NCBI GenBank assembly: GCA_021816895.1
Contig: JAKAWW010000001.1
Coordinates: forward strand, 310,001-374,000
Direction: 5' to 3'
Source of the DNA: Microcaldota archaeon
GTDB taxonomy: Archaea > Micrarchaeota > Micrarchaeia > Micrarchaeales > Micrarchaeaceae
Length of the DNA: 64,000 nucleotides
Shown: piece by piece, positions 1-64,000 of the stretch
Layout of the letters: each line of letters begins with the position of its first letter
How positions within the stretch are numbered: position 1 is the stretch's first letter
Notes under the pieces: generated by a model
The model's input: only the letters and a program-made list of their open reading frames with translations
The model's database searches: none
What the model was told of the DNA's origin: nothing
Translations under genes and position numbers: made by a program

Positions 1-6
1 TCCATA

Positions 7-1005
7 GTGCTTACAGAAAGGGACAAGAAGGTATTGTATGTGCTGTTTGCGGTTGTGCTCTTTGCAGTTGCAGCAATACTGCTTGCGGTTTCAAGCCAGA
101 GGAAAAGCGCCCTGCAGGAATGCAACAGCATATTGCTTTCCCAGTCAAGGTCTAACTGCATCGCCAATCTTGCAGCCCATACTGGCAACGCCACAATATG
201 CAGTTTCCTGCCAGTTGAAAGCCAAAGATATGCGTGCGTGCTGGGCATAGCCAGCGCCAAGGGCAGCATAGCATTATGCAACTATATCAACAGCACGCAG
301 TATTACGAAGAGTGCGCGTACAACGTGGCAAACAGCACGTCAAACCTAAGCGCGTGCAGAACGCTCGAAGAGCCGTACAAGTCTGAATGCATTTACAGCT
401 ATTCAAAGAGCACCAATTTCTCGGATCTTGGCCTCTGCCAGGAGATAAGCAACCCAGCGCTTTCAAGCGAATGCTCCTACTCCTATTATTACCGCAGCGC
501 GCTCCAATACAGGAACCAGAGCTATTGCAGCTACCTGCCGAATACAGTTAACAGCACGGACATTTCATACCTGCTGCCGCAGAATGCAAACTACTCTATA
601 GAGGCAGGTCTTGAATTTGCAAGCCTAAATATCACTCCAATGCAGTACTGCTACCTGCAGCTCACCAATGAAACAAGGAACAGTTCGCTCTGCTCCTTCA
701 CCACGGGCATAGCCAACTACGTGTGCAAAGGCATATTCACAGCGCACAACGCTACAAATGTTACCGTAAACGAATCTGCGGTGTGCAACAGCGTACCGAG
801 CGCGCTGAAAAGCATATGCGAGTACTCGTACCAGAGCAGCAAGGCGCTCGAAGAGGACAACGTATCGCAATGCCTTGGCATAGGCAACGAGACGTACAAG
901 GACAACTGCATATACACGCTTGCGTACAGGTACAACCAATCTTCATATTGCGGCTACATAACCAATGCCACGAGCCAGAGCGCCTGCTACAGCGGGGTAA
1001 GATAG
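7..1005 (+). CDS. Membrane-anchored cysteine-rich repeat surface protein
   Basis: I do not recognise a family. The protein opens with a short charged stretch and one hydrophobic helix (about residues 9-28), so it is probably anchored with the rest outside the cell. The remainder is built of loosely repeated units of about 30-40 residues with regularly spaced cysteines, suggesting a disulfide-stabilised fold. Many NxS/T sequons suggest N-glycosylation. The GTG start at 7 puts the anchor at the N terminus, but the frame stays open to the window edge, so a few more residues are possible. The next gene follows after 12 bases on the same strand. Confidence 0.75.
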   Translation: MLTERDKKVLYVLFAVVLFAVAAILLAVSSQRKSALQECNSILLSQSRSNCIANLAAHTGNATICSFLPVESQRYACVLGIASAKGSIALCNYINSTQYYEECAYNVANSTSNLSACRTLEEPYKSECIYSYSKSTNFSDLGLCQEISNPALSSECSYSYYYRSALQYRNQSYCSYLPNTVNSTDISYLLPQNANYSIEAGLEFASLNITPMQYCYLQLTNETRNSSLCSFTTGIANYVCKGIFTAHNATNVTVNESAVCNSVPSALKSICEYSYQSSKALEEDNVSQCLGIGNETYKDNCIYTLAYRYNQSSYCGYITNATSQSACYSGVR

Positions 1006-1017
1006 GCACTGATTATC

Positions 1018-2415
1018 ATGCCCGGAAAATACAGAGGAGTGCTGTCCTCAATAAAATACGGGGAGAGCGCAGGCGACGACATATGCACCATAATCTCATC
1101 CTCTGTATCATACAGGAAAATGGACGGAGACAGGGCAGAAGTCGGGGACATGGTCGAAGTGAGCGACGAATCGATGCGCGTTGCCGGCTCGCGCCAAGAA
1201 GCAGCGCATGCATATGAGCGCATGCTTTCAAAGATCATAAAGGGCATTTACAGCTCGAAAAACATCAAGATGATATCGGAGCGCTATAACGAAAGCGTGC
1301 TCAAGGCCGCGCTTAAAATGTCCGAAAAGCTTAATGCATCGGCGCATGTGCTCCTTAGCGCGCTAGTATCGGGCGCGCCTATCGTGGTGCGCTTCCACAA
1401 TGACGGCGACGGCGCCAGCGGGGCTACTGCGCTATACAGGGCAGTAACGCACATATGTGCCATAGCAGGGATAGAGCCGCGCATAAGCTGGCGCATGAAC
1501 AGGAGCATTGCCTATTCATTGGAGGACTTCTATTTCGACAAAATGTTCTTCCAGGGCTGCAGGAGCATTGAGAAGCCAGTCGTGATGATAATAGACTTCG
1601 GCACAAACAAGGAAAGCGAGCAGGGCCTTGCCGAAGCAGGCAAGGAATGCAGCATAATAATGCTTGACCACCACATCCCATACAAGGAGTTTGAATCGGT
1701 GCGGCCAAAGGACTACATCAACCCGTGGGATTTTGAAGGGGACTCGAATTTCACAGCTGGCGCTTTGGCCGCGGTATTCGCAGAGCTTATATCAGGCATG
1801 GATCTCAGCATATTCGAAAAATCGTCATTCATAAGCGACTTCAGCAGCTTTGCCGATTTCGTGCATGACATACAGGCAGAGAAGATAGCCGTTGTGCTCG
1901 ACTACCTCACATCTACCAAGCGCAGCGGCAAAAGCGTATCGCCGGGCTACATAGACTCGATCATAAGCAGCGCGGAAGAGCTCGATAGCACATACTCGCA
2001 TGCAAGGAACCTCATGTCTGAAGCTATCGATGCCGGGCTTAGGGCTGTAAAGACGCACAAGATAGGCGCAACGAGCGTAAACATAGTGGATTTCAGGCAC
2101 GTGCTGAATGGCTACAGCGACTACCCGCTCCCTGGCAGGTTCAGCTCAGCCATGCAGCGCAAGTTCGAATCGCTGAACGGCCCCAATACCATAACGATAG
2201 TGCACTACGGCAATTTCGCCTCTGTGAGGCTGAGCAAGGAGATAAGCCAGCGTGTCAATATCCTGGCCAAGATAAAGAGGCTTGGCGAGGAAACAGGGGG
2301 CCTTGTATCGGGCGGCGGCCACATGGAAGCGGCAAGCATAAAGGCGAGCGAAGCCAGCATGGAGCGCACGCTTAAGCGCCTAATGGAGCTTCTGGGCGAA
2401 AAGCCCCAGCAGTAA
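1018..2415 (+). CDS. DHH-family phosphoesterase (archaeal RecJ-like)
   Basis: This is a manganese-dependent phosphoesterase or nuclease of the DHH superfamily, related to archaeal RecJ/GAN proteins that act in DNA repair or replication. Visible motifs are HNDGDGASGA near residues 127-136 (motif I), a conserved Asp in IIDFG, LDHH near residue 216 (motif III) and the C-terminal DHHA1 signature GGGH near residue 433. A length of 465 residues is normal. About 120 residues precede motif I and may form a nucleic-acid-binding domain. It is convergent with the RfcL gene. The exact substrate (ssDNA, RNA or oligonucleotides) cannot be read from sequence. Confidence 0.85.
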   Translation: MPGKYRGVLSSIKYGESAGDDICTIISSSVSYRKMDGDRAEVGDMVEVSDESMRVAGSRQEAAHAYERMLSKIIKGIYSSKNIKMISERYNESVLKAALKMSEKLNASAHVLLSALVSGAPIVVRFHNDGDGASGATALYRAVTHICAIAGIEPRISWRMNRSIAYSLEDFYFDKMFFQGCRSIEKPVVMIIDFGTNKESEQGLAEAGKECSIIMLDHHIPYKEFESVRPKDYINPWDFEGDSNFTAGALAAVFAELISGMDLSIFEKSSFISDFSSFADFVHDIQAEKIAVVLDYLTSTKRSGKSVSPGYIDSIISSAEELDSTYSHARNLMSEAIDAGLRAVKTHKIGATSVNIVDFRHVLNGYSDYPLPGRFSSAMQRKFESLNGPNTITIVHYGNFASVRLSKEISQRVNILAKIKRLGEETGGLVSGGGHMEAASIKASEASMERTLKRLMELLGEKPQQ

Positions 2416-2430
2416 ATGCATAGCAGCATG

Positions 2431-3690
2431 TCAGAAATTTTCAATTATGTATGTTTGATCATCTGCGCTCAAATCGTACATGTATTCCATTGCTTCCTTG
2501 AGCTCCTCCTTTCCTGTGCCATCTGCAATGGCGCGCCTCGCCTCGCTCGCTATCACGTGCATCTCATTGTTCACTATGTGTCGTCTGCTCGAGTGCAGCG
2601 TGCGCTGCAGCTTTGCGGCTATGACCATGGCCTTGCTCCTGCCTAGCTTCGTCGCGCTCAGCTGCTTTATCACCCTCGGAAAAGCGTACCTTCTTGCGTT
2701 GTCAGGCGCGTGCAGCTTCGCAAGCGCGACGCCGCTTGCCATAAGCGAATTGGCGTATCTCCAATACGTGTAATACTGGCTCCGCGAAGCGTTGTTGTAG
2801 AACGAAGAAGCAGCGGCAAGCGCGCTGTATGCCCTTTCTATGTCATCATTGTTTGTGTACCTTGCCGGTATGTTCTCCTCAAGCCAGTTGAGTAGCATGT
2901 CGTTCTGCACGTCAACCTCTGCAAGGGCGCGCAAAGGCCCTGCGAAGCTGCTTGCAAAGAACACGTGGTCGAGAAAATTAAATATATCGGTCTTCCTATC
3001 CCTTACCCCCAGAAGCTCTGTAGCATCGCCTTCCAGCCCCGCTATAGTGAAGAGATCGTTTATGGCGCTTCTCGCATCGCCGCTTGACATCTGTGCGACA
3101 GCGCTCATGTTATCCTCGCTCGCATGCAATGCGTTCTTTTTTGCTACCCTTGCAAGAAGTTTTAGAATATAATCCTTGCCTATCTTTGCAAATTCGACAT
3201 AGTCTACCTTATCTCTCAAAAACGATATCTTCTGGCTCCACCTGTCGTTTGCGGTGAATATTATGGGATGCCTTGAATCTTCAATGAGCTTCAGCACTGC
3301 CGAGCTGGCGCCCCTGTCAAACCGCGTGGCAAGCTCGTCTATCTCGTCAAGCAGTATGAGGCTGTGCTTGTGGAACAGCGAGGTGGATGTTGCAGCGGGT
3401 ATGAGCTTCGCGGTTATTGAATCGCTGTCCCTGTAATCTCCGGCATTGAACTCTATCACGTTCCAATTCTCCTTCTCGGCAAGCAGCACTGCAGAAGCCG
3501 TTTTGCCTGTGCCTGACGGCCCGTAAAGTAGCAAAGGCCTGCGCTTAATCCCTGCCTTTATGTCATGCGCATATAGCTCAAGCTGCTTTACCGCGCCTGC
3601 GTTGCCCACTATGTCGTCTAGGCTCTCCACGTCATGCAGGCCATTTATGTACAATGCGCTCGCCACAGAAACCACAGGACCGTACAGCAT
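2431..3690 (-). CDS. rfcL: Replication factor C large subunit
   Basis: This is the large subunit of the archaeal clamp loader, an AAA+ ATPase that loads PCNA at primer ends during replication. The sequence shows SLDDIVGNAG, Walker A GPSGTGKT near residues 56-63, Walker B LILLDEID and the AAA+ sensor/arginine-finger stretch SSGDARSAINDL. A length of 419 residues fits a short RfcL; a C-terminal PIP box is not obvious. An AT-rich tract suited to a TATA element lies just upstream in the gap shared with the divergent prenyltransferase gene. That tract is very close to the ATG, so the transcript may be nearly leaderless. Confidence 0.93.
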   Translation of the reverse strand: MLYGPVVSVASALYINGLHDVESLDDIVGNAGAVKQLELYAHDIKAGIKRRPLLLYGPSGTGKTASAVLLAEKENWNVIEFNAGDYRDSDSITAKLIPAATSTSLFHKHSLILLDEIDELATRFDRGASSAVLKLIEDSRHPIIFTANDRWSQKISFLRDKVDYVEFAKIGKDYILKLLARVAKKNALHASEDNMSAVAQMSSGDARSAINDLFTIAGLEGDATELLGVRDRKTDIFNFLDHVFFASSFAGPLRALAEVDVQNDMLLNWLEENIPARYTNNDDIERAYSALAAASSFYNNASRSQYYTYWRYANSLMASGVALAKLHAPDNARRYAFPRVIKQLSATKLGRSKAMVIAAKLQRTLHSSRRHIVNNEMHVIASEARRAIADGTGKEELKEAMEYMYDLSADDQTYIIENF

Positions 3691-3748
3691 TTATATTTAT
3701 AACTATTTAGTATTAATAGTTTTCATACATACTACATATCCGGTTTGC

Positions 3749-4477
3749 ATGCAATCAAAGGTGCCAATAATGCAGTCATATCGCAACCAGAAAAGCAAAG
3801 CGCCATACCATGTAGCCCTTATACCAGACGGCAACAGGAGATGGGCGAGGCAGCATAGGCTGGATTTCTTCCACGGGTATGACCTGGGCGTCAAGAAATT
3901 CATAAAATTCAGCATATGGGCCAAAAACATGGGAATAAAAGTGCTCACTGTGTGGGCGCTGTCTACGGAGAACGTGCGCAACCGCGACAACAGGGAGCTC
4001 GGCGTGCTTTACAAGATTTACATAAAGGCAGCAAAGGACAAGAGCATACTAAAGATGCTGAAAGACAATGATACTCGCATCAACATCATAGGCGATCTGG
4101 CCCTCATACCTGCTAGTGTGAGGAAGGCTTTGTACTCCCTTCAAAACAAAACAAAGTCTTTCAGGTCTTTCACTATAAACCTGCTTATCGGCTACGGCGG
4201 CAGGGACGACCTGCTGCATGCATTGGAGGGCGTGCCGAGGCATGCAAAGCGCTTGGGCGAAGACGCGATTGCAAAACACCTGATAACTTCCAAAGTGCCA
4301 GATGTCGACCTTGTCATAAGAACCTCTGGAGAGATGCGTTTATCAGGGCTGCTGCCATGGCAGACCTGCTATTCGGAGCTCTATTTTGCAAAAAAATACT
4401 GGCCGGACTTTGGCAGGAGCGACCTGCAGAGCGCCGTGAGTGAGTACGGCAAAAGAGAGAGGAGGTTTGGAAAGTAG
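3749..4477 (+). CDS. uppS: Polyprenyl diphosphate synthase (cis-prenyltransferase)
   Basis: This enzyme condenses isopentenyl diphosphate onto an allylic diphosphate with cis geometry to make the long polyprenyl (dolichol-type) lipid carrier used in glycosylation. Family motifs are HVALIPDGNRRWA near the N terminus, the S-T-E-N motif in WALSTENVRNR and the C-terminal RTSGEMRLSGLLPWQ followed by YSELYF. I chose the ATG at 3749, about 50 bases after an AT-rich promoter; the ATG at 3770 is an alternative. It runs into the DUF2070 gene, and with the dolichol-kinase-like and GlcNAc-1-P transferase genes nearby it suggests a glycan-carrier neighbourhood. Confidence 0.92.
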   Translation: MQSKVPIMQSYRNQKSKAPYHVALIPDGNRRWARQHRLDFFHGYDLGVKKFIKFSIWAKNMGIKVLTVWALSTENVRNRDNRELGVLYKIYIKAAKDKSILKMLKDNDTRINIIGDLALIPASVRKALYSLQNKTKSFRSFTINLLIGYGGRDDLLHALEGVPRHAKRLGEDAIAKHLITSKVPDVDLVIRTSGEMRLSGLLPWQTCYSELYFAKKYWPDFGRSDLQSAVSEYGKRERRFGK

Positions 4478-4490
4478 CCTGGGTGTTCAG

Positions 4491-6329
4491 ATGCCAGAAA
4501 GCCCAAGTGACCCGCTCAAGAACAGCATCTTTCTAAAAAGCATCCCGCCAACCCCTGTATTGCTCATTGTAATGCTTTCGATAGGCTTTGCGGCAGGCTT
4601 GGCTGCAATAGCAATAATGGGCAGCGCAATAGCATATCCGCTGCAGAGCGCCATACTGATAGGCGTAATAACAGGCACGCTCGTGCTGGTTGTGCCATCT
4701 CTGTTCACTGCAATCATATTCAAGGTCGCGAAGAGGCACGTGCAGCTCAAGCACATACTGTTCATAACGCTTGTAGGCATGGGCAGCTACGCGGTATTCC
4801 TGCTGCTTGGCAATGCTATATATGCATTGTTCCACAACTACGCCATTTCTTCGGTGATAATACTCGTCGGTGACGCAAGCATATTCGGGTGGTGGTTCTT
4901 CATAACCAAGATACTACTGGGCGAGCAAAAGGGCGGCCTTACCCTTTCGCTGGTACAGCCAACGCTCAACGTGCTCATATATGTTCCATACAGCAAGTTC
5001 ATGTTCATGTTTTCTGCACCGTTGCGCGTGCTTCTCTTCAAGCTCTATGCAGCGATGTTCATATTCCTTGTAATGAGCTACATGATACTCTACATATTCA
5101 ACAGGCCGTTCAGGAAAAACATGGGCATGCAAGCAATAGACACGATGTCGCAGTTCGTACAGAACTGGCTGTTCAACATAGACGTGAACCCGCCTTTTGG
5201 CATCTCCAGCATAGGCATAAACACCCAGGTAGGCACTGACACGTTCGTTTTCAGCACGGGCTCAAAGGTAAAGGCTGTGCTATTCATACCAGAGATACAT
5301 TACGGCCCAATGGGCACTATAGGCGGCAGCAATTTTCCATACCTCTTGGAGAGGCGCGCGTCATTGCTGTACAAGGCGCCAGTGTTTGTAATGCATACAG
5401 CTGTAAACATAGACAACAATCCTGTGTCGCAGTCGCAGCTTTCACTGCTTGCCAGCGCGCTCAGTTCGGGCGTGGAGAAATGTATGGCACTGCGCGGCAA
5501 TGGTACGGCTGCATTCTATTCAAGCTCATACGGCCATTCCAAGGTTTCTGTGATATCTTTCAACGACTCGGCAATCGCGATATTGACAAGGGCTCCGCGG
5601 GTTACTGAAGACATCGATCCTTCTGTGGCAAAACTCCTGAAGAGCAGGCTTGAAAGGAACTTCCGAACTGTTGCGCTTGTAGATGCCCACAATTCCCGCT
5701 ATGAGAGTGCCAGCGAGGAGGAGCTTTCGGGCGTGACCATGGGCTCAGAAGCTGCAAGCGAGTACCAAAAAGCAATAGACTTGATATCAAAGCCTTTGCA
5801 CAGGAGCAGGAGCCTGAAGATAGGTTCGGCATCAATAGATATATTTGATGCAATGGGCAGGCCGAAGGACCTTGCAAACGGCAACCTTAACGTGATTGTG
5901 TTCGGCTTCAACGGGTTCAAATACGCGCTGCTGCAGTTCAATGCCAACAACATGCAGCCCAAGCTCCGCAAGGAAATAGTAACTCACATTAAAAATAAAT
6001 TTGGCATGGATGCGGAAGCATGCACCACGGACACGCACGCGGTAAACACGCTTGACCTTGGGGCTTCAAACGTTCTCGGCGTTTACTCCAGCCATCGCGG
6101 CATACTGCAGAATGTTGACAGAGCAATTAAAAAGGCGCTCTCAAGCATGGAGAGCGTGCGCGTTGCACACGAAGCGCACGCGATAAAGAACTTCAAGGTA
6201 TGGGGGCCGAACGCGAGGGAGCGCATAAGTGCGATTCTCAGCTCCGTATATGAAATAGCGAAGGTGCTGGTGCCGCTTGTGATAGCTGGGGCATTTATAG
6301 TTGCATCGCTGGTAATACTTGTAGTATGA
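4491..6329 (+). CDS. DUF2070 family multi-pass membrane protein
   Basis: This is an archaeal membrane protein of the DUF2070 family, function unknown. The N-terminal third has about seven hydrophobic helices, followed by a large soluble domain and one C-terminal helix (last ~25 residues). The soluble domain carries the recognisable stretch HYGPMGTIGGSNFPY, corresponding to the histidine/glycine-rich motif of this family and possibly a metal or active site (inference). The ATG at 4491 is preferred; a GTG at 4440 would overlap the prenyltransferase gene by 38 bases. Co-orientation with uppS suggests a lipid or envelope role, but this is not proven. Confidence 0.8.
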   Translation: MPESPSDPLKNSIFLKSIPPTPVLLIVMLSIGFAAGLAAIAIMGSAIAYPLQSAILIGVITGTLVLVVPSLFTAIIFKVAKRHVQLKHILFITLVGMGSYAVFLLLGNAIYALFHNYAISSVIILVGDASIFGWWFFITKILLGEQKGGLTLSLVQPTLNVLIYVPYSKFMFMFSAPLRVLLFKLYAAMFIFLVMSYMILYIFNRPFRKNMGMQAIDTMSQFVQNWLFNIDVNPPFGISSIGINTQVGTDTFVFSTGSKVKAVLFIPEIHYGPMGTIGGSNFPYLLERRASLLYKAPVFVMHTAVNIDNNPVSQSQLSLLASALSSGVEKCMALRGNGTAAFYSSSYGHSKVSVISFNDSAIAILTRAPRVTEDIDPSVAKLLKSRLERNFRTVALVDAHNSRYESASEEELSGVTMGSEAASEYQKAIDLISKPLHRSRSLKIGSASIDIFDAMGRPKDLANGNLNVIVFGFNGFKYALLQFNANNMQPKLRKEIVTHIKNKFGMDAEACTTDTHAVNTLDLGASNVLGVYSSHRGILQNVDRAIKKALSSMESVRVAHEAHAIKNFKVWGPNARERISAILSSVYEIAKVLVPLVIAGAFIVASLVILVV

Positions 6330-6389
6330 AAAGCGCGCCATGTAGAAAATGCATAAAAATATGCTATATTGATTATGATTGTGATATAT

Positions 6390-7694
6390 ATGCTCAACAT
6401 ATACGCTAAAGGCAAGCACATAAGCGAAGCGATGGAAAGCCCCGGCAAGAGCGTCCTTATAAAAGGGTGGATATACAGGAAGCGAAGCAGTGGAGGCAAG
6501 ATATTCTGCGTTGTAAGGGATGTCAGCGGGACCATGCAGTGCGTAATAGACAGGAGCAAGGTTAGCAGCGAAGCGTGGAACAGCATAGACAGCGCATACC
6601 TGGAATCAAGTGTCGTGTTTCAAGGCTCAGTCAAAACTGACGAGAGGGCGCCAGGCGGCAAGGAGCTTGAGGTAAGTGACCTGACCGTGCTGCACAGCGG
6701 CGAGCAGTTTCCAATAACGGAATACCAAAGTACAGAGTTCCTGCTTGACGTAAGGCACCTGTGGCTGAGGAGCGAAAGGATGAAGTACATAATGCAGGAG
6801 CGCTCGCATCTCTTCAGGTATATACGCGAGCACATGGACAAGAGCGGCTTTTACGAAATAACGCCGCCGCTCATAACTGTTGCAGGCGGAGAGACAGGCG
6901 CAAACCTCTTTGAAGTAAATTACTTTGACAGCAAGGCGTATCTTACAGAATCATCGCAGCTTTACGCAGAAGCGATGATATACGCATTGGAGAAGGTATA
7001 CTCGTTCGCGCCGTCTTACAGGGCAGAAAAATCCAGGACAACGAAGCATCTTGCCGAGTACTGGCACCTTGAGCCCGAGATGGTATATTTCGACAACAAG
7101 CGCAACATGGCGTTCCAGGAAAAGCTTGTGAGCAGCATAGCTTCTAAGCTGGCAAAGAACGATGAAGAGATACTGAAGAAGCTTGACGTTGACATAGAAG
7201 CTATAAAGAAGATAAAGCCGCCATTCAAGCGCATAAGCTACGAGCAGGCGATAGATCTGCTCAACCAGAAAGGCAGCAAGCTGCAGTGGGGAGACGATTT
7301 TGGCGTCGAGGAGGAGCGCCTGCTCACAATCGATGAAGACAAGCCTGTATTCATATACAACTGGCCTAAGGAGATAAAGGCATTTTACATGCCTGTAAAT
7401 CCAAAGGATCCAAGGACGGTGCTTTGCGCCGACCTGCAGGCGCCCCACGGCCACGGTGAGATAATAGGAGGCAGCGAGCGAATATGGAAGCTTGATGAGC
7501 TTTTGGAGCGCATGAAAGAGCAGAAGATGAACATGGACAATTATTCGTGGTATATTGACTTAAGGAAATATGGCTCTGTGCCCCATGCAGGATTCGGCAT
7601 GGGCATTGAGCGCGTGCTCAAATGGCTGCTTAACCTTGACCATATACGCGACGCGATACCGTTCCCAAGGATGATAAACAGGGTTAAGCCTTAG
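6390..7694 (+). CDS. asnS: Asparaginyl-tRNA synthetase (class IIb)
   Basis: This class II synthetase charges tRNA-Asn. An N-terminal OB-fold anticodon-binding domain (residues ~1-105, VLIKGWIYRKR) is followed by a catalytic core with motif 2 (SYRAEKSRTTKHLAEYWHLEPEM) and motif 3 (GFGMGIERVLKWLL), ending IRDAIPFPR. The spacing and the EKSRTTKHLAE stretch look more like AsnRS than AspRS, though an AspRS/AsnRS paralogue remains possible. The ATG at 6390 begins the OB fold; upstream in-frame starts at 6369 and 6375 are less likely. The next gene overlaps or follows within 10 bases. Confidence 0.85.
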   Translation: MLNIYAKGKHISEAMESPGKSVLIKGWIYRKRSSGGKIFCVVRDVSGTMQCVIDRSKVSSEAWNSIDSAYLESSVVFQGSVKTDERAPGGKELEVSDLTVLHSGEQFPITEYQSTEFLLDVRHLWLRSERMKYIMQERSHLFRYIREHMDKSGFYEITPPLITVAGGETGANLFEVNYFDSKAYLTESSQLYAEAMIYALEKVYSFAPSYRAEKSRTTKHLAEYWHLEPEMVYFDNKRNMAFQEKLVSSIASKLAKNDEEILKKLDVDIEAIKKIKPPFKRISYEQAIDLLNQKGSKLQWGDDFGVEEERLLTIDEDKPVFIYNWPKEIKAFYMPVNPKDPRTVLCADLQAPHGHGEIIGGSERIWKLDELLERMKEQKMNMDNYSWYIDLRKYGSVPHAGFGMGIERVLKWLLNLDHIRDAIPFPRMINRVKP

Positions 7695-7702
7695 TGGGGC
7701 CC

Positions 7703-8710
7703 ATGTATTATTTTGTGCTGCTGTACCTTTCGCTCATTCAGCTTGCAGCCGCTTCGGCAATTTTCGGCATGACGATAATGCATAAAGGTATAGGCAAGCG
7801 CTACCTTTTTGAAGGAATGGCCTTTCTTGGCTTGCTTACCTCTATTTTTGTGTTATTCTTTCTTGGAGCACATAGCACGGCTATATTTTACAATGGCTAT
7901 TTCTACCCGCTTCTTGTGATTTCGCTCGGCACAGTGCTTGTGTCAGTAATGCTCGCATATTCATATATCCGCAGGCCGTGCATGTTCATAGGGCTGATGC
8001 TGCTGCTCATATACGGCATGTTCCTTTACGGCGCAATGGGTAGATTTGCCTACGGCATTGGCGTATTCGGCATAGGAACGGCATACGGCCTCATTTACAA
8101 GGAAGCATCAAGCGCAAAAAGCATGGGCAAAAGAAGCAACGCACACGTAGAAACAAGCAGGGACCTCTTCCAGATAGCATTGGGCATAATGGTAATGCTT
8201 ATCATTGCGATAGGCAGGGCAGGCGTGCCGCTGCTCGCAGTGCTTATGGTAGCTGCATACGCGCTGAACAACTCCATTCCAAATTCAAAAAGCAATTCTG
8301 TGCTATATGGCATGCTGGGGCGCTTTGAAAGGCGCGGTAGCACATATGGTATAGGTGCTGCATACATACTTGCAGGCACCTCTATGCTGGTCGGTTTCGT
8401 AAGCAGCACTGCCTTCCTTGAAGCGTCGATTGCTATATTATTCATAGGGGATGCGCTTGCCACTATAATAGGCATGCACATTGGCATTGCAAGGCTGCCA
8501 TACAGCAAAAGAAAGTCAGTAGGAGGCTTTTTGGCTTTCGCAGCAGTGAGCGCGGTATCGTTTTATGCATTCGGTGGGGCTTTGGTGCTGAGCATAGCGC
8601 TTGCGATTGCGCTCGCCTTCGTGGAAAGCGTAAGCACACATTTTGACGACAACATAACAGTGCCTTTCGCGCTTATTGTGGCATTCTACCTGCTATCGCC
8701 GCTCATCTAG
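7703..8710 (+). CDS. Dolichol/phytol kinase-like membrane protein (CTP-dependent lipid kinase family)
   Basis: This polytopic protein has about nine to ten membrane helices. Its C-terminal third has the pattern of CTP-dependent polyprenol kinases and related cytidylyltransferases: FIGDALATIIGMHIG, then a basic S-K-R-K-S-V-G-G loop, an acidic helix ending in VES, and DDNITVPF. The expected reaction is phosphorylation of dolichol or another polyprenol to regenerate the glycan carrier. This fits the nearby cis-prenyltransferase and GlcNAc-1-P transferase. The ATG at 7703 is preferred over a GTG at 7694 that overlaps asnS. Its 3' end overlaps the convergent endonuclease IV gene by 4 bases. Confidence 0.72.
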   Translation: MYYFVLLYLSLIQLAAASAIFGMTIMHKGIGKRYLFEGMAFLGLLTSIFVLFFLGAHSTAIFYNGYFYPLLVISLGTVLVSVMLAYSYIRRPCMFIGLMLLLIYGMFLYGAMGRFAYGIGVFGIGTAYGLIYKEASSAKSMGKRSNAHVETSRDLFQIALGIMVMLIIAIGRAGVPLLAVLMVAAYALNNSIPNSKSNSVLYGMLGRFERRGSTYGIGAAYILAGTSMLVGFVSSTAFLEASIAILFIGDALATIIGMHIGIARLPYSKRKSVGGFLAFAAVSAVSFYAFGGALVLSIALAIALAFVESVSTHFDDNITVPFALIVAFYLLSPLI

Positions 8711-9561
8711 CCAAGCGCGTGCGCCTCACTGTAAAAATCTAGCGCGGCTCGCATGTTTGAGTCTTCTGATTGCTCGTCCTCGTAAGGCGTTTCCATTATG
8801 AAAGGGCCGTTGCCCAACGACTTGCTGTTGAATATGTTGACGAATCCTTTCCTGCCGATGTGGCCTTTGCCTATGTGCCAGTGCCTGTCCAAGCCGCTGC
8901 CCAGCCCGAACTTCGAGTCGTTGAGATGCACCAGCTTCACCCTCTCAATGCCTATAAGCCTGTCAAAAGTGCCATCAAAGCTTTCAACCGCCTTTTTGTC
9001 GCGAAGGTCATAGCCCGCAGCGAAAAGGTGGCATGTGTCAAGGCACACTCCAAGCCTTTTCGCATCTGCTTCATCAAGCACTTTTGCTATCTCCTCTATT
9101 TTCGAGCCCATGCTGTGGCTATAGCCGGCAGAGTTTTCGAGCAGCAGCATGCAGTGCCTGCTGTTATCAAGCACATAGCCAAGGGCCTTTACGATATTTG
9201 CAACTCCATCCCTGCTTCCAGAGCCGAGGTGCGAGCCCATGTGAAATACTAGGTACTTTATGCCTAGTGCGTTGCACTCATCTATGTTTCCGATTGCGCT
9301 TTCCATGCTTTTTTCCCTTATCTCATTTTTGGGCGATGCAAGGTTGCACAAATAAGGCATATGTGCGAATGGAATTATATCGTGTGTGATGTTTGATTCG
9401 GCAAAGAGCCCTGCCTGTCCAGGCGGCGAATGCGTTATGCTCCATGATCTAGGGTTTGTGACAAAAAGTTGGAACGCGCCATATCCCTTAAGCTCAGCTT
9501 CCTTCGCGGCATTGAGCACCCCGCCGCGTACCGACAGGTGGAATCCAAATCTTGTTTTCAT
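8707..9561 (-). CDS. nfo: Endonuclease IV (AP endonuclease)
   Basis: This TIM-barrel, zinc-dependent enzyme cuts DNA 5' to abasic sites in base-excision repair. Motifs are FGFHLSVRGG at the N terminus, metal ligands in HMGSHLG, LLLENSAG, GVCLDTCHLFAAGYD, LVHLNDSK and the D-R-H-W-H-IGKGHIG segment, and a final ETPYE. The usual LETP is METP here, with the ligand Glu kept. The ATG at 9559-9561 is preceded by GGTGGT, the local ribosome-binding motif; a start at 9588 would add nine residues with no homology. It is divergent from the histone gene. Confidence 0.93.
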   Translation of the reverse strand: MKTRFGFHLSVRGGVLNAAKEAELKGYGAFQLFVTNPRSWSITHSPPGQAGLFAESNITHDIIPFAHMPYLCNLASPKNEIREKSMESAIGNIDECNALGIKYLVFHMGSHLGSGSRDGVANIVKALGYVLDNSRHCMLLLENSAGYSHSMGSKIEEIAKVLDEADAKRLGVCLDTCHLFAAGYDLRDKKAVESFDGTFDRLIGIERVKLVHLNDSKFGLGSGLDRHWHIGKGHIGRKGFVNIFNSKSLGNGPFIMETPYEDEQSEDSNMRAALDFYSEAHALG

Positions 9562-9665
9562 GCTACCACCAAGCAAAGCTGCGTACAATCCCTAAATAGG
9601 AATGCCACTATTCGCTTAAATAAAGTTCTATTTAAAAACGTTACTTTTCTATTTATCTGCACTGG

Positions 9666-10007
9666 GTGCGTTTTGTGGCATGTTCAGCAAAGAAGAGAGG
9701 ATTTAGTCTTTATGACATTGAGGCATATCTTAAGGAAGCAGGCGCGGAAAGGGTAAACGAGAAGGCCCTAATAAGCTTCGAGAAGGAGCTTGAGGAGACC
9801 GTTGAAGGGCTGGTTAACGAGGCAGCGATCTATGCAAATTATGCTGGCAGGAGAAGCCTTATAAAGTGCAGCGACATAGAGCTTGTAGGCGCAAAGGGCG
9901 GCCGGTCAAATGGCGTAATCTCCCTTAGCAACAATGCAAGGAAGCCGCGAAGGCGCGCAGTTAATTCAAGGCGCTCGATGCTATACAAGCAGATGGACAA
10001 ACTTTAA
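9666..10007 (+). CDS. Archaeal histone-fold protein with basic C-terminal tail
   Basis: The protein contains a histone fold. EAYLKEAGAERVNEKALISF, a long second helix and NYAGRRSLIKCSDIELV align with the classic archaeal pattern of helix, loop, long helix and a final K-x-x-D-I-x-L. It should bind and wrap DNA as a dimer. Unlike minimal ~67-residue archaeal histones it has a short N-terminal extension and a ~40-residue C-terminal tail rich in Arg and Lys (RKPRRRAVNSRR). No ATG is in frame; GTG at 9666 or 9675 is the start. The last 27 bases overlap the 3' end of the convergent transferase gene. Confidence 0.78.
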   Translation: MRFVACSAKKRGFSLYDIEAYLKEAGAERVNEKALISFEKELEETVEGLVNEAAIYANYAGRRSLIKCSDIELVGAKGGRSNGVISLSNNARKPRRRAVNSRRSMLYKQMDKL

Positions 10008-11042
10008 GGCAAATGCGAGCACAACAAAGCCAGCTTCTATAAGCCACATGTAAAGCGATACCTCCCATTCCTTGCAGCGCTTGAAATTCATTATCAGGTG
10101 GGTCCAGCTGTATATCTTTCTGCCGTAAGGTGGCTTAAACGTGCCGTCCTTTTGCAGCGTGCCCAAATCCGTAACGTCAAACCTCTTCCTTGCGTGCAGT
10201 ATGAATTCTATGAACCATGGTATAAACACTATTATGCCAAATGCTTCCATGTTTCCAACAATCATCAGGGCAACGATTATCGCACCTATGGCATAGGAGA
10301 AGCTGTCCCCGGGCAGCACGTTCTTTTTCGCAAATGCCCCCAAGGCAAGAAATGCTATCAGTGCAGCTATCGTCACAGCAGCTATAAGCGTGCCTATGTA
10401 GGAGCCGTAAAGCGCTCCGTAAACAAGGAATCCGAGCATCATCACCAGGGCAGAGCCTCCAGCAATGCCGTCAAAGCCGCCTAGCAGGTTGAATGCGTTT
10501 GCGGCAAATATCACCGCAAGCGGTATTATCACAAGCGGGTAGAATATCCCAAAATTGACCATGCCTATGAACGGCACGTCAACGAATGCATTGCCTGCGT
10601 TTACGGCCATGAGCGGCAGCGCGCCTATGAGGGAGAGCAGAGGCTTCTGCCACTGCTTCAGCCCCTTCCTTATATCCTTCATGCCTGTGGCTTTCTCCAT
10701 CTTGCCTTTCACATTGATATCATCAAGCAGCCCTCCGAGCGCTATAAGTATCACTGCAAGTATCGTTGCGTAGATATAGGTTAGAGAGGCAACCGGTATG
10801 TAGAACGGGTGGGCGGGTGTCGGGAAGCTTGCCCCAAAAATATACACAAGCAATCCAGAAGCGAAGCCGAATGCGACCGCAACACCTCCGCTGCTTGGCA
10901 CAATTGGCTTGTTTTTCTTGTTATGGTCTATCGATATGACACCTGATTCAAGCATATATCCTTTTATAAATAATGTGGCAATTACGGTTACTGCAAAGGC
11001 CACAATTGCAGGTATGAGTATTGTAAGATATGTGTGGTACAC
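9981..11042 (-). CDS. UDP-GlcNAc:polyprenyl-phosphate GlcNAc-1-P transferase-like (MraY/ALG7/AglH family)
   Basis: This integral membrane glycosyl-1-phosphate transferase has about ten helices. It carries the conserved cytoplasmic motifs of the family: LGGLLDDIN (magnesium site), AANAFNLLGGFDGIAGG and a C-terminal loop with HARKRFDVTDLG. It should transfer GlcNAc-1-phosphate or a similar sugar phosphate from a UDP-sugar to a polyprenyl phosphate, the first step of lipid-linked N-glycan synthesis. The 353-residue length is typical. Its substrate is inferred from the archaeal context. Its stop lies inside the end of the convergent histone gene. Confidence 0.87.
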   Translation of the reverse strand: MYHTYLTILIPAIVAFAVTVIATLFIKGYMLESGVISIDHNKKNKPIVPSSGGVAVAFGFASGLLVYIFGASFPTPAHPFYIPVASLTYIYATILAVILIALGGLLDDINVKGKMEKATGMKDIRKGLKQWQKPLLSLIGALPLMAVNAGNAFVDVPFIGMVNFGIFYPLVIIPLAVIFAANAFNLLGGFDGIAGGSALVMMLGFLVYGALYGSYIGTLIAAVTIAALIAFLALGAFAKKNVLPGDSFSYAIGAIIVALMIVGNMEAFGIIVFIPWFIEFILHARKRFDVTDLGTLQKDGTFKPPYGRKIYSWTHLIMNFKRCKEWEVSLYMWLIEAGFVVLAFALKFVHLLV

Positions 11043-11109
11043 CGGATCATCTAAAAGAACCTAAAAGGTTATCTTAATATATGTGATTAAATTTAAATAC
11101 CATGTGCGT

Positions 11110-11183
11110 GCCCTTGTAGTATAACTTGGATAGAACGCGGGCTTGCGGAGCCTGTAATCCGGGTTCAAATCCCGGCAAGGGCG
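11110..11183 (+). tRNA. tRNA-Arg (anticodon GCG)
   Basis: The sequence folds into a full cloverleaf. The acceptor stem GCCCTTG/CAAGGGC is perfectly paired, the D loop contains GG, the anticodon stem CGGGC/GCCTG encloses loop TTGCGGA with anticodon GCG, and the T arm is CCGGG-TTCAAAT-CCCGG. The discriminator is G and CCA is not encoded. There is no intron. An AT-rich box (TTAAATTTAAATA) lies just upstream. Confidence 0.93.
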
Positions 11184-11258
11184 CCTTATTGCAAAGATAG
11201 CAAAATCAGGTTTAACAACGCGAGCGGGAAATCCCATACCATTTATGGGTGGGGGATG

Positions 11259-11738
11259 TCACTCTAGGAAGTCGTCTAATGTTTTTATATTAGCGATATC
11301 GCCATTTTTGCGATTTACTCTTAAATGATCCAAGAGCGCCTTATGCACCAGCTCTTCTATTTCATTTTTGTTAAATCCAAACAGCTTGGCTATGGTGCCT
11401 GCCTTGTCATAGTTTCCCTCCGCTACTACTTTTTCAAATGTTTCCCTCGCTTCTGGAAGCAGATCTTCTAGCAGGACATTGTGGTCATATGCAGCAAACA
11501 GCACCTGATTCATGCTCCCTCCGCGCAGCATGAATTTTGCTATGCCTTCTTTTGCAGATTCCCTTTCCTCAAAGGCTTCTCTCGAAAGCGGATGGAATTT
11601 ATTTTTCTGAGGGTATTTATCCTCCAGTTTTCGCAATTTTGCGGCATCAGCAATGAAGCCATTTGCGAGATCTTCTCTAATCATGTCCCTGATATCCGCA
11701 TACGCCCCATTTTTGCTAATACCTCTTTCCAATAACAC
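11259..11738 (-). CDS. Hypothetical alpha-helical protein
   Basis: I do not recognise a family. The protein is charged, soluble and mostly helical, with several short helix-turn units resembling HEAT- or tetratricopeptide-like spacing. The first accepted start codon is a GTG at 11738, but the reading frame stays open and coding-like for about 27 more codons upstream. It reaches a strong GGGGGTGAT ribosome-binding motif at 11821-11829 followed by an in-frame ATT at 11817-11819. The true N terminus may therefore be the ATT. A TATA-like tract lies further upstream near 11865-11880. The gene lies just after tRNA-Arg in a region less GC-rich than the backbone. Confidence 0.6.
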   Translation of the reverse strand: MLLERGISKNGAYADIRDMIREDLANGFIADAAKLRKLEDKYPQKNKFHPLSREAFEERESAKEGIAKFMLRGGSMNQVLFAAYDHNVLLEDLLPEARETFEKVVAEGNYDKAGTIAKLFGFNKNEIEELVHKALLDHLRVNRKNGDIANIKTLDDFLE

Positions 11739-11936
11739 TTCAGCAATCTTCTTTATGTCCTTGGCAGCTTCTGTTTCTTTATCATAAGTTTGTTTACTCT
11801 CCTTATTTGATCTAGTAATACTATCACCCCCTGTTGTAAATAGTAATAAGTAGTTTGTTTCTTTTAAATATATAAATTTTTAGGTAAATGCCAACTCCCT
11901 AAATCCCAACCTGTCAAAAGTATTTTAAACTTTTAG

Positions 11937-12173
11937 ATGGGAAACGCTATTGATAGTATGGCCATACATGCAATAGTTACTTATAGAAATAGAAAAGGCG
12001 AGGAGATAACCAGAGAAGAGCGACACGATGACATAACTAGTACTTCTAAGTTGAGAAGCGACATTCTAGACACCGTTAGAAAAGAAGAAGGCAATGTGGG
12101 TTTAAATAGCACATCAATTATTCTAGAGTTTCCTAATGACAAGATAACGAAAATAATGAGGACAAAGAAATAA
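11937..12173 (+). CDS. Small hypothetical protein (78 residues)
   Basis: This short, charged, soluble protein has an alternating pattern suggesting beta strands at both ends around a basic/acidic middle. No family is recognised. The ATG at 11937 follows an AT-rich tract (TATTTTAAAC) within about 15 bases, so the transcript may be leaderless or very short. It is divergent from the helical protein at 11259-11738 and sits in a small orphan-gene region after tRNA-Arg. Confidence 0.5.
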   Translation: MGNAIDSMAIHAIVTYRNRKGEEITREERHDDITSTSKLRSDILDTVRKEEGNVGLNSTSIILEFPNDKITKIMRTKK

Positions 12174-12246
12174 GTTTGTCTTAGCAAGCACATGCTAAGT
12201 TTGCCTTTTATCTCTTTCACCCTTTTAAAGCCGCGAGTGTAAATCT

Positions 12247-12366
12247 CTACGACGTCAGTCTGGCAATGGCGCCATCATCTACTTTTCTACCTTTCAAATA
12301 CCTATTTGCCTTGCTAACTGCCCAGTCAACCTTTTTCTCAAAGATACAATGTATTAGCTTTGCCAT
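12247..12366 (-). CDS. Possible small basic protein (39 residues)
   Basis: An ATG-started frame on the minus strand encodes 39 residues (MAKLIHCIFEKKVDWAVSKA at the N terminus, then a basic middle and GAIARLTS). The composition looks protein-like, but there is no recognised family and no clear ribosome-binding site. It begins two bases after the stop of a hydrophobic frame at 12368-12478, which could make the two a translationally coupled pair or remnants of one broken gene. Confidence 0.3.
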   Translation of the reverse strand: MAKLIHCIFEKKVDWAVSKANRYLKGRKVDDGAIARLTS

Positions 12367-12367
12367 T

Positions 12368-12478
12368 TTAAGCCTGTGGTATTGCCTTATTCAATACCCA
12401 TCGGGCGACGACTATTGTTGCTAAAGCAGCAAGAGCGAGCACAACAAAAGGATTGTTGCTGAATAATGCATAAATTAC
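12368..12478 (-). other. Possible hydrophobic peptide frame without a standard start
   Basis: This open minus-strand frame of 36 codons contains one convincing membrane helix (PFVVLALAALATIVVARWVL). No ATG, GTG or TTG precedes the helix, so it is either a peptide with a non-standard start or a decayed gene. The remaining bases between 12174 and 12589 show no other coding or RNA signal that I can support. Confidence 0.2.
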
Positions 12479-12589
12479 CTAGTATCCGGGTATGCTTAGA
12501 TTTATGCTGATATAAATTTTTACTTTTAATGTCAAACCGTATAGTTATATTTAAAAAGCTTTACTTTGAGTATATAAGCGGTGAAAACC

Positions 12590-12973
12590 ATGGCAAAGAA
12601 AGAAACAAACGGAGGAGTTTTTGCATTGGAGTTCATAGGCAGCCTGTTCTATCTGTTCGTTGTGTACGAACTGATAAGCGGCGCGGTAGGGATGAATGCG
12701 CTGTTCAGCGGCACGGGTGCGTTCTGGCTTCCGGTATTCGTTAGCCTGTCTGTTCTTACCTCGATAATACTGTTCTTCTACAGCTTTACATACCTAGCAC
12801 CAGGCAGAACAGGGATAAAGTTGTCAGGCTGCACCATTGATGGAGCGGCAACGGCAATAGCTGGATTTACGCTTGTTGCGCTAACATTCGCAAACGTAGG
12901 CTACCTGGCGCTTACGCTGATAGGCTTCATAATAGCCTTTATCGGCGTAATAATGGCAGAATACAGGAAGTAA
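12590..12973 (+). CDS. Small four-helix membrane protein
   Basis: This 127-residue protein has four predicted membrane helices (near residues 12-32, 43-66, 83-103 and 106-123), short loops and a lysine-rich N terminus. No family is recognised. The ATG at 12590 is supported by GGTGA six bases upstream; the GTG inside that motif, at 12581, would be a false start. A TATA-like tract TATATTTAAAAAG lies at about 12546-12558. A T-rich tract follows the stop and probably ends transcription. Confidence 0.65.
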   Translation: MAKKETNGGVFALEFIGSLFYLFVVYELISGAVGMNALFSGTGAFWLPVFVSLSVLTSIILFFYSFTYLAPGRTGIKLSGCTIDGAATAIAGFTLVALTFANVGYLALTLIGFIIAFIGVIMAEYRK

Positions 12974-12982
12974 ACACGGCTA

Positions 12983-13018
12983 ATTTTATTTTTTCTTTTC
13001 TTATCTTTTCTCTTTTCT
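12983..13018 (+). terminator. T-rich transcription terminator
   Basis: About 36 bases made almost entirely of T with scattered C follow the stop of the four-helix membrane protein. Poly-T tracts of this kind end archaeal transcription without needing a hairpin. The rest of the gap to 13108 shows nothing else I can name. Confidence 0.6.
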
Positions 13019-13107
13019 AGTCGGCATAATAGACAATATAGACAATAAAATAGGAAGTCGATGCCAATGCTATTATTTGCAGCCTTGAACTATTGAAGAA
13101 GTTCAAT

Positions 13108-14283
13108 TCATAAAGCACGGGTCGCTATTTTTTTTGTAAAGCTTGCGCCTTTTCCTGATATGCCAAGATTGAGCACCTCGAGCATGCCCGAAGAGCTCCA
13201 GAACCTTTTCAGGTTTTCGGCATCTTCTGCGCTTAGTGCAATCGCGGCTATTGAATCCTTTCCGCCAGAGCCTGGAAGCTTAGCCACAAAAGCCCCATGC
13301 TTCTTGCTTTCCTCTATCAGTGACGTGCAATCATTAGGTTCTATCTGAGTTCCGCTTTCTTCCCCTAGTGTCTTCAGTGCCATCCTGCTTCGCTCAAAAC
13401 CGTTCCTGAAAAGCTCCAAGTTTTCTCTGCTTGCATCAATGTTGATCTTGCCCATTGCGTCTATCGCTTCATCATCCCCTGCTCTTGCCTCTTCAATGAT
13501 CTCGTGGTATCTTCCTGGCTGCTCTTCCTTGAACCTGTTCACGCTCTTGACCATCGAAGTGGTTATGGCAGATTCGTCCTTGAAATGCGCGAATACAGGT
13601 ATGAACACTTTGGGGAATTCTACCTTGGTTATCCTGTAATCCCACTCCTTTTTGACGTACCTTTTAAAATCCTCAGTGGTATACTTTTCAGGAAAGTCTT
13701 TCAGCAAAGACTGGGAATACCTCCTGTATATTATGTTGCCGAAATTCGCGGCCGCGATATCAAATCCGCTTCCTATCTTTTCCGTGGCGACGCTGTGCGC
13801 GATTTGTGCTATCTTATGCGCAGCTTCAATTTCATGACTATCAAAAAGCCCCAATATCGCGGATACTGTGGCTACCGCCAGCGCGGCGCTGCTTCCCATC
13901 CCGCTTTTTATGATCTTGGTGCCGCCGGCAAATCTCACTGACCTATACGCTATTAGATCGTCATTTCTTGTCGTTATGTGCAGTCCTGTAACCTTGTTCC
14001 CCAATGCAATTGAATATTTTAGCGCCATCTCTGTGCTCTTCAAAAGCAGCCTGAGCTCTGGTATTGTATTTATGGTTATTGAGCCGTCTTCGTCTATGCT
14101 TCCGGTGGCGCTTCCATTAAGCATCGGGGCGTCTATAACAATCTTCTTTTCTTGAATGGCTTTTGCACTCACATGAACCTTGGTGTCAACCGTTGTTACA
14201 AGGGCCCTGTTGCCTTCTAGCACTGAATAGCCTCCTAGCCAGAGAACCTTGCCTGGTGCCTCAGCCTCGACATACGCGCCCAT
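13108..14283 (-). CDS. Phosphomevalonate kinase (GHMP family)
   Basis: This GHMP-superfamily kinase should phosphorylate 5-phosphomevalonate to the diphosphate in the classical mevalonate pathway. It shows the N-terminal APGKVLWLGGYSVLEGN, the ATP-binding glycine/serine loop SGMGSSAALAVA and the C-terminal KLPGSGGKDSIAA. The 391-residue length and the first motif resemble the eukaryotic/Sulfolobus ERG8-type enzyme more than mevalonate kinase. The gene lies 4 bases after the diphosphomevalonate decarboxylase gene and probably forms an operon with it, which supports this assignment over other GHMP kinases. Confidence 0.85.
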   Translation of the reverse strand: MGAYVEAEAPGKVLWLGGYSVLEGNRALVTTVDTKVHVSAKAIQEKKIVIDAPMLNGSATGSIDEDGSITINTIPELRLLLKSTEMALKYSIALGNKVTGLHITTRNDDLIAYRSVRFAGGTKIIKSGMGSSAALAVATVSAILGLFDSHEIEAAHKIAQIAHSVATEKIGSGFDIAAANFGNIIYRRYSQSLLKDFPEKYTTEDFKRYVKKEWDYRITKVEFPKVFIPVFAHFKDESAITTSMVKSVNRFKEEQPGRYHEIIEEARAGDDEAIDAMGKINIDASRENLELFRNGFERSRMALKTLGEESGTQIEPNDCTSLIEESKKHGAFVAKLPGSGGKDSIAAIALSAEDAENLKRFWSSSGMLEVLNLGISGKGASFTKKIATRAL

Positions 14284-14287
14284 GCAA

Positions 14288-15331
14288 TCATCTATTTTTT
14301 TCTATTATCGCGTTTATTTCTGCCTCGTATTGCCTGTCTGCAATTCTTGGGCCGCTGCCAATTTTTAGTTCCACTATATCTTTTATGCCTCCTATGCTAT
14401 TGAGGGCGTTATAAACGTCTCCTTTGTTCTTTTCTGTAGTAACCACTACCGCATTTGGGCCCGCATCGAAAGTGTATGCGGCGATGTTTCCGCCTGAATT
14501 GAGCTCGTGTACCGCATGTATTATCTCCTTTGATATGTCGTTCAAGTAAATTATCGGGGGAAATGTGTCAAGCATTACGGCGTGCATGCTGTTGCTTTCT
14601 TCCATGGTAATCCTTGCCAGCGTGGGGAAATCTTTTTCCATTATGGCCTTTTCCAACTCCTTGGCATGCTCCTCTGCAACATTGGGCCTTTCCCTGTATA
14701 GCTTGCTTGTTTCTACTGTTTGCTTCATCCCTGCCCTTGATGAGACCTTCTTTTTCGCTTCAGAAACAATTGCCACAAATGCAACGATATCAGGCCAATA
14801 ACCATTGCCTTTTATCTGCTCTATATAAGAGTCGCTCCCATCGTCTTTTTCTCCCTTCTTCCACTTCACAAAGCCCCCCATGAGGCTTCTGCAGGCGCTG
14901 CCGCTCCCCTGCCTTGCAATTATGGAGAGCCTGCTTGTGCCTATGTCAAGGCCAAGCGCCTTTGAGGTTGCAAATACCAACGCAGATATACCGGAAGCGC
15001 TTGAAGCAAGCCCAGCTGCGGTGGGGAACGAATTTACCGAATAAACTACAGCATGCTCTGCTGATCCTGCCATGCGCCTCATTTCATCGACCACCTTGAA
15101 TCTCTCCTTTACTTCATGGCTATCCAGATTTTGTTCCTCGCCGTTTATGAAGAATATATCCCTGTCCAGCTTGCCCGAAAAGGCTACGCTGGTGGTGGTT
15201 TTGAACGTTTCGTCAAGAGTAATGCTTATTGATGTATTGTGCGGCAGTATGAGCTCGTCGTTCCGCTTCCCCCAATACTTTACAAGCGCTATGTTCGGTG
15301 TGGCTACTGCCGTATACACTTCGTCTAGCAT
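14288..15331 (-). CDS. mvaD: Diphosphomevalonate decarboxylase
   Basis: This enzyme performs the ATP-dependent decarboxylation of mevalonate diphosphate to isopentenyl diphosphate. Motifs are NIALVKYWGKRN, the GHMP loop PTAAGLASSASG, GSGSACRSLMGG with the substrate-binding Arg, and YTFDAGPNA with the catalytic-region Asp. The 347-residue length matches the family. Some archaeal homologues act on mevalonate 5-phosphate or 3-phosphorylate mevalonate, but the adjacent phosphomevalonate kinase favours the classical reaction. A promoter region is shared with the divergent tmk gene. Confidence 0.9.
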   Translation of the reverse strand: MLDEVYTAVATPNIALVKYWGKRNDELILPHNTSISITLDETFKTTTSVAFSGKLDRDIFFINGEEQNLDSHEVKERFKVVDEMRRMAGSAEHAVVYSVNSFPTAAGLASSASGISALVFATSKALGLDIGTSRLSIIARQGSGSACRSLMGGFVKWKKGEKDDGSDSYIEQIKGNGYWPDIVAFVAIVSEAKKKVSSRAGMKQTVETSKLYRERPNVAEEHAKELEKAIMEKDFPTLARITMEESNSMHAVMLDTFPPIIYLNDISKEIIHAVHELNSGGNIAAYTFDAGPNAVVVTTEKNKGDVYNALNSIGGIKDIVELKIGSGPRIADRQYEAEINAIIEKNR

Positions 15332-15401
15332 CTGCTCACTATCCTTACCCTATGTAGTATAAGATATAAATATATTAACTGTTTCTGGTAAATGGGTATA
15401 T

Positions 15402-16034
15402 ATGCTGATAGCTTTTGAAGGCATAGACGGCTCGAGCAAGACCACCCAGATACGCCTATTGCATGAATATCTTGACAAGGAATCTATAGACAACGTGGTC
15501 ACAAGCGAGCCTACTGAAGGTGCGACGGGCAAGCTGATAAGGAGAATACTTAAAAAGGGGAAGCCTTTTGATGTCACTGCAATGCAGCTGCTCTTTACCG
15601 CTGACAGGGCCTACCACGTTAATTATTTCATAAAAGAGTGGGACAGCGCAGGCAAGTTTGTGCTCTGCGACAGGTATATTTTTTCGACGCTTGCATACGG
15701 GAGCGCATCCGGCTTGAACAGGCAGTGGCTTTACAAGATAAATGAGCAATTCCCGTTGCCCGACATGACCATAGTACTGGACATATCCCCGAGGCTTGCA
15801 ATGAAGCGCATTCATTCCAGAATGGAAGAATACATAAAGAACCCCCAACTCATAGGGAGCGATACGCGCAAGTCAAAAGTATCTCTTTATGAGAAGCTCG
15901 GCTTCCTGTCAAAGATAAGGCTTATATACAAGGACATGGCAAGCGAGTACCGCAATTATTTCATTGTAGACAGCAGCGCAAGCCAAGGCGAAGTGCACGA
16001 CAGAATAGTTTCCATAATTGAGAGCAATATATAG
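15402..16034 (+). CDS. tmk: Thymidylate kinase
   Basis: This enzyme phosphorylates dTMP to dTDP for DNA synthesis. It has the N-terminal P-loop region IAFEGIDGSSKTTQ, the TSEPTEGATGKLIR substrate loop, LLFTADRAYHV and the DRY motif in LCDRYIFSTLAYG. The P-loop has Ser where the Gly before Lys is almost always found, an unusual change in a key motif. Length (210) and all other motifs are normal, so the protein is probably active. The ATG follows an AT-rich divergent promoter region. Confidence 0.9.
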   Translation: MLIAFEGIDGSSKTTQIRLLHEYLDKESIDNVVTSEPTEGATGKLIRRILKKGKPFDVTAMQLLFTADRAYHVNYFIKEWDSAGKFVLCDRYIFSTLAYGSASGLNRQWLYKINEQFPLPDMTIVLDISPRLAMKRIHSRMEEYIKNPQLIGSDTRKSKVSLYEKLGFLSKIRLIYKDMASEYRNYFIVDSSASQGEVHDRIVSIIESNI

Positions 16035-16130
16035 CCAAAGGCATACTATGGAAAGATTTAAAAGCTTATCGATAAGTTTGCAGCTACCTTTAAATATAAA
16101 AAAAGCAATATACCTATTGGGTGGGTTGCG

Positions 16131-17837
16131 ATGAAGAGTCAAACAAGTTATAGGGCTCAGTCTGCAATAGAGTTTGTTACAAGCTATAGCTGGCTTCTCC
16201 TAATTATCGCCATTGTGCTGATCTTGCTCTATATGTTTATAGGTGCCCCCAGCACAGTTGTGCCTTCCGCATGCTCTTTCGAGAACGGAGTTTACTGCAA
16301 TGATATAATACTCGCAGCCAACACTTCAACACATACTACAAAGCTGCTACTGTTAATGACCAATACACAGCCCTATCCGATAGCAAATCCCTCCATGTAC
16401 GCGCAGATTAATGGTGTAAATACCTCTGTTGCTTCATGCGAACCGTCATTAGCGAATGCTGGTTCACAGCTCTTCTGCATAGTTGCGCTTCCACTGAATT
16501 CATCGCTCAATGCTTTTGTCACCGGGCAGGTATACCTAAATGCTAAGTACTGCGGCCTGCCAGGCAGTCCAGTCTCTAAAGGAAGCTGCCCAGTATACCA
16601 GGAAGAAACCTATACCGGTGAATTCTCCGCCCACGCACAGCCTTACGGCATCGGCAAACAATTTGCCACAATAACTCTTCAGGCCTCTAATTCGACTTTG
16701 GCTGCAGGGAGCAACGAGACCATATATGCAATAGTCAAATTCGCCGGAATACCAGTAAGAAATGCGATAGTAAATTTCTCAGTTAACGCAACTGCAGGCA
16801 GAGTCATGCCAGGAAGCGCAAGCACCAACGAAACAGGCGTAGCGCAGGCATTGCTCCACGGCTACTCTCCGGCAAACGTATCTTTGACCGTAACATACGG
16901 CAACATCAGCACCAATAGCATATTTAGCATAGCGCCGCAGCCGCCGCCTGCAGCTATATTCTGCGTTGCAGGAGACAGCAATTTTGAATATGCAAATGCA
17001 TCTTATTATGCAGCGGTAACAAGCAATGGCATAAGCGCTTGGCACGCCACCACAAGCTATCCCAGCAAGGCATTTACCGAAAGCTGCTCAGAATATAATG
17101 GCTATGTATATTGCGCTGACGGCTTGAACTATCGCGGCCTTTCAAATTCAACGTACTTTGCAAAGCTATCGTCAAACGGCATTGGCGCATGGCAGAAATC
17201 AAACCAGTATCCTGTCGATACGTATTACCAAAGCTGCGCCTCATATTACGGTAAAATGTACTGCATAGGAGGCATAACAAACCCGCTGTTTGGCATTGCA
17301 ACAAATCTTGCATATTATAGCAGCATTTCTAACCTGGGTTTCGGCACATGGCAGCAGACAAGCAGCTATCTAATATCTGTATACGGCCAAAGCTGCGTTG
17401 CGGGCGATTCGCGCATTTACTGCGTATCAGGTGTTTTTGGAAGCGGCAGCGTCTACTACGCAAACATAACAGGCGCAGGCCTCGGCGCTTGGCACGCCAC
17501 CACAAGCTACCCAACTGCGACATTCGAGCAGAGCTGCGTAGCGGGCGATGGCAACATATACTGCATAGGCGGCTCAGGAAGCGGCAATTCTGTCTATTAT
17601 GCGCCGTTTACCAGCAACGGCTTGGGCCAGTGGGCTGCAGCCACAAGCTATCCTATTCCAATATATGATACGAGCTGCACGGTATACAATGGCAATGTGT
17701 ACTGCATAGGCGGCTTCACCTCTACGGGGCCCACAAGCAGCGTCTACTACGCCAGCATCACAGGCACCGGCTTGGGGCAATGGCAAGCTGCTACGAGCTA
17801 TCCGCAACCTGCATTCGGCCAGAGCTGCTTCGCATGA
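16131..17837 (+). CDS. Pilin-like anchored surface protein with Ig-like domain and kelch-type beta-propeller
   Basis: The N terminus has a class III (type IV pilin-like) signal: a short basic leader, then QSAIEF and a ~20-residue hydrophobic helix. Residues ~45-170 are a cysteine-containing extracellular region. Residues ~185-275 look like a bacterial-Ig/invasin-type domain (ITLQASNSTLAAGSNETIYA). Residues ~278-568 contain six kelch-like repeats. Many NxS/T sequons suggest glycosylation. It is likely assembled at the cell surface, perhaps as a minor pilin or adhesin. The start ATG follows GGGTGGG. The last repeat ends almost exactly at the stop, so the gene is complete. Confidence 0.75.
   Translation: MKSQTSYRAQSAIEFVTSYSWLLLIIAIVLILLYMFIGAPSTVVPSACSFENGVYCNDIILAANTSTHTTKLLLLMTNTQPYPIANPSMYAQINGVNTSVASCEPSLANAGSQLFCIVALPLNSSLNAFVTGQVYLNAKYCGLPGSPVSKGSCPVYQEETYTGEFSAHAQPYGIGKQFATITLQASNSTLAAGSNETIYAIVKFAGIPVRNAIVNFSVNATAGRVMPGSASTNETGVAQALLHGYSPANVSLTVTYGNISTNSIFSIAPQPPPAAIFCVAGDSNFEYANASYYAAVTSNGISAWHATTSYPSKAFTESCSEYNGYVYCADGLNYRGLSNSTYFAKLSSNGIGAWQKSNQYPVDTYYQSCASYYGKMYCIGGITNPLFGIATNLAYYSSISNLGFGTWQQTSSYLISVYGQSCVAGDSRIYCVSGVFGSGSVYYANITGAGLGAWHATTSYPTATFEQSCVAGDGNIYCIGGSGSGNSVYYAPFTSNGLGQWAAATSYPIPIYDTSCTVYNGNVYCIGGFTSTGPTSSVYYASITGTGLGQWQAATSYPQPAFGQSCFA
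16958..17834 (+). repeat. Six kelch-like blade repeats (~45-53 residues each)
   Basis: Six tandem units within the surface-protein gene share a pattern of S-C, about six residues, then Y-C-I-G-G, a variable loop, V-Y-Y-A, then G-L-G-x-W and a final T-S-Y-P. Two cysteines per unit could form inter-strand disulfides. Some stretches, such as those around 17040 and 17490, are nearly identical at DNA level, indicating recent duplication or conversion. Confidence 0.7.
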
Positions 17838-17890
17838 AATGCATGGCATATCTATTTTAAAGCTTACATGCATAAAGCTACTGTGGGTGC

Positions 17891-19015
17891 ATGGCAGAGA
17901 GCTTTCATGTAGATCCTTACAAGGTAGAAGGCAGGATAGACTATGAAAAATTTGCCAAAACATACGGCATGCAAGAAATTGACGGGCAGCTTGAGAAGCG
18001 GTTGCTGAAATACACGGGCACGCTTCATCCCCTACTTAGAAGGCGCATATTCTACGCACACAGGGAGCTCAACTGGCTGCTTGACGAATACGAAAAGGGA
18101 AACAAGTTCTATATCTATACAGGCATAGCGCCTTCAGGCACGATGACACTAGGCCATCTCATACCTTTCATGCTTACCCAATGGCTCCAGGAAAAGTTCG
18201 ACGTTGATGTGTACATACAGATACCCAACGAGGAAAAATTCCTTGCAAAAAAAGATCCATCGCTGACGCTTGAGAAAATACAGGAGTACGCCTACGACGA
18301 TGCGGCTACAATAATGGCGCTTGGTTTCAAGAAGCAAAAGACAAAGATATTCCTTGATACCGAATATGCCAAGACGCTGTACAAGCAGGCTGTGCGCGTC
18401 GCTAAGCATATAACGTTCTCGATGATTAAGGATGCCTTTGGGTTCACTGCGGAGACAAACATCGGCGCTATATTCTATACGAGCATGCAGGCCGTTCCCG
18501 CATTCCTAAAATCTGTGGAAGAAGGACATAATGTGCCATGCCTGATTCCGCTTGCAATAGACCAGGATGTGCACTTTCGCATAGCGAGGGATGTGATGTC
18601 GAAGCTTGGCTATTACAAGCCCTCTATAATATATGCAAAGTTCCTGCCTGGATTATCCGGAAAAGCCAAGATGTCGTCAAGCAACACGCTTGACACAATA
18701 TACCTTAACGACACTCCTGAAACTATTGCAAAAAAGATACAGCGCGCCTATACTGGCCAGCAGGCTACCGCAGAACTGCAGCACAAATATGGCGGCGATC
18801 CAGAAAAATGCGTTGTATGCCAGTACTACAAATACATCTTTGAACCCGATGACCGGAAGCTCAATGCAATATTTGAAGGCGAGCGCAATGGCACGCTGCT
18901 TGCAGGCGAGCACAAGCGCGACCTTACGGAGCGCGTGACAAAGTTCGTGAGCCACCTGCAAAACAGGAAGGAGCACATGCGCAGCGAGCTAGGCAAGTTC
19001 ATTGTCAATGATTGA
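17891..19015 (+). CDS. trpS: Tryptophanyl-tRNA synthetase (archaeal/eukaryotic type)
   Basis: This class I synthetase charges tRNA-Trp. It has the eukaryote/archaeal N-terminal motif VDPYKVEGRIDYEK, the HIGH-equivalent PSGTMTLGHLIPF and the KMSKS-equivalent AKMSSS. The 374-residue length is normal. GGTG lies directly before the ATG at 17891. The flippase gene starts at or just after its stop, so the two are likely co-transcribed. Confidence 0.94.
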   Translation: MAESFHVDPYKVEGRIDYEKFAKTYGMQEIDGQLEKRLLKYTGTLHPLLRRRIFYAHRELNWLLDEYEKGNKFYIYTGIAPSGTMTLGHLIPFMLTQWLQEKFDVDVYIQIPNEEKFLAKKDPSLTLEKIQEYAYDDAATIMALGFKKQKTKIFLDTEYAKTLYKQAVRVAKHITFSMIKDAFGFTAETNIGAIFYTSMQAVPAFLKSVEEGHNVPCLIPLAIDQDVHFRIARDVMSKLGYYKPSIIYAKFLPGLSGKAKMSSSNTLDTIYLNDTPETIAKKIQRAYTGQQATAELQHKYGGDPEKCVVCQYYKYIFEPDDRKLNAIFEGERNGTLLAGEHKRDLTERVTKFVSHLQNRKEHMRSELGKFIVND

Positions 19016-19024
19016 GTGCGTTGC

Positions 19025-20581
19025 ATGGAAGCCGACGAGCCCGACAGCGAAGTGCTAGAATTCGGCACCTCTACTGCCAAGGGTGGTGTAGTATTCACTT
19101 CAAGCAAGGTTATAAGCGCGATAGTCACGCTGGTTCTGCTCATATTTTTGGCACGGGTGCTCAAGCCTGCTGATTACGGCATATACGCCATAGCGATTGC
19201 GTTTTCAACGACGCTGCATGCGGGAGGCAACTTCGGCATGGCGACTGCGATGCGCAGGAGGCTTCCGCAACTCAAGGACCCGCGTGAAATATTCTCTGTG
19301 CTCGGCAATGCCTACCTGCTCTCCATAGTAATCACAGCAGCTATTGTAATAGTCGGAGTAGCAATAAGCGGCTTCCTGGCATCATACGCATATGGAAACA
19401 GCTCCCTTACATTGCCTCTGGAGCTTGCTGCATTGATGATATTGTTCAGCGTGATGTCAAACCTCTCCGTATCGGTGCTTATTGGCATAGGAAGGGTGTC
19501 GGATTCCGCATACAGCGTGATCATGTATTCGGTCGCCCAGCTCGCACTTGTCGTGCTGCTTGTAGAGCTGGGCTTCGGTGTTACTGGTGCCATGCTGGGC
19601 ACTCTCTTGGGCATAGCGATAGGCATGGCAGCGGCAGTGTTATTTATCATAAGGCGCATAGGCTTGATGCTTGTAAGGCCTAGCAGGAAGGTGATGAAAG
19701 AACTGGGCAGGTTCACCGCGCCGCTTGTTGTCTCTGGGATAGCTTCAAATGCGAGTATGAGCGTAGCGGTGCTTGTGCTGGGCCTGTTTGTGAGCTCGTT
19801 CGTGGTGGGCGAATATAACGCGGCTTACAAGCTGGGCAGCTTCGCGCAGGTGATAATAATATCAATAGCATTGATGCTCCTGCCCATGTTCTCAAAAGCG
19901 ATGTCGAGCGAGAGCCTTTCAAAGAAGCTTGGCTCGATGCTTAACAACAGCATATACTACACGTTGCTGTTCCTGCTTCCCATTGTCATGTATGTTATAA
20001 CTGCGGCAAAGCCCCTGATATACCTATTTTTCTCTAGCGCATATGCACTGACACCCATGTATTTCATAATAATAGTTTTAGGCATAACGATAGGCATAGC
20101 CGGCAATTACGGCATAAACATAATCATCAGCCAGGGCGACACGAAGCGCACCACCAAGTACCAGCTCATAGTAGTGGCAACGGAGCTGCTGCTCCTTGTT
20201 GCGCTTACGCCGTTCATAAAGGTTTTCGGGGTCCTGCTTAGCGTATTTATAATCGGCCCATTGGTGATGGATGCGATATATGTGCGCGCCCTAAAGAGAA
20301 GTTTCGGAATATCCCTAAGGTACAGGCAGCTCGCCGGGCTTGTTGCGGCCTCTGCAATACTTGGCATTATACTTCTTGTCCCAGGCATGTTCATTCACGG
20401 GAAACTATTGCTGCTTGTCAATGCTGTGCTAACTGTGCTCCTGTATCCTGCCATAGCGGGCAAGCTGCATGTTGTAAAGCAAGGCAATCTCGAATTCATA
20501 ATGGGCGTGGGAAAGCGGCTCAAGCTCTCAAGCATTACCGGCGCTTTGGTAAAATACACGCGCGCCTTTGCAAGCGAATAG
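19025..20581 (+). CDS. Oligosaccharide flippase-like membrane transporter (MOP/Wzx superfamily)
   Basis: This protein has about fourteen membrane helices and is of the polysaccharide-transporter type. The N-terminal stretch resembles Wzx/AglR-like flippases (KGGVVFTSSKVISAIVTLVL, then ARVLKPADYGIYAIA). It probably flips lipid-linked glycans across the membrane for surface glycosylation, fitting the carrier-lipid genes elsewhere in the window. The ATG at 19025 is preferred over a GTG at 19016 that abuts trpS. Substrate is unknown. Confidence 0.82.
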   Translation: MEADEPDSEVLEFGTSTAKGGVVFTSSKVISAIVTLVLLIFLARVLKPADYGIYAIAIAFSTTLHAGGNFGMATAMRRRLPQLKDPREIFSVLGNAYLLSIVITAAIVIVGVAISGFLASYAYGNSSLTLPLELAALMILFSVMSNLSVSVLIGIGRVSDSAYSVIMYSVAQLALVVLLVELGFGVTGAMLGTLLGIAIGMAAAVLFIIRRIGLMLVRPSRKVMKELGRFTAPLVVSGIASNASMSVAVLVLGLFVSSFVVGEYNAAYKLGSFAQVIIISIALMLLPMFSKAMSSESLSKKLGSMLNNSIYYTLLFLLPIVMYVITAAKPLIYLFFSSAYALTPMYFIIIVLGITIGIAGNYGINIIISQGDTKRTTKYQLIVVATELLLLVALTPFIKVFGVLLSVFIIGPLVMDAIYVRALKRSFGISLRYRQLAGLVAASAILGIILLVPGMFIHGKLLLLVNAVLTVLLYPAIAGKLHVVKQGNLEFIMGVGKRLKLSSITGALVKYTRAFASE

Positions 20582-20686
20582 CAATGCATGCCTGTGTCAA
20601 ATTTTTTCAAGCGCGCTCAGCACCGCAAGATATTTAAAGTCGTATAAAAAATATATGGTAGTAGTACCAACTACAGTGGTGCAAAA

Positions 20687-20911
20687 ATGGTTGTAGCAGA
20701 TCCTTTATATGCGGTAGCCGCTTCTATTGCGATAGCAGGAGGCCTTATAGGTACGGGCATGGCCCAGCAGGGCATTGGTGCGGCAGGCATGGGTATAATT
20801 GCAGAAAAGCCTGAAAAGTTCGGCCAGGTGCTGTTCTTCTTTGTTATCCCTGAAACACTGTGGATAATAGGCTTCGTGTTGGGCTTGATACTGCTGCTTC
20901 AGATACTCTAA
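20687..20911 (+). CDS. atpK: A/V-type ATP synthase subunit K (rotor ring proteolipid)
   Basis: This 74-residue two-helix hairpin forms the ion-carrying c-ring of the A-type ATP synthase. Helix 1 is glycine-rich (IAIAGGLIGTGMAQQ), the loop is polar and helix 2 contains the essential carboxylate in VIPETLWIIGF. It is a single hairpin, not a duplicated form. GGTG lies seven bases before the ATG, and TATA-like sequence (ATATTTAAAG) lies near 20629. It is the first gene of the ATP synthase operon. Confidence 0.94.
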   Translation: MVVADPLYAVAASIAIAGGLIGTGMAQQGIGAAGMGIIAEKPEKFGQVLFFFVIPETLWIIGFVLGLILLLQIL

Positions 20912-20920
20912 GGTATAGTT

Positions 20921-21475
20921 ATGGGTTTTGAAGAAATCCTTAGCGGCATAAATAGCCGCACGGAAAGCGAGTTGGCTGCAATAGAAGAGAGCAATAGCAG
21001 AGAGATCAGCGAGATAGAAAAGCATGCGGCAGAGCAGGCAGAAGAGTACGCAAGCGCATCGAAAGCAAGAGCAGCAGCAGAATCATCGAGGATCATAGCG
21101 AGTGAAACCTCAAAGGCGAACATAGATGCGAAGCACATAATAGACGAAGCCACAATGGAAAGGCTCTCCCAGGCTCTCAATTATATAACGGATAACCTCA
21201 AGGATTACGCCAAGACAGACGGATACGCAAAGCTGCTTAGCGTTATTGCCGATAAAGCTAGGGGAGAGCTCGGAGAGTGCACAATATACGTGCAGAAGCA
21301 GGACCTAAAGGCGGTGCCTGGCTCGCAGCAGGCAAATGAAAAATTCATAGGCGGCATAAAGGCGGTATCGAAAGACGGCTCAAAAGAGGTTGACTATACT
21401 TTGGAAAGCATATTCTCCACGCTGAAGCAGAAGGTATCATATGCCCTGGTGAAAAAATTGAAGGTAGGTAGGTAA
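20921..21475 (+). CDS. atpE: A/V-type ATP synthase subunit E (peripheral stalk)
   Basis: This peripheral-stalk subunit has a long charged, alanine-rich coiled coil at the N terminus (residues ~10-95) followed by a compact C-terminal domain that contacts the catalytic head. Its position after subunit K and one-base overlap with subunit C (21475) support the call. The 184-residue length is typical. Confidence 0.88.
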   Translation: MGFEEILSGINSRTESELAAIEESNSREISEIEKHAAEQAEEYASASKARAAAESSRIIASETSKANIDAKHIIDEATMERLSQALNYITDNLKDYAKTDGYAKLLSVIADKARGELGECTIYVQKQDLKAVPGSQQANEKFIGGIKAVSKDGSKEVDYTLESIFSTLKQKVSYALVKKLKVGR

Positions 21476-22536
21476 TGGACTCAACATATATCGGCAAGTA
21501 TGGGCAGCTGAGGGTTCTCGGCACCGAATTGCTTGGCAAAGGCGCTATGTACGATTTGGAGCAGAAATGGGACGACTTCCTAAAAATCCTTTCGGGCACC
21601 ACATACAGGCGCGAAATAGACGAGTTTTCGGCACTTTACAGGGGCCCTGACCTGATAGACGTAGTGCTCAATGCGCACATGATGCGCATAATGGAGAACG
21701 CGATGTTCGCGGTACCGCCAGGCGCTCGCAGCTTCGTGAAGGCCTACCTGAACAAATGGGACATAGAGAACATAAAGCTCATACTCTCGGCAAAGGTGCT
21801 CAGCTACCCTGTAGAGCAGACAGAAAAGTTCCTGATGGTGCAGCATGACGTGCCTGCAGGGCTGCTCGCTGGCATAATAACACGCGACGATTACAAGAAC
21901 ATAATAGCGCAGAAAGACATAGAAGGCGTAGTAAACAGCATAGTGAAGTACGGTTACGGCACCATACTGCTAAAGTACCTTGATTCAGCAAAAAGGAGCA
22001 ACGACATATCAGAGATGATACTCGCTCTTGACCTATACTATTATGACGCCCTTCTCGGCGCGTACAAGCTCCACAACAATGCAGAAGGCAATGTGGGTGA
22101 CTTCATAGCAGAGAGCATAGATGTAAGGAACATGACAAACATGCTGAAGGCGCTGCTCTTCGGCTTTGACAGGCCGCAGCAGTACATAATAAAAGGCGGC
22201 AAGATAAGCGAAAAGGAGATAGCAGATGCAGTTGCAAAGGGCGCTGATGCGATTATAGAGCGGCTTCCGTTCAAGATCAGCGAGGCCATAGAGCTTTACA
22301 GGCGGGAGCAGTTCATAAGCTACATAGAGGTGGCGCAGAAGCGAGAGCTCTACAGGAAATACATCCAAGTATTCAGGCGCTCGGGCTTTTCGCTTGCGTT
22401 CATACTTGCATACATGCTCATGGGCGAGCTGGAGCGCGACGAGCTAAGGAACATATGGTTCAGCAAGTATTACGGCATAAGCAGCGAGCGCTACAAGGCG
22501 ATGCAAGTTGCCACCTACGTATTGGGTGAAAACTGA
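21475..22536 (+). CDS. atpC: A/V-type ATP synthase subunit C (rotor socket)
   Basis: This subunit is the d-like, funnel-shaped connector between the central stalk and the membrane ring. It is a helical protein of 353 residues containing repeated motifs such as WDIENIKLILSAK and the C-terminal ERDELRNIWFSKYYGIS typical of the family. It overlaps atpE by one base at the start and atpF by one base at the end, showing translational coupling. Confidence 0.9.
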   Translation: MDSTYIGKYGQLRVLGTELLGKGAMYDLEQKWDDFLKILSGTTYRREIDEFSALYRGPDLIDVVLNAHMMRIMENAMFAVPPGARSFVKAYLNKWDIENIKLILSAKVLSYPVEQTEKFLMVQHDVPAGLLAGIITRDDYKNIIAQKDIEGVVNSIVKYGYGTILLKYLDSAKRSNDISEMILALDLYYYDALLGAYKLHNNAEGNVGDFIAESIDVRNMTNMLKALLFGFDRPQQYIIKGGKISEKEIADAVAKGADAIIERLPFKISEAIELYRREQFISYIEVAQKRELYRKYIQVFRRSGFSLAFILAYMLMGELERDELRNIWFSKYYGISSERYKAMQVATYVLGEN

Positions 22537-22856
22537 TGGAATTCGAAAAGGTTGCAGTAATTGGAGAGCGCGAGGCTGTGCTCGGGTTCAAGCTTATAGG
22601 CATAAAGGACGTATTCATAGCCAGCGCAGAAGAGGGTGCCGCAAAGATGACTGGCATGATCGGCATGGACTACAGCCTCATAATAGCGACTGAGCAGATA
22701 AGGGAGAAGCTTAGCCCTTCTGTAATGCGTGCTGTAGAAACTGCATTGAAGCCTATAGTAATATTCATTTCGCCGCGCGGCCAGCGGGGCGAATCCGTGG
22801 AATCGATGGCAAGAAGGATACTTGGCGTAAACATAGCAAAGGGTAGCAAGGCATAG
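22536..22856 (+). CDS. atpF: A/V-type ATP synthase subunit F (central stalk)
   Basis: This 106-residue Rossmann-like subunit binds the central rotor stalk and regulates coupling. Recognisable features are the opening KVAVIGEREAVLGFKLIGIK and the late ISPRGQ segment near the mobile C-terminal helix. It sits between subunits C and A in the expected order, with its start overlapping the atpC stop. Confidence 0.9.
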   Translation: MEFEKVAVIGEREAVLGFKLIGIKDVFIASAEEGAAKMTGMIGMDYSLIIATEQIREKLSPSVMRAVETALKPIVIFISPRGQRGESVESMARRILGVNIAKGSKA

Positions 22857-22865
22857 GTGTTTCGA

Positions 22866-24605
22866 ATGGAAGGAAGGATATACAGGGTATCGGGTCCGGT
22901 CGTAATAGCGGAAGGCCTTGACAGGCCGCGCATGTACAACGTTGTCAAGGTTGGCGATAGCGAGCTTATAGGGGAGATAATAAAGCTCGATGGCGGCAGG
23001 GCGATAATTCAGGTATACGAAGATACAAGCGGCCTAAGGCCAGGAGAGCATGTCTCGGATACGAGGCAGCAGCTCTCCGCAACGCTGGGGCCGGGCCTTA
23101 TAGGCTCCATATACGATGGCATTCAGCGGCCTCTTGACAAGATAAAGCTTGCTGCCGGGGATTTCATAGCAAGGGGCGTAAATGCCGATGCGCTTGACGC
23201 TAAGAAGAAATGGTATTTTGTTCCCGCGCTTAAGAAGGGCGCAAAGGTCAAAAGCGGTGACATACTCGGCTATGTGGCGGAAACGGGCTTGGTAAAGCAT
23301 ATGATCACTGTTCCATACGGCATTGCAGGCGCGCTTGCAGATCTTAACGAGGGCGAATTCACGGTAAGCGACGCGATAGGCCATGTGGGCAGCGAAGCCG
23401 TATACCTCGCCCAAAAATGGCCTGTAAGGTCGCCAAGGCCTGTGTCTTCGAAACTGAGGCCCGAAGTGCCATTAATAACGGGCCAGCGCGTAATAGACAC
23501 GTTCTTCCCTGTGGCGCAGGGCGGCACCGCAGCGGTGCCAGGCCCATTCGGGTCGGGCAAGACTGTGATACAGCACCAGCTAGCAAAGTGGTCCGATGCA
23601 GACATAGTGGTATTCATAGGCACGGGCGAGCGCGGCAACGAAATGTCTGAAGTGCTCACCGAGTTTCCAACGCTAAAGGATCCAAAATCCGGAAGGCCTT
23701 TGATGGAGCGCACAGTGCTAATAGCCAATACTAGCAACATGCCCGTGGCAGCAAGGGAAGCCAGCGTATACACTGGCATAACCATAGCGGAATATTTCAG
23801 GGACATGGGCTACAACGTGGCGCTCATGGCTGATAGCACTTCAAGATGGGCAGAAGCGCTAAGGGAGATATCTGGCAGGCTCGAGGAGATGCCGGGAGAA
23901 GAGGGCTACCCAGCATATCTGGGCAGGAAGATTGCAGAATTTTACGAGCGAGCGGGAAGGTGCACGCTGCTGAATGGGAACAGCGGCTCTGTCACTGTGA
24001 TAGGCGCTGTATCGCCGCCCGGAGGCGACATCTCTGAGCCGGTATCGCAGAACACGCTGCGCGTTACAAGGGTGTTCTGGGCGCTTGACGCCGCGCTGGC
24101 GAACGCAAGGCACTTTCCATCAATAAACTGGCTCAACAGCTATTCCCTTTATATAGACGATCTTACCGGCTGGTACGCGAAGAACGCAAGCGATGAATGG
24201 CACGGCCTCTATGCGCAGGCGATGTCAATACTGCAGAACGAGGCAGAGATAAACGAGATAGTACAGCTTGTGGGATACGATGCACTGCCAGAAAAGGACA
24301 AGGTGACGCTTGACATAGCGAAGAGCATAAGGGAAGACTATTTGCAGCAGAGCGCTTTTGACGAGGTAGACGCATTCACCACAATGCACAAGCAGTACCT
24401 GATGCTCAAGGCGATACTGAAGCTTGGCGACGAGGAGATGAGGGCTATTGAGCGCGGAGTTACAGCAGACCAGCTTTCAAGCATAGATGCAAAGCAGAAG
24501 ATAGCAAGAATGAAATTCACAAAAGAGGAGGAGATTGATAATTACTATAGCCAAGTTGAAAAGATGATCGAGCAGGTAGGCCAGATAAGCACTGCGCAGA
24601 AATGA
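22866..24605 (+). CDS. atpA: A/V-type ATP synthase subunit A (catalytic)
   Basis: This is the catalytic nucleotide-binding subunit. It has an N-terminal beta barrel ([16 protein letters not shown]), the A-subunit-specific bulge region, the P-loop [11 protein letters not shown] near residue 230, the Walker B-like [18 protein letters not shown] and the C-terminal helical domain. No intein interrupts the P-loop, as one does in some archaea. The ATG at 22866 is supported by GGTG seven bases upstream; the GTG at 22857 is part of that motif. Confidence 0.96.
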
Positions 24606-24615
24606 TGGTGTTCGA

Positions 24616-25998
24616 ATGAGCGATATATACTACAAAACGGTTAAGCAGATAACGAATGTGCTGCTGTTTGTCGAAGGTGTTAAGGATGCCGCATACAGCG
24701 AGCTTGTCGATGTAGAGCTTGCGGACGGCTCAAAGGTCACCGGTCAGGTTCTCGACACGCGCGACGGTCTTGCAATTGTGCAGTCGTTCGGAGAAACAAG
24801 GGGCATGGACATAAGCAACACGCGCGTGAGGTTTCAGGGCCATACTGCAGAGCTTTCCGTAAGCACAGACATGCTTGGCAGGGTATTCGACGGTATGGGG
24901 AGGCCAAGAGACGGCGGCCCAGAGATATTCGGCGAGAAGCGCGACATAGTGGGCAGCGCGATAAACCCGTATGCAAGGCAGCAGCCTTCAGAATTCATCC
25001 AGACAGGCATATCTACGATAGACGGCATGAACACCTTGGTAAGGGGGCAGAAGCTGCCTATCTTCTCTGCTAGCGGGCTGCCCCACAACCGGCTCGCCGC
25101 TCAGATAGCCAGGCAGGCAAAGCTGCTCAACAGCGACGAAGGCTTCAGCGTGGTGTTCGGTGGCATCGGCATAAACAGCGAGGAGGCAAACTTTTTCAGG
25201 AGCGAGTTCGAGGAAACCGGGGCGCTTGAGCGATCAGTGATGTTCATAAACCTTTCATCCGAACCTTCAATGGAAAGAATAATCCTCCCAAGGCTGGTGC
25301 TTACTGCAGCTGAATATCTTGCATACGAGCAGGACATGCACGTGCTTGTGATACTTACTGACATGACAAATTATGCAGAAGCGCTAAGGGAGATATCAGC
25401 GGCAAGGGAGGAAGTGCCAGGAAGGCGCGGGTATCCCGGCTATATGTACACGGATTTGGCAAGCATATACGAGCGCGCCGGTAGAATACGCGGCAGGAAG
25501 GGCTCCATAACGCAGCTTCCCATACTGACAATGCCGAGCGACGACATTACGCACCCAATACCTGATCTTACTGGCTACATTACGGAAGGGCAGATAGTGC
25601 TGAGCAGAGAACTGTACAGGAAGAACATATATCCAAATGTTGACGTGCTGCTTTCGCTTTCAAGGCTTATGAACCAGGGCATAGGCAAGGGCGCCACAAG
25701 GGAAGACCACAGGGGCGTTGCGGACCAGCTTTTTGCCTCTTATTCCAGGGGCAAGGAGGTGCGCAGCCTTACCGAGATAGTGGGCGAGGAAGCGCTGAGC
25801 GCAAAGGACAGGAAGTTTCTTGATGTAGCTGACAGGTTCGAAAAGGAATTGGTGAACCAGGGCTATTTCGAGGACAGAAGCATAGAAAAAACGCTCGACA
25901 TAGGATGGGACATACTGTCTAGCATAGACAAGACAGAGATAAAGCGCATAAAGGATGAATTTATAGCAAAGTACGGTAAGTGGGATGGAAAGCGTTAA
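24616..25998 (+). CDS. atpB: A/V-type ATP synthase subunit B (regulatory nucleotide-binding)
   Basis: This is the non-catalytic partner of subunit A in the A3B3 head. It contains the barrel domain ([16 protein letters not shown]), [19 protein letters not shown] in place of a functional P-loop, [16 protein letters not shown] and [17 protein letters not shown]. Length is 460 residues. GGTG lies seven bases before the ATG. It overlaps the start of atpD by 14 bases. Confidence 0.96.
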
Positions 25999-26605
25999 GA
26001 CAACAAGGATGGAGCTGATAAAGATAAAGTCAAGGATAAGGGTAGCAGGCAAAGGCCTCAACCTGCTAAAGCTCAAGAGGTCGAGCCTTGTTCTCGAATT
26101 CTTCAACCTTGCCAGGCAGATAGAGCTTCTCAAGGGTAGCATGGAGAAGAGCGTCGAAAAGGCTTACGAGAGCACAAAGGTTGCAGAGATAGCGGCAGGC
26201 AAGATCGCATTGGAAAGGATCGCTGCCGAGCAGTCCAAGATAGGCACAAGCGTGACAGCGAAGAACGTAATGGGCGTAAAGATACCAAGCATAAGCGTGA
26301 GCATGGGCTCCCTCTCGGCAGCATACGAGCTCATAAGCGTGCCCGCTGCCATATATGACGCGCAGCTCAGCTATTCCCAGCTTTTCAAGATGCTCATAGA
26401 GATAGCAGAGAAGGAGAATTCGCTGAGGAAGCTGCTCTACGAGATAGAGAAGCTGAACAGGAGGGTAAACGCGCTCGAGAACGTGACAATGCCAAGGCTC
26501 ATAAGTAGCGCCGCCTACATAAAGCAGCGTCTTGATGACATGGAGCGCGACCAGATTGTATCATTGAAGTTTGTCAAGGGTAAGCTGAATGAGCAGGGAG
26601 AGTGA
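25985..26605 (+). CDS. atpD: A/V-type ATP synthase subunit D (central rotor shaft)
   Basis: This subunit forms the long antiparallel coiled-coil shaft that rotates inside the A3B3 head. It begins with [20 protein letters not shown], followed by [13 protein letters not shown], and ends with the family's [11 protein letters not shown] stretch. Length is 206 residues. The gene overlaps atpB by 14 bases and its own last codons overlap the start of a 35-codon membrane peptide gene. Confidence 0.92.
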
Positions 26606-26696
26606 ATTCAAAAGGATTAGGCTGTTATTCATGGCTGTTAACCTTGCACTGGGCATGGCCCTGGTGTTTTTCGCCCTGTATGTGGTGCTTTCATGA
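26589..26696 (+). CDS. 35-residue single-helix membrane peptide within the ATP synthase operon
   Basis: This short frame runs from an ATG inside the 3' end of atpD to a TGA overlapping the atpH start as ATGA. It encodes a basic N terminus ([14 protein letters not shown]) and a ~20-residue hydrophobic helix ending in VVLS. Overlap with both neighbours implies coupled translation, and it fills a gap that would otherwise be non-coding. It could be a small membrane-sector accessory subunit comparable in size to eukaryotic V0 subunit e, but no homology is claimed. Confidence 0.6.
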   Translation: MSRESEFKRIRLLFMAVNLALGMALVFFALYVVLS

Positions 26697-27010
26697 GCGA
26701 CACTGAAATACTAGAAAAGATAAAGAAGGCCGAGGAGGAAGCAGAGGCAAGGATAGCCGAGGCAAGGCAGTCAAGCGCCAAAGTGAAAGACGATGCAAAA
26801 GCCAAGGCCGTGTCTATGCTTTCAGCAGCCAAGGCGGAGGCAGATACACAATACAAGGCAGCAATAGCAAGCGCGGAAAAGGAAGCAGAGGTCAAATACA
26901 GCAAGATAATTGCAAGCGCAAAAAAGAAGGCTTCCTCAATGAAAAGCATAAGCAGGGATGATGCGATAGCGGCATTTGAAGCGGCGCTGAAAGAGGAATT
27001 TGGTGTGTAG
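26693..27010 (+). CDS. atpH: A/V-type ATP synthase subunit H (peripheral stalk, G-like)
   Basis: This small, alanine- and lysine-rich coiled-coil protein of 105 residues pairs with subunit E in the peripheral stalk. Nearly the whole sequence shows heptad-like spacing. Family identity rests on composition, size and position immediately before subunit I. The start overlaps the stop of the 35-residue peptide gene. Confidence 0.85.
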   Translation: MSDTEILEKIKKAEEEAEARIAEARQSSAKVKDDAKAKAVSMLSAAKAEADTQYKAAIASAEKEAEVKYSKIIASAKKKASSMKSISRDDAIAAFEAALKEEFGV

Positions 27011-28927
27011 ATGCTCAAGCCGGAAAAGATGGAGAGGTTGCGCATTATTGTCTCAAAGGAATATGCCGATGACGCGCTTTCTGCCATGCACGACATGGGT
27101 ATCATGCAGGTAGAGGTGCTGCCTGACAGCTTTTCAAAGTTCTTTGGCAACGAGGAGGAACTGCCCTATAAGGAGGTTGTCTCTCTCGCCCAAAGGTTTA
27201 GGGGGCTGGAAGGACTGCTTATACCACAGCCAATCACAGAGAAGCACGTCTTCAACACAATGGACGAGCTGAAGGAAACCGCAGCAAGTGTTGAGATCGA
27301 TGAGAGGGTTTCGAGCATAAGGAAGCAGATGGACCTGCTAAATGCGCGGATAAAGGATGCGAATTACAAGATCAAGCTCCTGGAAAGAATGCCTGACATA
27401 AAGTTCGATCTTGCCGCTCTCAATTCTAAGCATGTAATATCATTTATGGTGAGCGGCGCCACTGCGGAGCAGATTTCAAGCCTTAAGAAGGAGGTTGACG
27501 CTGTTGTAGAGTATGGCAAGGGCGCGTCAATAATAAGCGTGCCAAAAGAAGACGAGCAAAAATTTGGCAAGGCTATCGAAAAGTACAAGCTGCAGCTAGA
27601 GTCCATACCAAATTTAAGCGGAACAAAGGATGAGGCGCATGCTACACTTTCAAGAGAGCTGAAGGAGCTGGGCGAGCAGAGCTCAAGGCTCCAGAACGAG
27701 CTTGAGTACCTTTCAAAGAAATACTACAATATAGTAAGCGCGCTCAGGGAGCAGTTCGACCTAGAAATGGAAAAGCTCGATGTAACGACAAAGATAGGGA
27801 TAGGCAAGTCAGTGATAGCCATAGAGGGCTGGGTGCCTTCAAAGGAGCGCAAGGGCCTTGAAAAGCTCATAGGAAGCGTAAGCAAAGGCCGCGTGGTATT
27901 TGCTTCTGTGCAGACCGATGAGCTGCCACCAACGAAGCTGTCAAATCCGAAGCACACAAGATTCTTCGAGTTCTTCATAAAGTTCTACTCATTGCCAAAA
28001 AGCGACGAGATAGATCCAACGCTCATGTTTGCGATCGCATTCCCAATATTTTTCGGCTTCATGCTTGGAGATGCGGGCTATGGTGCAGTTATGCTTCTTA
28101 CTTTCCTCTGGCTGGAGCATAGGCTGAAGAACCCGCCGCTGCAGAGCAGGATACCAAAGAAGCTCAGCTCATTCATACATACCATCATAAGCAACAACGG
28201 CTTGTTTGTCATCTCAAAGGCTGTAATTCCAGGATCGGTAATTGCGATAGCGCTTGGCATCATGTTCAACGAATACTTTGGCTTCCAGCTTCCATACTAT
28301 ACCGCGCTGTTCAACGTGCAGCTCGGTGTCTCAAAGCTTTTGCTCATTTCAGGCTGGGTGGGCTTCTTCATGGTCGCGTTCGGCTTCGTGCTCGGATTCA
28401 TAAACAAGTTGAGCATAGGAGAGAAGAAGCACGCCTTGGCAAAGCTGGGATGGCTGGCACTTGCAATAGCAATAGTTGCAATAGGGCTCTCCGTGCTTTA
28501 CAAAATGCCGCTTGGCGAGAGCAACCCTGTTGCATTGGCGGCATACGTGCTCCTTGCAGTAGGCTTGGGCACTGTGCTTTACGGCGAAGGCACTGGCGCA
28601 TTGATGGAAGTGCCGTCACTGCTAAGCCACATACTATCATATACAAGGCTTGTAGGTATACTCCTTGCTTCCGTGATACTTGCCGGTGTGATTGACTTCA
28701 TATTCATAAGATCGTGGTATCATTCGCCGTTGCTTGGCATTGTAGGCACTGCGATACTTATAGTAGGCCAACTCTTTACCCTGCTTATAGCGCTATTCGA
28801 GCCAGGCATACAAGGGGCCAGGCTTATATATGTGGAATTCTTTTCAAAGTTCTATACGGGCAACGGCAGGGAGTTCAGGCCTTTTGCCAGCAAGAGGCTG
28901 CACACAATAAGCAAATTCGGTATCTAA
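27011..28927 (+). CDS. atpI: A/V-type ATP synthase subunit I (membrane a-subunit)
   Basis: This subunit forms the ion half-channels and contacts the K ring. A cytoplasmic N-terminal half (residues ~1-320) with coiled coils is followed by eight membrane helices. The stretch SHILSYTRLVGILLAS carries the essential arginine and is characteristic. The 638-residue length is normal. The SDR gene starts at the next base, so read-through is likely. Confidence 0.93.
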   Translation: MLKPEKMERLRIIVSKEYADDALSAMHDMGIMQVEVLPDSFSKFFGNEEELPYKEVVSLAQRFRGLEGLLIPQPITEKHVFNTMDELKETAASVEIDERVSSIRKQMDLLNARIKDANYKIKLLERMPDIKFDLAALNSKHVISFMVSGATAEQISSLKKEVDAVVEYGKGASIISVPKEDEQKFGKAIEKYKLQLESIPNLSGTKDEAHATLSRELKELGEQSSRLQNELEYLSKKYYNIVSALREQFDLEMEKLDVTTKIGIGKSVIAIEGWVPSKERKGLEKLIGSVSKGRVVFASVQTDELPPTKLSNPKHTRFFEFFIKFYSLPKSDEIDPTLMFAIAFPIFFGFMLGDAGYGAVMLLTFLWLEHRLKNPPLQSRIPKKLSSFIHTIISNNGLFVISKAVIPGSVIAIALGIMFNEYFGFQLPYYTALFNVQLGVSKLLLISGWVGFFMVAFGFVLGFINKLSIGEKKHALAKLGWLALAIAIVAIGLSVLYKMPLGESNPVALAAYVLLAVGLGTVLYGEGTGALMEVPSLLSHILSYTRLVGILLASVILAGVIDFIFIRSWYHSPLLGIVGTAILIVGQLFTLLIALFEPGIQGARLIYVEFFSKFYTGNGREFRPFASKRLHTISKFGI

Positions 28928-29866
28928 ATGGGAAGCATACTTGTCACAGGAGCATCTGGCAGGCTAGGAAGCGCAATGGTAAAGGCACTCATAGATAATG
29001 GCTACAACGTCAATGCGCTGGTGCAGAAAAGCGACAAAGCAGTACAAGGCGCATCGACCTTCTTCGCTGATATAAATGACAAGGCTTCTATGGAAAGCGC
29101 CTTTGAAAATGTGGACATGGTTGTGCATCTTGCGGCAATAGTGAGCCAGTATCGGTTCGGCAAGGCGACAATATACAGGGTAAACGTTGAAGGTACAAGA
29201 AACGTGGTAGAGTTGTGCAAGGCCCATCATATAACCAGAATAATATTTGCCAGCACTGTTGAAGTATATGGCCAGCGCAGGAAGGAGGTGCTCAGCGAAA
29301 GCTCAGCGCTAAAGCCTGCCGATGCATATGGGAAGAGCAAGGCGGAAGCGGAGCGCATTATCGCAGCATCTGGCATTCCATATACAATATTCAGGATGGC
29401 AACCATATACGGCCCCGGGTTTGAAGCCTCTTTCTTCAAGGTATTTGATGCCGTTGCAAAAGGCAAGGCGTACATAATAGGCAAAGGCAACAACGTGCTT
29501 GCTTTAATAAACATAAAAGATGTTGTAAGCACTTACATGCTTGCCGTTCAGGATAGTAGCGCGAAGTCGGGAATATACAACCTGAGCGATGGCATGTACT
29601 ATACGCAGAGCTACCTATACGGCTTGGCAGCCAGATTGCTTGGCGTGAACAGCGCGCCGAAGCACATAGGGAAGCTCCTTGCGTTTATCATTGCAAGAAC
29701 AAAGGGCTTTGACATTGATGAATTGAGATTTATAACAAGCAACCGTAAGATTGACATAAGCAAGGCAAAGAAAGAGCTAGGTTTCACGCCAAAGGTAAGC
29801 ATAACTGATGGTGGAGCAGAACTTGTTAAGATGTTTAGGGGCTCCTCTAATATTAACAATATATAA
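28928..29866 (+). CDS. NAD(P)-dependent epimerase/dehydratase (extended SDR)
   Basis: This Rossmann-fold oxidoreductase belongs to the extended short-chain dehydrogenase family. It has the N-terminal dinucleotide motif TGASGRLGS, the VVHLAA segment, active-site residues in FASTVEVYG and YGKSK, and FRMATIYGPG. It may modify a nucleotide sugar or a lipid/steroid-like substrate; the sequence alone does not decide. It directly abuts atpI and could be transcribed with it. Confidence 0.85.
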   Translation: MGSILVTGASGRLGSAMVKALIDNGYNVNALVQKSDKAVQGASTFFADINDKASMESAFENVDMVVHLAAIVSQYRFGKATIYRVNVEGTRNVVELCKAHHITRIIFASTVEVYGQRRKEVLSESSALKPADAYGKSKAEAERIIAASGIPYTIFRMATIYGPGFEASFFKVFDAVAKGKAYIIGKGNNVLALINIKDVVSTYMLAVQDSSAKSGIYNLSDGMYYTQSYLYGLAARLLGVNSAPKHIGKLLAFIIARTKGFDIDELRFITSNRKIDISKAKKELGFTPKVSITDGGAELVKMFRGSSNINNI

Positions 29867-29886
29867 GCTTTTGCATTGAAGTGTTA

Positions 29887-30339
29887 ATGATGCAAACCCA
29901 ATATACCAGCAGTTATATGCCGCTGCTACCGCGCGACATAAAGGACATACTCGGCAACGATGAAAATGTTATCATCGTCGCAATGCAGAAGCGCGTCGGG
30001 TTCGGCGGGGCGCTGATCAATCCAGAAATGGTCATAATAACAAACAAGCGTATTATTATAGGAGAGAAGCGCGAGCTCGGACTTAGGATGTCATACAAGT
30101 TTATACCTTTTGGCAACATATTGAACGTCAAGATAGAGCACGGCATAACGTCAAATGCTATTATACTCTCAACGTGGGCTTACAGCCAGTCCGAAACTAC
30201 GCAGCGGATAGACGGCTTGAGATACAATGATGCAATAGCGATATTCAACTATCTTACCAAGCAGCTTATGTCTAGGAATCCGCAAGTAGAAGAACACCTG
30301 CCGCCTACTCCAAAGACTTTCAGCTACTTGAGCAGGTAA
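29887..30339 (+). CDS. PH-like (bPH/YdjT-type) domain protein
   Basis: This soluble protein of about 150 residues has a central beta-rich region reminiscent of bacterial PH-like domains: EMVIITNKRIIIGEK, then a predicted strand with FIPFGNILNVKIEHG. Such domains often bind membranes or partner proteins. Starts at 29887 and 29890 are both ATG; the upstream GTG at 29881 is less likely. Its stop overlaps the next gene's start, suggesting functional coupling with the ROK-like protein. Confidence 0.5.
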   Translation: MMQTQYTSSYMPLLPRDIKDILGNDENVIIVAMQKRVGFGGALINPEMVIITNKRIIIGEKRELGLRMSYKFIPFGNILNVKIEHGITSNAIILSTWAYSQSETTQRIDGLRYNDAIAIFNYLTKQLMSRNPQVEEHLPPTPKTFSYLSR

Positions 30340-31262
30340 TGACAATGTTTGATCTGATAAGCATAAGCACAGGTTCAGACAGGCTTATTATCGCAAAGGT
30401 TGACAGCGAAACACGCGCCTTGCGCCTGCTCTACAATAAGGAGTTCCAACTTACAAATGCCTTGCTCACTTCCGAGATCTTCAAATTTCTCGATTCTGCG
30501 GGCAGTTTCAGGGCGATAGGTATAGCGGCAGCGGGCATAATAGAGCAGAACAGGGGCATAATAGAACGCACCACAACCAACAAAGTCAGAAACTTGAAAC
30601 TTGCAGATATATTAGAAAAAAGATACAAGGTGCCAGTGTCACTATACAACATATCTGTCGCTTCTGTTATTGGAGAAGTGCTTTTCGGCACCGGGAAAGG
30701 ATTCAAAAATGTGGTGTACCTGTCGTTAAGCACCCTTATTCGTGGCGGTGTTGTTACTAACGACCACGTGCTTCTCGGCAAGGAAGGCAATGCGCACGAG
30801 ATAGGGCATATTGTTGTAAGTTCAGAGGGCAACCTGAAATGCTCTTGTGGCAGCTATGGACACTGGATTGCGTATTGCTCTGGCTTTGGTATACCACAAT
30901 TTGTCAGGTATCTGCTTGACACGAAATACAAGGGCAGTGCAACAAAGCTGAGGAGCATGAAAAATGTGAGTGCAAAGGCTCTGTTCGGCCTAGACAAGAA
31001 AGACAAAATAGCCCACAAGATAATAGTCAATGACATAGGTCGGCTAAATGCCATCGGCGTGGCGAATGCGATAAATGCATATGATCCAGAAATCGTTATA
31101 ATAGGAGGGCGAATAGCATACAACAACCCCAAGCTGATAATGGATCCGATAATAAGAAATATGGGGAAATACATTGTGAACAGAAGGCCACGCATAGCGT
31201 TATCCAAGTGGGAGGGCGAAGGCAAGTTTCTTGGCGCTGTATCTGACTTCCTTATAGCGTAG
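30339..31262 (+). CDS. ROK-family fold protein lacking the catalytic aspartate (probable pseudokinase)
   Basis: Overall pattern and length (307) match ROK sugar kinases and regulators: GIAAAGIIEQNRGII, VIGEVLFGTGKGFKNVVYLSL and a zinc-type NAHEIGHI followed by CSCGSYGHW. However, the family's catalytic N-D-A-N is N104-I105-S-V here, the glycine-rich GTGIGGG loop is STLIRGG (131-137), the N-terminal phosphate loop is ISISTGSDR, and the last zinc cysteine is His175. It probably no longer phosphorylates sugars and may sense or scaffold. No DNA-binding domain is present. Confidence 0.7.
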   Translation: MTMFDLISISTGSDRLIIAKVDSETRALRLLYNKEFQLTNALLTSEIFKFLDSAGSFRAIGIAAAGIIEQNRGIIERTTTNKVRNLKLADILEKRYKVPVSLYNISVASVIGEVLFGTGKGFKNVVYLSLSTLIRGGVVTNDHVLLGKEGNAHEIGHIVVSSEGNLKCSCGSYGHWIAYCSGFGIPQFVRYLLDTKYKGSATKLRSMKNVSAKALFGLDKKDKIAHKIIVNDIGRLNAIGVANAINAYDPEIVIIGGRIAYNNPKLIMDPIIRNMGKYIVNRRPRIALSKWEGEGKFLGAVSDFLIA

Positions 31263-31290
31263 CTGCTCTTTGGAATGCTTTAATGTAAGC

Positions 31291-32154
31291 TCACGCGTAG
31301 CCATCAAGCAGGCTGCGAACCTGGTCCTTTGTGGGCAAAGGCTGCTTTATAAGCGAACCTTGCTTTAGCGTTATGTCGAGCTCATTGTATGTCGGTCTGT
31401 TTTCCTTGTAGATAAGCCCAAGTGGTATCTTCTGCCAGTTTGTTGTTTCCGTTTCTATGGCTTTCTGCAATGCGTTTGCTTTGTCTTCGGCTTTGTAGCT
31501 GGCATCAAGCTTGTAAACCCTCTGCCTGAACCAGTCATATGTGTTTAGAGCATTAAACGTCACGCACGGGCTCAATGCATCTATCACTGCAAAGCCCTTG
31601 TGCAGTATGCCATTCTTTATAAGCTCCGCAAGATGCATAGGATCTCCAGAAAAGCCCCTTGCCACATACGTTGCCCCGGCGCTTATTGCTACTGAAATGG
31701 GATTTATGGGCTCCTCAATGTCGCCGAAAGGCGTAGATTTGGTCTTTGTCCCGATCAGCGTTGTAGGAGAAGCCTGGCCTGTAGTGAGCCCGTATATCTG
31801 GTTGTCCATGACAATATATGTTATATCAAGATTTCTCCTTGCAGTATGCACAAAGTGGTTGCCCCCAATGCCGTAGCCATCGCCGTCACCCCCTACGCCT
31901 ATTACTGTAAGCTCGTCATTTGCAAGCTTTACACCCATTGCAATCGGAAGAACCCTGCCGTGTATGCCGTGTATCGCATATGTGCTGAATGTGTGCGGCA
32001 TGGCAGAGCTGCATCCTATGCCGCCAACTATCATAATCTTGCTTTTGTCTATGCCGAGATCAATAAGCGCTTTGTTCAGTGCCGCATGCACGCCGTAATC
32101 CCCGCAGCCTGGGCACCATATAGGTTTTATATCAGATGCATAACTTGTTGCCAT
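31291..32154 (-). CDS. korB: 2-oxoacid:ferredoxin oxidoreductase, beta subunit
   Basis: This is the thiamine-diphosphate-binding subunit that oxidatively decarboxylates 2-oxoacids to acyl-CoA with reduction of ferredoxin. It shows PIWCPGCGDYGVHAAL, GGIGCSSAMPHTF and the TPP motif GVGGDGDGYGIGGNH ending near VMDNQIYGLTTGQ. It starts at the ATG at 32152-32154, preceded by GGTGGT, and overlaps the alpha-gamma subunit's stop region. Substrate range (pyruvate, 2-oxoglutarate or mixed) is not resolved. Confidence 0.9.
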   Translation of the reverse strand: MATSYASDIKPIWCPGCGDYGVHAALNKALIDLGIDKSKIMIVGGIGCSSAMPHTFSTYAIHGIHGRVLPIAMGVKLANDELTVIGVGGDGDGYGIGGNHFVHTARRNLDITYIVMDNQIYGLTTGQASPTTLIGTKTKSTPFGDIEEPINPISVAISAGATYVARGFSGDPMHLAELIKNGILHKGFAVIDALSPCVTFNALNTYDWFRQRVYKLDASYKAEDKANALQKAIETETTNWQKIPLGLIYKENRPTYNELDITLKQGSLIKQPLPTKDQVRSLLDGYA

Positions 32155-32155
32155 T

Positions 32156-33889
32156 TTACCACCCATTCGCAATCAATTTTGCCTGCTCTGCAATCTCTTT
32201 AGGTGTAAACGCCTCGCCGTCATATTTCAATATGCGCTTTTCTATATTGATGCCGGTGGCAGACTTTATGTGCTGTGCAAGCTGCCCCGTAAAGTTGTAT
32301 TCAACATCTATGAGCTTCTTGCCATTTAATATCTTAAGCGTCTTTTCTGCATCAATAGGCAACAGATAGCTGAACGATATTATACCAAAGCGCAGCCCTT
32401 CATTGCTAAGGAGCTTTACCGCTTCCTTTGCGGGCATTGTTGCCGATCCGAACGTCACAAAGAAGTAATCCGCCTGCCCTCCTTCCAATTCGGGCTTAAA
32501 AAGGTCCTCATTCTTTAGCATTGTATCGATTTTGCGCATCCTTTTCTCATGCATCCTTTTTCTTTTCTCCACGTATTCGTCTATCCCGGCAAAAACGTCA
32601 CTGATCAGGTCACCGTATTCATTGTGCTCATCGCTGGCAGCAACAAACTCCAAGCCTGGCGTGCCAGGTATAGAACGCGGCGAGATACCGTCATCAGTAA
32701 TCTTATACCTGTCAAACCTGCCATCATTGGTGGCTTCTGCCTGCACCCTGCCCCTTTCCACTTTTACGCCATCTGCGTCAATCTCTTCTACTCCTTCTAT
32801 ATGCTCCGCCATGTACAAGTCGCTAAGTATTATCACAGGACATTGGTACATCTCTGCAAGATTAAACGCCTCAGAGGCTATCTTGAAGCTCTCTTCCGCA
32901 CTCCTTGGTGCCACAACTATCCTTGGAAACTCGCCCTGTGCGGCATGGTTCACAAACAGCAAATCAGCCTGCTCTGTTTTTGTTGGAAGCCCCGTGCTAG
33001 GCCCCGTTCTCTCCGCTTCTACGACCACTATCGGCACCTCTATCATTCCTGCCAAGCCTAATCCTTCAACCATCAGGGAGAAGCCCCCTCCGCTCGTGCC
33101 GCACATCGCTCTTACTCCTGCGCTTGCCGCGCCGATGGTCGCGTTTATGGCGGTTATCTCGTCTTCGGTTTGCTTGAACACCACTCCAAGGTTTTCATGG
33201 GAAGCAAACCAGTGCAGTATGCCGCTTGCGGGTGTCATAGGGTACGCCGCATAAAATTTGCAGCCTGCAGCATATGCTCCTACAGATAGCGCAGTATTTC
33301 CATCAAGCACGTAGCGTCTTCTGCTGTCATTTTTAATATTAAAAGTCCTTTCCACTCCTGCAAAATTGTATCCTTCTGCTGCCGCTTTTATATTTTGATC
33401 TGCAATCTGTTGGCTTTTCTTTGAAAATGTCTCATTGATGAGTTCATCTGCAACTGCGATATCAATGCCCGCAAGCCTGAGCACCGCGCCCAGCGCCACT
33501 GTATTCCTCATTATGGGGTCGCCGCTCACCTTTGTTGCTATATCAAGCAGCGGTATTCCTATCAGTTTGGTGCCCTGCGGCGCGCCGCTTATTGTTGTCC
33601 TGCTTGGATCATAAATTACTATGCCTCCTTCTTTTACATGTTTTAACTGATATGTAATTGCATCTTGGTTCAACGCGACAAGAATATCTATATCGCTGCC
33701 ATGGCTGTAAAGCTTTTCGTCTGCTATGCGGATCTGGTACCATACGTGGCCGCCTTTGATTACGGATTGGTAGCTTCTGTATCCGAATACATACCTGCCG
33801 CTCCTTGCAGCAATCTTAAGCAGTAGCATGCCGCTAGATTCAATACCATCCCCATTAGCTCCCGCTACCCTTATTACAACCTCGCTCAT
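32156..33889 (-). CDS. korA: 2-oxoacid:ferredoxin oxidoreductase, fused gamma-alpha subunit
   Basis: Residues ~1-190 form the gamma domain (VVIRVAGANGDGIESSGMLL) and residues ~195-577 the alpha domain (FYAAYPMTPASGILHWFA, GTSGGGFSLMVEGLGLA). Fusion of gamma to alpha is the Sulfolobus-type two-subunit arrangement. No ferredoxin-like cluster domain is present. It is encoded directly upstream of korB and overlaps the RNHCP gene by 4 bases, forming a three-gene operon. Confidence 0.92.
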   Translation of the reverse strand: MSEVVIRVAGANGDGIESSGMLLLKIAARSGRYVFGYRSYQSVIKGGHVWYQIRIADEKLYSHGSDIDILVALNQDAITYQLKHVKEGGIVIYDPSRTTISGAPQGTKLIGIPLLDIATKVSGDPIMRNTVALGAVLRLAGIDIAVADELINETFSKKSQQIADQNIKAAAEGYNFAGVERTFNIKNDSRRRYVLDGNTALSVGAYAAGCKFYAAYPMTPASGILHWFASHENLGVVFKQTEDEITAINATIGAASAGVRAMCGTSGGGFSLMVEGLGLAGMIEVPIVVVEAERTGPSTGLPTKTEQADLLFVNHAAQGEFPRIVVAPRSAEESFKIASEAFNLAEMYQCPVIILSDLYMAEHIEGVEEIDADGVKVERGRVQAEATNDGRFDRYKITDDGISPRSIPGTPGLEFVAASDEHNEYGDLISDVFAGIDEYVEKRKRMHEKRMRKIDTMLKNEDLFKPELEGGQADYFFVTFGSATMPAKEAVKLLSNEGLRFGIISFSYLLPIDAEKTLKILNGKKLIDVEYNFTGQLAQHIKSATGINIEKRILKYDGEAFTPKEIAEQAKLIANGW

Positions 33890-34194
33890 CTCCTCACCAA
33901 AAGTTCCTCAAGAAGCTTCTTGTTGTCATTTTCTGCAGCAGTAACGCGCTTCCTTTCTCCGCATTTTTCGCATTTATAATATATTTCAAATCCGCCTCCT
34001 CGCAATGGTTCCGTATACATAGGTTTCATCATGCCTTTGCATTCAGCGCTTCTGTCTCCTGGGTTGTTATCAACATGCTTGCTCCAGAGGCAGTTTGGGC
34101 AATGGTCAGTATAGCCATTGCCATGAACGATCTCGCCGCAATTCTCGCATTTAAAATCCTCTATTACCCTTGAAAACCTACGAGCGACTGCCAT
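33886..34194 (-). CDS. RNHCP-domain zinc-binding protein
   Basis: This ~102-residue protein has two CxxC pairs and the RNHCP-type core (here TDHCPNCLWSKHVDNNPGDR) with a following MMKPM and YKCEKCG, then a C-terminal END-N-x-LL pattern. The domain is a small zinc-binding module of unknown function. The ATG at 34194 is preferred over an upstream TTG. It is the first gene of the korA-korB operon, joined by an ATGA overlap, which suggests a link to the oxidoreductase or to RNA/translation control. Confidence 0.75.
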   Translation of the reverse strand: MAVARRFSRVIEDFKCENCGEIVHGNGYTDHCPNCLWSKHVDNNPGDRSAECKGMMKPMYTEPLRGGGFEIYYKCEKCGERKRVTAAENDNKKLLEELLVRR

Positions 34195-34251
34195 AAAATA
34201 TACCAATATTGCTTATAAAAATCATCTATAAATTAGTTTGCTATTTATCTG

Positions 34252-35253
34252 CTAACCATGTGCCAATTTTTCGGCGTTCACATACCTAAGGCCTACGGCT
34301 TTTCTTATCCCTGCATAATACGAAGCTATCCCTATAATTACCACAACAAATACTACAAGGAAGAAGCCTATGTTAAGGGTATCGAGGTTGTGGATCTTCA
34401 ATCCTGTGCTTATGCCCAGATTCAGCAGATTCGGAAATGCTATTATTGCAAGACCAGCTACCACAAAAGCCAAGCCCCCATAATAGAGGACATTCTTGCT
34501 TATATATTTGGAGATAAAGGCTATGCCCTCTTTTGTGAGGTTTTTCTTCTTTGTCAGGAAAGTGCCGAAGAACGCGCCGAAAATTATCTGCATTGTCATT
34601 GTGCCTATTCCAAAAAGGAATCCAGGCAGCCAAGCAAGATACATATTGGGCATTGCCGGTACCATTACAAAATAAAGTATCAGTGCAAAAGCGCCAAAGC
34701 CGAATCCGGCAATAAGCCCATGTACAAATGCTAGCTTTAGTGGCACGTCCCTCAATTCAGGTTTTGCGTCCTTTGACATTATCGGGTTTATCTTATGCTC
34801 GAATTCCTCCTCCTGGTACTTGCTGCGCTTCCTGTGTATGCCAAGCCACTGCCCTAGTTCCCTTTCTAAGTAATGCCAGTGCAAGTAAGTGCTTTTCTTT
34901 GACAAATAAAGCCCAGCTACAGCCATCGCCGCGCCCACTGCAACGTAAGTGATGCCAAAAGCTAGCGAAGTAGTGAAAATAGCAATTAGAGCAAAGTATG
35001 CTATCTCGGAAAGCAGTGCTCTCTGCAAGGTAAAGCCACTTGAAAATATGAGCCCTGCCTTCATCCCTTTTCTTGTGCTATAGCTACCTACTGCATATGA
35101 GAATGTAATCGGCCATGTGTGCTCGTCAGGTGTTATACCATGGACGAGTCCAAGTATGAACGAAAGTATTATGGCTTCTATGAATGTTACGTTTGTAGGG
35201 TTCCACAGATTCAAATTTATGTTGAGCAATACAAATCCAATATAAGGCAACAT
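34252..35253 (-). CDS. Membrane metal-ion transporter-like protein (NiCoT/NicO-like)
   Basis: This 333-residue protein has about eight membrane helices. Helix 2 carries HGITPDEH (residues ~38-45), close to the H-x4-D-H signature of nickel/cobalt permeases, and a histidine-bearing loop (YLHWHYLERE) lies mid-protein. It probably moves a divalent metal. The ATG at 35251-35253 follows GGTG by five bases and begins 8 bases after the DtxR-like gene stops; starts further upstream would overlap the regulator in another frame. Operon placement with the metal regulator strongly supports metal transport. Confidence 0.68.
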   Translation of the reverse strand: MLPYIGFVLLNINLNLWNPTNVTFIEAIILSFILGLVHGITPDEHTWPITFSYAVGSYSTRKGMKAGLIFSSGFTLQRALLSEIAYFALIAIFTTSLAFGITYVAVGAAMAVAGLYLSKKSTYLHWHYLERELGQWLGIHRKRSKYQEEEFEHKINPIMSKDAKPELRDVPLKLAFVHGLIAGFGFGAFALILYFVMVPAMPNMYLAWLPGFLFGIGTMTMQIIFGAFFGTFLTKKKNLTKEGIAFISKYISKNVLYYGGLAFVVAGLAIIAFPNLLNLGISTGLKIHNLDTLNIGFFLVVFVVVIIGIASYYAGIRKAVGLRYVNAEKLAHG

Positions 35254-35261
35254 TGCAACAC

Positions 35262-35654
35262 CTATACAACTATCGGCCTGCCATGCGGGCAATTCTTCGG
35301 GTTTCCAAGGAATTTCAGAAGATACTTCACATCCTTTTCTGAAAGCATGTAGTCTATCTTCTGGGCCTCCTTGCACGCGTAGTCTTTATCGAGTCCTGCC
35401 CTGCTCAAGAGCGTTTCTATGCATCTATGCGCCCTAATGATTTCGCTATACTCCTCCTTGCCTCTTGCCGTCACTATTATGGCTCCCTTGCGCTCTTCTA
35501 TAAGGCCCTTTCTGGAAAGCCTCTTTACGAGGTTATACGCTGTAGGTGGCTTTATGTTGGCCTTTCTTGCTACATCTATCAGCCTTGAAGGAAACGGCGA
35601 ATCCAATCCGCTTATTATCACGAGGCATTCCCTCTCTTTTCGCGTGAGTTCCAT
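35262..35654 (-). CDS. DtxR/MntR-family metal-dependent transcriptional repressor
   Basis: This 130-residue regulator has an N-terminal winged helix (ERECLVIISGL through RLSRKGLIEERKGAIIVTARG) and a C-terminal dimerisation/metal domain with IIRAHRCIETLL, an EAQKID helix and the typical FLGNPKNCPHG ending. It lacks the SH3-like third domain, as MntR does. At the usual E-H metal-ligand pair it has D-Y, so one ligand seems changed. It is the first gene ahead of the transporter, and a palindromic operator lies directly upstream, suggesting autoregulation. Confidence 0.85.
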   Translation of the reverse strand: MELTRKERECLVIISGLDSPFPSRLIDVARKANIKPPTAYNLVKRLSRKGLIEERKGAIIVTARGKEEYSEIIRAHRCIETLLSRAGLDKDYACKEAQKIDYMLSEKDVKYLLKFLGNPKNCPHGRPIVV

Positions 35655-35686
35655 GATTATATATCAAAGCTAAAATATTTAATAGT

Positions 35687-35712
35687 TACTAATAAAATTA
35701 GTATAATACTAA
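35687..35712. promoter_or_regulatory. Palindromic operator candidate upstream of the DtxR-family gene
   Basis: Two overlapping perfect inverted repeats are present: TACTAAT-AAA-ATTAGTA at 35687-35703 and TTAGTAT-A-ATACTAA at 35698-35712. Together they form three alternating copies of an ATTAGTA half-site. They lie 33-58 bases upstream of the regulator's start, in the promoter region, where a dimeric winged-helix repressor would bind. Binding itself is inferred. Confidence 0.65.
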
Positions 35713-38142
35713 TCAAATGAAATGGTGCCTAATTCCAATGCCTTTGTATACAATGCTCTTTACAAGATCAAAAACCAGTATCAGTGCGAAGCTGAGCGCT
35801 ATTACCACCAGCAGTGAAAGCAACGATATAGGTGTGATGAAAAAGCCATAGTACGCTATCAGGGCGCCTGCCAATACCCCTATAAGAGAAGAAACCACAA
35901 GCCACTTGCTTGGCTTTGTGCTCCATATATATTTGCGATTCCTCAGGCTGTAAAGGAGCAGCTTATCGGTAACTACAAACATAAAGAATATGAAAGTCTG
36001 AAATGCCCCTATTGTTGGCTCAATGTATCTGCCTACTGGTATGAATGCCAGAGTAAGCAGGAGAAACACGGCTCCTAACACAAGCGACGTATGGGATATG
36101 CTCCTCATATTCCATGTATCTGGCTTTTTCGAATATTCTGCATTATCGGTAGAAATTGCTATATTGACTATGTCGTTGGTGAAAATAAGCAGTATAAGCT
36201 CAAACGGCAATATGGGTATCTGCTTTAGCAACATGAACGCTATCATTATGAAGAGCACTATCTGTATAACTCTAACAATTTTGAGCATCGCGTATGTCAT
36301 CATGCGCTCGAATATCCTCCTGCTTTCCTTTATTGCGTCTATTATCACGTTGAGCCCGTTTCTGATTAACACTATGCCAGCCACGCTTTTTGCAACATCT
36401 GTGGCGTTTTCTACTGCTATTCCAACCTCTGCCTGCTTTAGTGCCGGAGCGTCATTCACCCCATCTCCAGTCATTCCGACCCTGTGATTGCTTTTTTGCA
36501 GCGATTTAACTATAAGATACTTATCCTCAGGGAATATCTCAGCGAAGCCCCCAGAGCGCTCTATTGCAGCTTCAACCTGCGCTGCGCTCTTCCCTTTCAA
36601 CTCAGAAAAGTCTATTATGCTCTTATTAATGCCAACTTCTTTTGCAATCTCCTCTGCTATTTGTAGATTGTCGCCAGTGAGCATCTTTATGTCAATGCTT
36701 AATGAAGACAGCTCTGCTATGAGTCTGTTAACTCCATCACGTGGCTTATCATACAAAGCTATGATGCCGAGCACTTCTGGCTTTTTTTGGCCACTTGCTA
36801 CTGCTATTGTCCTAAAGTTGAACCTTGAAAATTCGTCAATCTTGCTCTGCATTGCTTTGTGCAATCCGCTATCAATGTTACCCACTTTCTGAATTACGCT
36901 GTACGCCCCTTTCATTGCCGTAATAAGCTTTCCCTTAAAGAGCACCTTAGCTGATGACATCTTGGTCTTTGGCTGAAAAGGGAAAAATTCCCTTACCACA
37001 TAGCCTTCAGTTGAAACGTTGCTCTCCCTAGCGTACTGAATTATCGCGTTGTCTATTGGGTCATTGTCTTCCTTCCTTGAGGCAAGGAGCGCAGCCCTTA
37101 ATACCTCTTCCTTTGTGTGCTTGCCAATTGGGAATATCTCCTTGACTTCCATCTTGTTTTCGGTAAGCGTTCCTGTTTTATCAAAGCATATAGTGTTCAA
37201 TGTGGATGTTTCCTCTATAGAGTCCAATTTTGTCACAAGAACAGATTTTTCTGCCAGTCTTTTGGTGCCCAATGCCATTGTCACCGTAAAAGCTGCAGGC
37301 AGTGCAACAGGCACTGAAGCGATCAATATTATCAGTATAAAAGGCACCATTGTTGCATAGCTTTCATGGATCCCGAATATGCCAAAAGCAAATATAACTA
37401 CAGCTATTATGGCATCAAATGATATCAGATAGCGTGTAATTTTCATTATCACGCTCTCCAGATGAGATTTTGTCCCGGCTATCTGGACAAGCTGCGTTGT
37501 GCGCCCATAATAGGTGTCATACCCTGTGGCAACGACAACGCATGTCGCTTCTCCTTCCCTCACTATAGACCCCGAATATGCCAGGTCACCTGCTTTTTTC
37601 TTCACAGGCATCGATTCGCCAGTGAGCACTGACTGGTCTATTTCGAGGCTGCTTTCATCAACGATGCGCACATCAGCAGGAACAATATCCCCAATCCTTA
37701 TGCGTATGATGTCTCCTTTTACAAGCTCCCTGGCTTCGGTTATCTTCCAAGAGTCTGATCTCAGCACTCTTGCGCTAACGCTGAGCCTTTTTTTAAGCAG
37801 CTCTATTGCGTTGTCAGCTTTGTTTTCTTCCAGGAAGCTGACTATTGCGTTAAAAATAAGTAGTGCGAGTATTACATAGAAATCCTTCATGTCGTGTATT
37901 ATAAAAGTTATGACCATTACGATTTCAAGCATGAAAGGTATCGGTCCATAAAATCTCTTTAGGAACTTCAGCAGGCGGCTCTGCTTCTTTTCCTTGATCT
38001 CGTTATACCCGTATTTCTTCAGCCTCGCCTTTGCTTCTGAATCCGTAAGCCCGTTTTTGCTGCTTTTTAGCTCGTCAAACACTTCGTTCAAAGTCTTCAT
38101 TTTTGCGGCTGGCTTGCTACTACGGTTCACAGCATTGGCCAT
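35713..38142 (-). CDS. P3A-type proton-exporting ATPase
   Basis: This P-type ATPase has ten membrane helices. It shows the actuator motif LTGES, the phosphorylation motif DKTGTLTEN (Asp near residue 320), the nucleotide domain and the hinge GMTGDGVNDAPALK. Membrane helix 4 carries PVALPAAF, characteristic of plasma-membrane proton pumps (type IIIA), and no heavy-metal CPx motif is present. It probably exports protons, useful for an acidophile. The ATG at 38142 lies after GGTG; the GTG at 38154 is inside that motif. Confidence 0.88.
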   Translation of the reverse strand: MANAVNRSSKPAAKMKTLNEVFDELKSSKNGLTDSEAKARLKKYGYNEIKEKKQSRLLKFLKRFYGPIPFMLEIVMVITFIIHDMKDFYVILALLIFNAIVSFLEENKADNAIELLKKRLSVSARVLRSDSWKITEARELVKGDIIRIRIGDIVPADVRIVDESSLEIDQSVLTGESMPVKKKAGDLAYSGSIVREGEATCVVVATGYDTYYGRTTQLVQIAGTKSHLESVIMKITRYLISFDAIIAVVIFAFGIFGIHESYATMVPFILIILIASVPVALPAAFTVTMALGTKRLAEKSVLVTKLDSIEETSTLNTICFDKTGTLTENKMEVKEIFPIGKHTKEEVLRAALLASRKEDNDPIDNAIIQYARESNVSTEGYVVREFFPFQPKTKMSSAKVLFKGKLITAMKGAYSVIQKVGNIDSGLHKAMQSKIDEFSRFNFRTIAVASGQKKPEVLGIIALYDKPRDGVNRLIAELSSLSIDIKMLTGDNLQIAEEIAKEVGINKSIIDFSELKGKSAAQVEAAIERSGGFAEIFPEDKYLIVKSLQKSNHRVGMTGDGVNDAPALKQAEVGIAVENATDVAKSVAGIVLIRNGLNVIIDAIKESRRIFERMMTYAMLKIVRVIQIVLFIMIAFMLLKQIPILPFELILLIFTNDIVNIAISTDNAEYSKKPDTWNMRSISHTSLVLGAVFLLLTLAFIPVGRYIEPTIGAFQTFIFFMFVVTDKLLLYSLRNRKYIWSTKPSKWLVVSSLIGVLAGALIAYYGFFITPISLLSLLVVIALSFALILVFDLVKSIVYKGIGIRHHFI

Positions 38143-38264
38143 TGTTTTTCGCACCTAATTTGCATTTGTGCTTTGCAATTATTATACTTTGCCACGCTCT
38201 CCGATTATCAGTATGCCAGAGTACGTAACTTTTTATTATTTGCCAGCGTATGCCTATTGATGCA

Positions 38265-38933
38265 ATGAAAACAATATGCATATCGCTTGGCGGGAGCGTG
38301 ATATTCAGGAATGAAAGTTACAATTTTGCATACCTGAAAGGCTTCTCTGGTATAATAGAAAGGCACAAAGAGTCAAAATTTGTAATTGTTACTGGTGGCG
38401 GTGCTGTAAGCCGAATGCTCGTAAGCTCTGCTAAATCACATGTAAGCAACACCTATGCCCTTGACCAGATTGGAATAATGGTGACAAGAGTAAATGCGCT
38501 TGTTCTGAGCGAAATTATAAGCGGCGCAATTTTTGTAGAAGATATTAAAGATGCAAAAACCGCGCTTCTTGGAGAAAACGTGGCTGTCATGGGCGGCCTT
38601 TTGCCTGGCATAACCACCGACGCAGTAACTGTACTGGCATGCGAGGCGCTGCAAAGCAGGCTGCTCATAAATGTGAGCAGTGATGGTTACTTGTACTCGA
38701 AAAATCCAAGATATGGCAATGCAAAGCCCATAAAAAAAGCCGATTATGACCTGCTTATAAATAGAGCCAACGAAGAAGATGAGCGTTTGCCTGGCACAAA
38801 CTTCATATTTGACAGCATAGCGGGCAAGCTTGCAAAACGCTCTGGCATAGTGCTTAAATTTGTAGATGAAAATCTTGCCGAGCTCGAGAAAGCGATAAAT
38901 GGAAAAAGCCACAAGGGCACAACAATAGGCTAG
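38265..38933 (+). CDS. pyrH: UMP kinase (archaeal type)
   Basis: This amino-acid-kinase-fold enzyme phosphorylates UMP to UDP in pyrimidine biosynthesis. It has the opening ICISLGGSVIF, the VTGGGAVSRML loop and the GGLLPGITTDAVTVLACE region. The ~222-residue length matches the archaeal form. The ATG at 38265 lies about 26-36 bases after the T-rich tract TTTTTATTATT, consistent with a leaderless transcript; an ATG at 38250 is the alternative. It converges with the dcd gene. Confidence 0.88.
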   Translation: MKTICISLGGSVIFRNESYNFAYLKGFSGIIERHKESKFVIVTGGGAVSRMLVSSAKSHVSNTYALDQIGIMVTRVNALVLSEIISGAIFVEDIKDAKTALLGENVAVMGGLLPGITTDAVTVLACEALQSRLLINVSSDGYLYSKNPRYGNAKPIKKADYDLLINRANEEDERLPGTNFIFDSIAGKLAKRSGIVLKFVDENLAELEKAINGKSHKGTTIG

Positions 38934-38935
38934 CG

Positions 38936-39475
38936 TTATTCCTTTATTGCCTTTGGCAGCTTTATTCCGTTCTGGTTGCTATATGCACCTTTGTAAAGTT
39001 TCTGCACCTTGCTTGTTGTCTTCAGGAATATCACGTGCGCGAACCTGAGCATCGGCTTGAGCTCTATCTTGTAAGGCGCATTGTTGAACACCTCCAACGT
39101 GACAGTGCCGCTGAATCCTGCATCTATTATCGTGGGTGGCATCGATAGGCCGTGCCTGGCCCATGTGCTCCGCAGTTCAACAATACCTGCTATGTCATCT
39201 GGCATAGATATGCTCTCATGAGTCGAAAGCAGCACCTGTTCATGAGGCTTTATAATCATTGATTTTACCCCCTTTTCCAAGGAATAGCTATTAGATATGC
39301 TGCTTTCATCAGCTGGATCCATCACGAAGTTATCACCCATCTCTTTGTGATGGGCTATCTCGTCGGCTAACCTGAAGTCTATGCCGTTCTCTCTCACTAT
39401 CTCTTCAGCAAACGGCTCTATCTTCAACCTGCCGCTCTTTATCATATTCAAAAGATCAAAGTCTGATAGTATCAT
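38936..39475 (-). CDS. dcd: dCTP deaminase / dUTPase-family protein
   Basis: This trimeric enzyme deaminates dCTP to dUTP, or in the bifunctional form directly to dUMP, feeding dTMP synthesis. The core motif LRSTWARHGLSMPPTIIDAG followed by FSGTVTLEV includes the catalytic Glu. The 179-residue length is normal. The ATG at 39473-39475 is preceded by GTGGT. With thymidylate kinase and UMP kinase it makes up the pyrimidine set in this window. Confidence 0.9.
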   Translation of the reverse strand: MILSDFDLLNMIKSGRLKIEPFAEEIVRENGIDFRLADEIAHHKEMGDNFVMDPADESSISNSYSLEKGVKSMIIKPHEQVLLSTHESISMPDDIAGIVELRSTWARHGLSMPPTIIDAGFSGTVTLEVFNNAPYKIELKPMLRFAHVIFLKTTSKVQKLYKGAYSNQNGIKLPKAIKE

Positions 39476-39594
39476 GCTACCACGCATATCAATATGGGAT
39501 GAATATATAAATCAAATAGCCCTAAATATCTGAAGCATTGTAAATGCATATAGCAGAGAAAGACATTTATTGATTTTTGAGCGAATATAAGTAG

Positions 39595-39669
39595 GCTCCC
39601 ATCGTCTAGCCCGGTCAAGGACACAGGCCCTTCGAGCCTGGAACTCGGGTTCAAATCCCGGCGGGAGCA
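39595..39669 (+). tRNA. tRNA-Glu (anticodon TTC)
   Basis: This cloverleaf has acceptor bases GCTCCCA and CGGGAGC with a mismatch at position 7:66 (A-C), D arm GTCT/GGAC, anticodon stem CAGGC/GCCTG with loop CCTTCGA (anticodon TTC), and T arm TCGGG-TTCAAAT-CCCGG. The discriminator is A. Position 33, nearly always U, is C here. The last four bases, AGCA, form the beginning of the 14-base direct repeat that flanks the integrated element. Confidence 0.9.
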
Positions 39670-39692
39670 CTTCCAAAATGGGGTTATATATA
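39666..39692 (+). repeat. Left element end: target-site repeat plus terminal inverted repeat
   Basis: AGCACTTCCAAAAT (39666-39679) is the left copy of the direct repeat and overlaps the last four bases of tRNA-Glu. It abuts the terminal inverted repeat GGGGTTATATATA (39680-39692) without a gap. Confidence 0.8.
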
Positions 39693-39710
39693 AATCAAAG
39701 ATTTTGAACA

Positions 39711-40706
39711 TTATATTGGAGACTTTACTAGTTTATCAACTTCCTTTACATATTTGTCTTTTAATTCGATGGCTTCTAGCCTAATCTTTTTAAAATGTGT
39801 AAAAGCAGGGCCATCTAATTTCTCTTTTAGTTCTTCATATTCTCTTTTAAGATCTGAATTTGAAATTATTTTTGAATATATGTTTGGCCATGACTCTTTC
39901 TTACAAGAAATAAGTGTATCAAATAACGCTGTCTCTAAAATTTTATTTCCATTGGTAATCTTGTCCAATTCTTTTATTACATTTATGTAGGCTTCATACA
40001 CTCTTGGCACGAGCAAGTTAAAATCTACACAAAAACCATCAATCAGACCCTGAGCTTTTTCTCTGTCTTGCTTTGAAGCCAGCCTCTGATCTGCAAGTCC
40101 TATTCTAATTTTTAATCCTTCTTTGTTGTACCAGTGCATCCCTTCTTTATTATTTAAGTCCTCCTCTATAAATTTTATGTCGGGTAGTTCTTCCACACAA
40201 TAAATTGGGAGATAAGTGAATTCTGTGCGTATTGGTTCTCTTATTAGATCAAACGATGCGGTTTGGATAGCCCGTTTAATTTTATATAATATCCCGATAA
40301 GCACTATGAGAGGCAATAAAAGAAACACGAAAGACAATGACAAAAATAACAAGGCTATATCTGTCTGTAGATTTAACTGCGTGAGTTTTATGGGTAGTGT
40401 TATAAAGTTAAAAGAGGGAAGGGCAAAGATTGTAAAAATTAAAGAGAATATAAAGAAGGCTTCAATAAGTATAAATTCAATAACAAATTTATTCTTGAAT
40501 TCTTCTTCAAATATGTTGCTTATATAATTGAATAGGATAGGCATAAATGGTATTAGAAATCCATCAATGTACAACATTATGTGTAATTCATTATTCAAAG
40601 AAGATATACTTGAGGAAACGAGAATTGCTATAACCGTTCCCACTATAGCAAAAAACAGTGAAGTCAAATAAAGTTCTAGTCTTCTAGAAGTATTTATAGC
40701 AAGCAT
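39711..40706 (-). CDS. Hypothetical membrane protein with C-terminal soluble domain (element gene)
   Basis: No family is recognised. Four hydrophobic helices occupy roughly residues 10-165; the remaining ~165 residues are charged, helical and probably cytoplasmic. It is rich in Ile, Phe and Lys, with AT-rich codons unlike the backbone genes. It is the gene closest to the left end of the element and is last in the minus-strand series. Confidence 0.55.
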   Translation of the reverse strand: MLAINTSRRLELYLTSLFFAIVGTVIAILVSSSISSLNNELHIMLYIDGFLIPFMPILFNYISNIFEEEFKNKFVIEFILIEAFFIFSLIFTIFALPSFNFITLPIKLTQLNLQTDIALLFLSLSFVFLLLPLIVLIGILYKIKRAIQTASFDLIREPIRTEFTYLPIYCVEELPDIKFIEEDLNNKEGMHWYNKEGLKIRIGLADQRLASKQDREKAQGLIDGFCVDFNLLVPRVYEAYINVIKELDKITNGNKILETALFDTLISCKKESWPNIYSKIISNSDLKREYEELKEKLDGPAFTHFKKIRLEAIELKDKYVKEVDKLVKSPI

Positions 40707-40745
40707 TCAACTCCCTTTTTATATGTGCCTTGACTTGAGTTTTGC

Positions 40746-41537
40746 TTATTTTTTAAATTCATTCAAGTACCTCTCTACAATCGTTTTTGTAGTGGGACTC
40801 AAAACAATATCTGAGCCTGATTTCCAGAACGCTAAATGGTGAACATCGCGATGATTAGGCCTGGGTTTACCTTCTGCTTCAATCAAAAATACTTTATGCA
40901 GATTCCTAATCCTTCTGCCATCATCTGGTTCATCATATTCAAATAGATATTTACAACTTGTTGCTCGTAATCCTGTTTCCTCTCTTAGCTCCCGTATAGC
41001 TGCCCTTTCTCTACTTTCCCCCCTATTTGCACCTCCACCTGGTAGCAGCCAAGTTTTATGATGAGATGCAATAAGTATTCCCTTTGGAGTATCCACTATT
41101 GCCGTACCACGTCTCCTTACAATTTGAGATTGCATATTTTCAGTTTTCAGTTTATTTTTATCTACAATTTTTAATGTATACAGATAAGTAGTTACTGGAT
41201 AGGAATACTTTCCACCATATGTTTGTCCTTGCATTATCTTTCTAAGTGTTTTTTTCTCAAATTTGATATTATTTATAGGAGTAGTTAACCAATATTCTTT
41301 ATGCAATTTATTTAGTTGGTCAATAAAATTTTTTATTCTAATTTTACATATTCCTTTAGATATCCTAAACGTGCACTTATATACCGTTGTAGGATCATAG
41401 TAAATACGAACAACTGCTTCTTTTATTGATATTGTTTGTTCTATTTTCTGACCAGCCCAAGTCCATTTTCTATGATTCCAGCTTTTATATAGGTGCTCCT
41501 CCTTAGGATGCCATAAAAAGAAATTGAATAAACCCAT
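40746..41537 (-). CDS. Nudix hydrolase with an uncharacterised N-terminal domain (element gene)
   Basis: The C-terminal half contains a complete Nudix box GANRGESRERAAIRELREET followed by GL, so it likely hydrolyses a nucleoside diphosphate linked to another group. Residues ~1-135 are an unrecognised, lysine- and tyrosine-rich domain, unusual for the family. The ATG at 41537 is preferred because GTGAT lies just before it; a GTG at 41546 is the alternative. The gene is AT-rich and part of the minus-strand series in the element. Confidence 0.75.
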   Translation of the reverse strand: MGLFNFFLWHPKEEHLYKSWNHRKWTWAGQKIEQTISIKEAVVRIYYDPTTVYKCTFRISKGICKIRIKNFIDQLNKLHKEYWLTTPINNIKFEKKTLRKIMQGQTYGGKYSYPVTTYLYTLKIVDKNKLKTENMQSQIVRRRGTAIVDTPKGILIASHHKTWLLPGGGANRGESRERAAIRELREETGLRATSCKYLFEYDEPDDGRRIRNLHKVFLIEAEGKPRPNHRDVHHLAFWKSGSDIVLSPTTKTIVERYLNEFKK

Positions 41538-41545
41538 AAATATCA

Positions 41546-41668
41546 CTATTTGATTTTACCTATAACTTTGTTGTAAGACCAATCCGCTTTCCTTCTCTTA
41601 TATGTTTCTGTATTATATCACAGCGTTGATTTATTTATACCTAACCTTTTGTAGTCTTGGGGTGTTAG
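41546..41668 (-). pseudogene. Decayed duplicate of the Cas1 C-terminal tail
   Basis: Minus-strand translation reads LTPQDYKRLGINKSTL, then an in-frame stop where the other copy has Trp, followed by degraded sequence. It matches the tail of the Cas1 fragment at 42447-42947 (LTPQDRKRLGINKSTLW). At DNA level 41621-41668 and 42525-42572 differ at only about five of 48 bases, so the duplication is fairly recent and this copy is broken. Confidence 0.75.
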
Positions 41669-41696
41669 AATTGGGTAAATGTTGAAAATGAAACTA

Positions 41697-42098
41697 TTAG
41701 ATAACATGAAAAATAATATACAAAATAATAATTACCACTATGATAATAATAATTACCACTATGATAATCCCGGCAATTTTTGCTAAAAATAGTAAAATAC
41801 GCTTGACAGCGCTCATCGCCCAACGAGCCTGTACTCTTGGATATCTGTATTTATGGTTTATATACTGTGCTTTAAGAGGCCTTTGAAAAGAAACGTTATA
41901 TTTGGCTAATTCAATTTTACTATAATTTACTAGGATTTGTCTTATTTTCTGCCTGGTATTGTGGCCCTTTAACCCATGTGATTTGAAGACTCTATGAGAA
42001 AGATTGATTATTGCTCTATTCAGCTCGTTTTCGTCTAAATTATTATGATTGTATTTGATGTATTTCTTGATCCAAAGCTTTGCATAGATAAGTTTCAT
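41697..42098 (-). CDS. Hypothetical basic protein with C-terminal membrane anchor (element gene)
   Basis: No family is recognised. The first ~105 residues are basic and helical and may bind nucleic acid or a membrane surface. The last ~30 residues are an almost pure Ile/Val hydrophobic segment (GIIIVVIIIIIVVIIILYII), a tail anchor. At DNA level this segment contains an imperfect tandem repeat (AATAATAATTACCACTATGAT twice, near 41726-41765). It lies 6 bases downstream of the 111-residue membrane protein gene. Confidence 0.5.
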   Translation of the reverse strand: MKLIYAKLWIKKYIKYNHNNLDENELNRAIINLSHRVFKSHGLKGHNTRQKIRQILVNYSKIELAKYNVSFQRPLKAQYINHKYRYPRVQARWAMSAVKRILLFLAKIAGIIIVVIIIIIVVIIILYIIFHVI

Positions 42099-42104
42099 AC
42101 GATC

Positions 42105-42440
42105 TCACAGATAGAGGATTCCGAAACCAAATGCAAAACCAATTACGTATAAAATGGTGCCTAATTTCCAATCTCCAACACTTAGTATTATTCCAAGTGT
42201 AATTACTATCCCAACTACAAATATTAAAATTCCATACCAGAATAAGTTAGTATAGCAGCTTGACGCAGCTAACGACCCACTCGGCGCAGTAGAAAAGGTT
42301 TTACATAACATATTCATTATTGTATACAGAATGCCTGTTTCAGAAACATCTTGTCCAGTAGTTAGTTTTATATGTGCCAAAAGGCCATCTACAAAACCTG
42401 TGCCAATGACTACCGATATAACTTTATCACTTTTACTCAC
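42105..42440 (-). CDS. Small membrane protein with cysteine-bearing loop (element gene)
   Basis: This 111-residue protein has an N-terminal amphipathic or hydrophobic region and two clear C-terminal membrane helices (LFWYGILIFVVGIVITLGI and the final LYVIGFAFGFGILYL). Two cysteines flank the middle loop. No family is recognised. It starts 6 bases after the Cas1 fragment's stop, so it probably shares a transcript with it. Confidence 0.5.
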   Translation of the reverse strand: MSKSDKVISVVIGTGFVDGLLAHIKLTTGQDVSETGILYTIMNMLCKTFSTAPSGSLAASSCYTNLFWYGILIFVVGIVITLGIILSVGDWKLGTILYVIGFAFGFGILYL

Positions 42441-42446
42441 TATTAT

Positions 42447-42947
42447 CTACCTATCTATCTTAGAAGCAACTTTATCATAAATCTTTATTTTCTTTCCCTC
42501 TTTTATGTGCCTCTGCATATACCACAGAGTTGATTTATTTATACCTAACCTTTTGCGGTCTTGTGGCGTTAGGCTAAGCACCTTACTGCGAATGTCTGTA
42601 CTATCAACCCTGTTTATCTTGAACTCAGGTATATCGAATTTAAGCTTGCCAGACCTGCCTATTATGTAGCTTGCAAGCAACCTGACGTTTTCATACAGAA
42701 TGTTCTGGTAGCTGTAATATTTGCCGTTGTATAACGCCCTTGCGTTGAAGTTCTGCTTTATCGTCTCAATCAATGCCTTTGCAGTATTCTCTCTTAGCCT
42801 TATGTTGTAGTTCTCTGTTACGATAAAATCAGCCTTCTTCAGCTTCTTTTCCTCTAATAGTTGTATCACTGACAAGTCGACCAACCACCTATAAAGCTCC
42901 TGGATGTCATAAACAAGCGATGCCCTGCTGTTTAATAACTCGTGCAA
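42447..42947 (-). CDS. cas1: C-terminal half of a Cas1-family integrase (truncated; casposase-like)
   Basis: The frame reads FLHELLNSRASLVYDIQELY and on to RWLVDLSVIQLL and DFIVTENYNIRL, the conserved C-terminal half of Cas1 including the His and the Asp/Glu metal ligands. It ends with a helix-turn-helix-like tail (LGINKSTLWYMQRHIKEGK). Upstream the frame continues as EVRKYINSVGLDPSIS to 43001, then meets a stop, so the first ~150-180 residues with the remaining catalytic Glu are missing. The listed start is TTG. In a tRNA-targeted element with terminal inverted repeats, a casposase origin is likelier than a CRISPR locus, of which no array was seen. Confidence 0.75.
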   Translation of the reverse strand: MHELLNSRASLVYDIQELYRWLVDLSVIQLLEEKKLKKADFIVTENYNIRLRENTAKALIETIKQNFNARALYNGKYYSYQNILYENVRLLASYIIGRSGKLKFDIPEFKINRVDSTDIRSKVLSLTPQDRKRLGINKSTLWYMQRHIKEGKKIKIYDKVASKIDR

Positions 42948-42981
42948 GAAGCTTATTGATGGATCAAGGCCAACAGAATTA

Positions 42982-43401
42982 ATGTATTTCCTAACTTCGG
43001 ATTACAAAACGGGCAAAGAATACAGTGAAAATACACAATTTTATTGGAAACCGTTCTCAGAATTCCTCTTTGGCTACATGGATCATAATGATAACAAGTA
43101 CGATGGAGAGATAGGAGAGCTAAGAAGGAAACAAATCATTATCAATGACATTGAACACATCGGGAAAGAGTCAAATAACCTTGAAGAAAGCGAGGTTATC
43201 GGTGTTTCAGATAACGATTACGTTATCTATGATAACAAAATGGAGCAGAAGATAACGGATATTATCAAGAATATGACAACGAAAGACGCTAAACGCATCG
43301 GATTATCAAAAAGGCAGTTGTTCAGGTTGAAGAAAAAGATAAAAGAAGGAAAGAAAATAGTATTAAAAAGGAAAACGATAAATAAATTGACAACGATGTA
43401 G
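42982..43401 (+). CDS. Hypothetical protein with Cas1-tail-like C terminus (element gene)
   Basis: The last ~45 residues (TTKDAKRIGLSKRQLFRLKK, then KIKEGKKIVL) resemble the helix-turn-helix-like tail of the Cas1 fragment on the opposite strand (PQDRKRLGINKSTLWYMQRH). The acidic N-terminal ~90 residues match nothing I know. It might recognise the same DNA ends as the integrase, for example as a regulator or a trans-acting end-binding protein. Its 5' end overlaps the upstream remnant of the Cas1 frame on the other strand by about 20 bases. Confidence 0.5.
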   Translation: MYFLTSDYKTGKEYSENTQFYWKPFSEFLFGYMDHNDNKYDGEIGELRRKQIIINDIEHIGKESNNLEESEVIGVSDNDYVIYDNKMEQKITDIIKNMTTKDAKRIGLSKRQLFRLKKKIKEGKKIVLKRKTINKLTTM

Positions 43402-43423
43402 TGATAGCAAACTAGGTAACATT

Positions 43424-43732
43424 ATGGCAAATTACAAATGCAAAGTTTGCGGGTATAAATGCAATACAGAAGAAGAAATGAGAGCTCATATTGCGAGTAA
43501 ACATTCAAAACTGCTTAAGACAAAAGGCAGAACTGCAAATCCGTTTATAAAGATAATAATTATCCTTCTAGCAATTCCTTATGCATTTATCGTGATGATT
43601 GCCTTTTTCGGCATAGGTAATCCCAATAGCACCCCTCTACAGATAGGAATAGATTTGTCGATTTCAATATCTCCGATCGTAATAATTTACATAGGTTATA
43701 AGCTGTCTCAAAAGGAGAACGAAAGAAATTAA
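43424..43732 (+). CDS. C2H2 zinc-finger protein with two membrane helices (element gene)
   Basis: The first ~26 residues form a classic C2H2 finger (YKCKVCGYKCNTEEEMRAHI, then ASKH). A lysine-rich linker leads to two hydrophobic helices (residues ~42-66 and ~74-92). The combination suggests a membrane-tethered DNA-, RNA- or protein-binding module, seen in some archaeal mobile elements and viruses. The gene sits between two others on the plus strand, with 22- and 18-base gaps. Confidence 0.65.
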   Translation: MANYKCKVCGYKCNTEEEMRAHIASKHSKLLKTKGRTANPFIKIIIILLAIPYAFIVMIAFFGIGNPNSTPLQIGIDLSISISPIVIIYIGYKLSQKENERN

Positions 43733-43750
43733 TTAAAGCCTAGTGATATT

Positions 43751-44806
43751 ATGCCACAATGGAAAAAAATTCGGTTACCTTCCATTAACAAAGAAACGGA
43801 AAGGTTTTATTTGACAAATCTAATAGCATTTGAAATTTTTCTACTGATTTCTATATTTACATTAGTACAAGTTTACGGCATTTCAGTTCCAAAAGCAGTC
43901 TTATCAGGTGCGATTGCTATAGGTATAATCGGCATAGGTGGGATACTTGTAATGTCCTTTATAATGCGCGATAGTTTTTTGATCACAATCTTCTTTTTTC
44001 TTATAGTGCTAACGATAATTCTGAGCACACTTATTTTGTTATTGCCATTGTTAAATTTTATACCATCTAATAATTCTATACATGCACAGTATAACGTAGT
44101 TTTTCAAAACAACGCAACACATCTCAATGTAAATGTCAAGGCAATAGCACAAACCGAAAGCAGTAATCTTGGTAGTGGATACGGACCAGCTTATCTGCTA
44201 AATGGTCTTACAAATAATGGCTATTGGTTTCAAGCGGGGCTTGGTTATAATTTTAATTATACGAATAATAAAAACGTGGATAACTATAGTGGATTCAGAT
44301 TTATCTATGAGGTTTGGAACGTTTCTACTGATAAACCACTGAATATTGGTTGTGGCTATCAAGCGTGTGTTAAAAATTTTGTTGGGGTTGTTAACAATAA
44401 CGATACAATATTATTGAACATGTCTATAATTGGTAATAAGGTTATACTTTCTGCATACGATACAAATACAACAGCAAGAAGCCCCGCTATAAATATTACC
44501 TCTTATGGTGCCCGTTTCTTTACTTCCAACCTTATCAATGGAAAGTATTTTAGTGGTTTAATGACTGAGTGGAGGTGTATTGGTGGAACTAATTTTACAC
44601 AACGTAGTGTTTACTCTATAATATATCCTAAGACTAATATAATGTATTACATTTCTATTGATAATGAAACAAATAATCTTTGCAAGCAACAAGTTTTAAA
44701 TAAAATTATAAGCCCTTCTGAGAATGTTGAACAATGTGGAACACAGTTATATTATTATTTAAACCATTCAATTACAATAAACGGCAGTATACGTTGTCCA
44801 AACTAA
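43751..44806 (+). CDS. Membrane-anchored protein with glycosylated extracellular domain (element gene)
   Basis: Three hydrophobic helices in residues ~20-100 precede a ~245-residue extracellular, beta-rich domain with many Asn residues and NxS/T sequons and six cysteines. It may be a surface or exclusion protein of the element. No family is recognised. Codon use is AT-rich, unlike backbone surface proteins in this window. Confidence 0.55.
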   Translation: MPQWKKIRLPSINKETERFYLTNLIAFEIFLLISIFTLVQVYGISVPKAVLSGAIAIGIIGIGGILVMSFIMRDSFLITIFFFLIVLTIILSTLILLLPLLNFIPSNNSIHAQYNVVFQNNATHLNVNVKAIAQTESSNLGSGYGPAYLLNGLTNNGYWFQAGLGYNFNYTNNKNVDNYSGFRFIYEVWNVSTDKPLNIGCGYQACVKNFVGVVNNNDTILLNMSIIGNKVILSAYDTNTTARSPAINITSYGARFFTSNLINGKYFSGLMTEWRCIGGTNFTQRSVYSIIYPKTNIMYYISIDNETNNLCKQQVLNKIISPSENVEQCGTQLYYYLNHSITINGSIRCPN

Positions 44807-44917
44807 AAAAAGGTTGAAAAGCTCATTTAAGAGTTTTGTTGGTGTAGTCTTTCATCATTGACCCTCTCCTGTGCTAAAACTATTTTAGAATCCTGCCTCT
44901 AAGAAACATGGAATTTA

Positions 44918-44943
44918 TCGACGACAAAAATCGCTGTCGTCGA
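44918..44943 (+). other. Hairpin near the right end of the element
   Basis: TCGACGACA and TGTCGTCGA form a perfect 9-bp stem with an 8-base loop, about 30 bases inside the right terminal inverted repeat. The rest of 44807-45104 has no gene. The hairpin could be a recombination, replication or termination signal. There is no T-run after it on the plus strand. Confidence 0.5.
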
Positions 44944-44970
44944 AGAAAATAGGGGGACATTTCTTCAATC

Positions 44971-44998
44971 TATATATAACCCCAGCACTTCCAAAATG
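44971..44998 (+). repeat. Right element end: terminal inverted repeat plus target-site repeat
   Basis: TATATATAACCCC (44971-44983) is the exact inverse of the left terminal repeat. It abuts the right copy of the direct repeat AGCACTTCCAAAAT (44984-44997). Confidence 0.8.
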
Positions 44999-45104
44999 AA
45001 TAATAGGCACCAAGCCGAAGGTTGCTTATTGTTCTCTACTTCAGAAAAGAATAATCTGCAAAGGAATATAGGTTTTTGCACCCAAAATTAATTGGGGTGT
45101 AATT

Positions 45105-45626
45105 ATGGCAGAGAAAAACAAAGAGGATTTCGACAAGCTTCTAAATGCGTTGCTAAGGTACGCGACAGAACTCCCAAGCCCAAGGATACGCGTAGGCAAG
45201 CAGGTATTCCGCATGAGTGACATTTTCGAGAAGGCGTATGCTGATCGGGGCTTCGCAGAGCAGCTTATGCAATATCCAGAAATATTAAACCTAGAATTTT
45301 TCGGTAAAGGCTACCTTGGTGAAGGCATAGCGGCGCATTACCCTGATCTGGCACTGGAAAAGATAATTGAAAATGAAAAGGTGAGAGAATCGCTTGATTA
45401 TCCATTGCCCGCAAAGATAGCTGTTGCAGTAGTTGAAGCAAAGGAAGAATATGCAAAAATAGTCATAGAGAAACATCCAGATCTGCTGGATCTTGTAGAT
45501 AGGATTATGGATGTGGATTACGAAACAGAGTATACGGTGGGAGAGACAATCTGGATATTGTACCCAAATCTGAGGCAGCTTTTAGAGGAGAGGGGCGTAA
45601 AACCGGTGCAGATGAAAAAGTCTTGA
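45105..45626 (+). CDS. Hypothetical helical-repeat protein
   Basis: This soluble, acidic, mostly helical protein of 173 residues has short repeated helices around HYPDLALEKI, KHPDLLDLVD and LYPNLRQLLE, a pattern like HEAT or variant-repeat proteins. No specific family is recognised. The ATG follows GGTG by five bases. Codon use returns to the backbone pattern, just outside the right end of the integrated element. Confidence 0.55.
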   Translation: MAEKNKEDFDKLLNALLRYATELPSPRIRVGKQVFRMSDIFEKAYADRGFAEQLMQYPEILNLEFFGKGYLGEGIAAHYPDLALEKIIENEKVRESLDYPLPAKIAVAVVEAKEEYAKIVIEKHPDLLDLVDRIMDVDYETEYTVGETIWILYPNLRQLLEERGVKPVQMKKS

Positions 45627-45687
45627 CACATTTTCCATCAAGTATGCCAAATAAATTACAACCAGAGCTCAATAAAGCATAAACTGC

Positions 45688-46215
45688 CTATTGGTGGCTT
45701 ATGCCGAATTCTTTCATGATCTTACTTAGCTTTGGAGATATGACCAGTGCGCAATAAGGATTCAACCTGTTATTCTCATAGTAATCCTTGTGGTAAGCCT
45801 CTGCCTGGTAGAATGCAGCTAGCTTTACCACCTCTGTTGTTATAGGCTTCTTGTATTTTGGCCTAATCCCTTCTATGTAGCTGTCTATTATGCTCTTGTC
45901 GGAATCTTCAGAATAGAGTATTATGGACCTGTACTGTTCACCTATATCCTCTCCCTGCCTGTTTTTCGATGTCGGATCGTGCATGCTGAAGTATATATCA
46001 AGGATTTTTTCCAATGCTATCTTTGAAGGATTGTATTCTACTTTTACGACTTCTGCATGCCCCGTTGTTCCACTGCATACTTCCTTATATGTGGGATTCT
46101 TCGTATGGCCTCCCGCATATCCCGGTTGCGTGCTTATAACACCGTCAAAAAGCTTGTATACTGCTTCGGTGCACCAAAAGCAGCCCGCGCCGAGATATAT
46201 TACCTTAGGCTCCAT
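45688..46215 (-). CDS. msrA: Peptide methionine sulfoxide reductase A
   Basis: This enzyme reduces methionine-S-sulfoxide in proteins. It has the active-site motif GAGCFWCTEAVY with the catalytic Cys, plus GYAGGHTKNPTY and GHAEVVKVEY. No other clear resolving cysteine pair is present apart from one near the C terminus. It lies 9 bases from the msrB gene on the same strand, so both isomers of oxidised methionine are covered by one operon. Confidence 0.93.
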   Translation of the reverse strand: MEPKVIYLGAGCFWCTEAVYKLFDGVISTQPGYAGGHTKNPTYKEVCSGTTGHAEVVKVEYNPSKIALEKILDIYFSMHDPTSKNRQGEDIGEQYRSIILYSEDSDKSIIDSYIEGIRPKYKKPITTEVVKLAAFYQAEAYHKDYYENNRLNPYCALVISPKLSKIMKEFGISHQ

Positions 46216-46224
46216 AATAGCACT

Positions 46225-46605
46225 TCATTGATCAGGTATAAAAATCATGGATATGGAATTAACGCAGTGCCTTACATTTTTCTTGGTGAGGTGCTCGCCT
46301 TCAAACAAATGCCCAAGGTGCGCGCCGCAATTGGCGCATTCTATCTCGATTCTGCGCCCATCGGGATCAGGTGCCCTCTTTATCGCCCCTTTTATTTCGT
46401 CATCGAAACTTGGCCACCCGCACCCAGCATCAAATTTGTCCTCTGATCTGTACAACTTTGCGCCGCATCTCTTGCACACGTATGTGCCTTTCCTGAATTC
46501 GCGATCATATTCGCCGCTGAATGGCTTTTCAGTGCCCTTTTTTATTATCACATATTCTTCTTCTTTAGTAAGCTTCCTGTAACCTTTATCTTTGTCCATA
46601 TGCAT
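46225..46605 (-). CDS. msrB: Peptide methionine-R-sulfoxide reductase B
   Basis: This enzyme reduces methionine-R-sulfoxide. Two CxxC pairs (VCKRCGAKL and [11 protein letters not shown]) bind zinc, CGWPSF is conserved and the catalytic Cys lies in [10 protein letters not shown]. The 126-residue length is normal. Start at 46605 or the ATG two codons later is possible. It is transcribed ahead of msrA. Confidence 0.93.
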
Positions 46606-46764
46606 CTATCAATGCGTCAATGCCTATTATTATGGCAAAATACAGCTATATAAATATGAGAGGCACAATAAATATAAAAGCAGATCAAATACAATAGTGC
46701 AAATATGCGCTTTGCAAAACATTGATTGAGTTTGCTGCCGTGCTTGCACTGATGAGGTAATTTC

Positions 46765-48201
46765 ATGCTGAAAAAAATCAAGGATTACTTGTGGGAAGTT
46801 GGCAAGGAAGAAGATACCAGGATGAATGTGCCAGTGCGTATATATGCGAATGATGCCATTGCGAATACGATAAGCAGGGATCGCACGCTGAGGCAGGCCA
46901 TGAACGCTGCTTCGCTTCCTGGAATAGTGCAGAACATGCTTATAATGCCTGACGGCCACGAAGGCTACGGCTTTCCTGTTGGCGGCGTCGCGGCATTCGA
47001 TGCCGAAGAGGGCATAATATCGCCAGGCGCGATAGGTTTTGACATAAACTGCGGCGTAAGGCTTATCAAGACGAATCTGAGCGTTGAAGACATCAAGCCG
47101 CACCTGAATAAGCTTATGGATGCGCTATTCAAGAATGTGCCAAGCGGCGTTGGCAGCAAGCTGAAGCTGGGCTTTACGGAAAGCGACCTGGAGCGCGTTG
47201 CAACAGAGGGCGTTAAATACATCGTAGGCAAGGGCTACGGGTGGAGTGATGACCCTGAACTGATAGAGGAGCACGGCGCGATGGAAGGCGCCAATCCAGA
47301 CAAGGTAAGCAGGCTTGCAAAGGAGCGCGGCAAGCAGCAGCTCGGCACGCTTGGCGCAGGCAACCACTTCCTCGAAGTGCAGCGTGTCGAAAAACTGTTC
47401 GATAGTGAGATAGCAAAAAATTTCGGCCTGTTTGAAGGGCAAGCAGTTATAATGCTGCACAGCGGCTCAAGGGGCTACGGCCACCAGGTATGCAGCGACT
47501 ATCTCGGCGTGCTTGATAACTACAGGAAAGAGCACAGTATACAGATATCGGATCCGGAGCTTAGCTTTGCATACACCAAGGACAAGGAAGCAGACGACTA
47601 CCTCGGGGCAATGCGCTCAGCTGTGAATTACGCCTTTACGAACAGGCAGATCATGACGCACCTAATAAGGGAAAGCTTTTCTGCAGTATTAGGGAAGAGC
47701 GCAGACGCGCTCGGGATGGAAATACTGTATGATGTGGCGCACAATATAGCCAAGCTTGAGACGCACAATGTCGAAGGCAAGCAGATGAAGCTTTATGTTC
47801 ACAGGAAGGGTGCAACGCGAGCGTTTGCTCCTGGGCTTGACGACGTGCCGAGGAAATATAGGCAATACGGCCAGCCTGTGCTCATACCAGGCAGCATGGG
47901 CACTACAAGCTATGTGCTTGCAGGCAGGCACGAAGCCATGGTAGAAACCTTCGGCTCTTCGTGCCACGGCTCCGGCAGGCTGATGTCAAGGCACCAGGCA
48001 ATAAGGGAGATACCTCCTTCGAAGACTATCAGCGATTTGCAGAGCAAGGACATACAGTTCCGCGTTAGGGACAGGAAGCTCATAAGCGAGGAGGCTGAAT
48101 GGGCCTACAAGAATGTCGATGATGTAGTCGCAAGCATAGCAGGAGCAAAAATATCCAACATAATTGCAAGGCTAGTGCCCATAGGTGTGGTAAAGGGCTA
48201 A
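46765..48201 (+). CDS. rtcB: RNA-splicing ligase RtcB
   Basis: This GTP- and manganese-dependent ligase joins 2',3'-cyclic phosphate and 5'-OH RNA ends, completing archaeal tRNA splicing. Motifs include MPDGHEGYGFPVGGVAAFD, ISPGAIGFDINCGVRL, GTLGAGNHFLEVQ and the guanylylation-region SSCHGSGRLMSR. No intein is present. It is needed for introns such as the one in the tRNA(CAT) gene at 57377-57491. Confidence 0.95.
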   Translation: MLKKIKDYLWEVGKEEDTRMNVPVRIYANDAIANTISRDRTLRQAMNAASLPGIVQNMLIMPDGHEGYGFPVGGVAAFDAEEGIISPGAIGFDINCGVRLIKTNLSVEDIKPHLNKLMDALFKNVPSGVGSKLKLGFTESDLERVATEGVKYIVGKGYGWSDDPELIEEHGAMEGANPDKVSRLAKERGKQQLGTLGAGNHFLEVQRVEKLFDSEIAKNFGLFEGQAVIMLHSGSRGYGHQVCSDYLGVLDNYRKEHSIQISDPELSFAYTKDKEADDYLGAMRSAVNYAFTNRQIMTHLIRESFSAVLGKSADALGMEILYDVAHNIAKLETHNVEGKQMKLYVHRKGATRAFAPGLDDVPRKYRQYGQPVLIPGSMGTTSYVLAGRHEAMVETFGSSCHGSGRLMSRHQAIREIPPSKTISDLQSKDIQFRVRDRKLISEEAEWAYKNVDDVVASIAGAKISNIIARLVPIGVVKG

Positions 48202-48246
48202 GCGATAATAATTTATTATGTAGTTGCGCTATATTACCGTGTTTGC

Positions 48247-48729
48247 ATGCGCACGCTGAAGCTGCAGAGCGCTATGGAGTATTTGATGACCTACGGCTGG
48301 GCCATATTGATAATAAGCATAGCGCTGAGCGCGCTCTACATGATGGGGCTATTTAGCCCTAGCTCTTATGTGTCTAGCACATGCATATTCCCTGCTGACT
48401 TTAGCTGCCTCGAGGACTTTATGAGCACCTCAGGCGTGCTAACAATAAACATAGAGCAGTCTACCGAGGCACCGATAGATATCACGGGGATAGGCTGCAA
48501 TTCAAACGTGTCCTTGGCACACATGACCTCATATGTGGGGAGCAGTGCAATATACGTGCCCATAGGCGGCAATTACTCTTTTGGAAGCGTGCAGTGCTAT
48601 AGCGGCAGCGGGCCTTATTCAGGCAGTGTCGGAAGCATATTCCATGGCTATGTCATAATGAATTACACGGATCTTCAAACCGGCTTTCCCCATACCACCG
48701 TAGGCACACTGGTCCAAAAAGTGAGCTGA
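48247..48729 (+). CDS. Pilin-like protein with class III signal peptide
   Basis: The N terminus, KLQSAMEYLMTYGWAILIIS, is a type IV pilin-like class III signal with a ~20-residue helix, followed by a ~130-residue extracellular domain with four cysteines and several sequons. It is similar in its first 40 residues to the kelch-repeat protein at 16131, so both are probably processed by the same prepilin peptidase and displayed on the surface. Function beyond that is unknown. Confidence 0.7.
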   Translation: MRTLKLQSAMEYLMTYGWAILIISIALSALYMMGLFSPSSYVSSTCIFPADFSCLEDFMSTSGVLTINIEQSTEAPIDITGIGCNSNVSLAHMTSYVGSSAIYVPIGGNYSFGSVQCYSGSGPYSGSVGSIFHGYVIMNYTDLQTGFPHTTVGTLVQKVS

Positions 48730-48822
48730 CTAGTAATACTTTTATGTCGGTGCCTCTTTTGCATTATATAATAATTTATATTTTCCCATGCAATGATAAT
48801 CTGTAATAATTGGGGTGAAAAC

Positions 48823-49410
48823 ATGATAGAGATAGGAGAACAAGCACCAGAAATATCAGCTAACGCATATTTTCCAGATCAGAAGGACATAAAGGAGTTT
48901 GACCTGAAGCAGTATCGCGGCAAATGGGTCATATTGGCTTTCTATCCGGGAGATTTTACCTTCGTGTGTGCGACAGATCTGGAAGGCTTCATGGAGCATT
49001 ACGACAAATTCATCAAGAACAACGCAGTGATTTTCGGCGTAAGCACAGACAGCGTATACTCTCACAAGGCATGGACTGAAACTTCGCCCAGAGTCAAAAA
49101 GAGCAGGATCCCGCTCATAGAGGATTTCAACAAGGAGATAAGCTCTGTGTACGGCTTCTTGAATACCAAAAGCGGTGCAGCAAGGCGCGGCCTTGTAATA
49201 ATAGACCCTGATGGCAATGTGCAATATATATCTGTTTTCAACGACGGCCTTGGCAAGGACATAGAGCACATATACAATTCATTTATGGGCTTGAAATACA
49301 TACACGATACGCCAGCCAAGAAAGGGCACATATGCGTAATACCTGCAAATTGGAAGCCGGGTAAGAAGGCGCTTGACATAAACGTCGTTGCAGATATAGG
49401 CAAGCTCTGA
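48823..49410 (+). CDS. Peroxiredoxin (AhpC/TSA family)
   Basis: This thiol peroxidase has the peroxidatic Cys in the motif FYPGDFTFVCATDLEGF, where the common Pro after Cys is Ala. A second Cys in GHICVIPANWKPG is the likely resolving residue, as in 2-Cys AhpC proteins. The ATG at 48823 follows GGTGA by four bases. With MsrA and MsrB nearby it forms an oxidative-stress group. Confidence 0.9.
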   Translation: MIEIGEQAPEISANAYFPDQKDIKEFDLKQYRGKWVILAFYPGDFTFVCATDLEGFMEHYDKFIKNNAVIFGVSTDSVYSHKAWTETSPRVKKSRIPLIEDFNKEISSVYGFLNTKSGAARRGLVIIDPDGNVQYISVFNDGLGKDIEHIYNSFMGLKYIHDTPAKKGHICVIPANWKPGKKALDINVVADIGKL

Positions 49411-49471
49411 ACAGCAATACAAAGCTGGCAATCTTGATGGGGCAATAGCCCCATATGTTTGCCGCCTAATG

Positions 49472-51694
49472 TCATGTAAGGTCCATGTTCAATGTAATTT
49501 TTGGTTTTGCTTCTATTTTTATCTCTTTTATTATGTGTTTTTGCCTGTTCAGCGCCTGTATGGTGTAATGCTTGCCATTTAGAAGCCTTAGTTTTATGGC
49601 TTCATCGTTTTTCTGTGGCACTCTATATGTGCCTAAGCACTCTCCCAAAAATATCACCTTTACAAAAGCTGCGGCATTTTTCCCTTCTGCTTCATGTTGC
49701 ATCAAATAAATTTCTGTTTCTATAGGCTGTGGTATCACGTAGCCAGTGGTAGTCTCTGCTATAGGGCCAATAGAATTGTTAGCATCGTATTTTGCTATGA
49801 TCTGGTATCCAATGGTATGTATGAACACCGTATCATGTGGCACCTTTGCGTTGCCATCAAGCGTCACATAGCTCAGGGCTCCAATGTTAGATTCAAGCAT
49901 CTTGATCTTTAGGGTTGTATTGTCATCATCGGCAAGGGCAAAGGCAAGGTCTTTCACGGCTAGCGGCGCTATATCTGCGGCCTGCCTAAAATAAAGCTTT
50001 AACTGGCAGAGCCTTCTTATTCCGCTTTCTATGTCACTTGCATTGTGCGCCAGCATTATCAGGCCTATCCCTTGTTTCCTAAAATCCTGTATCCTTTGCT
50101 TTATGTCCTGCACCGCAGTAGAGTCGCGGTTTCCAAAAATTGTCTGAGCCTCTTCAAGGAATATGGCAAGCCTTAGCTCATTGTCCCCATTGGTATCAAA
50201 ACTTGATGCTATTGCGTATACCTGGTTGAGTATGAGCGCATAAAGGTATTGCTTCGTGCTTGTGCTGGCATTTGATATGTCGAATACCACTCCACCTTCA
50301 AGCAGTTCCTCTATAGAAATGCCCTCCTTGGCTGCATACTCTGGCCTTCCAAGTATCGCCCTAAGATTCTCCAATGCAGACTTTATGTTTTCGCCGTGCT
50401 TTGTATATTTTATCCCGGCATTGGTTCGTTTTGCATGCAGCTCAATTATTGATTCCTCTATGCTATCATAAACATCTACAGGATCAGGAATATCTGTGTT
50501 GCCATATACCTTCCGGAATGCATTTAACATGCATTTTTCCATTGGGTTCTGGTAAGGGCCTGCATCTGCCGCCGAAGCCAGGATCATCGCAAGGTTCTCA
50601 TAGAACTTTTCCTTGCTTATGCACTCTGGCCTCCTGAAGAAGTTCAGCGGCACAGCATCTTTGTAGAGCCTTACCAGGTGCATTTTATGTGCTCTTGCAA
50701 AGCCCGACCATTCGTCTGTTGGAGATATTATGATCATTTTTGGCCTGGACTGCCTGCGCAGCAACTGATCCGCTATAACCATCGCTTCTGTGGTTTTGCC
50801 CATACCTGGAAGACCCGTAATTATAAATCCCAAATTGAGTAGCGAGCTGTCAATTTCAATACTCATTTCTGTTGTTTTTACGCCATTGCTTACAAAATAA
50901 CCCAGTTTGAGGTCTCCTTTTGCCTCTGGTTCGAGCGTGCGCACCATGTAGTTAATTTTCATATTTCCGTTGAAGCATATTAGTGTAGAAAGATATTTTG
51001 GTCCAAAAGGAAGCGCAATATACCTGTTTAAATGCCATAATTCTGCCATCTTGAAGTTTTTGATCCTATTGCTGCTCAATACAAGGAACCTCGATTTTAT
51101 ATAATTGTCCAATATCTGATTTCCATGCGCTATTACAATGAAAAGCTTATAGGATACCCCGCCGCCGAGTATCGCCTCATTGACAAGGTTTAGCATGCTA
51201 CTTAAGGCAAGTGTCTCTTCTGAATCATCATACACCTCTCTTTGCGTCGAGCGTGTGCTCCTGCTTCCAATCGAGCTTTGCGGCTCTGAGCTTGTTTCGC
51301 GTACCTTTTTACTGCTCAAAATCCGCTCTATGAACTCTTTAGAGAACGACAACTCTTTTTCAGTCGCAGGTATAAATGCGACTATTGCAAAACCTTCGAG
51401 AAGCGGCAGGTTGAAAATGTCTTGGAAGGCATGGTTTGGGTCATTGCTATAGAAGGATATTATGTCTGCATTGAATTCGCTGTTTGATATAGAATTGGCG
51501 TGCAGAAGTTTCATCCCTTTTATAAAGCTTTGAATAAGCTGAACCTTTACTTCATGGTTTTCAGAAATGCCTATCAATGTGGAACGCTCTGCAAAATCAT
51601 ATGCAATTGCGAATGGTCCGCCCATCATCGCGTCGAAAATGGCTCTTTTGTCAATTTCACTGTCAGGAATACTGCCGACTCTATAAAACTCCAT
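49472..51694 (-). CDS. VirB4/HerA-class ATPase (CedB-like) of the DNA-transfer operon
   Basis: This 740-residue protein has an N-terminal ~280-residue domain, then a HerA/FtsK-fold motor: Walker A GLPGMGKTT near residues 293-301, Walker B LAIFLEEAQ near 511-519, and the following QRIQDFRKQGIGLIMLAHN typical of VirB4/TraC-type ATPases. A ~110-residue C-terminal addition follows. It likely powers assembly or DNA movement. It abuts the small membrane gene upstream (one base apart) and is last in the operon. Confidence 0.75.
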   Translation of the reverse strand: MEFYRVGSIPDSEIDKRAIFDAMMGGPFAIAYDFAERSTLIGISENHEVKVQLIQSFIKGMKLLHANSISNSEFNADIISFYSNDPNHAFQDIFNLPLLEGFAIVAFIPATEKELSFSKEFIERILSSKKVRETSSEPQSSIGSRSTRSTQREVYDDSEETLALSSMLNLVNEAILGGGVSYKLFIVIAHGNQILDNYIKSRFLVLSSNRIKNFKMAELWHLNRYIALPFGPKYLSTLICFNGNMKINYMVRTLEPEAKGDLKLGYFVSNGVKTTEMSIEIDSSLLNLGFIITGLPGMGKTTEAMVIADQLLRRQSRPKMIIISPTDEWSGFARAHKMHLVRLYKDAVPLNFFRRPECISKEKFYENLAMILASAADAGPYQNPMEKCMLNAFRKVYGNTDIPDPVDVYDSIEESIIELHAKRTNAGIKYTKHGENIKSALENLRAILGRPEYAAKEGISIEELLEGGVVFDISNASTSTKQYLYALILNQVYAIASSFDTNGDNELRLAIFLEEAQTIFGNRDSTAVQDIKQRIQDFRKQGIGLIMLAHNASDIESGIRRLCQLKLYFRQAADIAPLAVKDLAFALADDDNTTLKIKMLESNIGALSYVTLDGNAKVPHDTVFIHTIGYQIIAKYDANNSIGPIAETTTGYVIPQPIETEIYLMQHEAEGKNAAAFVKVIFLGECLGTYRVPQKNDEAIKLRLLNGKHYTIQALNRQKHIIKEIKIEAKPKITLNMDLT

Positions 51695-51979
51695 TCAAAC
51701 CACCATAGCAAACTTCATAGACAAAAGCATCAATACTAGACATGCGATAAACGTATACCACAACTTCTTTGGCATAATTGTGCGCCTATGCCTTGCTATC
51801 CCAAAAGAAGCAAGAATGACCGCGGAGAGTGCCACAATGACGTTATCAAAGCTTATTCTTATTGCTGCAAAGAGCAAAATTGCTGTAATGATAAAAACAG
51901 CAGTGGCGCCGCTAAAAAGTGCCGCAAGTGCATATTCCAAGATGTTATTTGACCTGTAAAATGCTTTTATATTGCCCAT
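51695..51979 (-). CDS. Small membrane protein of the DNA-transfer operon
   Basis: This 94-residue protein has three or four membrane helices (YALAALFSGATAVFIITAIL, VIVALSAVILASFGIA, LWYTFIACLVLMLLSM), separated by a basic loop RHRRTIMPKK. Size and topology recall VirB3-type subunits, which precede VirB4 in type IV secretion operons, but sequence similarity is not claimed. The ATG at 51979 overlaps the previous gene's TGA as TGATG and follows GGTGG. Confidence 0.6.
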   Translation of the reverse strand: MGNIKAFYRSNNILEYALAALFSGATAVFIITAILLFAAIRISFDNVIVALSAVILASFGIARHRRTIMPKKLWYTFIACLVLMLLSMKFAMVV

Positions 51980-52170
51980 CACAAAACCACCAGCGACAAT
52001 GTCGCTATGCATGTAATCATGAGCAGTACTGAGCCTAAAAGCAAGCTGCTGCCTGCTTCGCTGGTCCTGCTGCTCTGAGGAAAATGGAGCCTTATAAGGA
52101 TGCCTAGCGACATAAGAAGCATTCCAGCGAATATGCCATCATTTGCAATCTGCTTTACAAACCAAAAAAT
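51979..52170 (-). CDS. Short two-helix membrane protein with probable ATT start
   Basis: The frame encodes two hydrophobic segments (DGIFAGMLLMSLGILIRLHF and LLLGSVLLMITCIATLSLVV) separated by a serine-rich loop. The first ATG (52122) would cut away half of the first segment. Sixteen codons upstream an in-frame ATT (52168-52170) lies seven bases after GGAGG within GGAGGTGATC (52173-52182), a full match to the archaeal 16S 3' end. The stop overlaps the next start as TGATG. The 5' end overlaps the previous gene by 16 bases. Confidence 0.55.
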   Translation of the reverse strand: MFWFVKQIANDGIFAGMLLMSLGILIRLHFPQSSRTSEAGSSLLLGSVLLMITCIATLSLVVL

Positions 52171-52970
52171 TTGATCACCTCCAAGGATCCAGTAGCATGA
52201 ACATAAAGCATTACATACCCAAGCTTGGAATCATAGTATTTCGCGTAATTTGCCAATCTATATTGGTGCTCATTAAGCGTTGCAATCTTAATGTGCCCGT
52301 CATTGACATGGTGCTTAAACCGCTTCATGTCGTTCAGAGCGAAAACTCCATTGTTTTCAATAACTTCCTTTGTTGTGCCTGCATTGCCAATTTTGTATGT
52401 GCCCCGAGCGAGCGCTTCAACAAGCATCTTTTCAGCGATAAAGCCCTCATAAGGCTCGCTATTGCTACTTATTTTGAATCTAGCCTTTGCAGGTCTATTC
52501 TCAGGCATTGTTGCGTTCCCATATGCATAATCGTACTCGTTAAAATACACTAGTATCTTCTTGTTGCTGCTGGCAAAATCGGAGATTTTTACTATAACTA
52601 AAAGTGATGCAGCTCCTATCAGCAGGAATATGAGCCCCGAAAGGTCCCCCAGATAGTAAACATCCAGCGATATCCTGCCATATGCAGAGCTTATCGTAAG
52701 GTTGTTTGCGCCAAATTTCAGAGGCGCAAAAAATGAGGCTGCACCAGTGCCGTTTGTGGTAAATGAAGATGCCACTCCATTCACGGCTACAAGGACCGAA
52801 GCATCTTTGAGTGGCGATCCATCATGTGTCGCGTGCAACAGTACACGGGAGCCATCATTTTTTACCAGTACGCAAAATCCGTTGCAATTGTGAATAATGC
52901 CTGCTAGCAGCATAAAGTGGAAAACATATAATATGTTAAATGCGCCTATGGCCGCCATGACCTCTTGCAT
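52155..52970 (-). CDS. Membrane protein with Ig-like extracellular domain (DNA-transfer operon)
   Basis: A first helix (residues ~8-27) leads to a ~75-residue extracellular region with an Ig/carboxypeptidase-regulatory-like pattern (LLHATHDGSPLKDASVLVAV, then NGTGAASFFAP). A second helix (LSGLIFLLIGAASLLVIVKI) follows, then a ~140-residue cytoplasmic domain. No specific family is recognised. The ATG at 52970 overlaps the previous stop as TGATG. Such a two-helix bridge could link surface parts to the motor. Confidence 0.55.
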   Translation of the reverse strand: MQEVMAAIGAFNILYVFHFMLLAGIIHNCNGFCVLVKNDGSRVLLHATHDGSPLKDASVLVAVNGVASSFTTNGTGAASFFAPLKFGANNLTISSAYGRISLDVYYLGDLSGLIFLLIGAASLLVIVKISDFASSNKKILVYFNEYDYAYGNATMPENRPAKARFKISSNSEPYEGFIAEKMLVEALARGTYKIGNAGTTKEVIENNGVFALNDMKRFKHHVNDGHIKIATLNEHQYRLANYAKYYDSKLGYVMLYVHATGSLEVIKFFGL

Positions 52971-53629
52971 CACTGTTCACCCTTTGCTCCTAGCATATGT
53001 TCTGCGCTTTTTACCGTTGTTTCGTCTACCCCTATAGATTTTAGCAGATTGGTTGCGCCATGTGAAGCGGCAGCACCGAGTACTTCATGTGCAAACTTTT
53101 TGAAGATGCCATTCTCCTTGCTGACTTGCATGTTCAATGCATGGCAGCTGACTAGCTCCCTTGCAAGGGAGACATTTATCCTGTTCAAGGCAGTTACCTG
53201 GTCGGCGAGGTTATCCATGCGCGCTTCCCTGTTGCTGTATATTGCGCCAGTGCTTTCCGAAAGCGCATACGCTATGTAACTGTGCATGCAGCTTAGCTTT
53301 ACATCATAGTCATTTCTCAGCAGGCCTAGCATCGCCATGAATGCCAACAAGTTATCTATGTAAATGTGCAGATCTGGCTTTTCAAAGTAGAATCTATACT
53401 CTATATGCGCCTTTTCAAACGCTATTTCGGCGCTATTCTTCAGCCCTTTTATGTTACATGCTATTTTTGATCCTTCTCTAATGACGGAAATGTGGGGAAG
53501 CATGGCAAGTCTCCTCTTTACTGCTGCGAGGTTCGTCTCCAGCGTTGCGTCAACGTGGAACGAAGAGCATAGCAGCATCCTGCTGCCGTTATCATTTTGC
53601 ACTTTCCGTGGAAAGTTCAGCTTTCTCAT
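52970..53629 (-). CDS. Hypothetical soluble protein of the DNA-transfer operon
   Basis: This 219-residue protein has no membrane helix and no recognised motif. The N-terminal half is mixed alpha/beta and the C-terminal half helical (NLADQVTALNRINVSLAREL). The ATG at 53629 overlaps the upstream ATPase gene by 38 bases; an ATG at 53578 is the alternative. GTGAT six bases before the first ATG supports the longer form. Position between the ATPase and the Ig-like membrane protein suggests a cytoplasmic component. Confidence 0.5.
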   Translation of the reverse strand: MRKLNFPRKVQNDNGSRMLLCSSFHVDATLETNLAAVKRRLAMLPHISVIREGSKIACNIKGLKNSAEIAFEKAHIEYRFYFEKPDLHIYIDNLLAFMAMLGLLRNDYDVKLSCMHSYIAYALSESTGAIYSNREARMDNLADQVTALNRINVSLARELVSCHALNMQVSKENGIFKKFAHEVLGAAASHGATNLLKSIGVDETTVKSAEHMLGAKGEQ

Positions 53630-54731
53630 ACGCTATCACTATCGAAATGTCATCAATCCCTATAGAATAAAGAAATTCAAGTATCCTAGGTCTTTCAATC
53701 TTGAGCATAAGCAAGAGCCTTATCAGCGAAACAAGGTCCAAGCGCCTATTGCTATCCATAACAAGATTGCTTATCTCTGCCTTGGCCTCATCACCCAACG
53801 CCTGCGCAGCATTGAAAAATTTGTTGCTTGGTACATAGACCTGCATTTTATCACCATAGACAAATACAATATCCGTATCAATGCCATCCACATGCGATAT
53901 GCTAAAATGCAGGCCGTTACCATCCTTCTTGTTTTGATGTACTATGCAACTGCCAACCCCAAGGCCCGTCAAGTCTTCCATATCGTGCCCGCTCAGTATC
54001 CCAGCGCTGCTCAGCAGCTTGTAATCATCAGGATTCTGCAGCTTGAAGAGTATTATGCAGCCTGCGTTTGCAATTACTGCGTTGTTTATGTCTGATGCCA
54101 TCTGGGTGGTTATTACCATGCTTATCCCGTATTTTCTTCCTTCTCTGAACAGGATTGATATCTCGCTAGAACTAGAGACCGACTGCCAGGCCTCATCTAT
54201 AAGGATCATTGTATCTCCATGCTTGTCCAGGCTAATTTCGTGCATTGCGCGTATTACTGCAATCAGCAAGGCCTTGCTTGCTATTGCCTTTATCTTGGAA
54301 TCCCTTAGCTCCGACATGTCTATGCAGATGCTATCCCGCAATAGCTCTGTATCCAGCCCTAAACTTTTCACTAAAGCGGACCATTTCTCTACATTATCTA
54401 AGTCGCCGCTAAGGCGCAGCCGCTTGCCTCCGATAAAATCCACGGTTTGCGCGTATTCTCCGCTCCAGTCTATTATAAGCAATGTATAGTTGTCGCATAT
54501 AGTAGCCCTGAGCGCCATGCTCTTCGCCAAGTAGGTTTTGCCTGAGCCGGTCATGCCTATTATTGCAACATGTGGGTTTACGTTGCCATGCAGGTCAAGC
54601 AAGAATGGTACCCCATAAATTGCGGTCCTTCCTATGTATATGCCTCTTTGTTCGCCATGCGGCTCAGACATTGCGTCTAAGCATGCACTACTACTTGCAT
54701 ACCTCGCATTTGAAAGGCTCCATATGGCCAT
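53592..54731 (-). CDS. HerA-like ATPase, second motor of the DNA-transfer operon
   Basis: This is a HerA/VirB4-superfamily ATPase of 379 residues. It has a short beta-rich N-terminal region, Walker A IGMTGSGKTYLA near residue 70, LLIIDWSGEY just after, Walker B TMILIDEAWQ, and the sensor VITTQMASDI. It is shorter than the 740-residue partner and carries a ~90-residue helical C-terminal part. It may act as a coupling protein or second motor. The ATG at 54731 follows GGTG by six bases; a GTG at 54740 lies within that motif. Confidence 0.75.
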   Translation of the reverse strand: MAIWSLSNARYASSSACLDAMSEPHGEQRGIYIGRTAIYGVPFLLDLHGNVNPHVAIIGMTGSGKTYLAKSMALRATICDNYTLLIIDWSGEYAQTVDFIGGKRLRLSGDLDNVEKWSALVKSLGLDTELLRDSICIDMSELRDSKIKAIASKALLIAVIRAMHEISLDKHGDTMILIDEAWQSVSSSSEISILFREGRKYGISMVITTQMASDINNAVIANAGCIILFKLQNPDDYKLLSSAGILSGHDMEDLTGLGVGSCIVHQNKKDGNGLHFSISHVDGIDTDIVFVYGDKMQVYVPSNKFFNAAQALGDEAKAEISNLVMDSNRRLDLVSLIRLLLMLKIERPRILEFLYSIGIDDISIVIAYEKAELSTESAK

Positions 54732-54743
54732 GCAATGCACCGA

Positions 54744-55460
54744 TTAAGCGCTAATGCCTATTGCTTCAAGGAGCTCTTCGCCGCTTAGCTCCTTTGCGGC
54801 ACTTCCTGTGATTGCGCCGAAGTCGCCCATCAATTCGCGCAGTTGCCTCTTGGCAGCTTCCTCTGCAGCAATCCTGTTTTGGGCTGCTGCTGTAGTTGCT
54901 ACGTATCTTATCAGCTCCTTTGGGCTGCTGCTATTGATCGTCTCGATATCCTTGTTTATGGCTTCAATCTCCCTTTTCAACGCGCTTCTCCTAGATTCAT
55001 ATTTTGAATAGCCTGCAAGCCTTCCGAGCTCTAGCTCCTTTGCAGCGCGCTTTGTCTTAAGCTCGCCTAGCACCTTCTCTGCCCTGACATTTTTTACATG
55101 CATTACTATCTTGAATGGAAAATCTGTTTTCGCTATAATTTTCTCTATAATATCCCTGTCTATGGGCTTTGAAGCCCCTTCAACCAGCGCAGCAGAAGTT
55201 GCGCTGAATGCATAACCTTCGCGTTTTATGGCTGCTTCCCTGCTTCCCCCAAGCTCGTATCCGTTGCATACTTCAACAAGGCCGCTGTGCGAGAATATCA
55301 GCGCTTCCACCACGTACCACGACTTAAGTGCTACAACAGCTATTATAGTTGAGACTGCGCAAAGCGCTATAAGCCACGCATTGAGGAACGCTATCCCAGC
55401 AGCGAGGGCTAGCAAAGCAATGGCGAGCAGAATTATTGGTATTATGTTATCTTTTTTCAT
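54744..55460 (-). CDS. Two-helix membrane protein with cytoplasmic coiled coil (DNA-transfer operon)
   Basis: Two hydrophobic helices (residues ~7-26 and ~28-46) precede a cytoplasmic domain of ~190 residues with a charged coiled-coil segment (residues ~125-180, including SRRSALKREIEAINKDIETI). No family is recognised. The start overlaps the stop of the VirB6-like gene by 4 bases (ATGA), so translation is coupled. The coiled coil may contact the ATPase encoded next. Confidence 0.55.
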   Translation of the reverse strand: MKKDNIIPIILLAIALLALAAGIAFLNAWLIALCAVSTIIAVVALKSWYVVEALIFSHSGLVEVCNGYELGGSREAAIKREGYAFSATSAALVEGASKPIDRDIIEKIIAKTDFPFKIVMHVKNVRAEKVLGELKTKRAAKELELGRLAGYSKYESRRSALKREIEAINKDIETINSSSPKELIRYVATTAAAQNRIAAEEAAKRQLRELMGDFGAITGSAAKELSGEELLEAIGISA

Positions 55461-56515
55461 AGATATCCCAGTCGCAGCGAAGTGATAAACTCGGATCCCA
55501 ATGCCCTGCTAAGCTCCCTTATGCTTATCACAGTTAGCGCTATGCTGAGCAGCGGCAGCAGGAACACCTCCACTATGAGCATTGCTATGATGTTTGACAG
55601 CTTGACGAATATGCCAAGCAAGCTTGACACCAGCGATTTTGCCATAGAAGAAATGCCCTGCAAGATGCCGCTGGTATTGTTGGTGCTGTTCGATGTGCTA
55701 AACATCTGTGTGTCTATGCCAGCACTCTGGCCAGTACTGTTGAGGAGCGATACAAGCGAGGTGATTGCGGTGCTGCTTGCATATGTAGAATAATTTGACA
55801 CAAGCACGGCGTTGAATACGTATGTCAGTGGCAGCACGCAGAAAAGCCCTATTGCGATAGCCATGATGGCGCCGCCAAGCCTGCGCGTAAAGTACACTAT
55901 ACGCAGCACCATGCCGACAGGAAGCATTATCGATATTGCCGAAACCGCTATGAATTTGAGCAGAATTGCTTGCGCCTCTATGCCTATAATTGCCGTAGTT
56001 AGCATCGATATGAGCCTGCTGAATTGTGCAAGTAGCGGAGAGAATAACGAGGCGAGCGATATGCCTATAACAAAGCTAAATTTTATTGAGCTGAGCAGTG
56101 CTATCGCTGCATAAACAGAAGATACTGAAAGCAGCATCTCCATAGATATGCTCAGCAGCGACTGGTATGCCGTGCCGTTTATCGTCACGGTGGATGCTCC
56201 AGCAAGGTACTCGTAAGCGAAGCATATAGCAGGATTTGAAGCCAGCATCTGCTCGCATGCTGCGTTGATCTGCAACCCTGACATCATGCTGCTTATCAAT
56301 GTGCCTATAAGCCCGTTCTGGGTAAAAAGCACGAATATAATGCCTAATACGGCGCCGTTTATCGCGGTCTGCAAAAGCTCGTTCTGGCCGAATTCCTTCA
56401 GCCTTTTATCCCCAATAGCAAAGCCTATGCCCAATATTATGCCCCCTGCAGATATCATTATCGAGAGCAGCACAATTGCTATCGTGTACATACCCGCAGG
56501 CAGCATCCAGCACAC
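55457..56515 (-). CDS. VirB6/CedA-like polytopic membrane protein
   Basis: This 352-residue protein has about seven or eight membrane helices, with a long extracellular Ser/Thr/Asn-rich loop in the C-terminal half (including STSNSTNNTSG) and two cysteines in an early loop. Topology, size and position between a VirB2-like pilin and VirB4-class ATPases match VirB6/TrbL or CedA channel subunits. Identification rests on architecture and context, not strong sequence identity. Confidence 0.6.
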   Translation of the reverse strand: MCWMLPAGMYTIAIVLLSIMISAGGIILGIGFAIGDKRLKEFGQNELLQTAINGAVLGIIFVLFTQNGLIGTLISSMMSGLQINAACEQMLASNPAICFAYEYLAGASTVTINGTAYQSLLSISMEMLLSVSSVYAAIALLSSIKFSFVIGISLASLFSPLLAQFSRLISMLTTAIIGIEAQAILLKFIAVSAISIMLPVGMVLRIVYFTRRLGGAIMAIAIGLFCVLPLTYVFNAVLVSNYSTYASSTAITSLVSLLNSTGQSAGIDTQMFSTSNSTNNTSGILQGISSMAKSLVSSLLGIFVKLSNIIAMLIVEVFLLPLLSIALTVISIRELSRALGSEFITSLRLGYL

Positions 56516-56519
56516 CTGT

Positions 56520-56882
56520 CTAGCTTACGTTTGTGAAATTGCTGAGCAGGTGCGTCGATGCAAGTGCAAGCGAAGTCGACGCAACGCTTAGCGCCCCTAC
56601 AACTATTGCGCCTATGATTATGTTTATCGAAGCTGTATGGAAATTTGCCTTCTTGTCAGGAGGCAGCATCTGCCCCACGGCGTAGAATATGCCTGCCACT
56701 ATGAACAATACTGCGCTAAGCGCCGGCCCAACCTGTGAAAGCACAACCTTTAGGCTGTTTATCGTAGTAAGTATCTGCACGCTTCCTGCTACTGTCGTCC
56801 TGCTGGCAAGCATTATTGCAAGCATCGGTATTGCTATATACTTTATCGCTATGTTAGCTACATGTTTCAACTTATAACCCAT
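56520..56882 (-). CDS. VirB2/CedA1-like pilin subunit
   Basis: This 120-residue protein has a hydrophobic basic-started N-terminal segment (possible signal, ending near A-S-R-T-T-V-A-G) and then two membrane helices (VGPALSAVLFIVAGIFYAVG and INIIIGAIVVGALSVASTSL) separated by a short polar loop PPDKKANFHTA. That hairpin after a signal is the hallmark of VirB2/TrbC conjugative pilins and CedA1-like proteins. GGTGG lies four bases before the ATG. It is the first gene of the operon. Confidence 0.62.
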   Translation of the reverse strand: MGYKLKHVANIAIKYIAIPMLAIMLASRTTVAGSVQILTTINSLKVVLSQVGPALSAVLFIVAGIFYAVGQMLPPDKKANFHTASINIIIGAIVVGALSVASTSLALASTHLLSNFTNVS

Positions 56883-56916
56883 TCGACCACCTGTTACTAA
56901 AGTATAATATTATTTA

Positions 56917-56934
56917 CTTAAATACATATTTAAG
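56917..56934. promoter_or_regulatory. Palindrome in the DNA-transfer operon promoter
   Basis: CTTAAATA-CA-TATTTAAG is a perfect 8-bp inverted repeat with a two-base spacer, 35-52 bases upstream of the first gene's ATG. It overlaps the position where the TATA/BRE element should lie on the minus strand, so it may be the TATA region, an operator, or both. Confidence 0.45.
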
Positions 56935-56989
56935 CATTTCGCTAAATAAAATAGTAATGTGGTTGGAATAGATCAGTTGTTTATCTGGA

Positions 56990-57364
56990 TCAGCGTTCCT
57001 TTCTAAGTACGCGGGAAGCTTTTGATACCTCTTCAATCGTTGTTATGTTCAAAAGCTGCAGCAGCTGTTTCTTTTCATATGTGCTTGCCTGAAGCCCTGG
57101 ATAAAGCTCTGCAATTGTATCAATGGCTTTTCTCTCCTTTGCCTTCCCGCCGCGATCGCCGTCCATCATTATAAAAACAGGCTTGTCGACAGGCAGCTCT
57201 TCTCTTTTAAGGCGCAGGGCATCAAGGTTCACTGCTTTTACGCCAAGCGCGGCAAACGCCTTTACGTCATGCAGGCCTTCTACAATGGCGATGCCTGATC
57301 TTAGCCTGTCCAGCAGGTTTTCAAGGTCCTTCCTCCTTGCTGCTTCTCTCTCAATGCGCTGCAT
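56990..57364 (-). CDS. Small Toprim-domain protein
   Basis: This 124-residue protein shows the Toprim motifs AIVEGLHDVKAFAALG (catalytic Glu) and IMMDGDRGGKA (DxD). It is of the stand-alone archaeal type (UPF0292-like) and related to the Toprim domains of primases and RNase M5. It may cut or process nucleic acid. It follows two tRNA genes on the same strand with a 12-base gap, which could reflect an RNA-processing link. Confidence 0.8.
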   Translation of the reverse strand: MQRIEREAARRKDLENLLDRLRSGIAIVEGLHDVKAFAALGVKAVNLDALRLKREELPVDKPVFIMMDGDRGGKAKERKAIDTIAELYPGLQASTYEKKQLLQLLNITTIEEVSKASRVLRKER

Positions 57365-57376
57365 GCGCCCACGCTT

Positions 57377-57491
57377 TAGCGGGAGTGGGAGTTGAACCCA
57401 CGACCTCTAGATTTCTCTTCATCGCCAATGGCTCATCACTCATGAGGCTATGCCTATGAGTCTAGCGCTCTACCAGCTGAGCTATCCCGCC
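57377..57491 (-). tRNA. tRNA with CAT anticodon (Met or Ile2), containing an intron
   Basis: After removal of a ~42-base intron (57413-57454, after position 37) the gene gives a 73-base cloverleaf. The acceptor is GGCGGGA/TCCCGCT, the D stem GCTC/GAGC, the anticodon stem CTAGA/TCTAG and the T arm GTGGG-TTCAACT-CCCAC, with discriminator A. The anticodon stem lacks the three G-C pairs of initiators, so it is elongator Met or Ile(CAT). Exon CTCAT can pair with intron ATGAG, as expected for a bulge-helix-bulge splice site. Confidence 0.88.
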
Positions 57492-57506
57492 ATGCTTGCC
57501 ATACAT

Positions 57507-57579
57507 TGCGATTGTCGGGATTTGAACCCGAGTTTTTGGCTTGGAAGGCCAAAGTCCTACCAGGCTAGACTACAATCGC
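57507..57579 (-). tRNA. tRNA-Gly (anticodon TCC)
   Basis: This is a complete cloverleaf of 73 bases. The acceptor GCGATTG/CAATCGC is perfect, the D stem is GTCT/GGAC, the anticodon stem TTGGC/GCCAA has loop CTTCCAA (anticodon TCC), and the T arm is TCGGG-TTCAAAT-CCCGA. The discriminator is A and there is no intron. It lies 15 bases upstream of the tRNA(CAT) gene on the same strand. Confidence 0.95.
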
Positions 57580-57674
57580 ATGCATGATACTCTTTTACTT
57601 GCACCTTTTTTATACTTTTGCAAGCAGTGCAATAAAAATAGCTATGTAAAATGCAGTGGTAATGTGTTTCAGCA

Positions 57675-57709
57675 TAAAAAAAAGCGCCGCACGAAAGGGT
57701 GGTTGCGGC
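57675..57709 (-). terminator. Hairpin plus poly-T terminator
   Basis: On the minus strand GCCGCA and TGCGGC (57704-57709 and 57686-57691) form a 6-bp stem, followed closely by GC and a run of about nine T (57675-57683). It lies downstream of the 44-residue gene and before tRNA-Gly and resembles a bacterial intrinsic terminator, uncommon in archaea. Sequence between 57580 and 57748 holds nothing else I can support. Confidence 0.6.
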
Positions 57710-57748
57710 ATAAAAAATGGGAGTCCTAGGAATAGGCTTAAGCGTCAA

Positions 57749-57883
57749 TTATTTGTAGGTCAAATCAAAGCATACAGCGCGCGCTACGTGTGCAGTGCCG
57801 GGCATGCTGCCTGTATTGTAATACGGCTGAACGTCTGTGCTATCCGCAGGCCGGCCTTCTACATGGTCATATCCTAATTCCAT
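57749..57883 (-). CDS. Small 44-residue protein
   Basis: An ATG at 57881-57883 preceded by GGTGAT with four-base spacing opens a 44-codon frame (MELGYDHVEGRPADS..., ending AVCFDLTYK). It begins 16 bases after the stop of the 92-residue gene on the same strand and ends shortly before a hairpin terminator, so it fits as the last gene of a two-gene operon. It is soluble, with no recognised family. Confidence 0.5.
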   Translation of the reverse strand: MELGYDHVEGRPADSTDVQPYYNTGSMPGTAHVARAVCFDLTYK

Positions 57884-57899
57884 CTCTATCACCTTGCTT

Positions 57900-58175
57900 C
57901 TACTCTTGCTCTCCCGCAGCCATTATTACTGCCGACGCTGATATTTTGCCTCCGCGTCTCCTTGCTATCCTGGCGCTCCTCATCGTGTACTCGGACAGCT
58001 TGTCAGCCATCGTTATCCTCAGTGCGGCTGCCACCTCCTTGCTTTCTTTCGCGCCTATCAGCTCCAGCACTTCGGAGAAGTCGCTCCCCTCCATTGCCTT
58101 CGCTGCCTTGCTTCTTATCCGTTCGGATAAGATCTCCTCTTCCTTTTGTTTGCCTATCTTCGATAGACCTCCCAT
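57900..58175 (-). CDS. Small basic/helical hypothetical protein
   Basis: This ~91-residue protein is highly charged and helical, with a central KAMEGSDFSEVLELIGAKES and a basic stretch RSARIARRRGGK. No family is recognised; nucleic-acid binding is possible from the charge. The ATG at 58175 is preceded by GGGTGG with five-base spacing; the GTG at 58184 is within that motif. An AT-rich promoter tract (TTATATTTAAATTTA) lies about 60 bases upstream. Confidence 0.6.
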   Translation of the reverse strand: MGGLSKIGKQKEEEILSERIRSKAAKAMEGSDFSEVLELIGAKESKEVAAALRITMADKLSEYTMRSARIARRRGGKISASAVIMAAGEQE

Positions 58176-58316
58176 ATATTCCACCCTTTCTCTTATACCC
58201 CTTTACCCTCTTCAATAATAGTTGTGCAGTAACTTATATTTAAATTTATTGTGGAACTTTCCAATATACTTTTAGAAAAACAGCTCTTTTTCCTTGTTTT
58301 GATGCTGCTTTTTGCC

Positions 58317-60188
58317 TCAAAGCCTTTCTATTGCTTCATTAAGCTCGCTCCCATCGACGTTAAGCCTGTGTTTTGACATTATGTACTGCAGCAGCGTTTT
58401 GCTATCCTTGCTATTTAGCTCCTTGGCCGCGCCGCTTACAAGCGCCATAAGCTTGCTGCCGCGTATCCTCTCCAAATTGTTGGATTTTATCGCCTGCTCT
58501 ACTGCCATGTCGCTTCTTGCAAGAGCCTTGAGCACCTCGGGCACTGCCTGCTTTGTAATAGTGCCCTTTTCATAATAATTCAAGAGCTCTACAAGCTTAT
58601 CGTCGCTTATTGCATCTACATCATACCCATTCCTGCGGAGCTCTGTGAATTGCTGCAATAGCATGTTTGCGATGAATCTCCTGTCTGCGCTTGCCATTCC
58701 CGAAATGCGCTCGAACTGGGCAAGCCTGGTAGATCTTAGCAGATGCATGGCAAGCTGCTCCCCTAAGCTCTTCTTGAGTGCGCTCTTCGCCTTCGCTATA
58801 TCGGGCTTGCTATCCTCAGCGTTCTTTAGCATGGCTGCTGTTATCTCTACAGGCCTTATGTCTGTTTCCGGATACATCCTTGAGCCACCTGGCAGCGGCC
58901 TCATGAACCTGGAGGTGCACAGCTTCGTGTCATATGCCATGCGCGTTTCCTCGGGAACACCCTTCATGGCATGCTCTGCGCGCATAATGGCGTAATGCAT
59001 CGCGCTTTGCACAATCTCGCCGCGCCCTGCAATGATTATGAATGCGTCTCCCTCTTTGATGCCCAACGATTCAGCAAGCATCTTAAGCTCGCTGCGTGAT
59101 ATGTTGTAACTGTTCATGTCTTCGTCGCTGTGTATAAGCCCCTTTACGCCTGCCATCTTGGCGTAATCGCTTATCTCAGTGCCAAGCCTCATCGAGGGGT
59201 TTACCTCATATCCGAGCAAACCCTTGAAGCCGTGCAGCGGCAGCGCCATTATAATGCCGTCTTTCATTTTGATGTTGCCTTTCAAAAGCGGGCTTTCTGT
59301 ATTTTTGAATATGTGCGTGACTTCTACTGGCTTTCCTGTGCTTGCCTTCCTATTTACCAGCTCATCCCTTATTTTTATGAGGTTCTGCTGCCTTAGCACC
59401 TCGTTTTCGATGAACTTGTCTATGAGATCCAGCTCCTGTATGCCCTTGAGCTCCACCCTTGCGCCATCCCTTATTGAAACATTGACATCCTGCCTTATCG
59501 TGCCTATGCCCCTCTGCACCCTGCCGGTTAACCTAAGCGTGAGCCCTATCTGCAGTGCGACCTCCTTTGCAGCTTTCGGCGTTGGTATGTACTTGTCGGT
59601 GTCTATCTCTATAAGCGGTATGCCAAGCCTGTCGGTATCGTATGACACATGCTCGTTGCTGCTCTCCTCTATGCCGCTCGACTCCTCTTCAAGGAATATG
59701 GAAGGCACGCTTATGTGCTCTCCCTCTGCTTCTATGAAGCCGTCGCTGCCTACAAGCATGGTGCGCTGGAATGCGCTGGGGTCGCTGCCATCTACAACCT
59801 CCTTGCGCATCGGCTCTATCTCGTCGACAATGCTGCAATTAAGGCCTTTTGCTACCGCAAGCGCTATCGCGAGCGCTTCTGCGTTGAGCGCGTGAGGCGG
59901 CTCCTCGTCTATGTCGACAAGGCAGGTGTGGCTGTCGAAAATCCTATATGTGAATGCTCTCCGCCTTGAGGATTCGAACTGCGTAGATCTGTCTATCGCG
60001 CCTAGCTCACCCGCCACTGCCCTCTGGTAGCGCGTAACCTCTGCCACGGGCTCTGTGCCCTTCTCTACAGGCGTAGCGCTGCACGAGCAGAAGAGCTTTT
60101 CCCTTGTGGCGAGCCTTTGGTGTATCTCAAGGCCGCACAGGAAGCCTATCTGCTTATAGTAATCACTTTGATTTTGGCTTTTCTCCAT
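58317..60188 (-). CDS. gatE: Glutamyl-tRNA(Gln) amidotransferase subunit E
   Basis: This is the archaeal GatB-like subunit of the GatDE complex that converts Glu-tRNA(Gln) to Gln-tRNA(Gln). It shows GFLCGLEIHQRLATREKLFC, then CSCSATP, DIDEEPPHALN, the GERxx-like GIGTIRQDVNVSI and a C-terminal YqeY-like domain. An inserted AspRS-like domain lies in the middle. The 623-residue length is normal for GatE. It overlaps the small membrane protein gene by 26 bases. Confidence 0.95.
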   Translation of the reverse strand: MEKSQNQSDYYKQIGFLCGLEIHQRLATREKLFCSCSATPVEKGTEPVAEVTRYQRAVAGELGAIDRSTQFESSRRRAFTYRIFDSHTCLVDIDEEPPHALNAEALAIALAVAKGLNCSIVDEIEPMRKEVVDGSDPSAFQRTMLVGSDGFIEAEGEHISVPSIFLEEESSGIEESSNEHVSYDTDRLGIPLIEIDTDKYIPTPKAAKEVALQIGLTLRLTGRVQRGIGTIRQDVNVSIRDGARVELKGIQELDLIDKFIENEVLRQQNLIKIRDELVNRKASTGKPVEVTHIFKNTESPLLKGNIKMKDGIIMALPLHGFKGLLGYEVNPSMRLGTEISDYAKMAGVKGLIHSDEDMNSYNISRSELKMLAESLGIKEGDAFIIIAGRGEIVQSAMHYAIMRAEHAMKGVPEETRMAYDTKLCTSRFMRPLPGGSRMYPETDIRPVEITAAMLKNAEDSKPDIAKAKSALKKSLGEQLAMHLLRSTRLAQFERISGMASADRRFIANMLLQQFTELRRNGYDVDAISDDKLVELLNYYEKGTITKQAVPEVLKALARSDMAVEQAIKSNNLERIRGSKLMALVSGAAKELNSKDSKTLLQYIMSKHRLNVDGSELNEAIERL

Positions 60189-60519
60189 TGTTACCAGAGC
60201 TTCTCATCATTTCAACGCCGAGCTTGGCTATCTTGTAAGACACGTTTGCAAGCACGTAAAGCACAAGTATGCCAAGAAAGATTGACGCATACCTGTTTAT
60301 CGGTATGGCTCCTATAATGCTGCTTGCAACCGCCTGGGCTACGCCGCTTACTGTTATCGTATTATTTGCGCCAACTGCGCTTGGCGCAGTGCTGCTTGCA
60401 GCTACAATTGGCTGGCTGCCTGTAAGATATCCATACAGGCCGTACGCCAAGTAGAACGTAAAAAACAGCAGCACTATGCCTACGATGAAAAAAACGATGC
60501 CAATGTTTTTGCTGTCCAT
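60163..60519 (-). CDS. Two-helix membrane protein between gatD and gatE
   Basis: This 118-residue protein has one N-terminal helix (GIVFFIVGIVLLFFTFYLAY), a ~40-residue Ser/Ala-rich extracellular loop with a glycosylation sequon, a second helix (YASIFLGILVLYVLANVSY) and a basic tail. No family is recognised. It starts 9 bases after gatD stops and overlaps gatE by 26 bases, so it is co-translated with both, although a membrane role for the amidotransferase is not known. Confidence 0.6.
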   Translation of the reverse strand: MDSKNIGIVFFIVGIVLLFFTFYLAYGLYGYLTGSQPIVAASSTAPSAVGANNTITVSGVAQAVASSIIGAIPINRYASIFLGILVLYVLANVSYKIAKLGVEMMRSSGNNGEKPKSK

Positions 60520-60528
60520 GCTACCACA

Positions 60529-61866
60529 TTATATCATAAATTCATCATAATTTGATCTGTTGCATATCTCGCCAACAAGGTTCTTGCCAAGAAGCTCTTT
60601 TGCCTTTTCAGAATCGTAATTTCCGAGGAGCCAGCCCAGCTTCACGTAAGCGGTCTCTGGCGTCATGTCTTCGCAATATATGGCGCCTGCGTTGCTAAGG
60701 AGCCTCAGGTTCCTGTAAACATTGGAATTCACCCTGCCGTATATGCACTGCGAAGTCATGCCTACTACTACCCCTTTTTCTACCGCTTCCTTTATTTGAG
60801 GCAGCCATGAAAAGCCCTCGTGCTGCACAGAAACCGGCGTGTGCCCTAGTCCGGTGCCCTCAATAATGATACCTTTGTAGCCCTTGCCCACGTAATAGTC
60901 TATTATGCCTGGATCTGAATTTGGATAAGCCTTTACAAGTGCGACCTTCCTTTCAAAGCCTGTCAAAGGCTTAAGCTCTTTGCTCTGGTTTGCTATCTTC
61001 TTGTAGCCAGAAGCATACTCTATCTTTAAGTCCTTGCTTACATACGCTATCGGCTTGTCGTTTATGGCCCTGAAAGCATCACGGCGTGATGTGTGCATCT
61101 TCCTTGCGTGCGTGCCCCTTATAAACGCGCACTTTGAATCGGAGCTCGATGCGTGCATGCATATGCCGACTTCGGCTATGTCCGAATAGGCGGCAAGCTC
61201 CGCTGCGCATGCAAGGTTTAGGAATGCATCGCTAGAGCCCCTGTCGCTGCTCCTCTGCGCTCCTGTTATTACCACCGGCGCGTTTAACCCTTGCAGCATG
61301 AAGCTCAGCGCCGCCGAGATATAGTGCATTGTGTCTGTGCCTGTTGTTACCACGACCCCGTGCTTGCCGCTGTTGAGCGCTTCTGCAACATGCTTTGATA
61401 TCTCCTGCCACTCCAAATATGACATGTCCTCGCTCGCTATGTTGAAAAGCTGCTTTACCTCGATGTTTGCAATGCCCTCGAGCTCGGGCACCTCATACAA
61501 AAGCTCTGACGGCTTCAGCAGCATGTACACCCCGCCTGTCTTGTAGTCTACCTTGCTCCCTATGGTGCCTCCTGTATAAAGCAGTTGTATGTAAGGCTTC
61601 TTTTCAACAGCATGCTTTTCGGCTCTTTCTGGGAACGTGAATTCCTTCTTGCCTTGCGCGATTTTTTCGAAGCGCATGTCACTGGTGTACCTTATGCCAG
61701 TGTTGTAGCCATTTTTAAGCTTTATCACTATTATGTCGCTCTTGTTGTTCTCGGTGCGCGGCATTAGCTCTCCCGTTAGCTTCATGTTGCGGGAGCCAGA
61801 TTCTATGCTTATCGTATCGCCTACGCTTATGCCTGCTTTTTTCAACATTGCCTCTATGTCGGTCAC
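60529..61866 (-). CDS. gatD: Glutamyl-tRNA(Gln) amidotransferase subunit D
   Basis: This asparaginase-like subunit releases ammonia from Gln for GatE. It has an N-terminal ~80-residue Tudor-like region (ISVGDTISIESGSR), the first catalytic Thr motif LLYTGGTIGS, VVTTGTDTMHYIS and the TGAQRSSDRGSSDA segment. The 445-residue length is typical. It starts with GTG at 61866, overlapping the stop of the methylthiotransferase gene; GGTGG lies just upstream. Confidence 0.95.
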   Translation of the reverse strand: MTDIEAMLKKAGISVGDTISIESGSRNMKLTGELMPRTENNKSDIIVIKLKNGYNTGIRYTSDMRFEKIAQGKKEFTFPERAEKHAVEKKPYIQLLYTGGTIGSKVDYKTGGVYMLLKPSELLYEVPELEGIANIEVKQLFNIASEDMSYLEWQEISKHVAEALNSGKHGVVVTTGTDTMHYISAALSFMLQGLNAPVVITGAQRSSDRGSSDAFLNLACAAELAAYSDIAEVGICMHASSSDSKCAFIRGTHARKMHTSRRDAFRAINDKPIAYVSKDLKIEYASGYKKIANQSKELKPLTGFERKVALVKAYPNSDPGIIDYYVGKGYKGIIIEGTGLGHTPVSVQHEGFSWLPQIKEAVEKGVVVGMTSQCIYGRVNSNVYRNLRLLSNAGAIYCEDMTPETAYVKLGWLLGNYDSEKAKELLGKNLVGEICNRSNYDEFMI

Positions 61867-63164
61867 TGCACCACCTTCCCGTAAAGCGCGTTTGCCGTTG
61901 CCTTCTCTATCTTTACCAAGTACCTGCCTCCCAGCTCCACGCGCTCCGTGCTTCCTACAATCACCTGCTTGTAATTCGAAGCCCTTCCGCAGAACGAACC
62001 TTCGTTGGCTTCTGTAATAATTATATCCTGCGTGCTGCCTATAAACCTATTGTTTGCCTCTGCCTGCAGCTTTCTGACGAGCCTGCTCAGCTCAGCGCTT
62101 CTCTCGTTTATTGTTTCGGTGCCAAGCTGCTTCATCTTCGATGCTTCGGCATGCGGCATGGCGCCGAACTTTGATATGTTCACAACTTCGGGCTTAACCT
62201 TTTTCATGAATGCCAGCGTTTCATTGAAGTCTTCTTCTGTTTCTGTTGGGAATCCAACTATTATATCGGTCTCTATTGTTATGTATGGCACTGCGGCGCG
62301 CAATTCATCAATGTGCGCGTAAACGCTCTCCATCGTGTAAAGCCTCATCATTGCTTTCAAAACATTGTTGCTTCCTGATTGCACCGGTATATGGGCAAAC
62401 TTGTATATGTGCCTGTCATTAAGGAGCACGGCGAGCGCTTTGGCATACCTATCAAGGAATTGGGGGTTTAGCATGCCCACGCGCATCATAAAGTCCCCTT
62501 CAATGCGCCTTGCCTTATCTAAAAGCCCTACGATGCTTGTATTCCTGTCAGCGCCATATGCGCCCGTATCTTGTGCAGTGAGGTCTATCTCCTTTGCACC
62601 TCTTGCAACGCTCAGCCTTATCGCTTCAAGTATCATCTCTTCGGGAAAGCTGTTCAGTGGCCCGCGCGCAAACTTCGTTTCGCAAAAGCTGCAGTTGCTC
62701 AGGCAGCCGTCGCTAAGAGGTATTTTTGCAATAACGCTATTATTTGGCTTAAAGAATTCAAGCCTGTTGTTCTTGGTGTATGTATCAAAGACTACTTTCT
62801 TGCCCGAGCTTACGAGCTGCAAGGCTTTTGGCAGCATGGCAATGTTCGGCGTGGTTACTATGCTCACGTTCGGAGCATACTTTCTTATAAGGCTTTGGTC
62901 TGCCGATGCCAGGCAGCCAGTGGCAACAACCTTCGCGCCTGCGTTGCTAAGCTTCTGCAATTCATAGAGTATCTTCTGCTCAGTCGGCTTCTTCACTGCG
63001 CATGTATTTATGATTACAATGTCTTTGCTGTTTTGTGCCACACCAAGCCCATCCAGCTTGTCCTCATATGCAACCTCATAGCCTGCATCTGCCAGCACAT
63101 TGCCCATGAGCATGCTGTCCGCTTGGTTGAGCGTGCAGCCGTATATCTTTATGCTCACTTTCAT
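61863..63164 (-). CDS. tRNA t6A methylthiotransferase (e-MtaB/CDKAL1 type radical SAM)
   Basis: This enzyme adds a methylthio group to t6A37 in tRNAs reading ANN codons. It has the N-terminal MTTase domain with three cysteines (YGCTLNQADS, NTCAVKK, TGCLA), the radical SAM motif GCLSNCSFC and a C-terminal TRAM domain (residues ~375-433). The order and sequence fit the archaeal/eukaryotic e-MtaB group more than MiaB. The ATG at 63164 gives the standard N terminus; a longer TTG-started form is less likely. It is first in the gatD-gatE series. Confidence 0.9.
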   Translation of the reverse strand: MKVSIKIYGCTLNQADSMLMGNVLADAGYEVAYEDKLDGLGVAQNSKDIVIINTCAVKKPTEQKILYELQKLSNAGAKVVATGCLASADQSLIRKYAPNVSIVTTPNIAMLPKALQLVSSGKKVVFDTYTKNNRLEFFKPNNSVIAKIPLSDGCLSNCSFCETKFARGPLNSFPEEMILEAIRLSVARGAKEIDLTAQDTGAYGADRNTSIVGLLDKARRIEGDFMMRVGMLNPQFLDRYAKALAVLLNDRHIYKFAHIPVQSGSNNVLKAMMRLYTMESVYAHIDELRAAVPYITIETDIIVGFPTETEEDFNETLAFMKKVKPEVVNISKFGAMPHAEASKMKQLGTETINERSAELSRLVRKLQAEANNRFIGSTQDIIITEANEGSFCGRASNYKQVIVGSTERVELGGRYLVKIEKATANALYGKVVQ

Positions 63165-63333
63165 AAACTCAATATTATTTTGCACAAAACCTATAAAAAT
63201 AAGCCCTGTTCACGGTGGCGTGTAGCCAGAATACCAGTTAGAGGCATAATTAACACCTGTTGCTTGGCCATTGTTGCCGTTGCCGCTGTAGTCGTTGGCA
63301 TTGCAGCCCTTATATCATAACATCAACATTTTC

Positions 63334-64000
63334 TCAGGCATTGGTGCTCTTCCCATTTCTCTCGCCTGTTAGCGCTTCTATCAGTTGCTTCTTTACCTCG
63401 TTCAGTTTGGGCAAACCTTTTACCAGATATTTCAATTCCTCCTTCCACCTGTTCTCTTTCATAGCTCGTATCTTGCTGACCAGCTGCTTCTCATTGTATT
63501 TTTCATTTCTAAGCTTTAGCTTTTTATTGAACAATGCTTTGTCATATTTTATCAGTTTGCGCCGCATCATGAAGTATGCATCGTATATATCACGAGTTTC
63601 GTTTCTCTCCATTATTGCACACAGCTTTTCTGCAAGCAGCTCCTCGACAGGCATCAAATAGATTACCATTGTGCCTATGTCATAGTATTTGGATACGAAG
63701 CTTAAAGATTCCGGCTTCAGGATCAGATCGTGCCTCACGCTTATATCAATTTTTATCTTGTGCCTTTTGCCAGTTTTCGCAAACAACGGCCCCTCAACGA
63801 AGAATTCGCTCCTTATGCTAGTTAGCAACCCGTTTTCATCATTTACAAGAACGTTGCCCTTGTTCTTTGTTATGTTGTAGCTCCTTTCAAAATCTTTTAC
63901 TACAGGCTCTATTAGGCTGTCTATCCTTGCCCCTATTCCTGATGCATCGCCCATGTAGCTGAAGTCAAGGTCTTCCGAGAATCTGTCAAGCCCGTGCAGC
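63334..64000 (-). CDS. AbiEii-like nucleotidyltransferase (5' end beyond the window)
   Basis: This is a minus-strand gene whose start lies outside the window. At the edge it reads LHGLDRFSEDLDFSY, the classic DxD nucleotidyltransferase motif of AbiEii/type IV toxin proteins, followed by KIDISVRHDLILKPE and the helical ELLAEKLCAIMERNETRDIY segment. These proteins are usually toxins of AbiE-type toxin-antitoxin or phage-defence pairs and modify tRNA or other targets. Its antitoxin, if present, should be encoded upstream of 64000. Confidence 0.82.
   Translation of the reverse strand, partial: LHGLDRFSEDLDFSYMGDASGIGARIDSLIEPVVKDFERSYNITKNKGNVLVNDENGLLTSIRSEFFVEGPLFAKTGKRHKIKIDISVRHDLILKPESLSFVSKYYDIGTMVIYLMPVEELLAEKLCAIMERNETRDIYDAYFMMRRKLIKYDKALFNKKLKLRNEKYNEKQLVSKIRAMKENRWKEELKYLVKGLPKLNEVKKQLIEALTGERNGKSTNA

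Follow-up and report, generated by a model that had tools for sequence, protein, structure and literature searches.

The window analyzed here, a stretch of 64,000 nucleotides, belongs to the 928,770-base single-contig genome of a Micrarchaeota archaeon (phylum Microcaldota in the taxonomy, its relatives being named Candidatus Micrarchaeota). Its minus strand carries a nine-gene operon at positions 49472-56882, and all nine genes were found in the list of open reading frames (ORFs), as follows.

g1, 56520..56882, minus strand: 120 aa, predicted VirB2/CedA1-like pilin with a signal-like N-terminus, a two-helix hairpin and the basic loop PPDKKANFH
g2, 55457..56515, minus strand: 352 aa, polytopic, putatively VirB6/CedA-like by place and topology
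g3, 54744..55460, minus strand: 238 aa, transmembrane (TM) hairpin plus predicted VirB4 N-terminal-domain fold
g4, 53592..54740, minus strand: 382 aa, VirB4/CedB-type ATPase domain without the N-terminal domain
g5, 52970..53629, minus strand: 219 aa, soluble core protein matching no family
g6, 52155..52973, minus strand: 272 aa, membrane-anchored with an extracytoplasmic insert, described from position and topology
g7, 51979..52170, minus strand: peptide with two TM helices, probably starting at ATT and then 63 aa long (47 aa in the listed ORF, 51979-52122)
g8, 51695..52012, minus strand: 105 aa, small three-TM protein, described from position and topology in relatives
g9, 49472..51694, minus strand: 740 aa, putative second VirB4/CedD-like ATPase

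From g1 to g9 the joints measure +4, -4, +3, -38, -4, +32, -34, and 0 bases, taking g7 as the listed ORF. Moreover, a single frame runs from g3 through its stop and one spacer codon into g4, as another does from g8 through its TGA into g9. The listed extent of g7 was revised. While the listed ORF encodes 47 aa, the g7 proteins of relatives have 56-73 aa, and the frame stays open in the 5' direction to an ATT at 52170, 2 bases past a perfect ribosome-binding site GGAGGTGATC (52182-52173). Since translation from this codon would yield 63 aa that align with the g7 of relatives, the gene probably spans 51979-52170 and starts with ATT. The two TM helices agree with the two-helix peptide originally predicted here.

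The g1-g9 order is repeated in loci of relatives (L034, L036, L038, L041, L042, L044, L046-L049, L051, L054, and others), among which the small genes were placed by position and topology. These relatives belong to two families of the same order, with g9 identities of 34-47%, and include, from the family of the window genome itself, Ca. Micrarchaeum harzensis (989,838-base genome, L046; PMC8975820). Strong homologues of g9 occurred in about 70 of 99 genomes of the order, and the gene was present in 104 of 161. Of these 161 genomes, 96 had both g2 and g9, 42 had neither, and 23 were discordant (Fisher p = 4e-18, a value not corrected for kinship), and in the 51 genomes that are at least 90% complete the respective numbers were 37, 11, and 3. 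This co-occurrence holds even when the genes are unlinked, as they are in 41 of 95 genomes where g2 and g9 do not lie within 9 kb of each other. Since 38 of these 41 have the two genes on different contigs (the other three have them on one contig, 70-314 kb apart), the unlinking derives partly from assembly gaps. Some genomes carry the set as separate blocks that lie far apart (e.g., g1-g4, g1-g7, and g8-g9). The recurrence of the gene order in two families, together with the co-occurrence of g2 and g9, indicates that the operon is more than a chance arrangement, and the predicted minus-strand unit of real, tightly packed genes with an order conserved among Micrarchaeota was confirmed. The g9 tree keeps the two families apart at the minimum number of changes, which fits vertical inheritance, and judging from these sequences the operon looks vertically inherited. 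Outside the order, among other orders of the class, a core was found as g1-g4 (L085 and L092), g1-g5 (L086-L088), or g2-g5 (L093), with a longer g4. As for incomplete sets, an 814-kb single-contig relative (L098, genome G024) has g1-g4 and probable g5 and g6 but no g9, and in other orders (L089, L094, and L095) a short pilin-like gene of 81-84 aa lies beside or near a lone g2-like gene, in what appears as a smaller variant.

The protein encoded by g1 matched the Pfam family T4SS_pilin (PF18895) with an E-value of 1.1e-5 and 25.8 bits, slightly below the cut-off of 26.6, and TrbC with an E-value of 2e-3, while its homologue in L085 matched TrbC at 2.8e-6, at the cut-off of 27.9 bits. It is 46-65% identical to its counterparts in relatives, and its profile gave no match in the PDB. 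These family matches agree with the proposed VirB2-like pilin, to which we assign g1 at the sequence level. Directly after the pilin gene, g2 encodes a protein with eight predicted TM segments and the conserved signature LPxGxVLRxxYxTRxLGG, whose family was found class-wide and whose profile matches the tandem paralogues of a second T4SS-like locus (E = 9.9e-38). On the other hand, g2 matched nothing in Pfam, in the PDB by fold or in the PrgH profile, and its own profile retrieved only ABC-transporter noise from the PDB. Because of these null results we infer a VirB6/CedA-like channel solely from place and topology; the place, the topology and the paralogue arrays agree with the original prediction.

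The main motor appears to be split over two genes. Although g3 had been described as a two-helix coiled-coil protein, its prediction goes further: a membrane anchor joined to a domain that folds like the N-terminal domain of VirB4. When its AF2 model (pLDDT 87.8, pTM 0.67) was compared with the PDB by Foldseek, the top nine matches were all TrwK/VirB4 (probability 0.99-1.00, E-values of 3.6e-3 to 7e-2, TM-score (TMq) 0.39-0.42) and the subsequent ones were unrelated. Since no match passes an E-value of 0.001, the assignment leans on this unanimity as much as on the score. The reading of g3 as a VirB3-like hairpin plus a VirB4 N-terminal domain had been proposed from the sequence before folding, and the VirB4 matches then came. 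The g3 profile also aligns weakly to PrgJ 97-202 (15%, E = 0.0018). Single-sequence searches found no match, Pfam and NCBIfam gave scattered weak ones (the best being CedB at 0.003, in 2 of 26 members), the sequence retrieved only coiled-coil noise from the PDB, and the PrgI profile gave nothing useful. By its size and topology, the hairpin may correspond to VirB3.

The product of g4 has the motifs GMTGSGKT (Walker A) and LIDEAW (Walker B). The best NCBIfam matches were CedD (1.3e-16) and CedB (1.8e-15), with g4 reaching 60 of 600 bits, far under the equivalog cut-offs, and hhalign placed it on the ATPase half of PrgJ (431-766; 99%, E = 2.6e-18). The g4 homologue in L093 matched CedB at 4.6e-28, in an alignment that starts at CedB residue 251, and the g4 proteins of other orders score higher against CedB/VirB4 than against the repair HerA. 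On this family ranking we rejected a repair HerA, so that of the HerA ATPase originally predicted the ATPase stands, while its affinity lies closer to VirB4/CedB. Joining g3 to g4 raised the scores in three of four cases: in L093 the CedB score was 109 bits (100.5 for a shuffled-g3 control), in the window the CedD score was 69.0 (58.2 for the control), and in L088 the joined sequence scored 3-4 bits above g4 alone, a comparison made with no shuffled control, whereas L087 showed no gain. Both domains of a VirB4-family ATPase are present on separate chains, to judge from the g3 fold and the profiles of g4 and g9, and since g3 would supply the N-terminal fold and g4 the ATPase half, we read g3 and g4 as a VirB4/CedB equivalent on two chains, bearing in mind that the TM-scores of the g3 model are modest. 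A haloarchaeal plasmid (L114, P0002, positions 2334-6025) encodes a DUF87 ATPase together with a two-helix protein and a protein of 353 aa, possibly the N-terminal part of a VirB4 on its own; this 353-aa protein was considered as a counterpart of g3 and rejected, as it does not align to g3.

With the motifs GLPGMGKT (Walker A) and FLEEAQ (Walker B), g9 aligned to PrgJ 260-748 by hhalign (96%, E = 2e-9) and to g4 (E = 1.4e-14), and its best Ced match in NCBIfam was CedD (4.4e-6, far under the equivalog cut-off). The claim of a VirB4-class ATPase was therefore borne out, and by its sequence we classify g9 as a second, VirB4/CedD-like motor restricted to the order, outside of which it was found in only three genomes of the phylum sample, all from one family. 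Two motors are indeed present, but they do not separate this operon from Ced, as had been supposed, because CedB and CedD are both known there (PMC11868833). When superposed on the N-terminal domain of VirB4, those of CedB and CedD are reported to cover different portions of it (PMC11868833), and the PrgJ ranges aligned by g3 (97-202) and g9 (260-748), the outer parts of which are uncertain, recall this complementarity.

None of g5-g8 matched any known part. Neither g5 nor g6 corresponds to a Pfam family. Relatives, other orders and the second locus all keep g5 in the same position. The g6 protein had been predicted to bear an Ig domain on two helices, and an extracytoplasmic insert is present in the window; in most relatives, however, the protein shows one or two helices at its N-terminus and lacks such an extracytoplasmic domain, and we rejected the insert as a core feature and regard it as lineage-specific. 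The gene g8 lies directly upstream of g9 in relatives too. Its size fits the VirB3 once proposed for it, yet it matched neither VirB3 nor PrgI in Pfam, and that identity found no support.

Beyond the window, genes were looked for family by family and locus by locus. Profile searches of the genome with positive controls found no relaxase (PF03432, the only relaxase family searched), VirD4 coupling protein (PF02534), NurA (PF09376), or ComEC (PF03772). The two components expected of a conjugative element, relaxase and VirD4 coupling protein, are therefore missing as searched, and the operon sits in the chromosome, in agreement with the original prediction of a chromosomal machine without a relaxase.

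The pilin family, the VirB4/CedB/CedD motors and the g3 fold sustain the general reading of a type IV secretion/Ced-like apparatus. It is further favoured by the complementary PrgJ ranges of g3 and g9, the core in other orders, the co-occurrence of g2 and g9, the g9 tree, and the lack of matches to the relaxase and VirD4 families searched, in which it resembles Ced and Ted (PMC9905601). We consider it somewhat likelier than an even chance that this is a chromosomal, vertically inherited T4SS of the Ced/Ted kind, most likely for Ced-type DNA transfer. Pilins from g1 would build a VirB2-like pilus upon a membrane channel made of g2, the main motor would consist of the membrane-anchored N-terminal half g3 and the separate ATPase g4, g9 would act as a second, CedD-like motor, and g5-g8 may be structural or gating partners. 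The cargo would most likely be single-stranded DNA, moving more likely inward as in Ced and feeding homologous recombination. We infer the channel role of g2, the assembly, the cargo, the direction, and the partner cell: our best guess is DNA import, since the motors are similar to CedB and CedD and the set is chromosomal and lacks a relaxase, like Ced and Ted (PMC9905601). Against this reading count the NurA search without a match in the genome, NurA being the nuclease proposed to make ssDNA (PMC9905601), the null results of g2 in the PDB fold search and against PrgH, the modest TM-scores of g3 with its weak VirB4 profile match and the joined L087 sequence that gained nothing, and the unmatched g5-g8.

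The Ced system of Sulfolobales (CedA, CedA1, CedA2, CedB, CedD, and CedE) is likewise chromosomal, with a VirB2-like pilin, a polytopic channel candidate, no relaxase, and two VirB4-like motors, and among archaeal families CedB and CedD match g4 and g9 best. Here, however, the CedB equivalent is split, g5-g8 are extra, the genes form one operon, and NurA was not found in the genome; DNA import is predicted. Ted of Thermoproteales (TedA, TedB, and TedC) also has a pilin with a signal-like N-terminus beside a polytopic gene, a chromosomal location and accessory genes nearby, but compared by description, Ted loci contain HerA, ParA, and in some cases Rad50 (PMC9905601), of which ParA and Rad50 are missing from this operon. 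MPF_FATA conjugation (PrgH/PrgI/PrgJ of pCF10) and the Patescibacteria T4SS share the pilin family PF18895 and a VirB4 ATPase profile-related to g4 and g9, whereas g2 gave no match to the PrgH profile and g3 none to that of PrgI, and the relaxase and VirD4 families are absent here. With TrwK/VirB4 of R388, g3 shares the N-terminal-domain fold (modest TM-score), VirB4 being one chain in R388 and its equivalent two here. Finally, the nanohaloarchaeal VirB4-containing giants (SPEARE) are also DPANN systems with membrane VirB4-family ATPases, but they are Ig-repeat proteins of about 9,000 residues, with no such giants here.

A less likely alternative is that this machinery serves protein export or contact with the host (secretion of effectors, attachment) instead of moving DNA. 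Micrarchaeota are thought to be host-dependent, a VirB4-containing secretion system was proposed for host interaction in nanohaloarchaea, also DPANN (PMC10266531), and T4SS parts are reported to be essential for epibiont growth in Patescibacteria (PMC12102498); the missing NurA and ComEC and the membrane-anchored g6 with its insert point the same way. However, no effector or coupling-protein gene was recognised beside the operon, no VirD4 family was found in the genome, and the best archaeal matches of the ATPases are the DNA-import models CedB and CedD. As many genomes have no operon, symbiosis in general does not depend on it. Unlikely, in our view, is a machine for DNA uptake peculiar to DPANN archaea, its VirB4 split and membrane-anchored, that would let these host-dependent archaea draw DNA from the host or from neighbours as a template for repair, a source of genes, or nucleotides to feed on.

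T4SS genes usually reside on mobile elements, a tRNA-Gly (57506-57580) lies about 620 bases from g1, and within genomes the operon is found split and relocated. That it is a conjugative element, degenerate or resident (the remnant of a plasmid or an ICE), is nevertheless very improbable: no integrase was noticed among the nearby translated ORFs, GC resembles the surroundings, and most of the order has the operon with its gene order kept. The g9 tree, which follows the two families, and the missing relaxase and VirD4 families led us to reject a mobile-element origin. Hardly credible is a pilus-less DNA-repair or chromosome-segregation pump of membrane-anchored HerA/FtsK-family ATPases, since despite the HerA-family matches of both ATPases and a RadA-like gene upstream of the operon in L088, it disagrees with the pilin family match of g1, the VirB4 N-terminal fold of g3, the CedB/VirB4 ranking of g4 in other orders, and a separate HerA-like gene in the genome (L121).

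Domesticated conjugation machines were described from Sulfolobales, Desulfurococcales, and Thermoproteales by authors who were aware of no others (PMC9905601). With a vertically inherited Ced/Ted relative in the majority of genomes of a DPANN order, their range would reach host-dependent archaea, and this relative may move DNA or proteins between symbiont and neighbouring cells. It would also be a candidate, at the molecular level, for the pili-like connections reported to join ARMAN cells to Thermoplasmatales (PMC5864196), and symbiont-host gene flow would become testable in existing co-cultures, e.g., of Ca. Micrarchaeum harzensis. The split VirB4, in turn, bears on the origin of VirB4, CedB, and CedD. 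Searches of open-access papers (subscription papers and preprints lying outside their scope) found no description of a T4SS in Micrarchaeota, so that its novelty is provisional, and a recent Micrarchaeota genome survey does not mention T4SS in its main text.

Other loci of the same chromosome are worth recording. The second, larger T4SS-like locus (L120, G000:C1:642000-660000, positions 6452-17965) comprises four or more VirB6-like genes in tandem, two genes resembling g3, an ATPase of 505 aa akin to g4, and a g5-like gene, and similar tandem VirB6-like arrays occur in L091, L096, and L097. Within the window, positions 39711-45000 have a GC content of 33-37% compared with 46-50% around them, adjoin a tRNA-Glu (39595-39670), contain mostly ORFs of unknown function and carry a 55-base repeat (89% identical), which makes an integrated element possible. 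At 48247-48729 on the plus strand, 0.7 kb from the operon end, a protein starting MRTLKLQSAMEYLMTYGWAILII resembles the type IV pilin-like proteins that carry a class III signal peptide.
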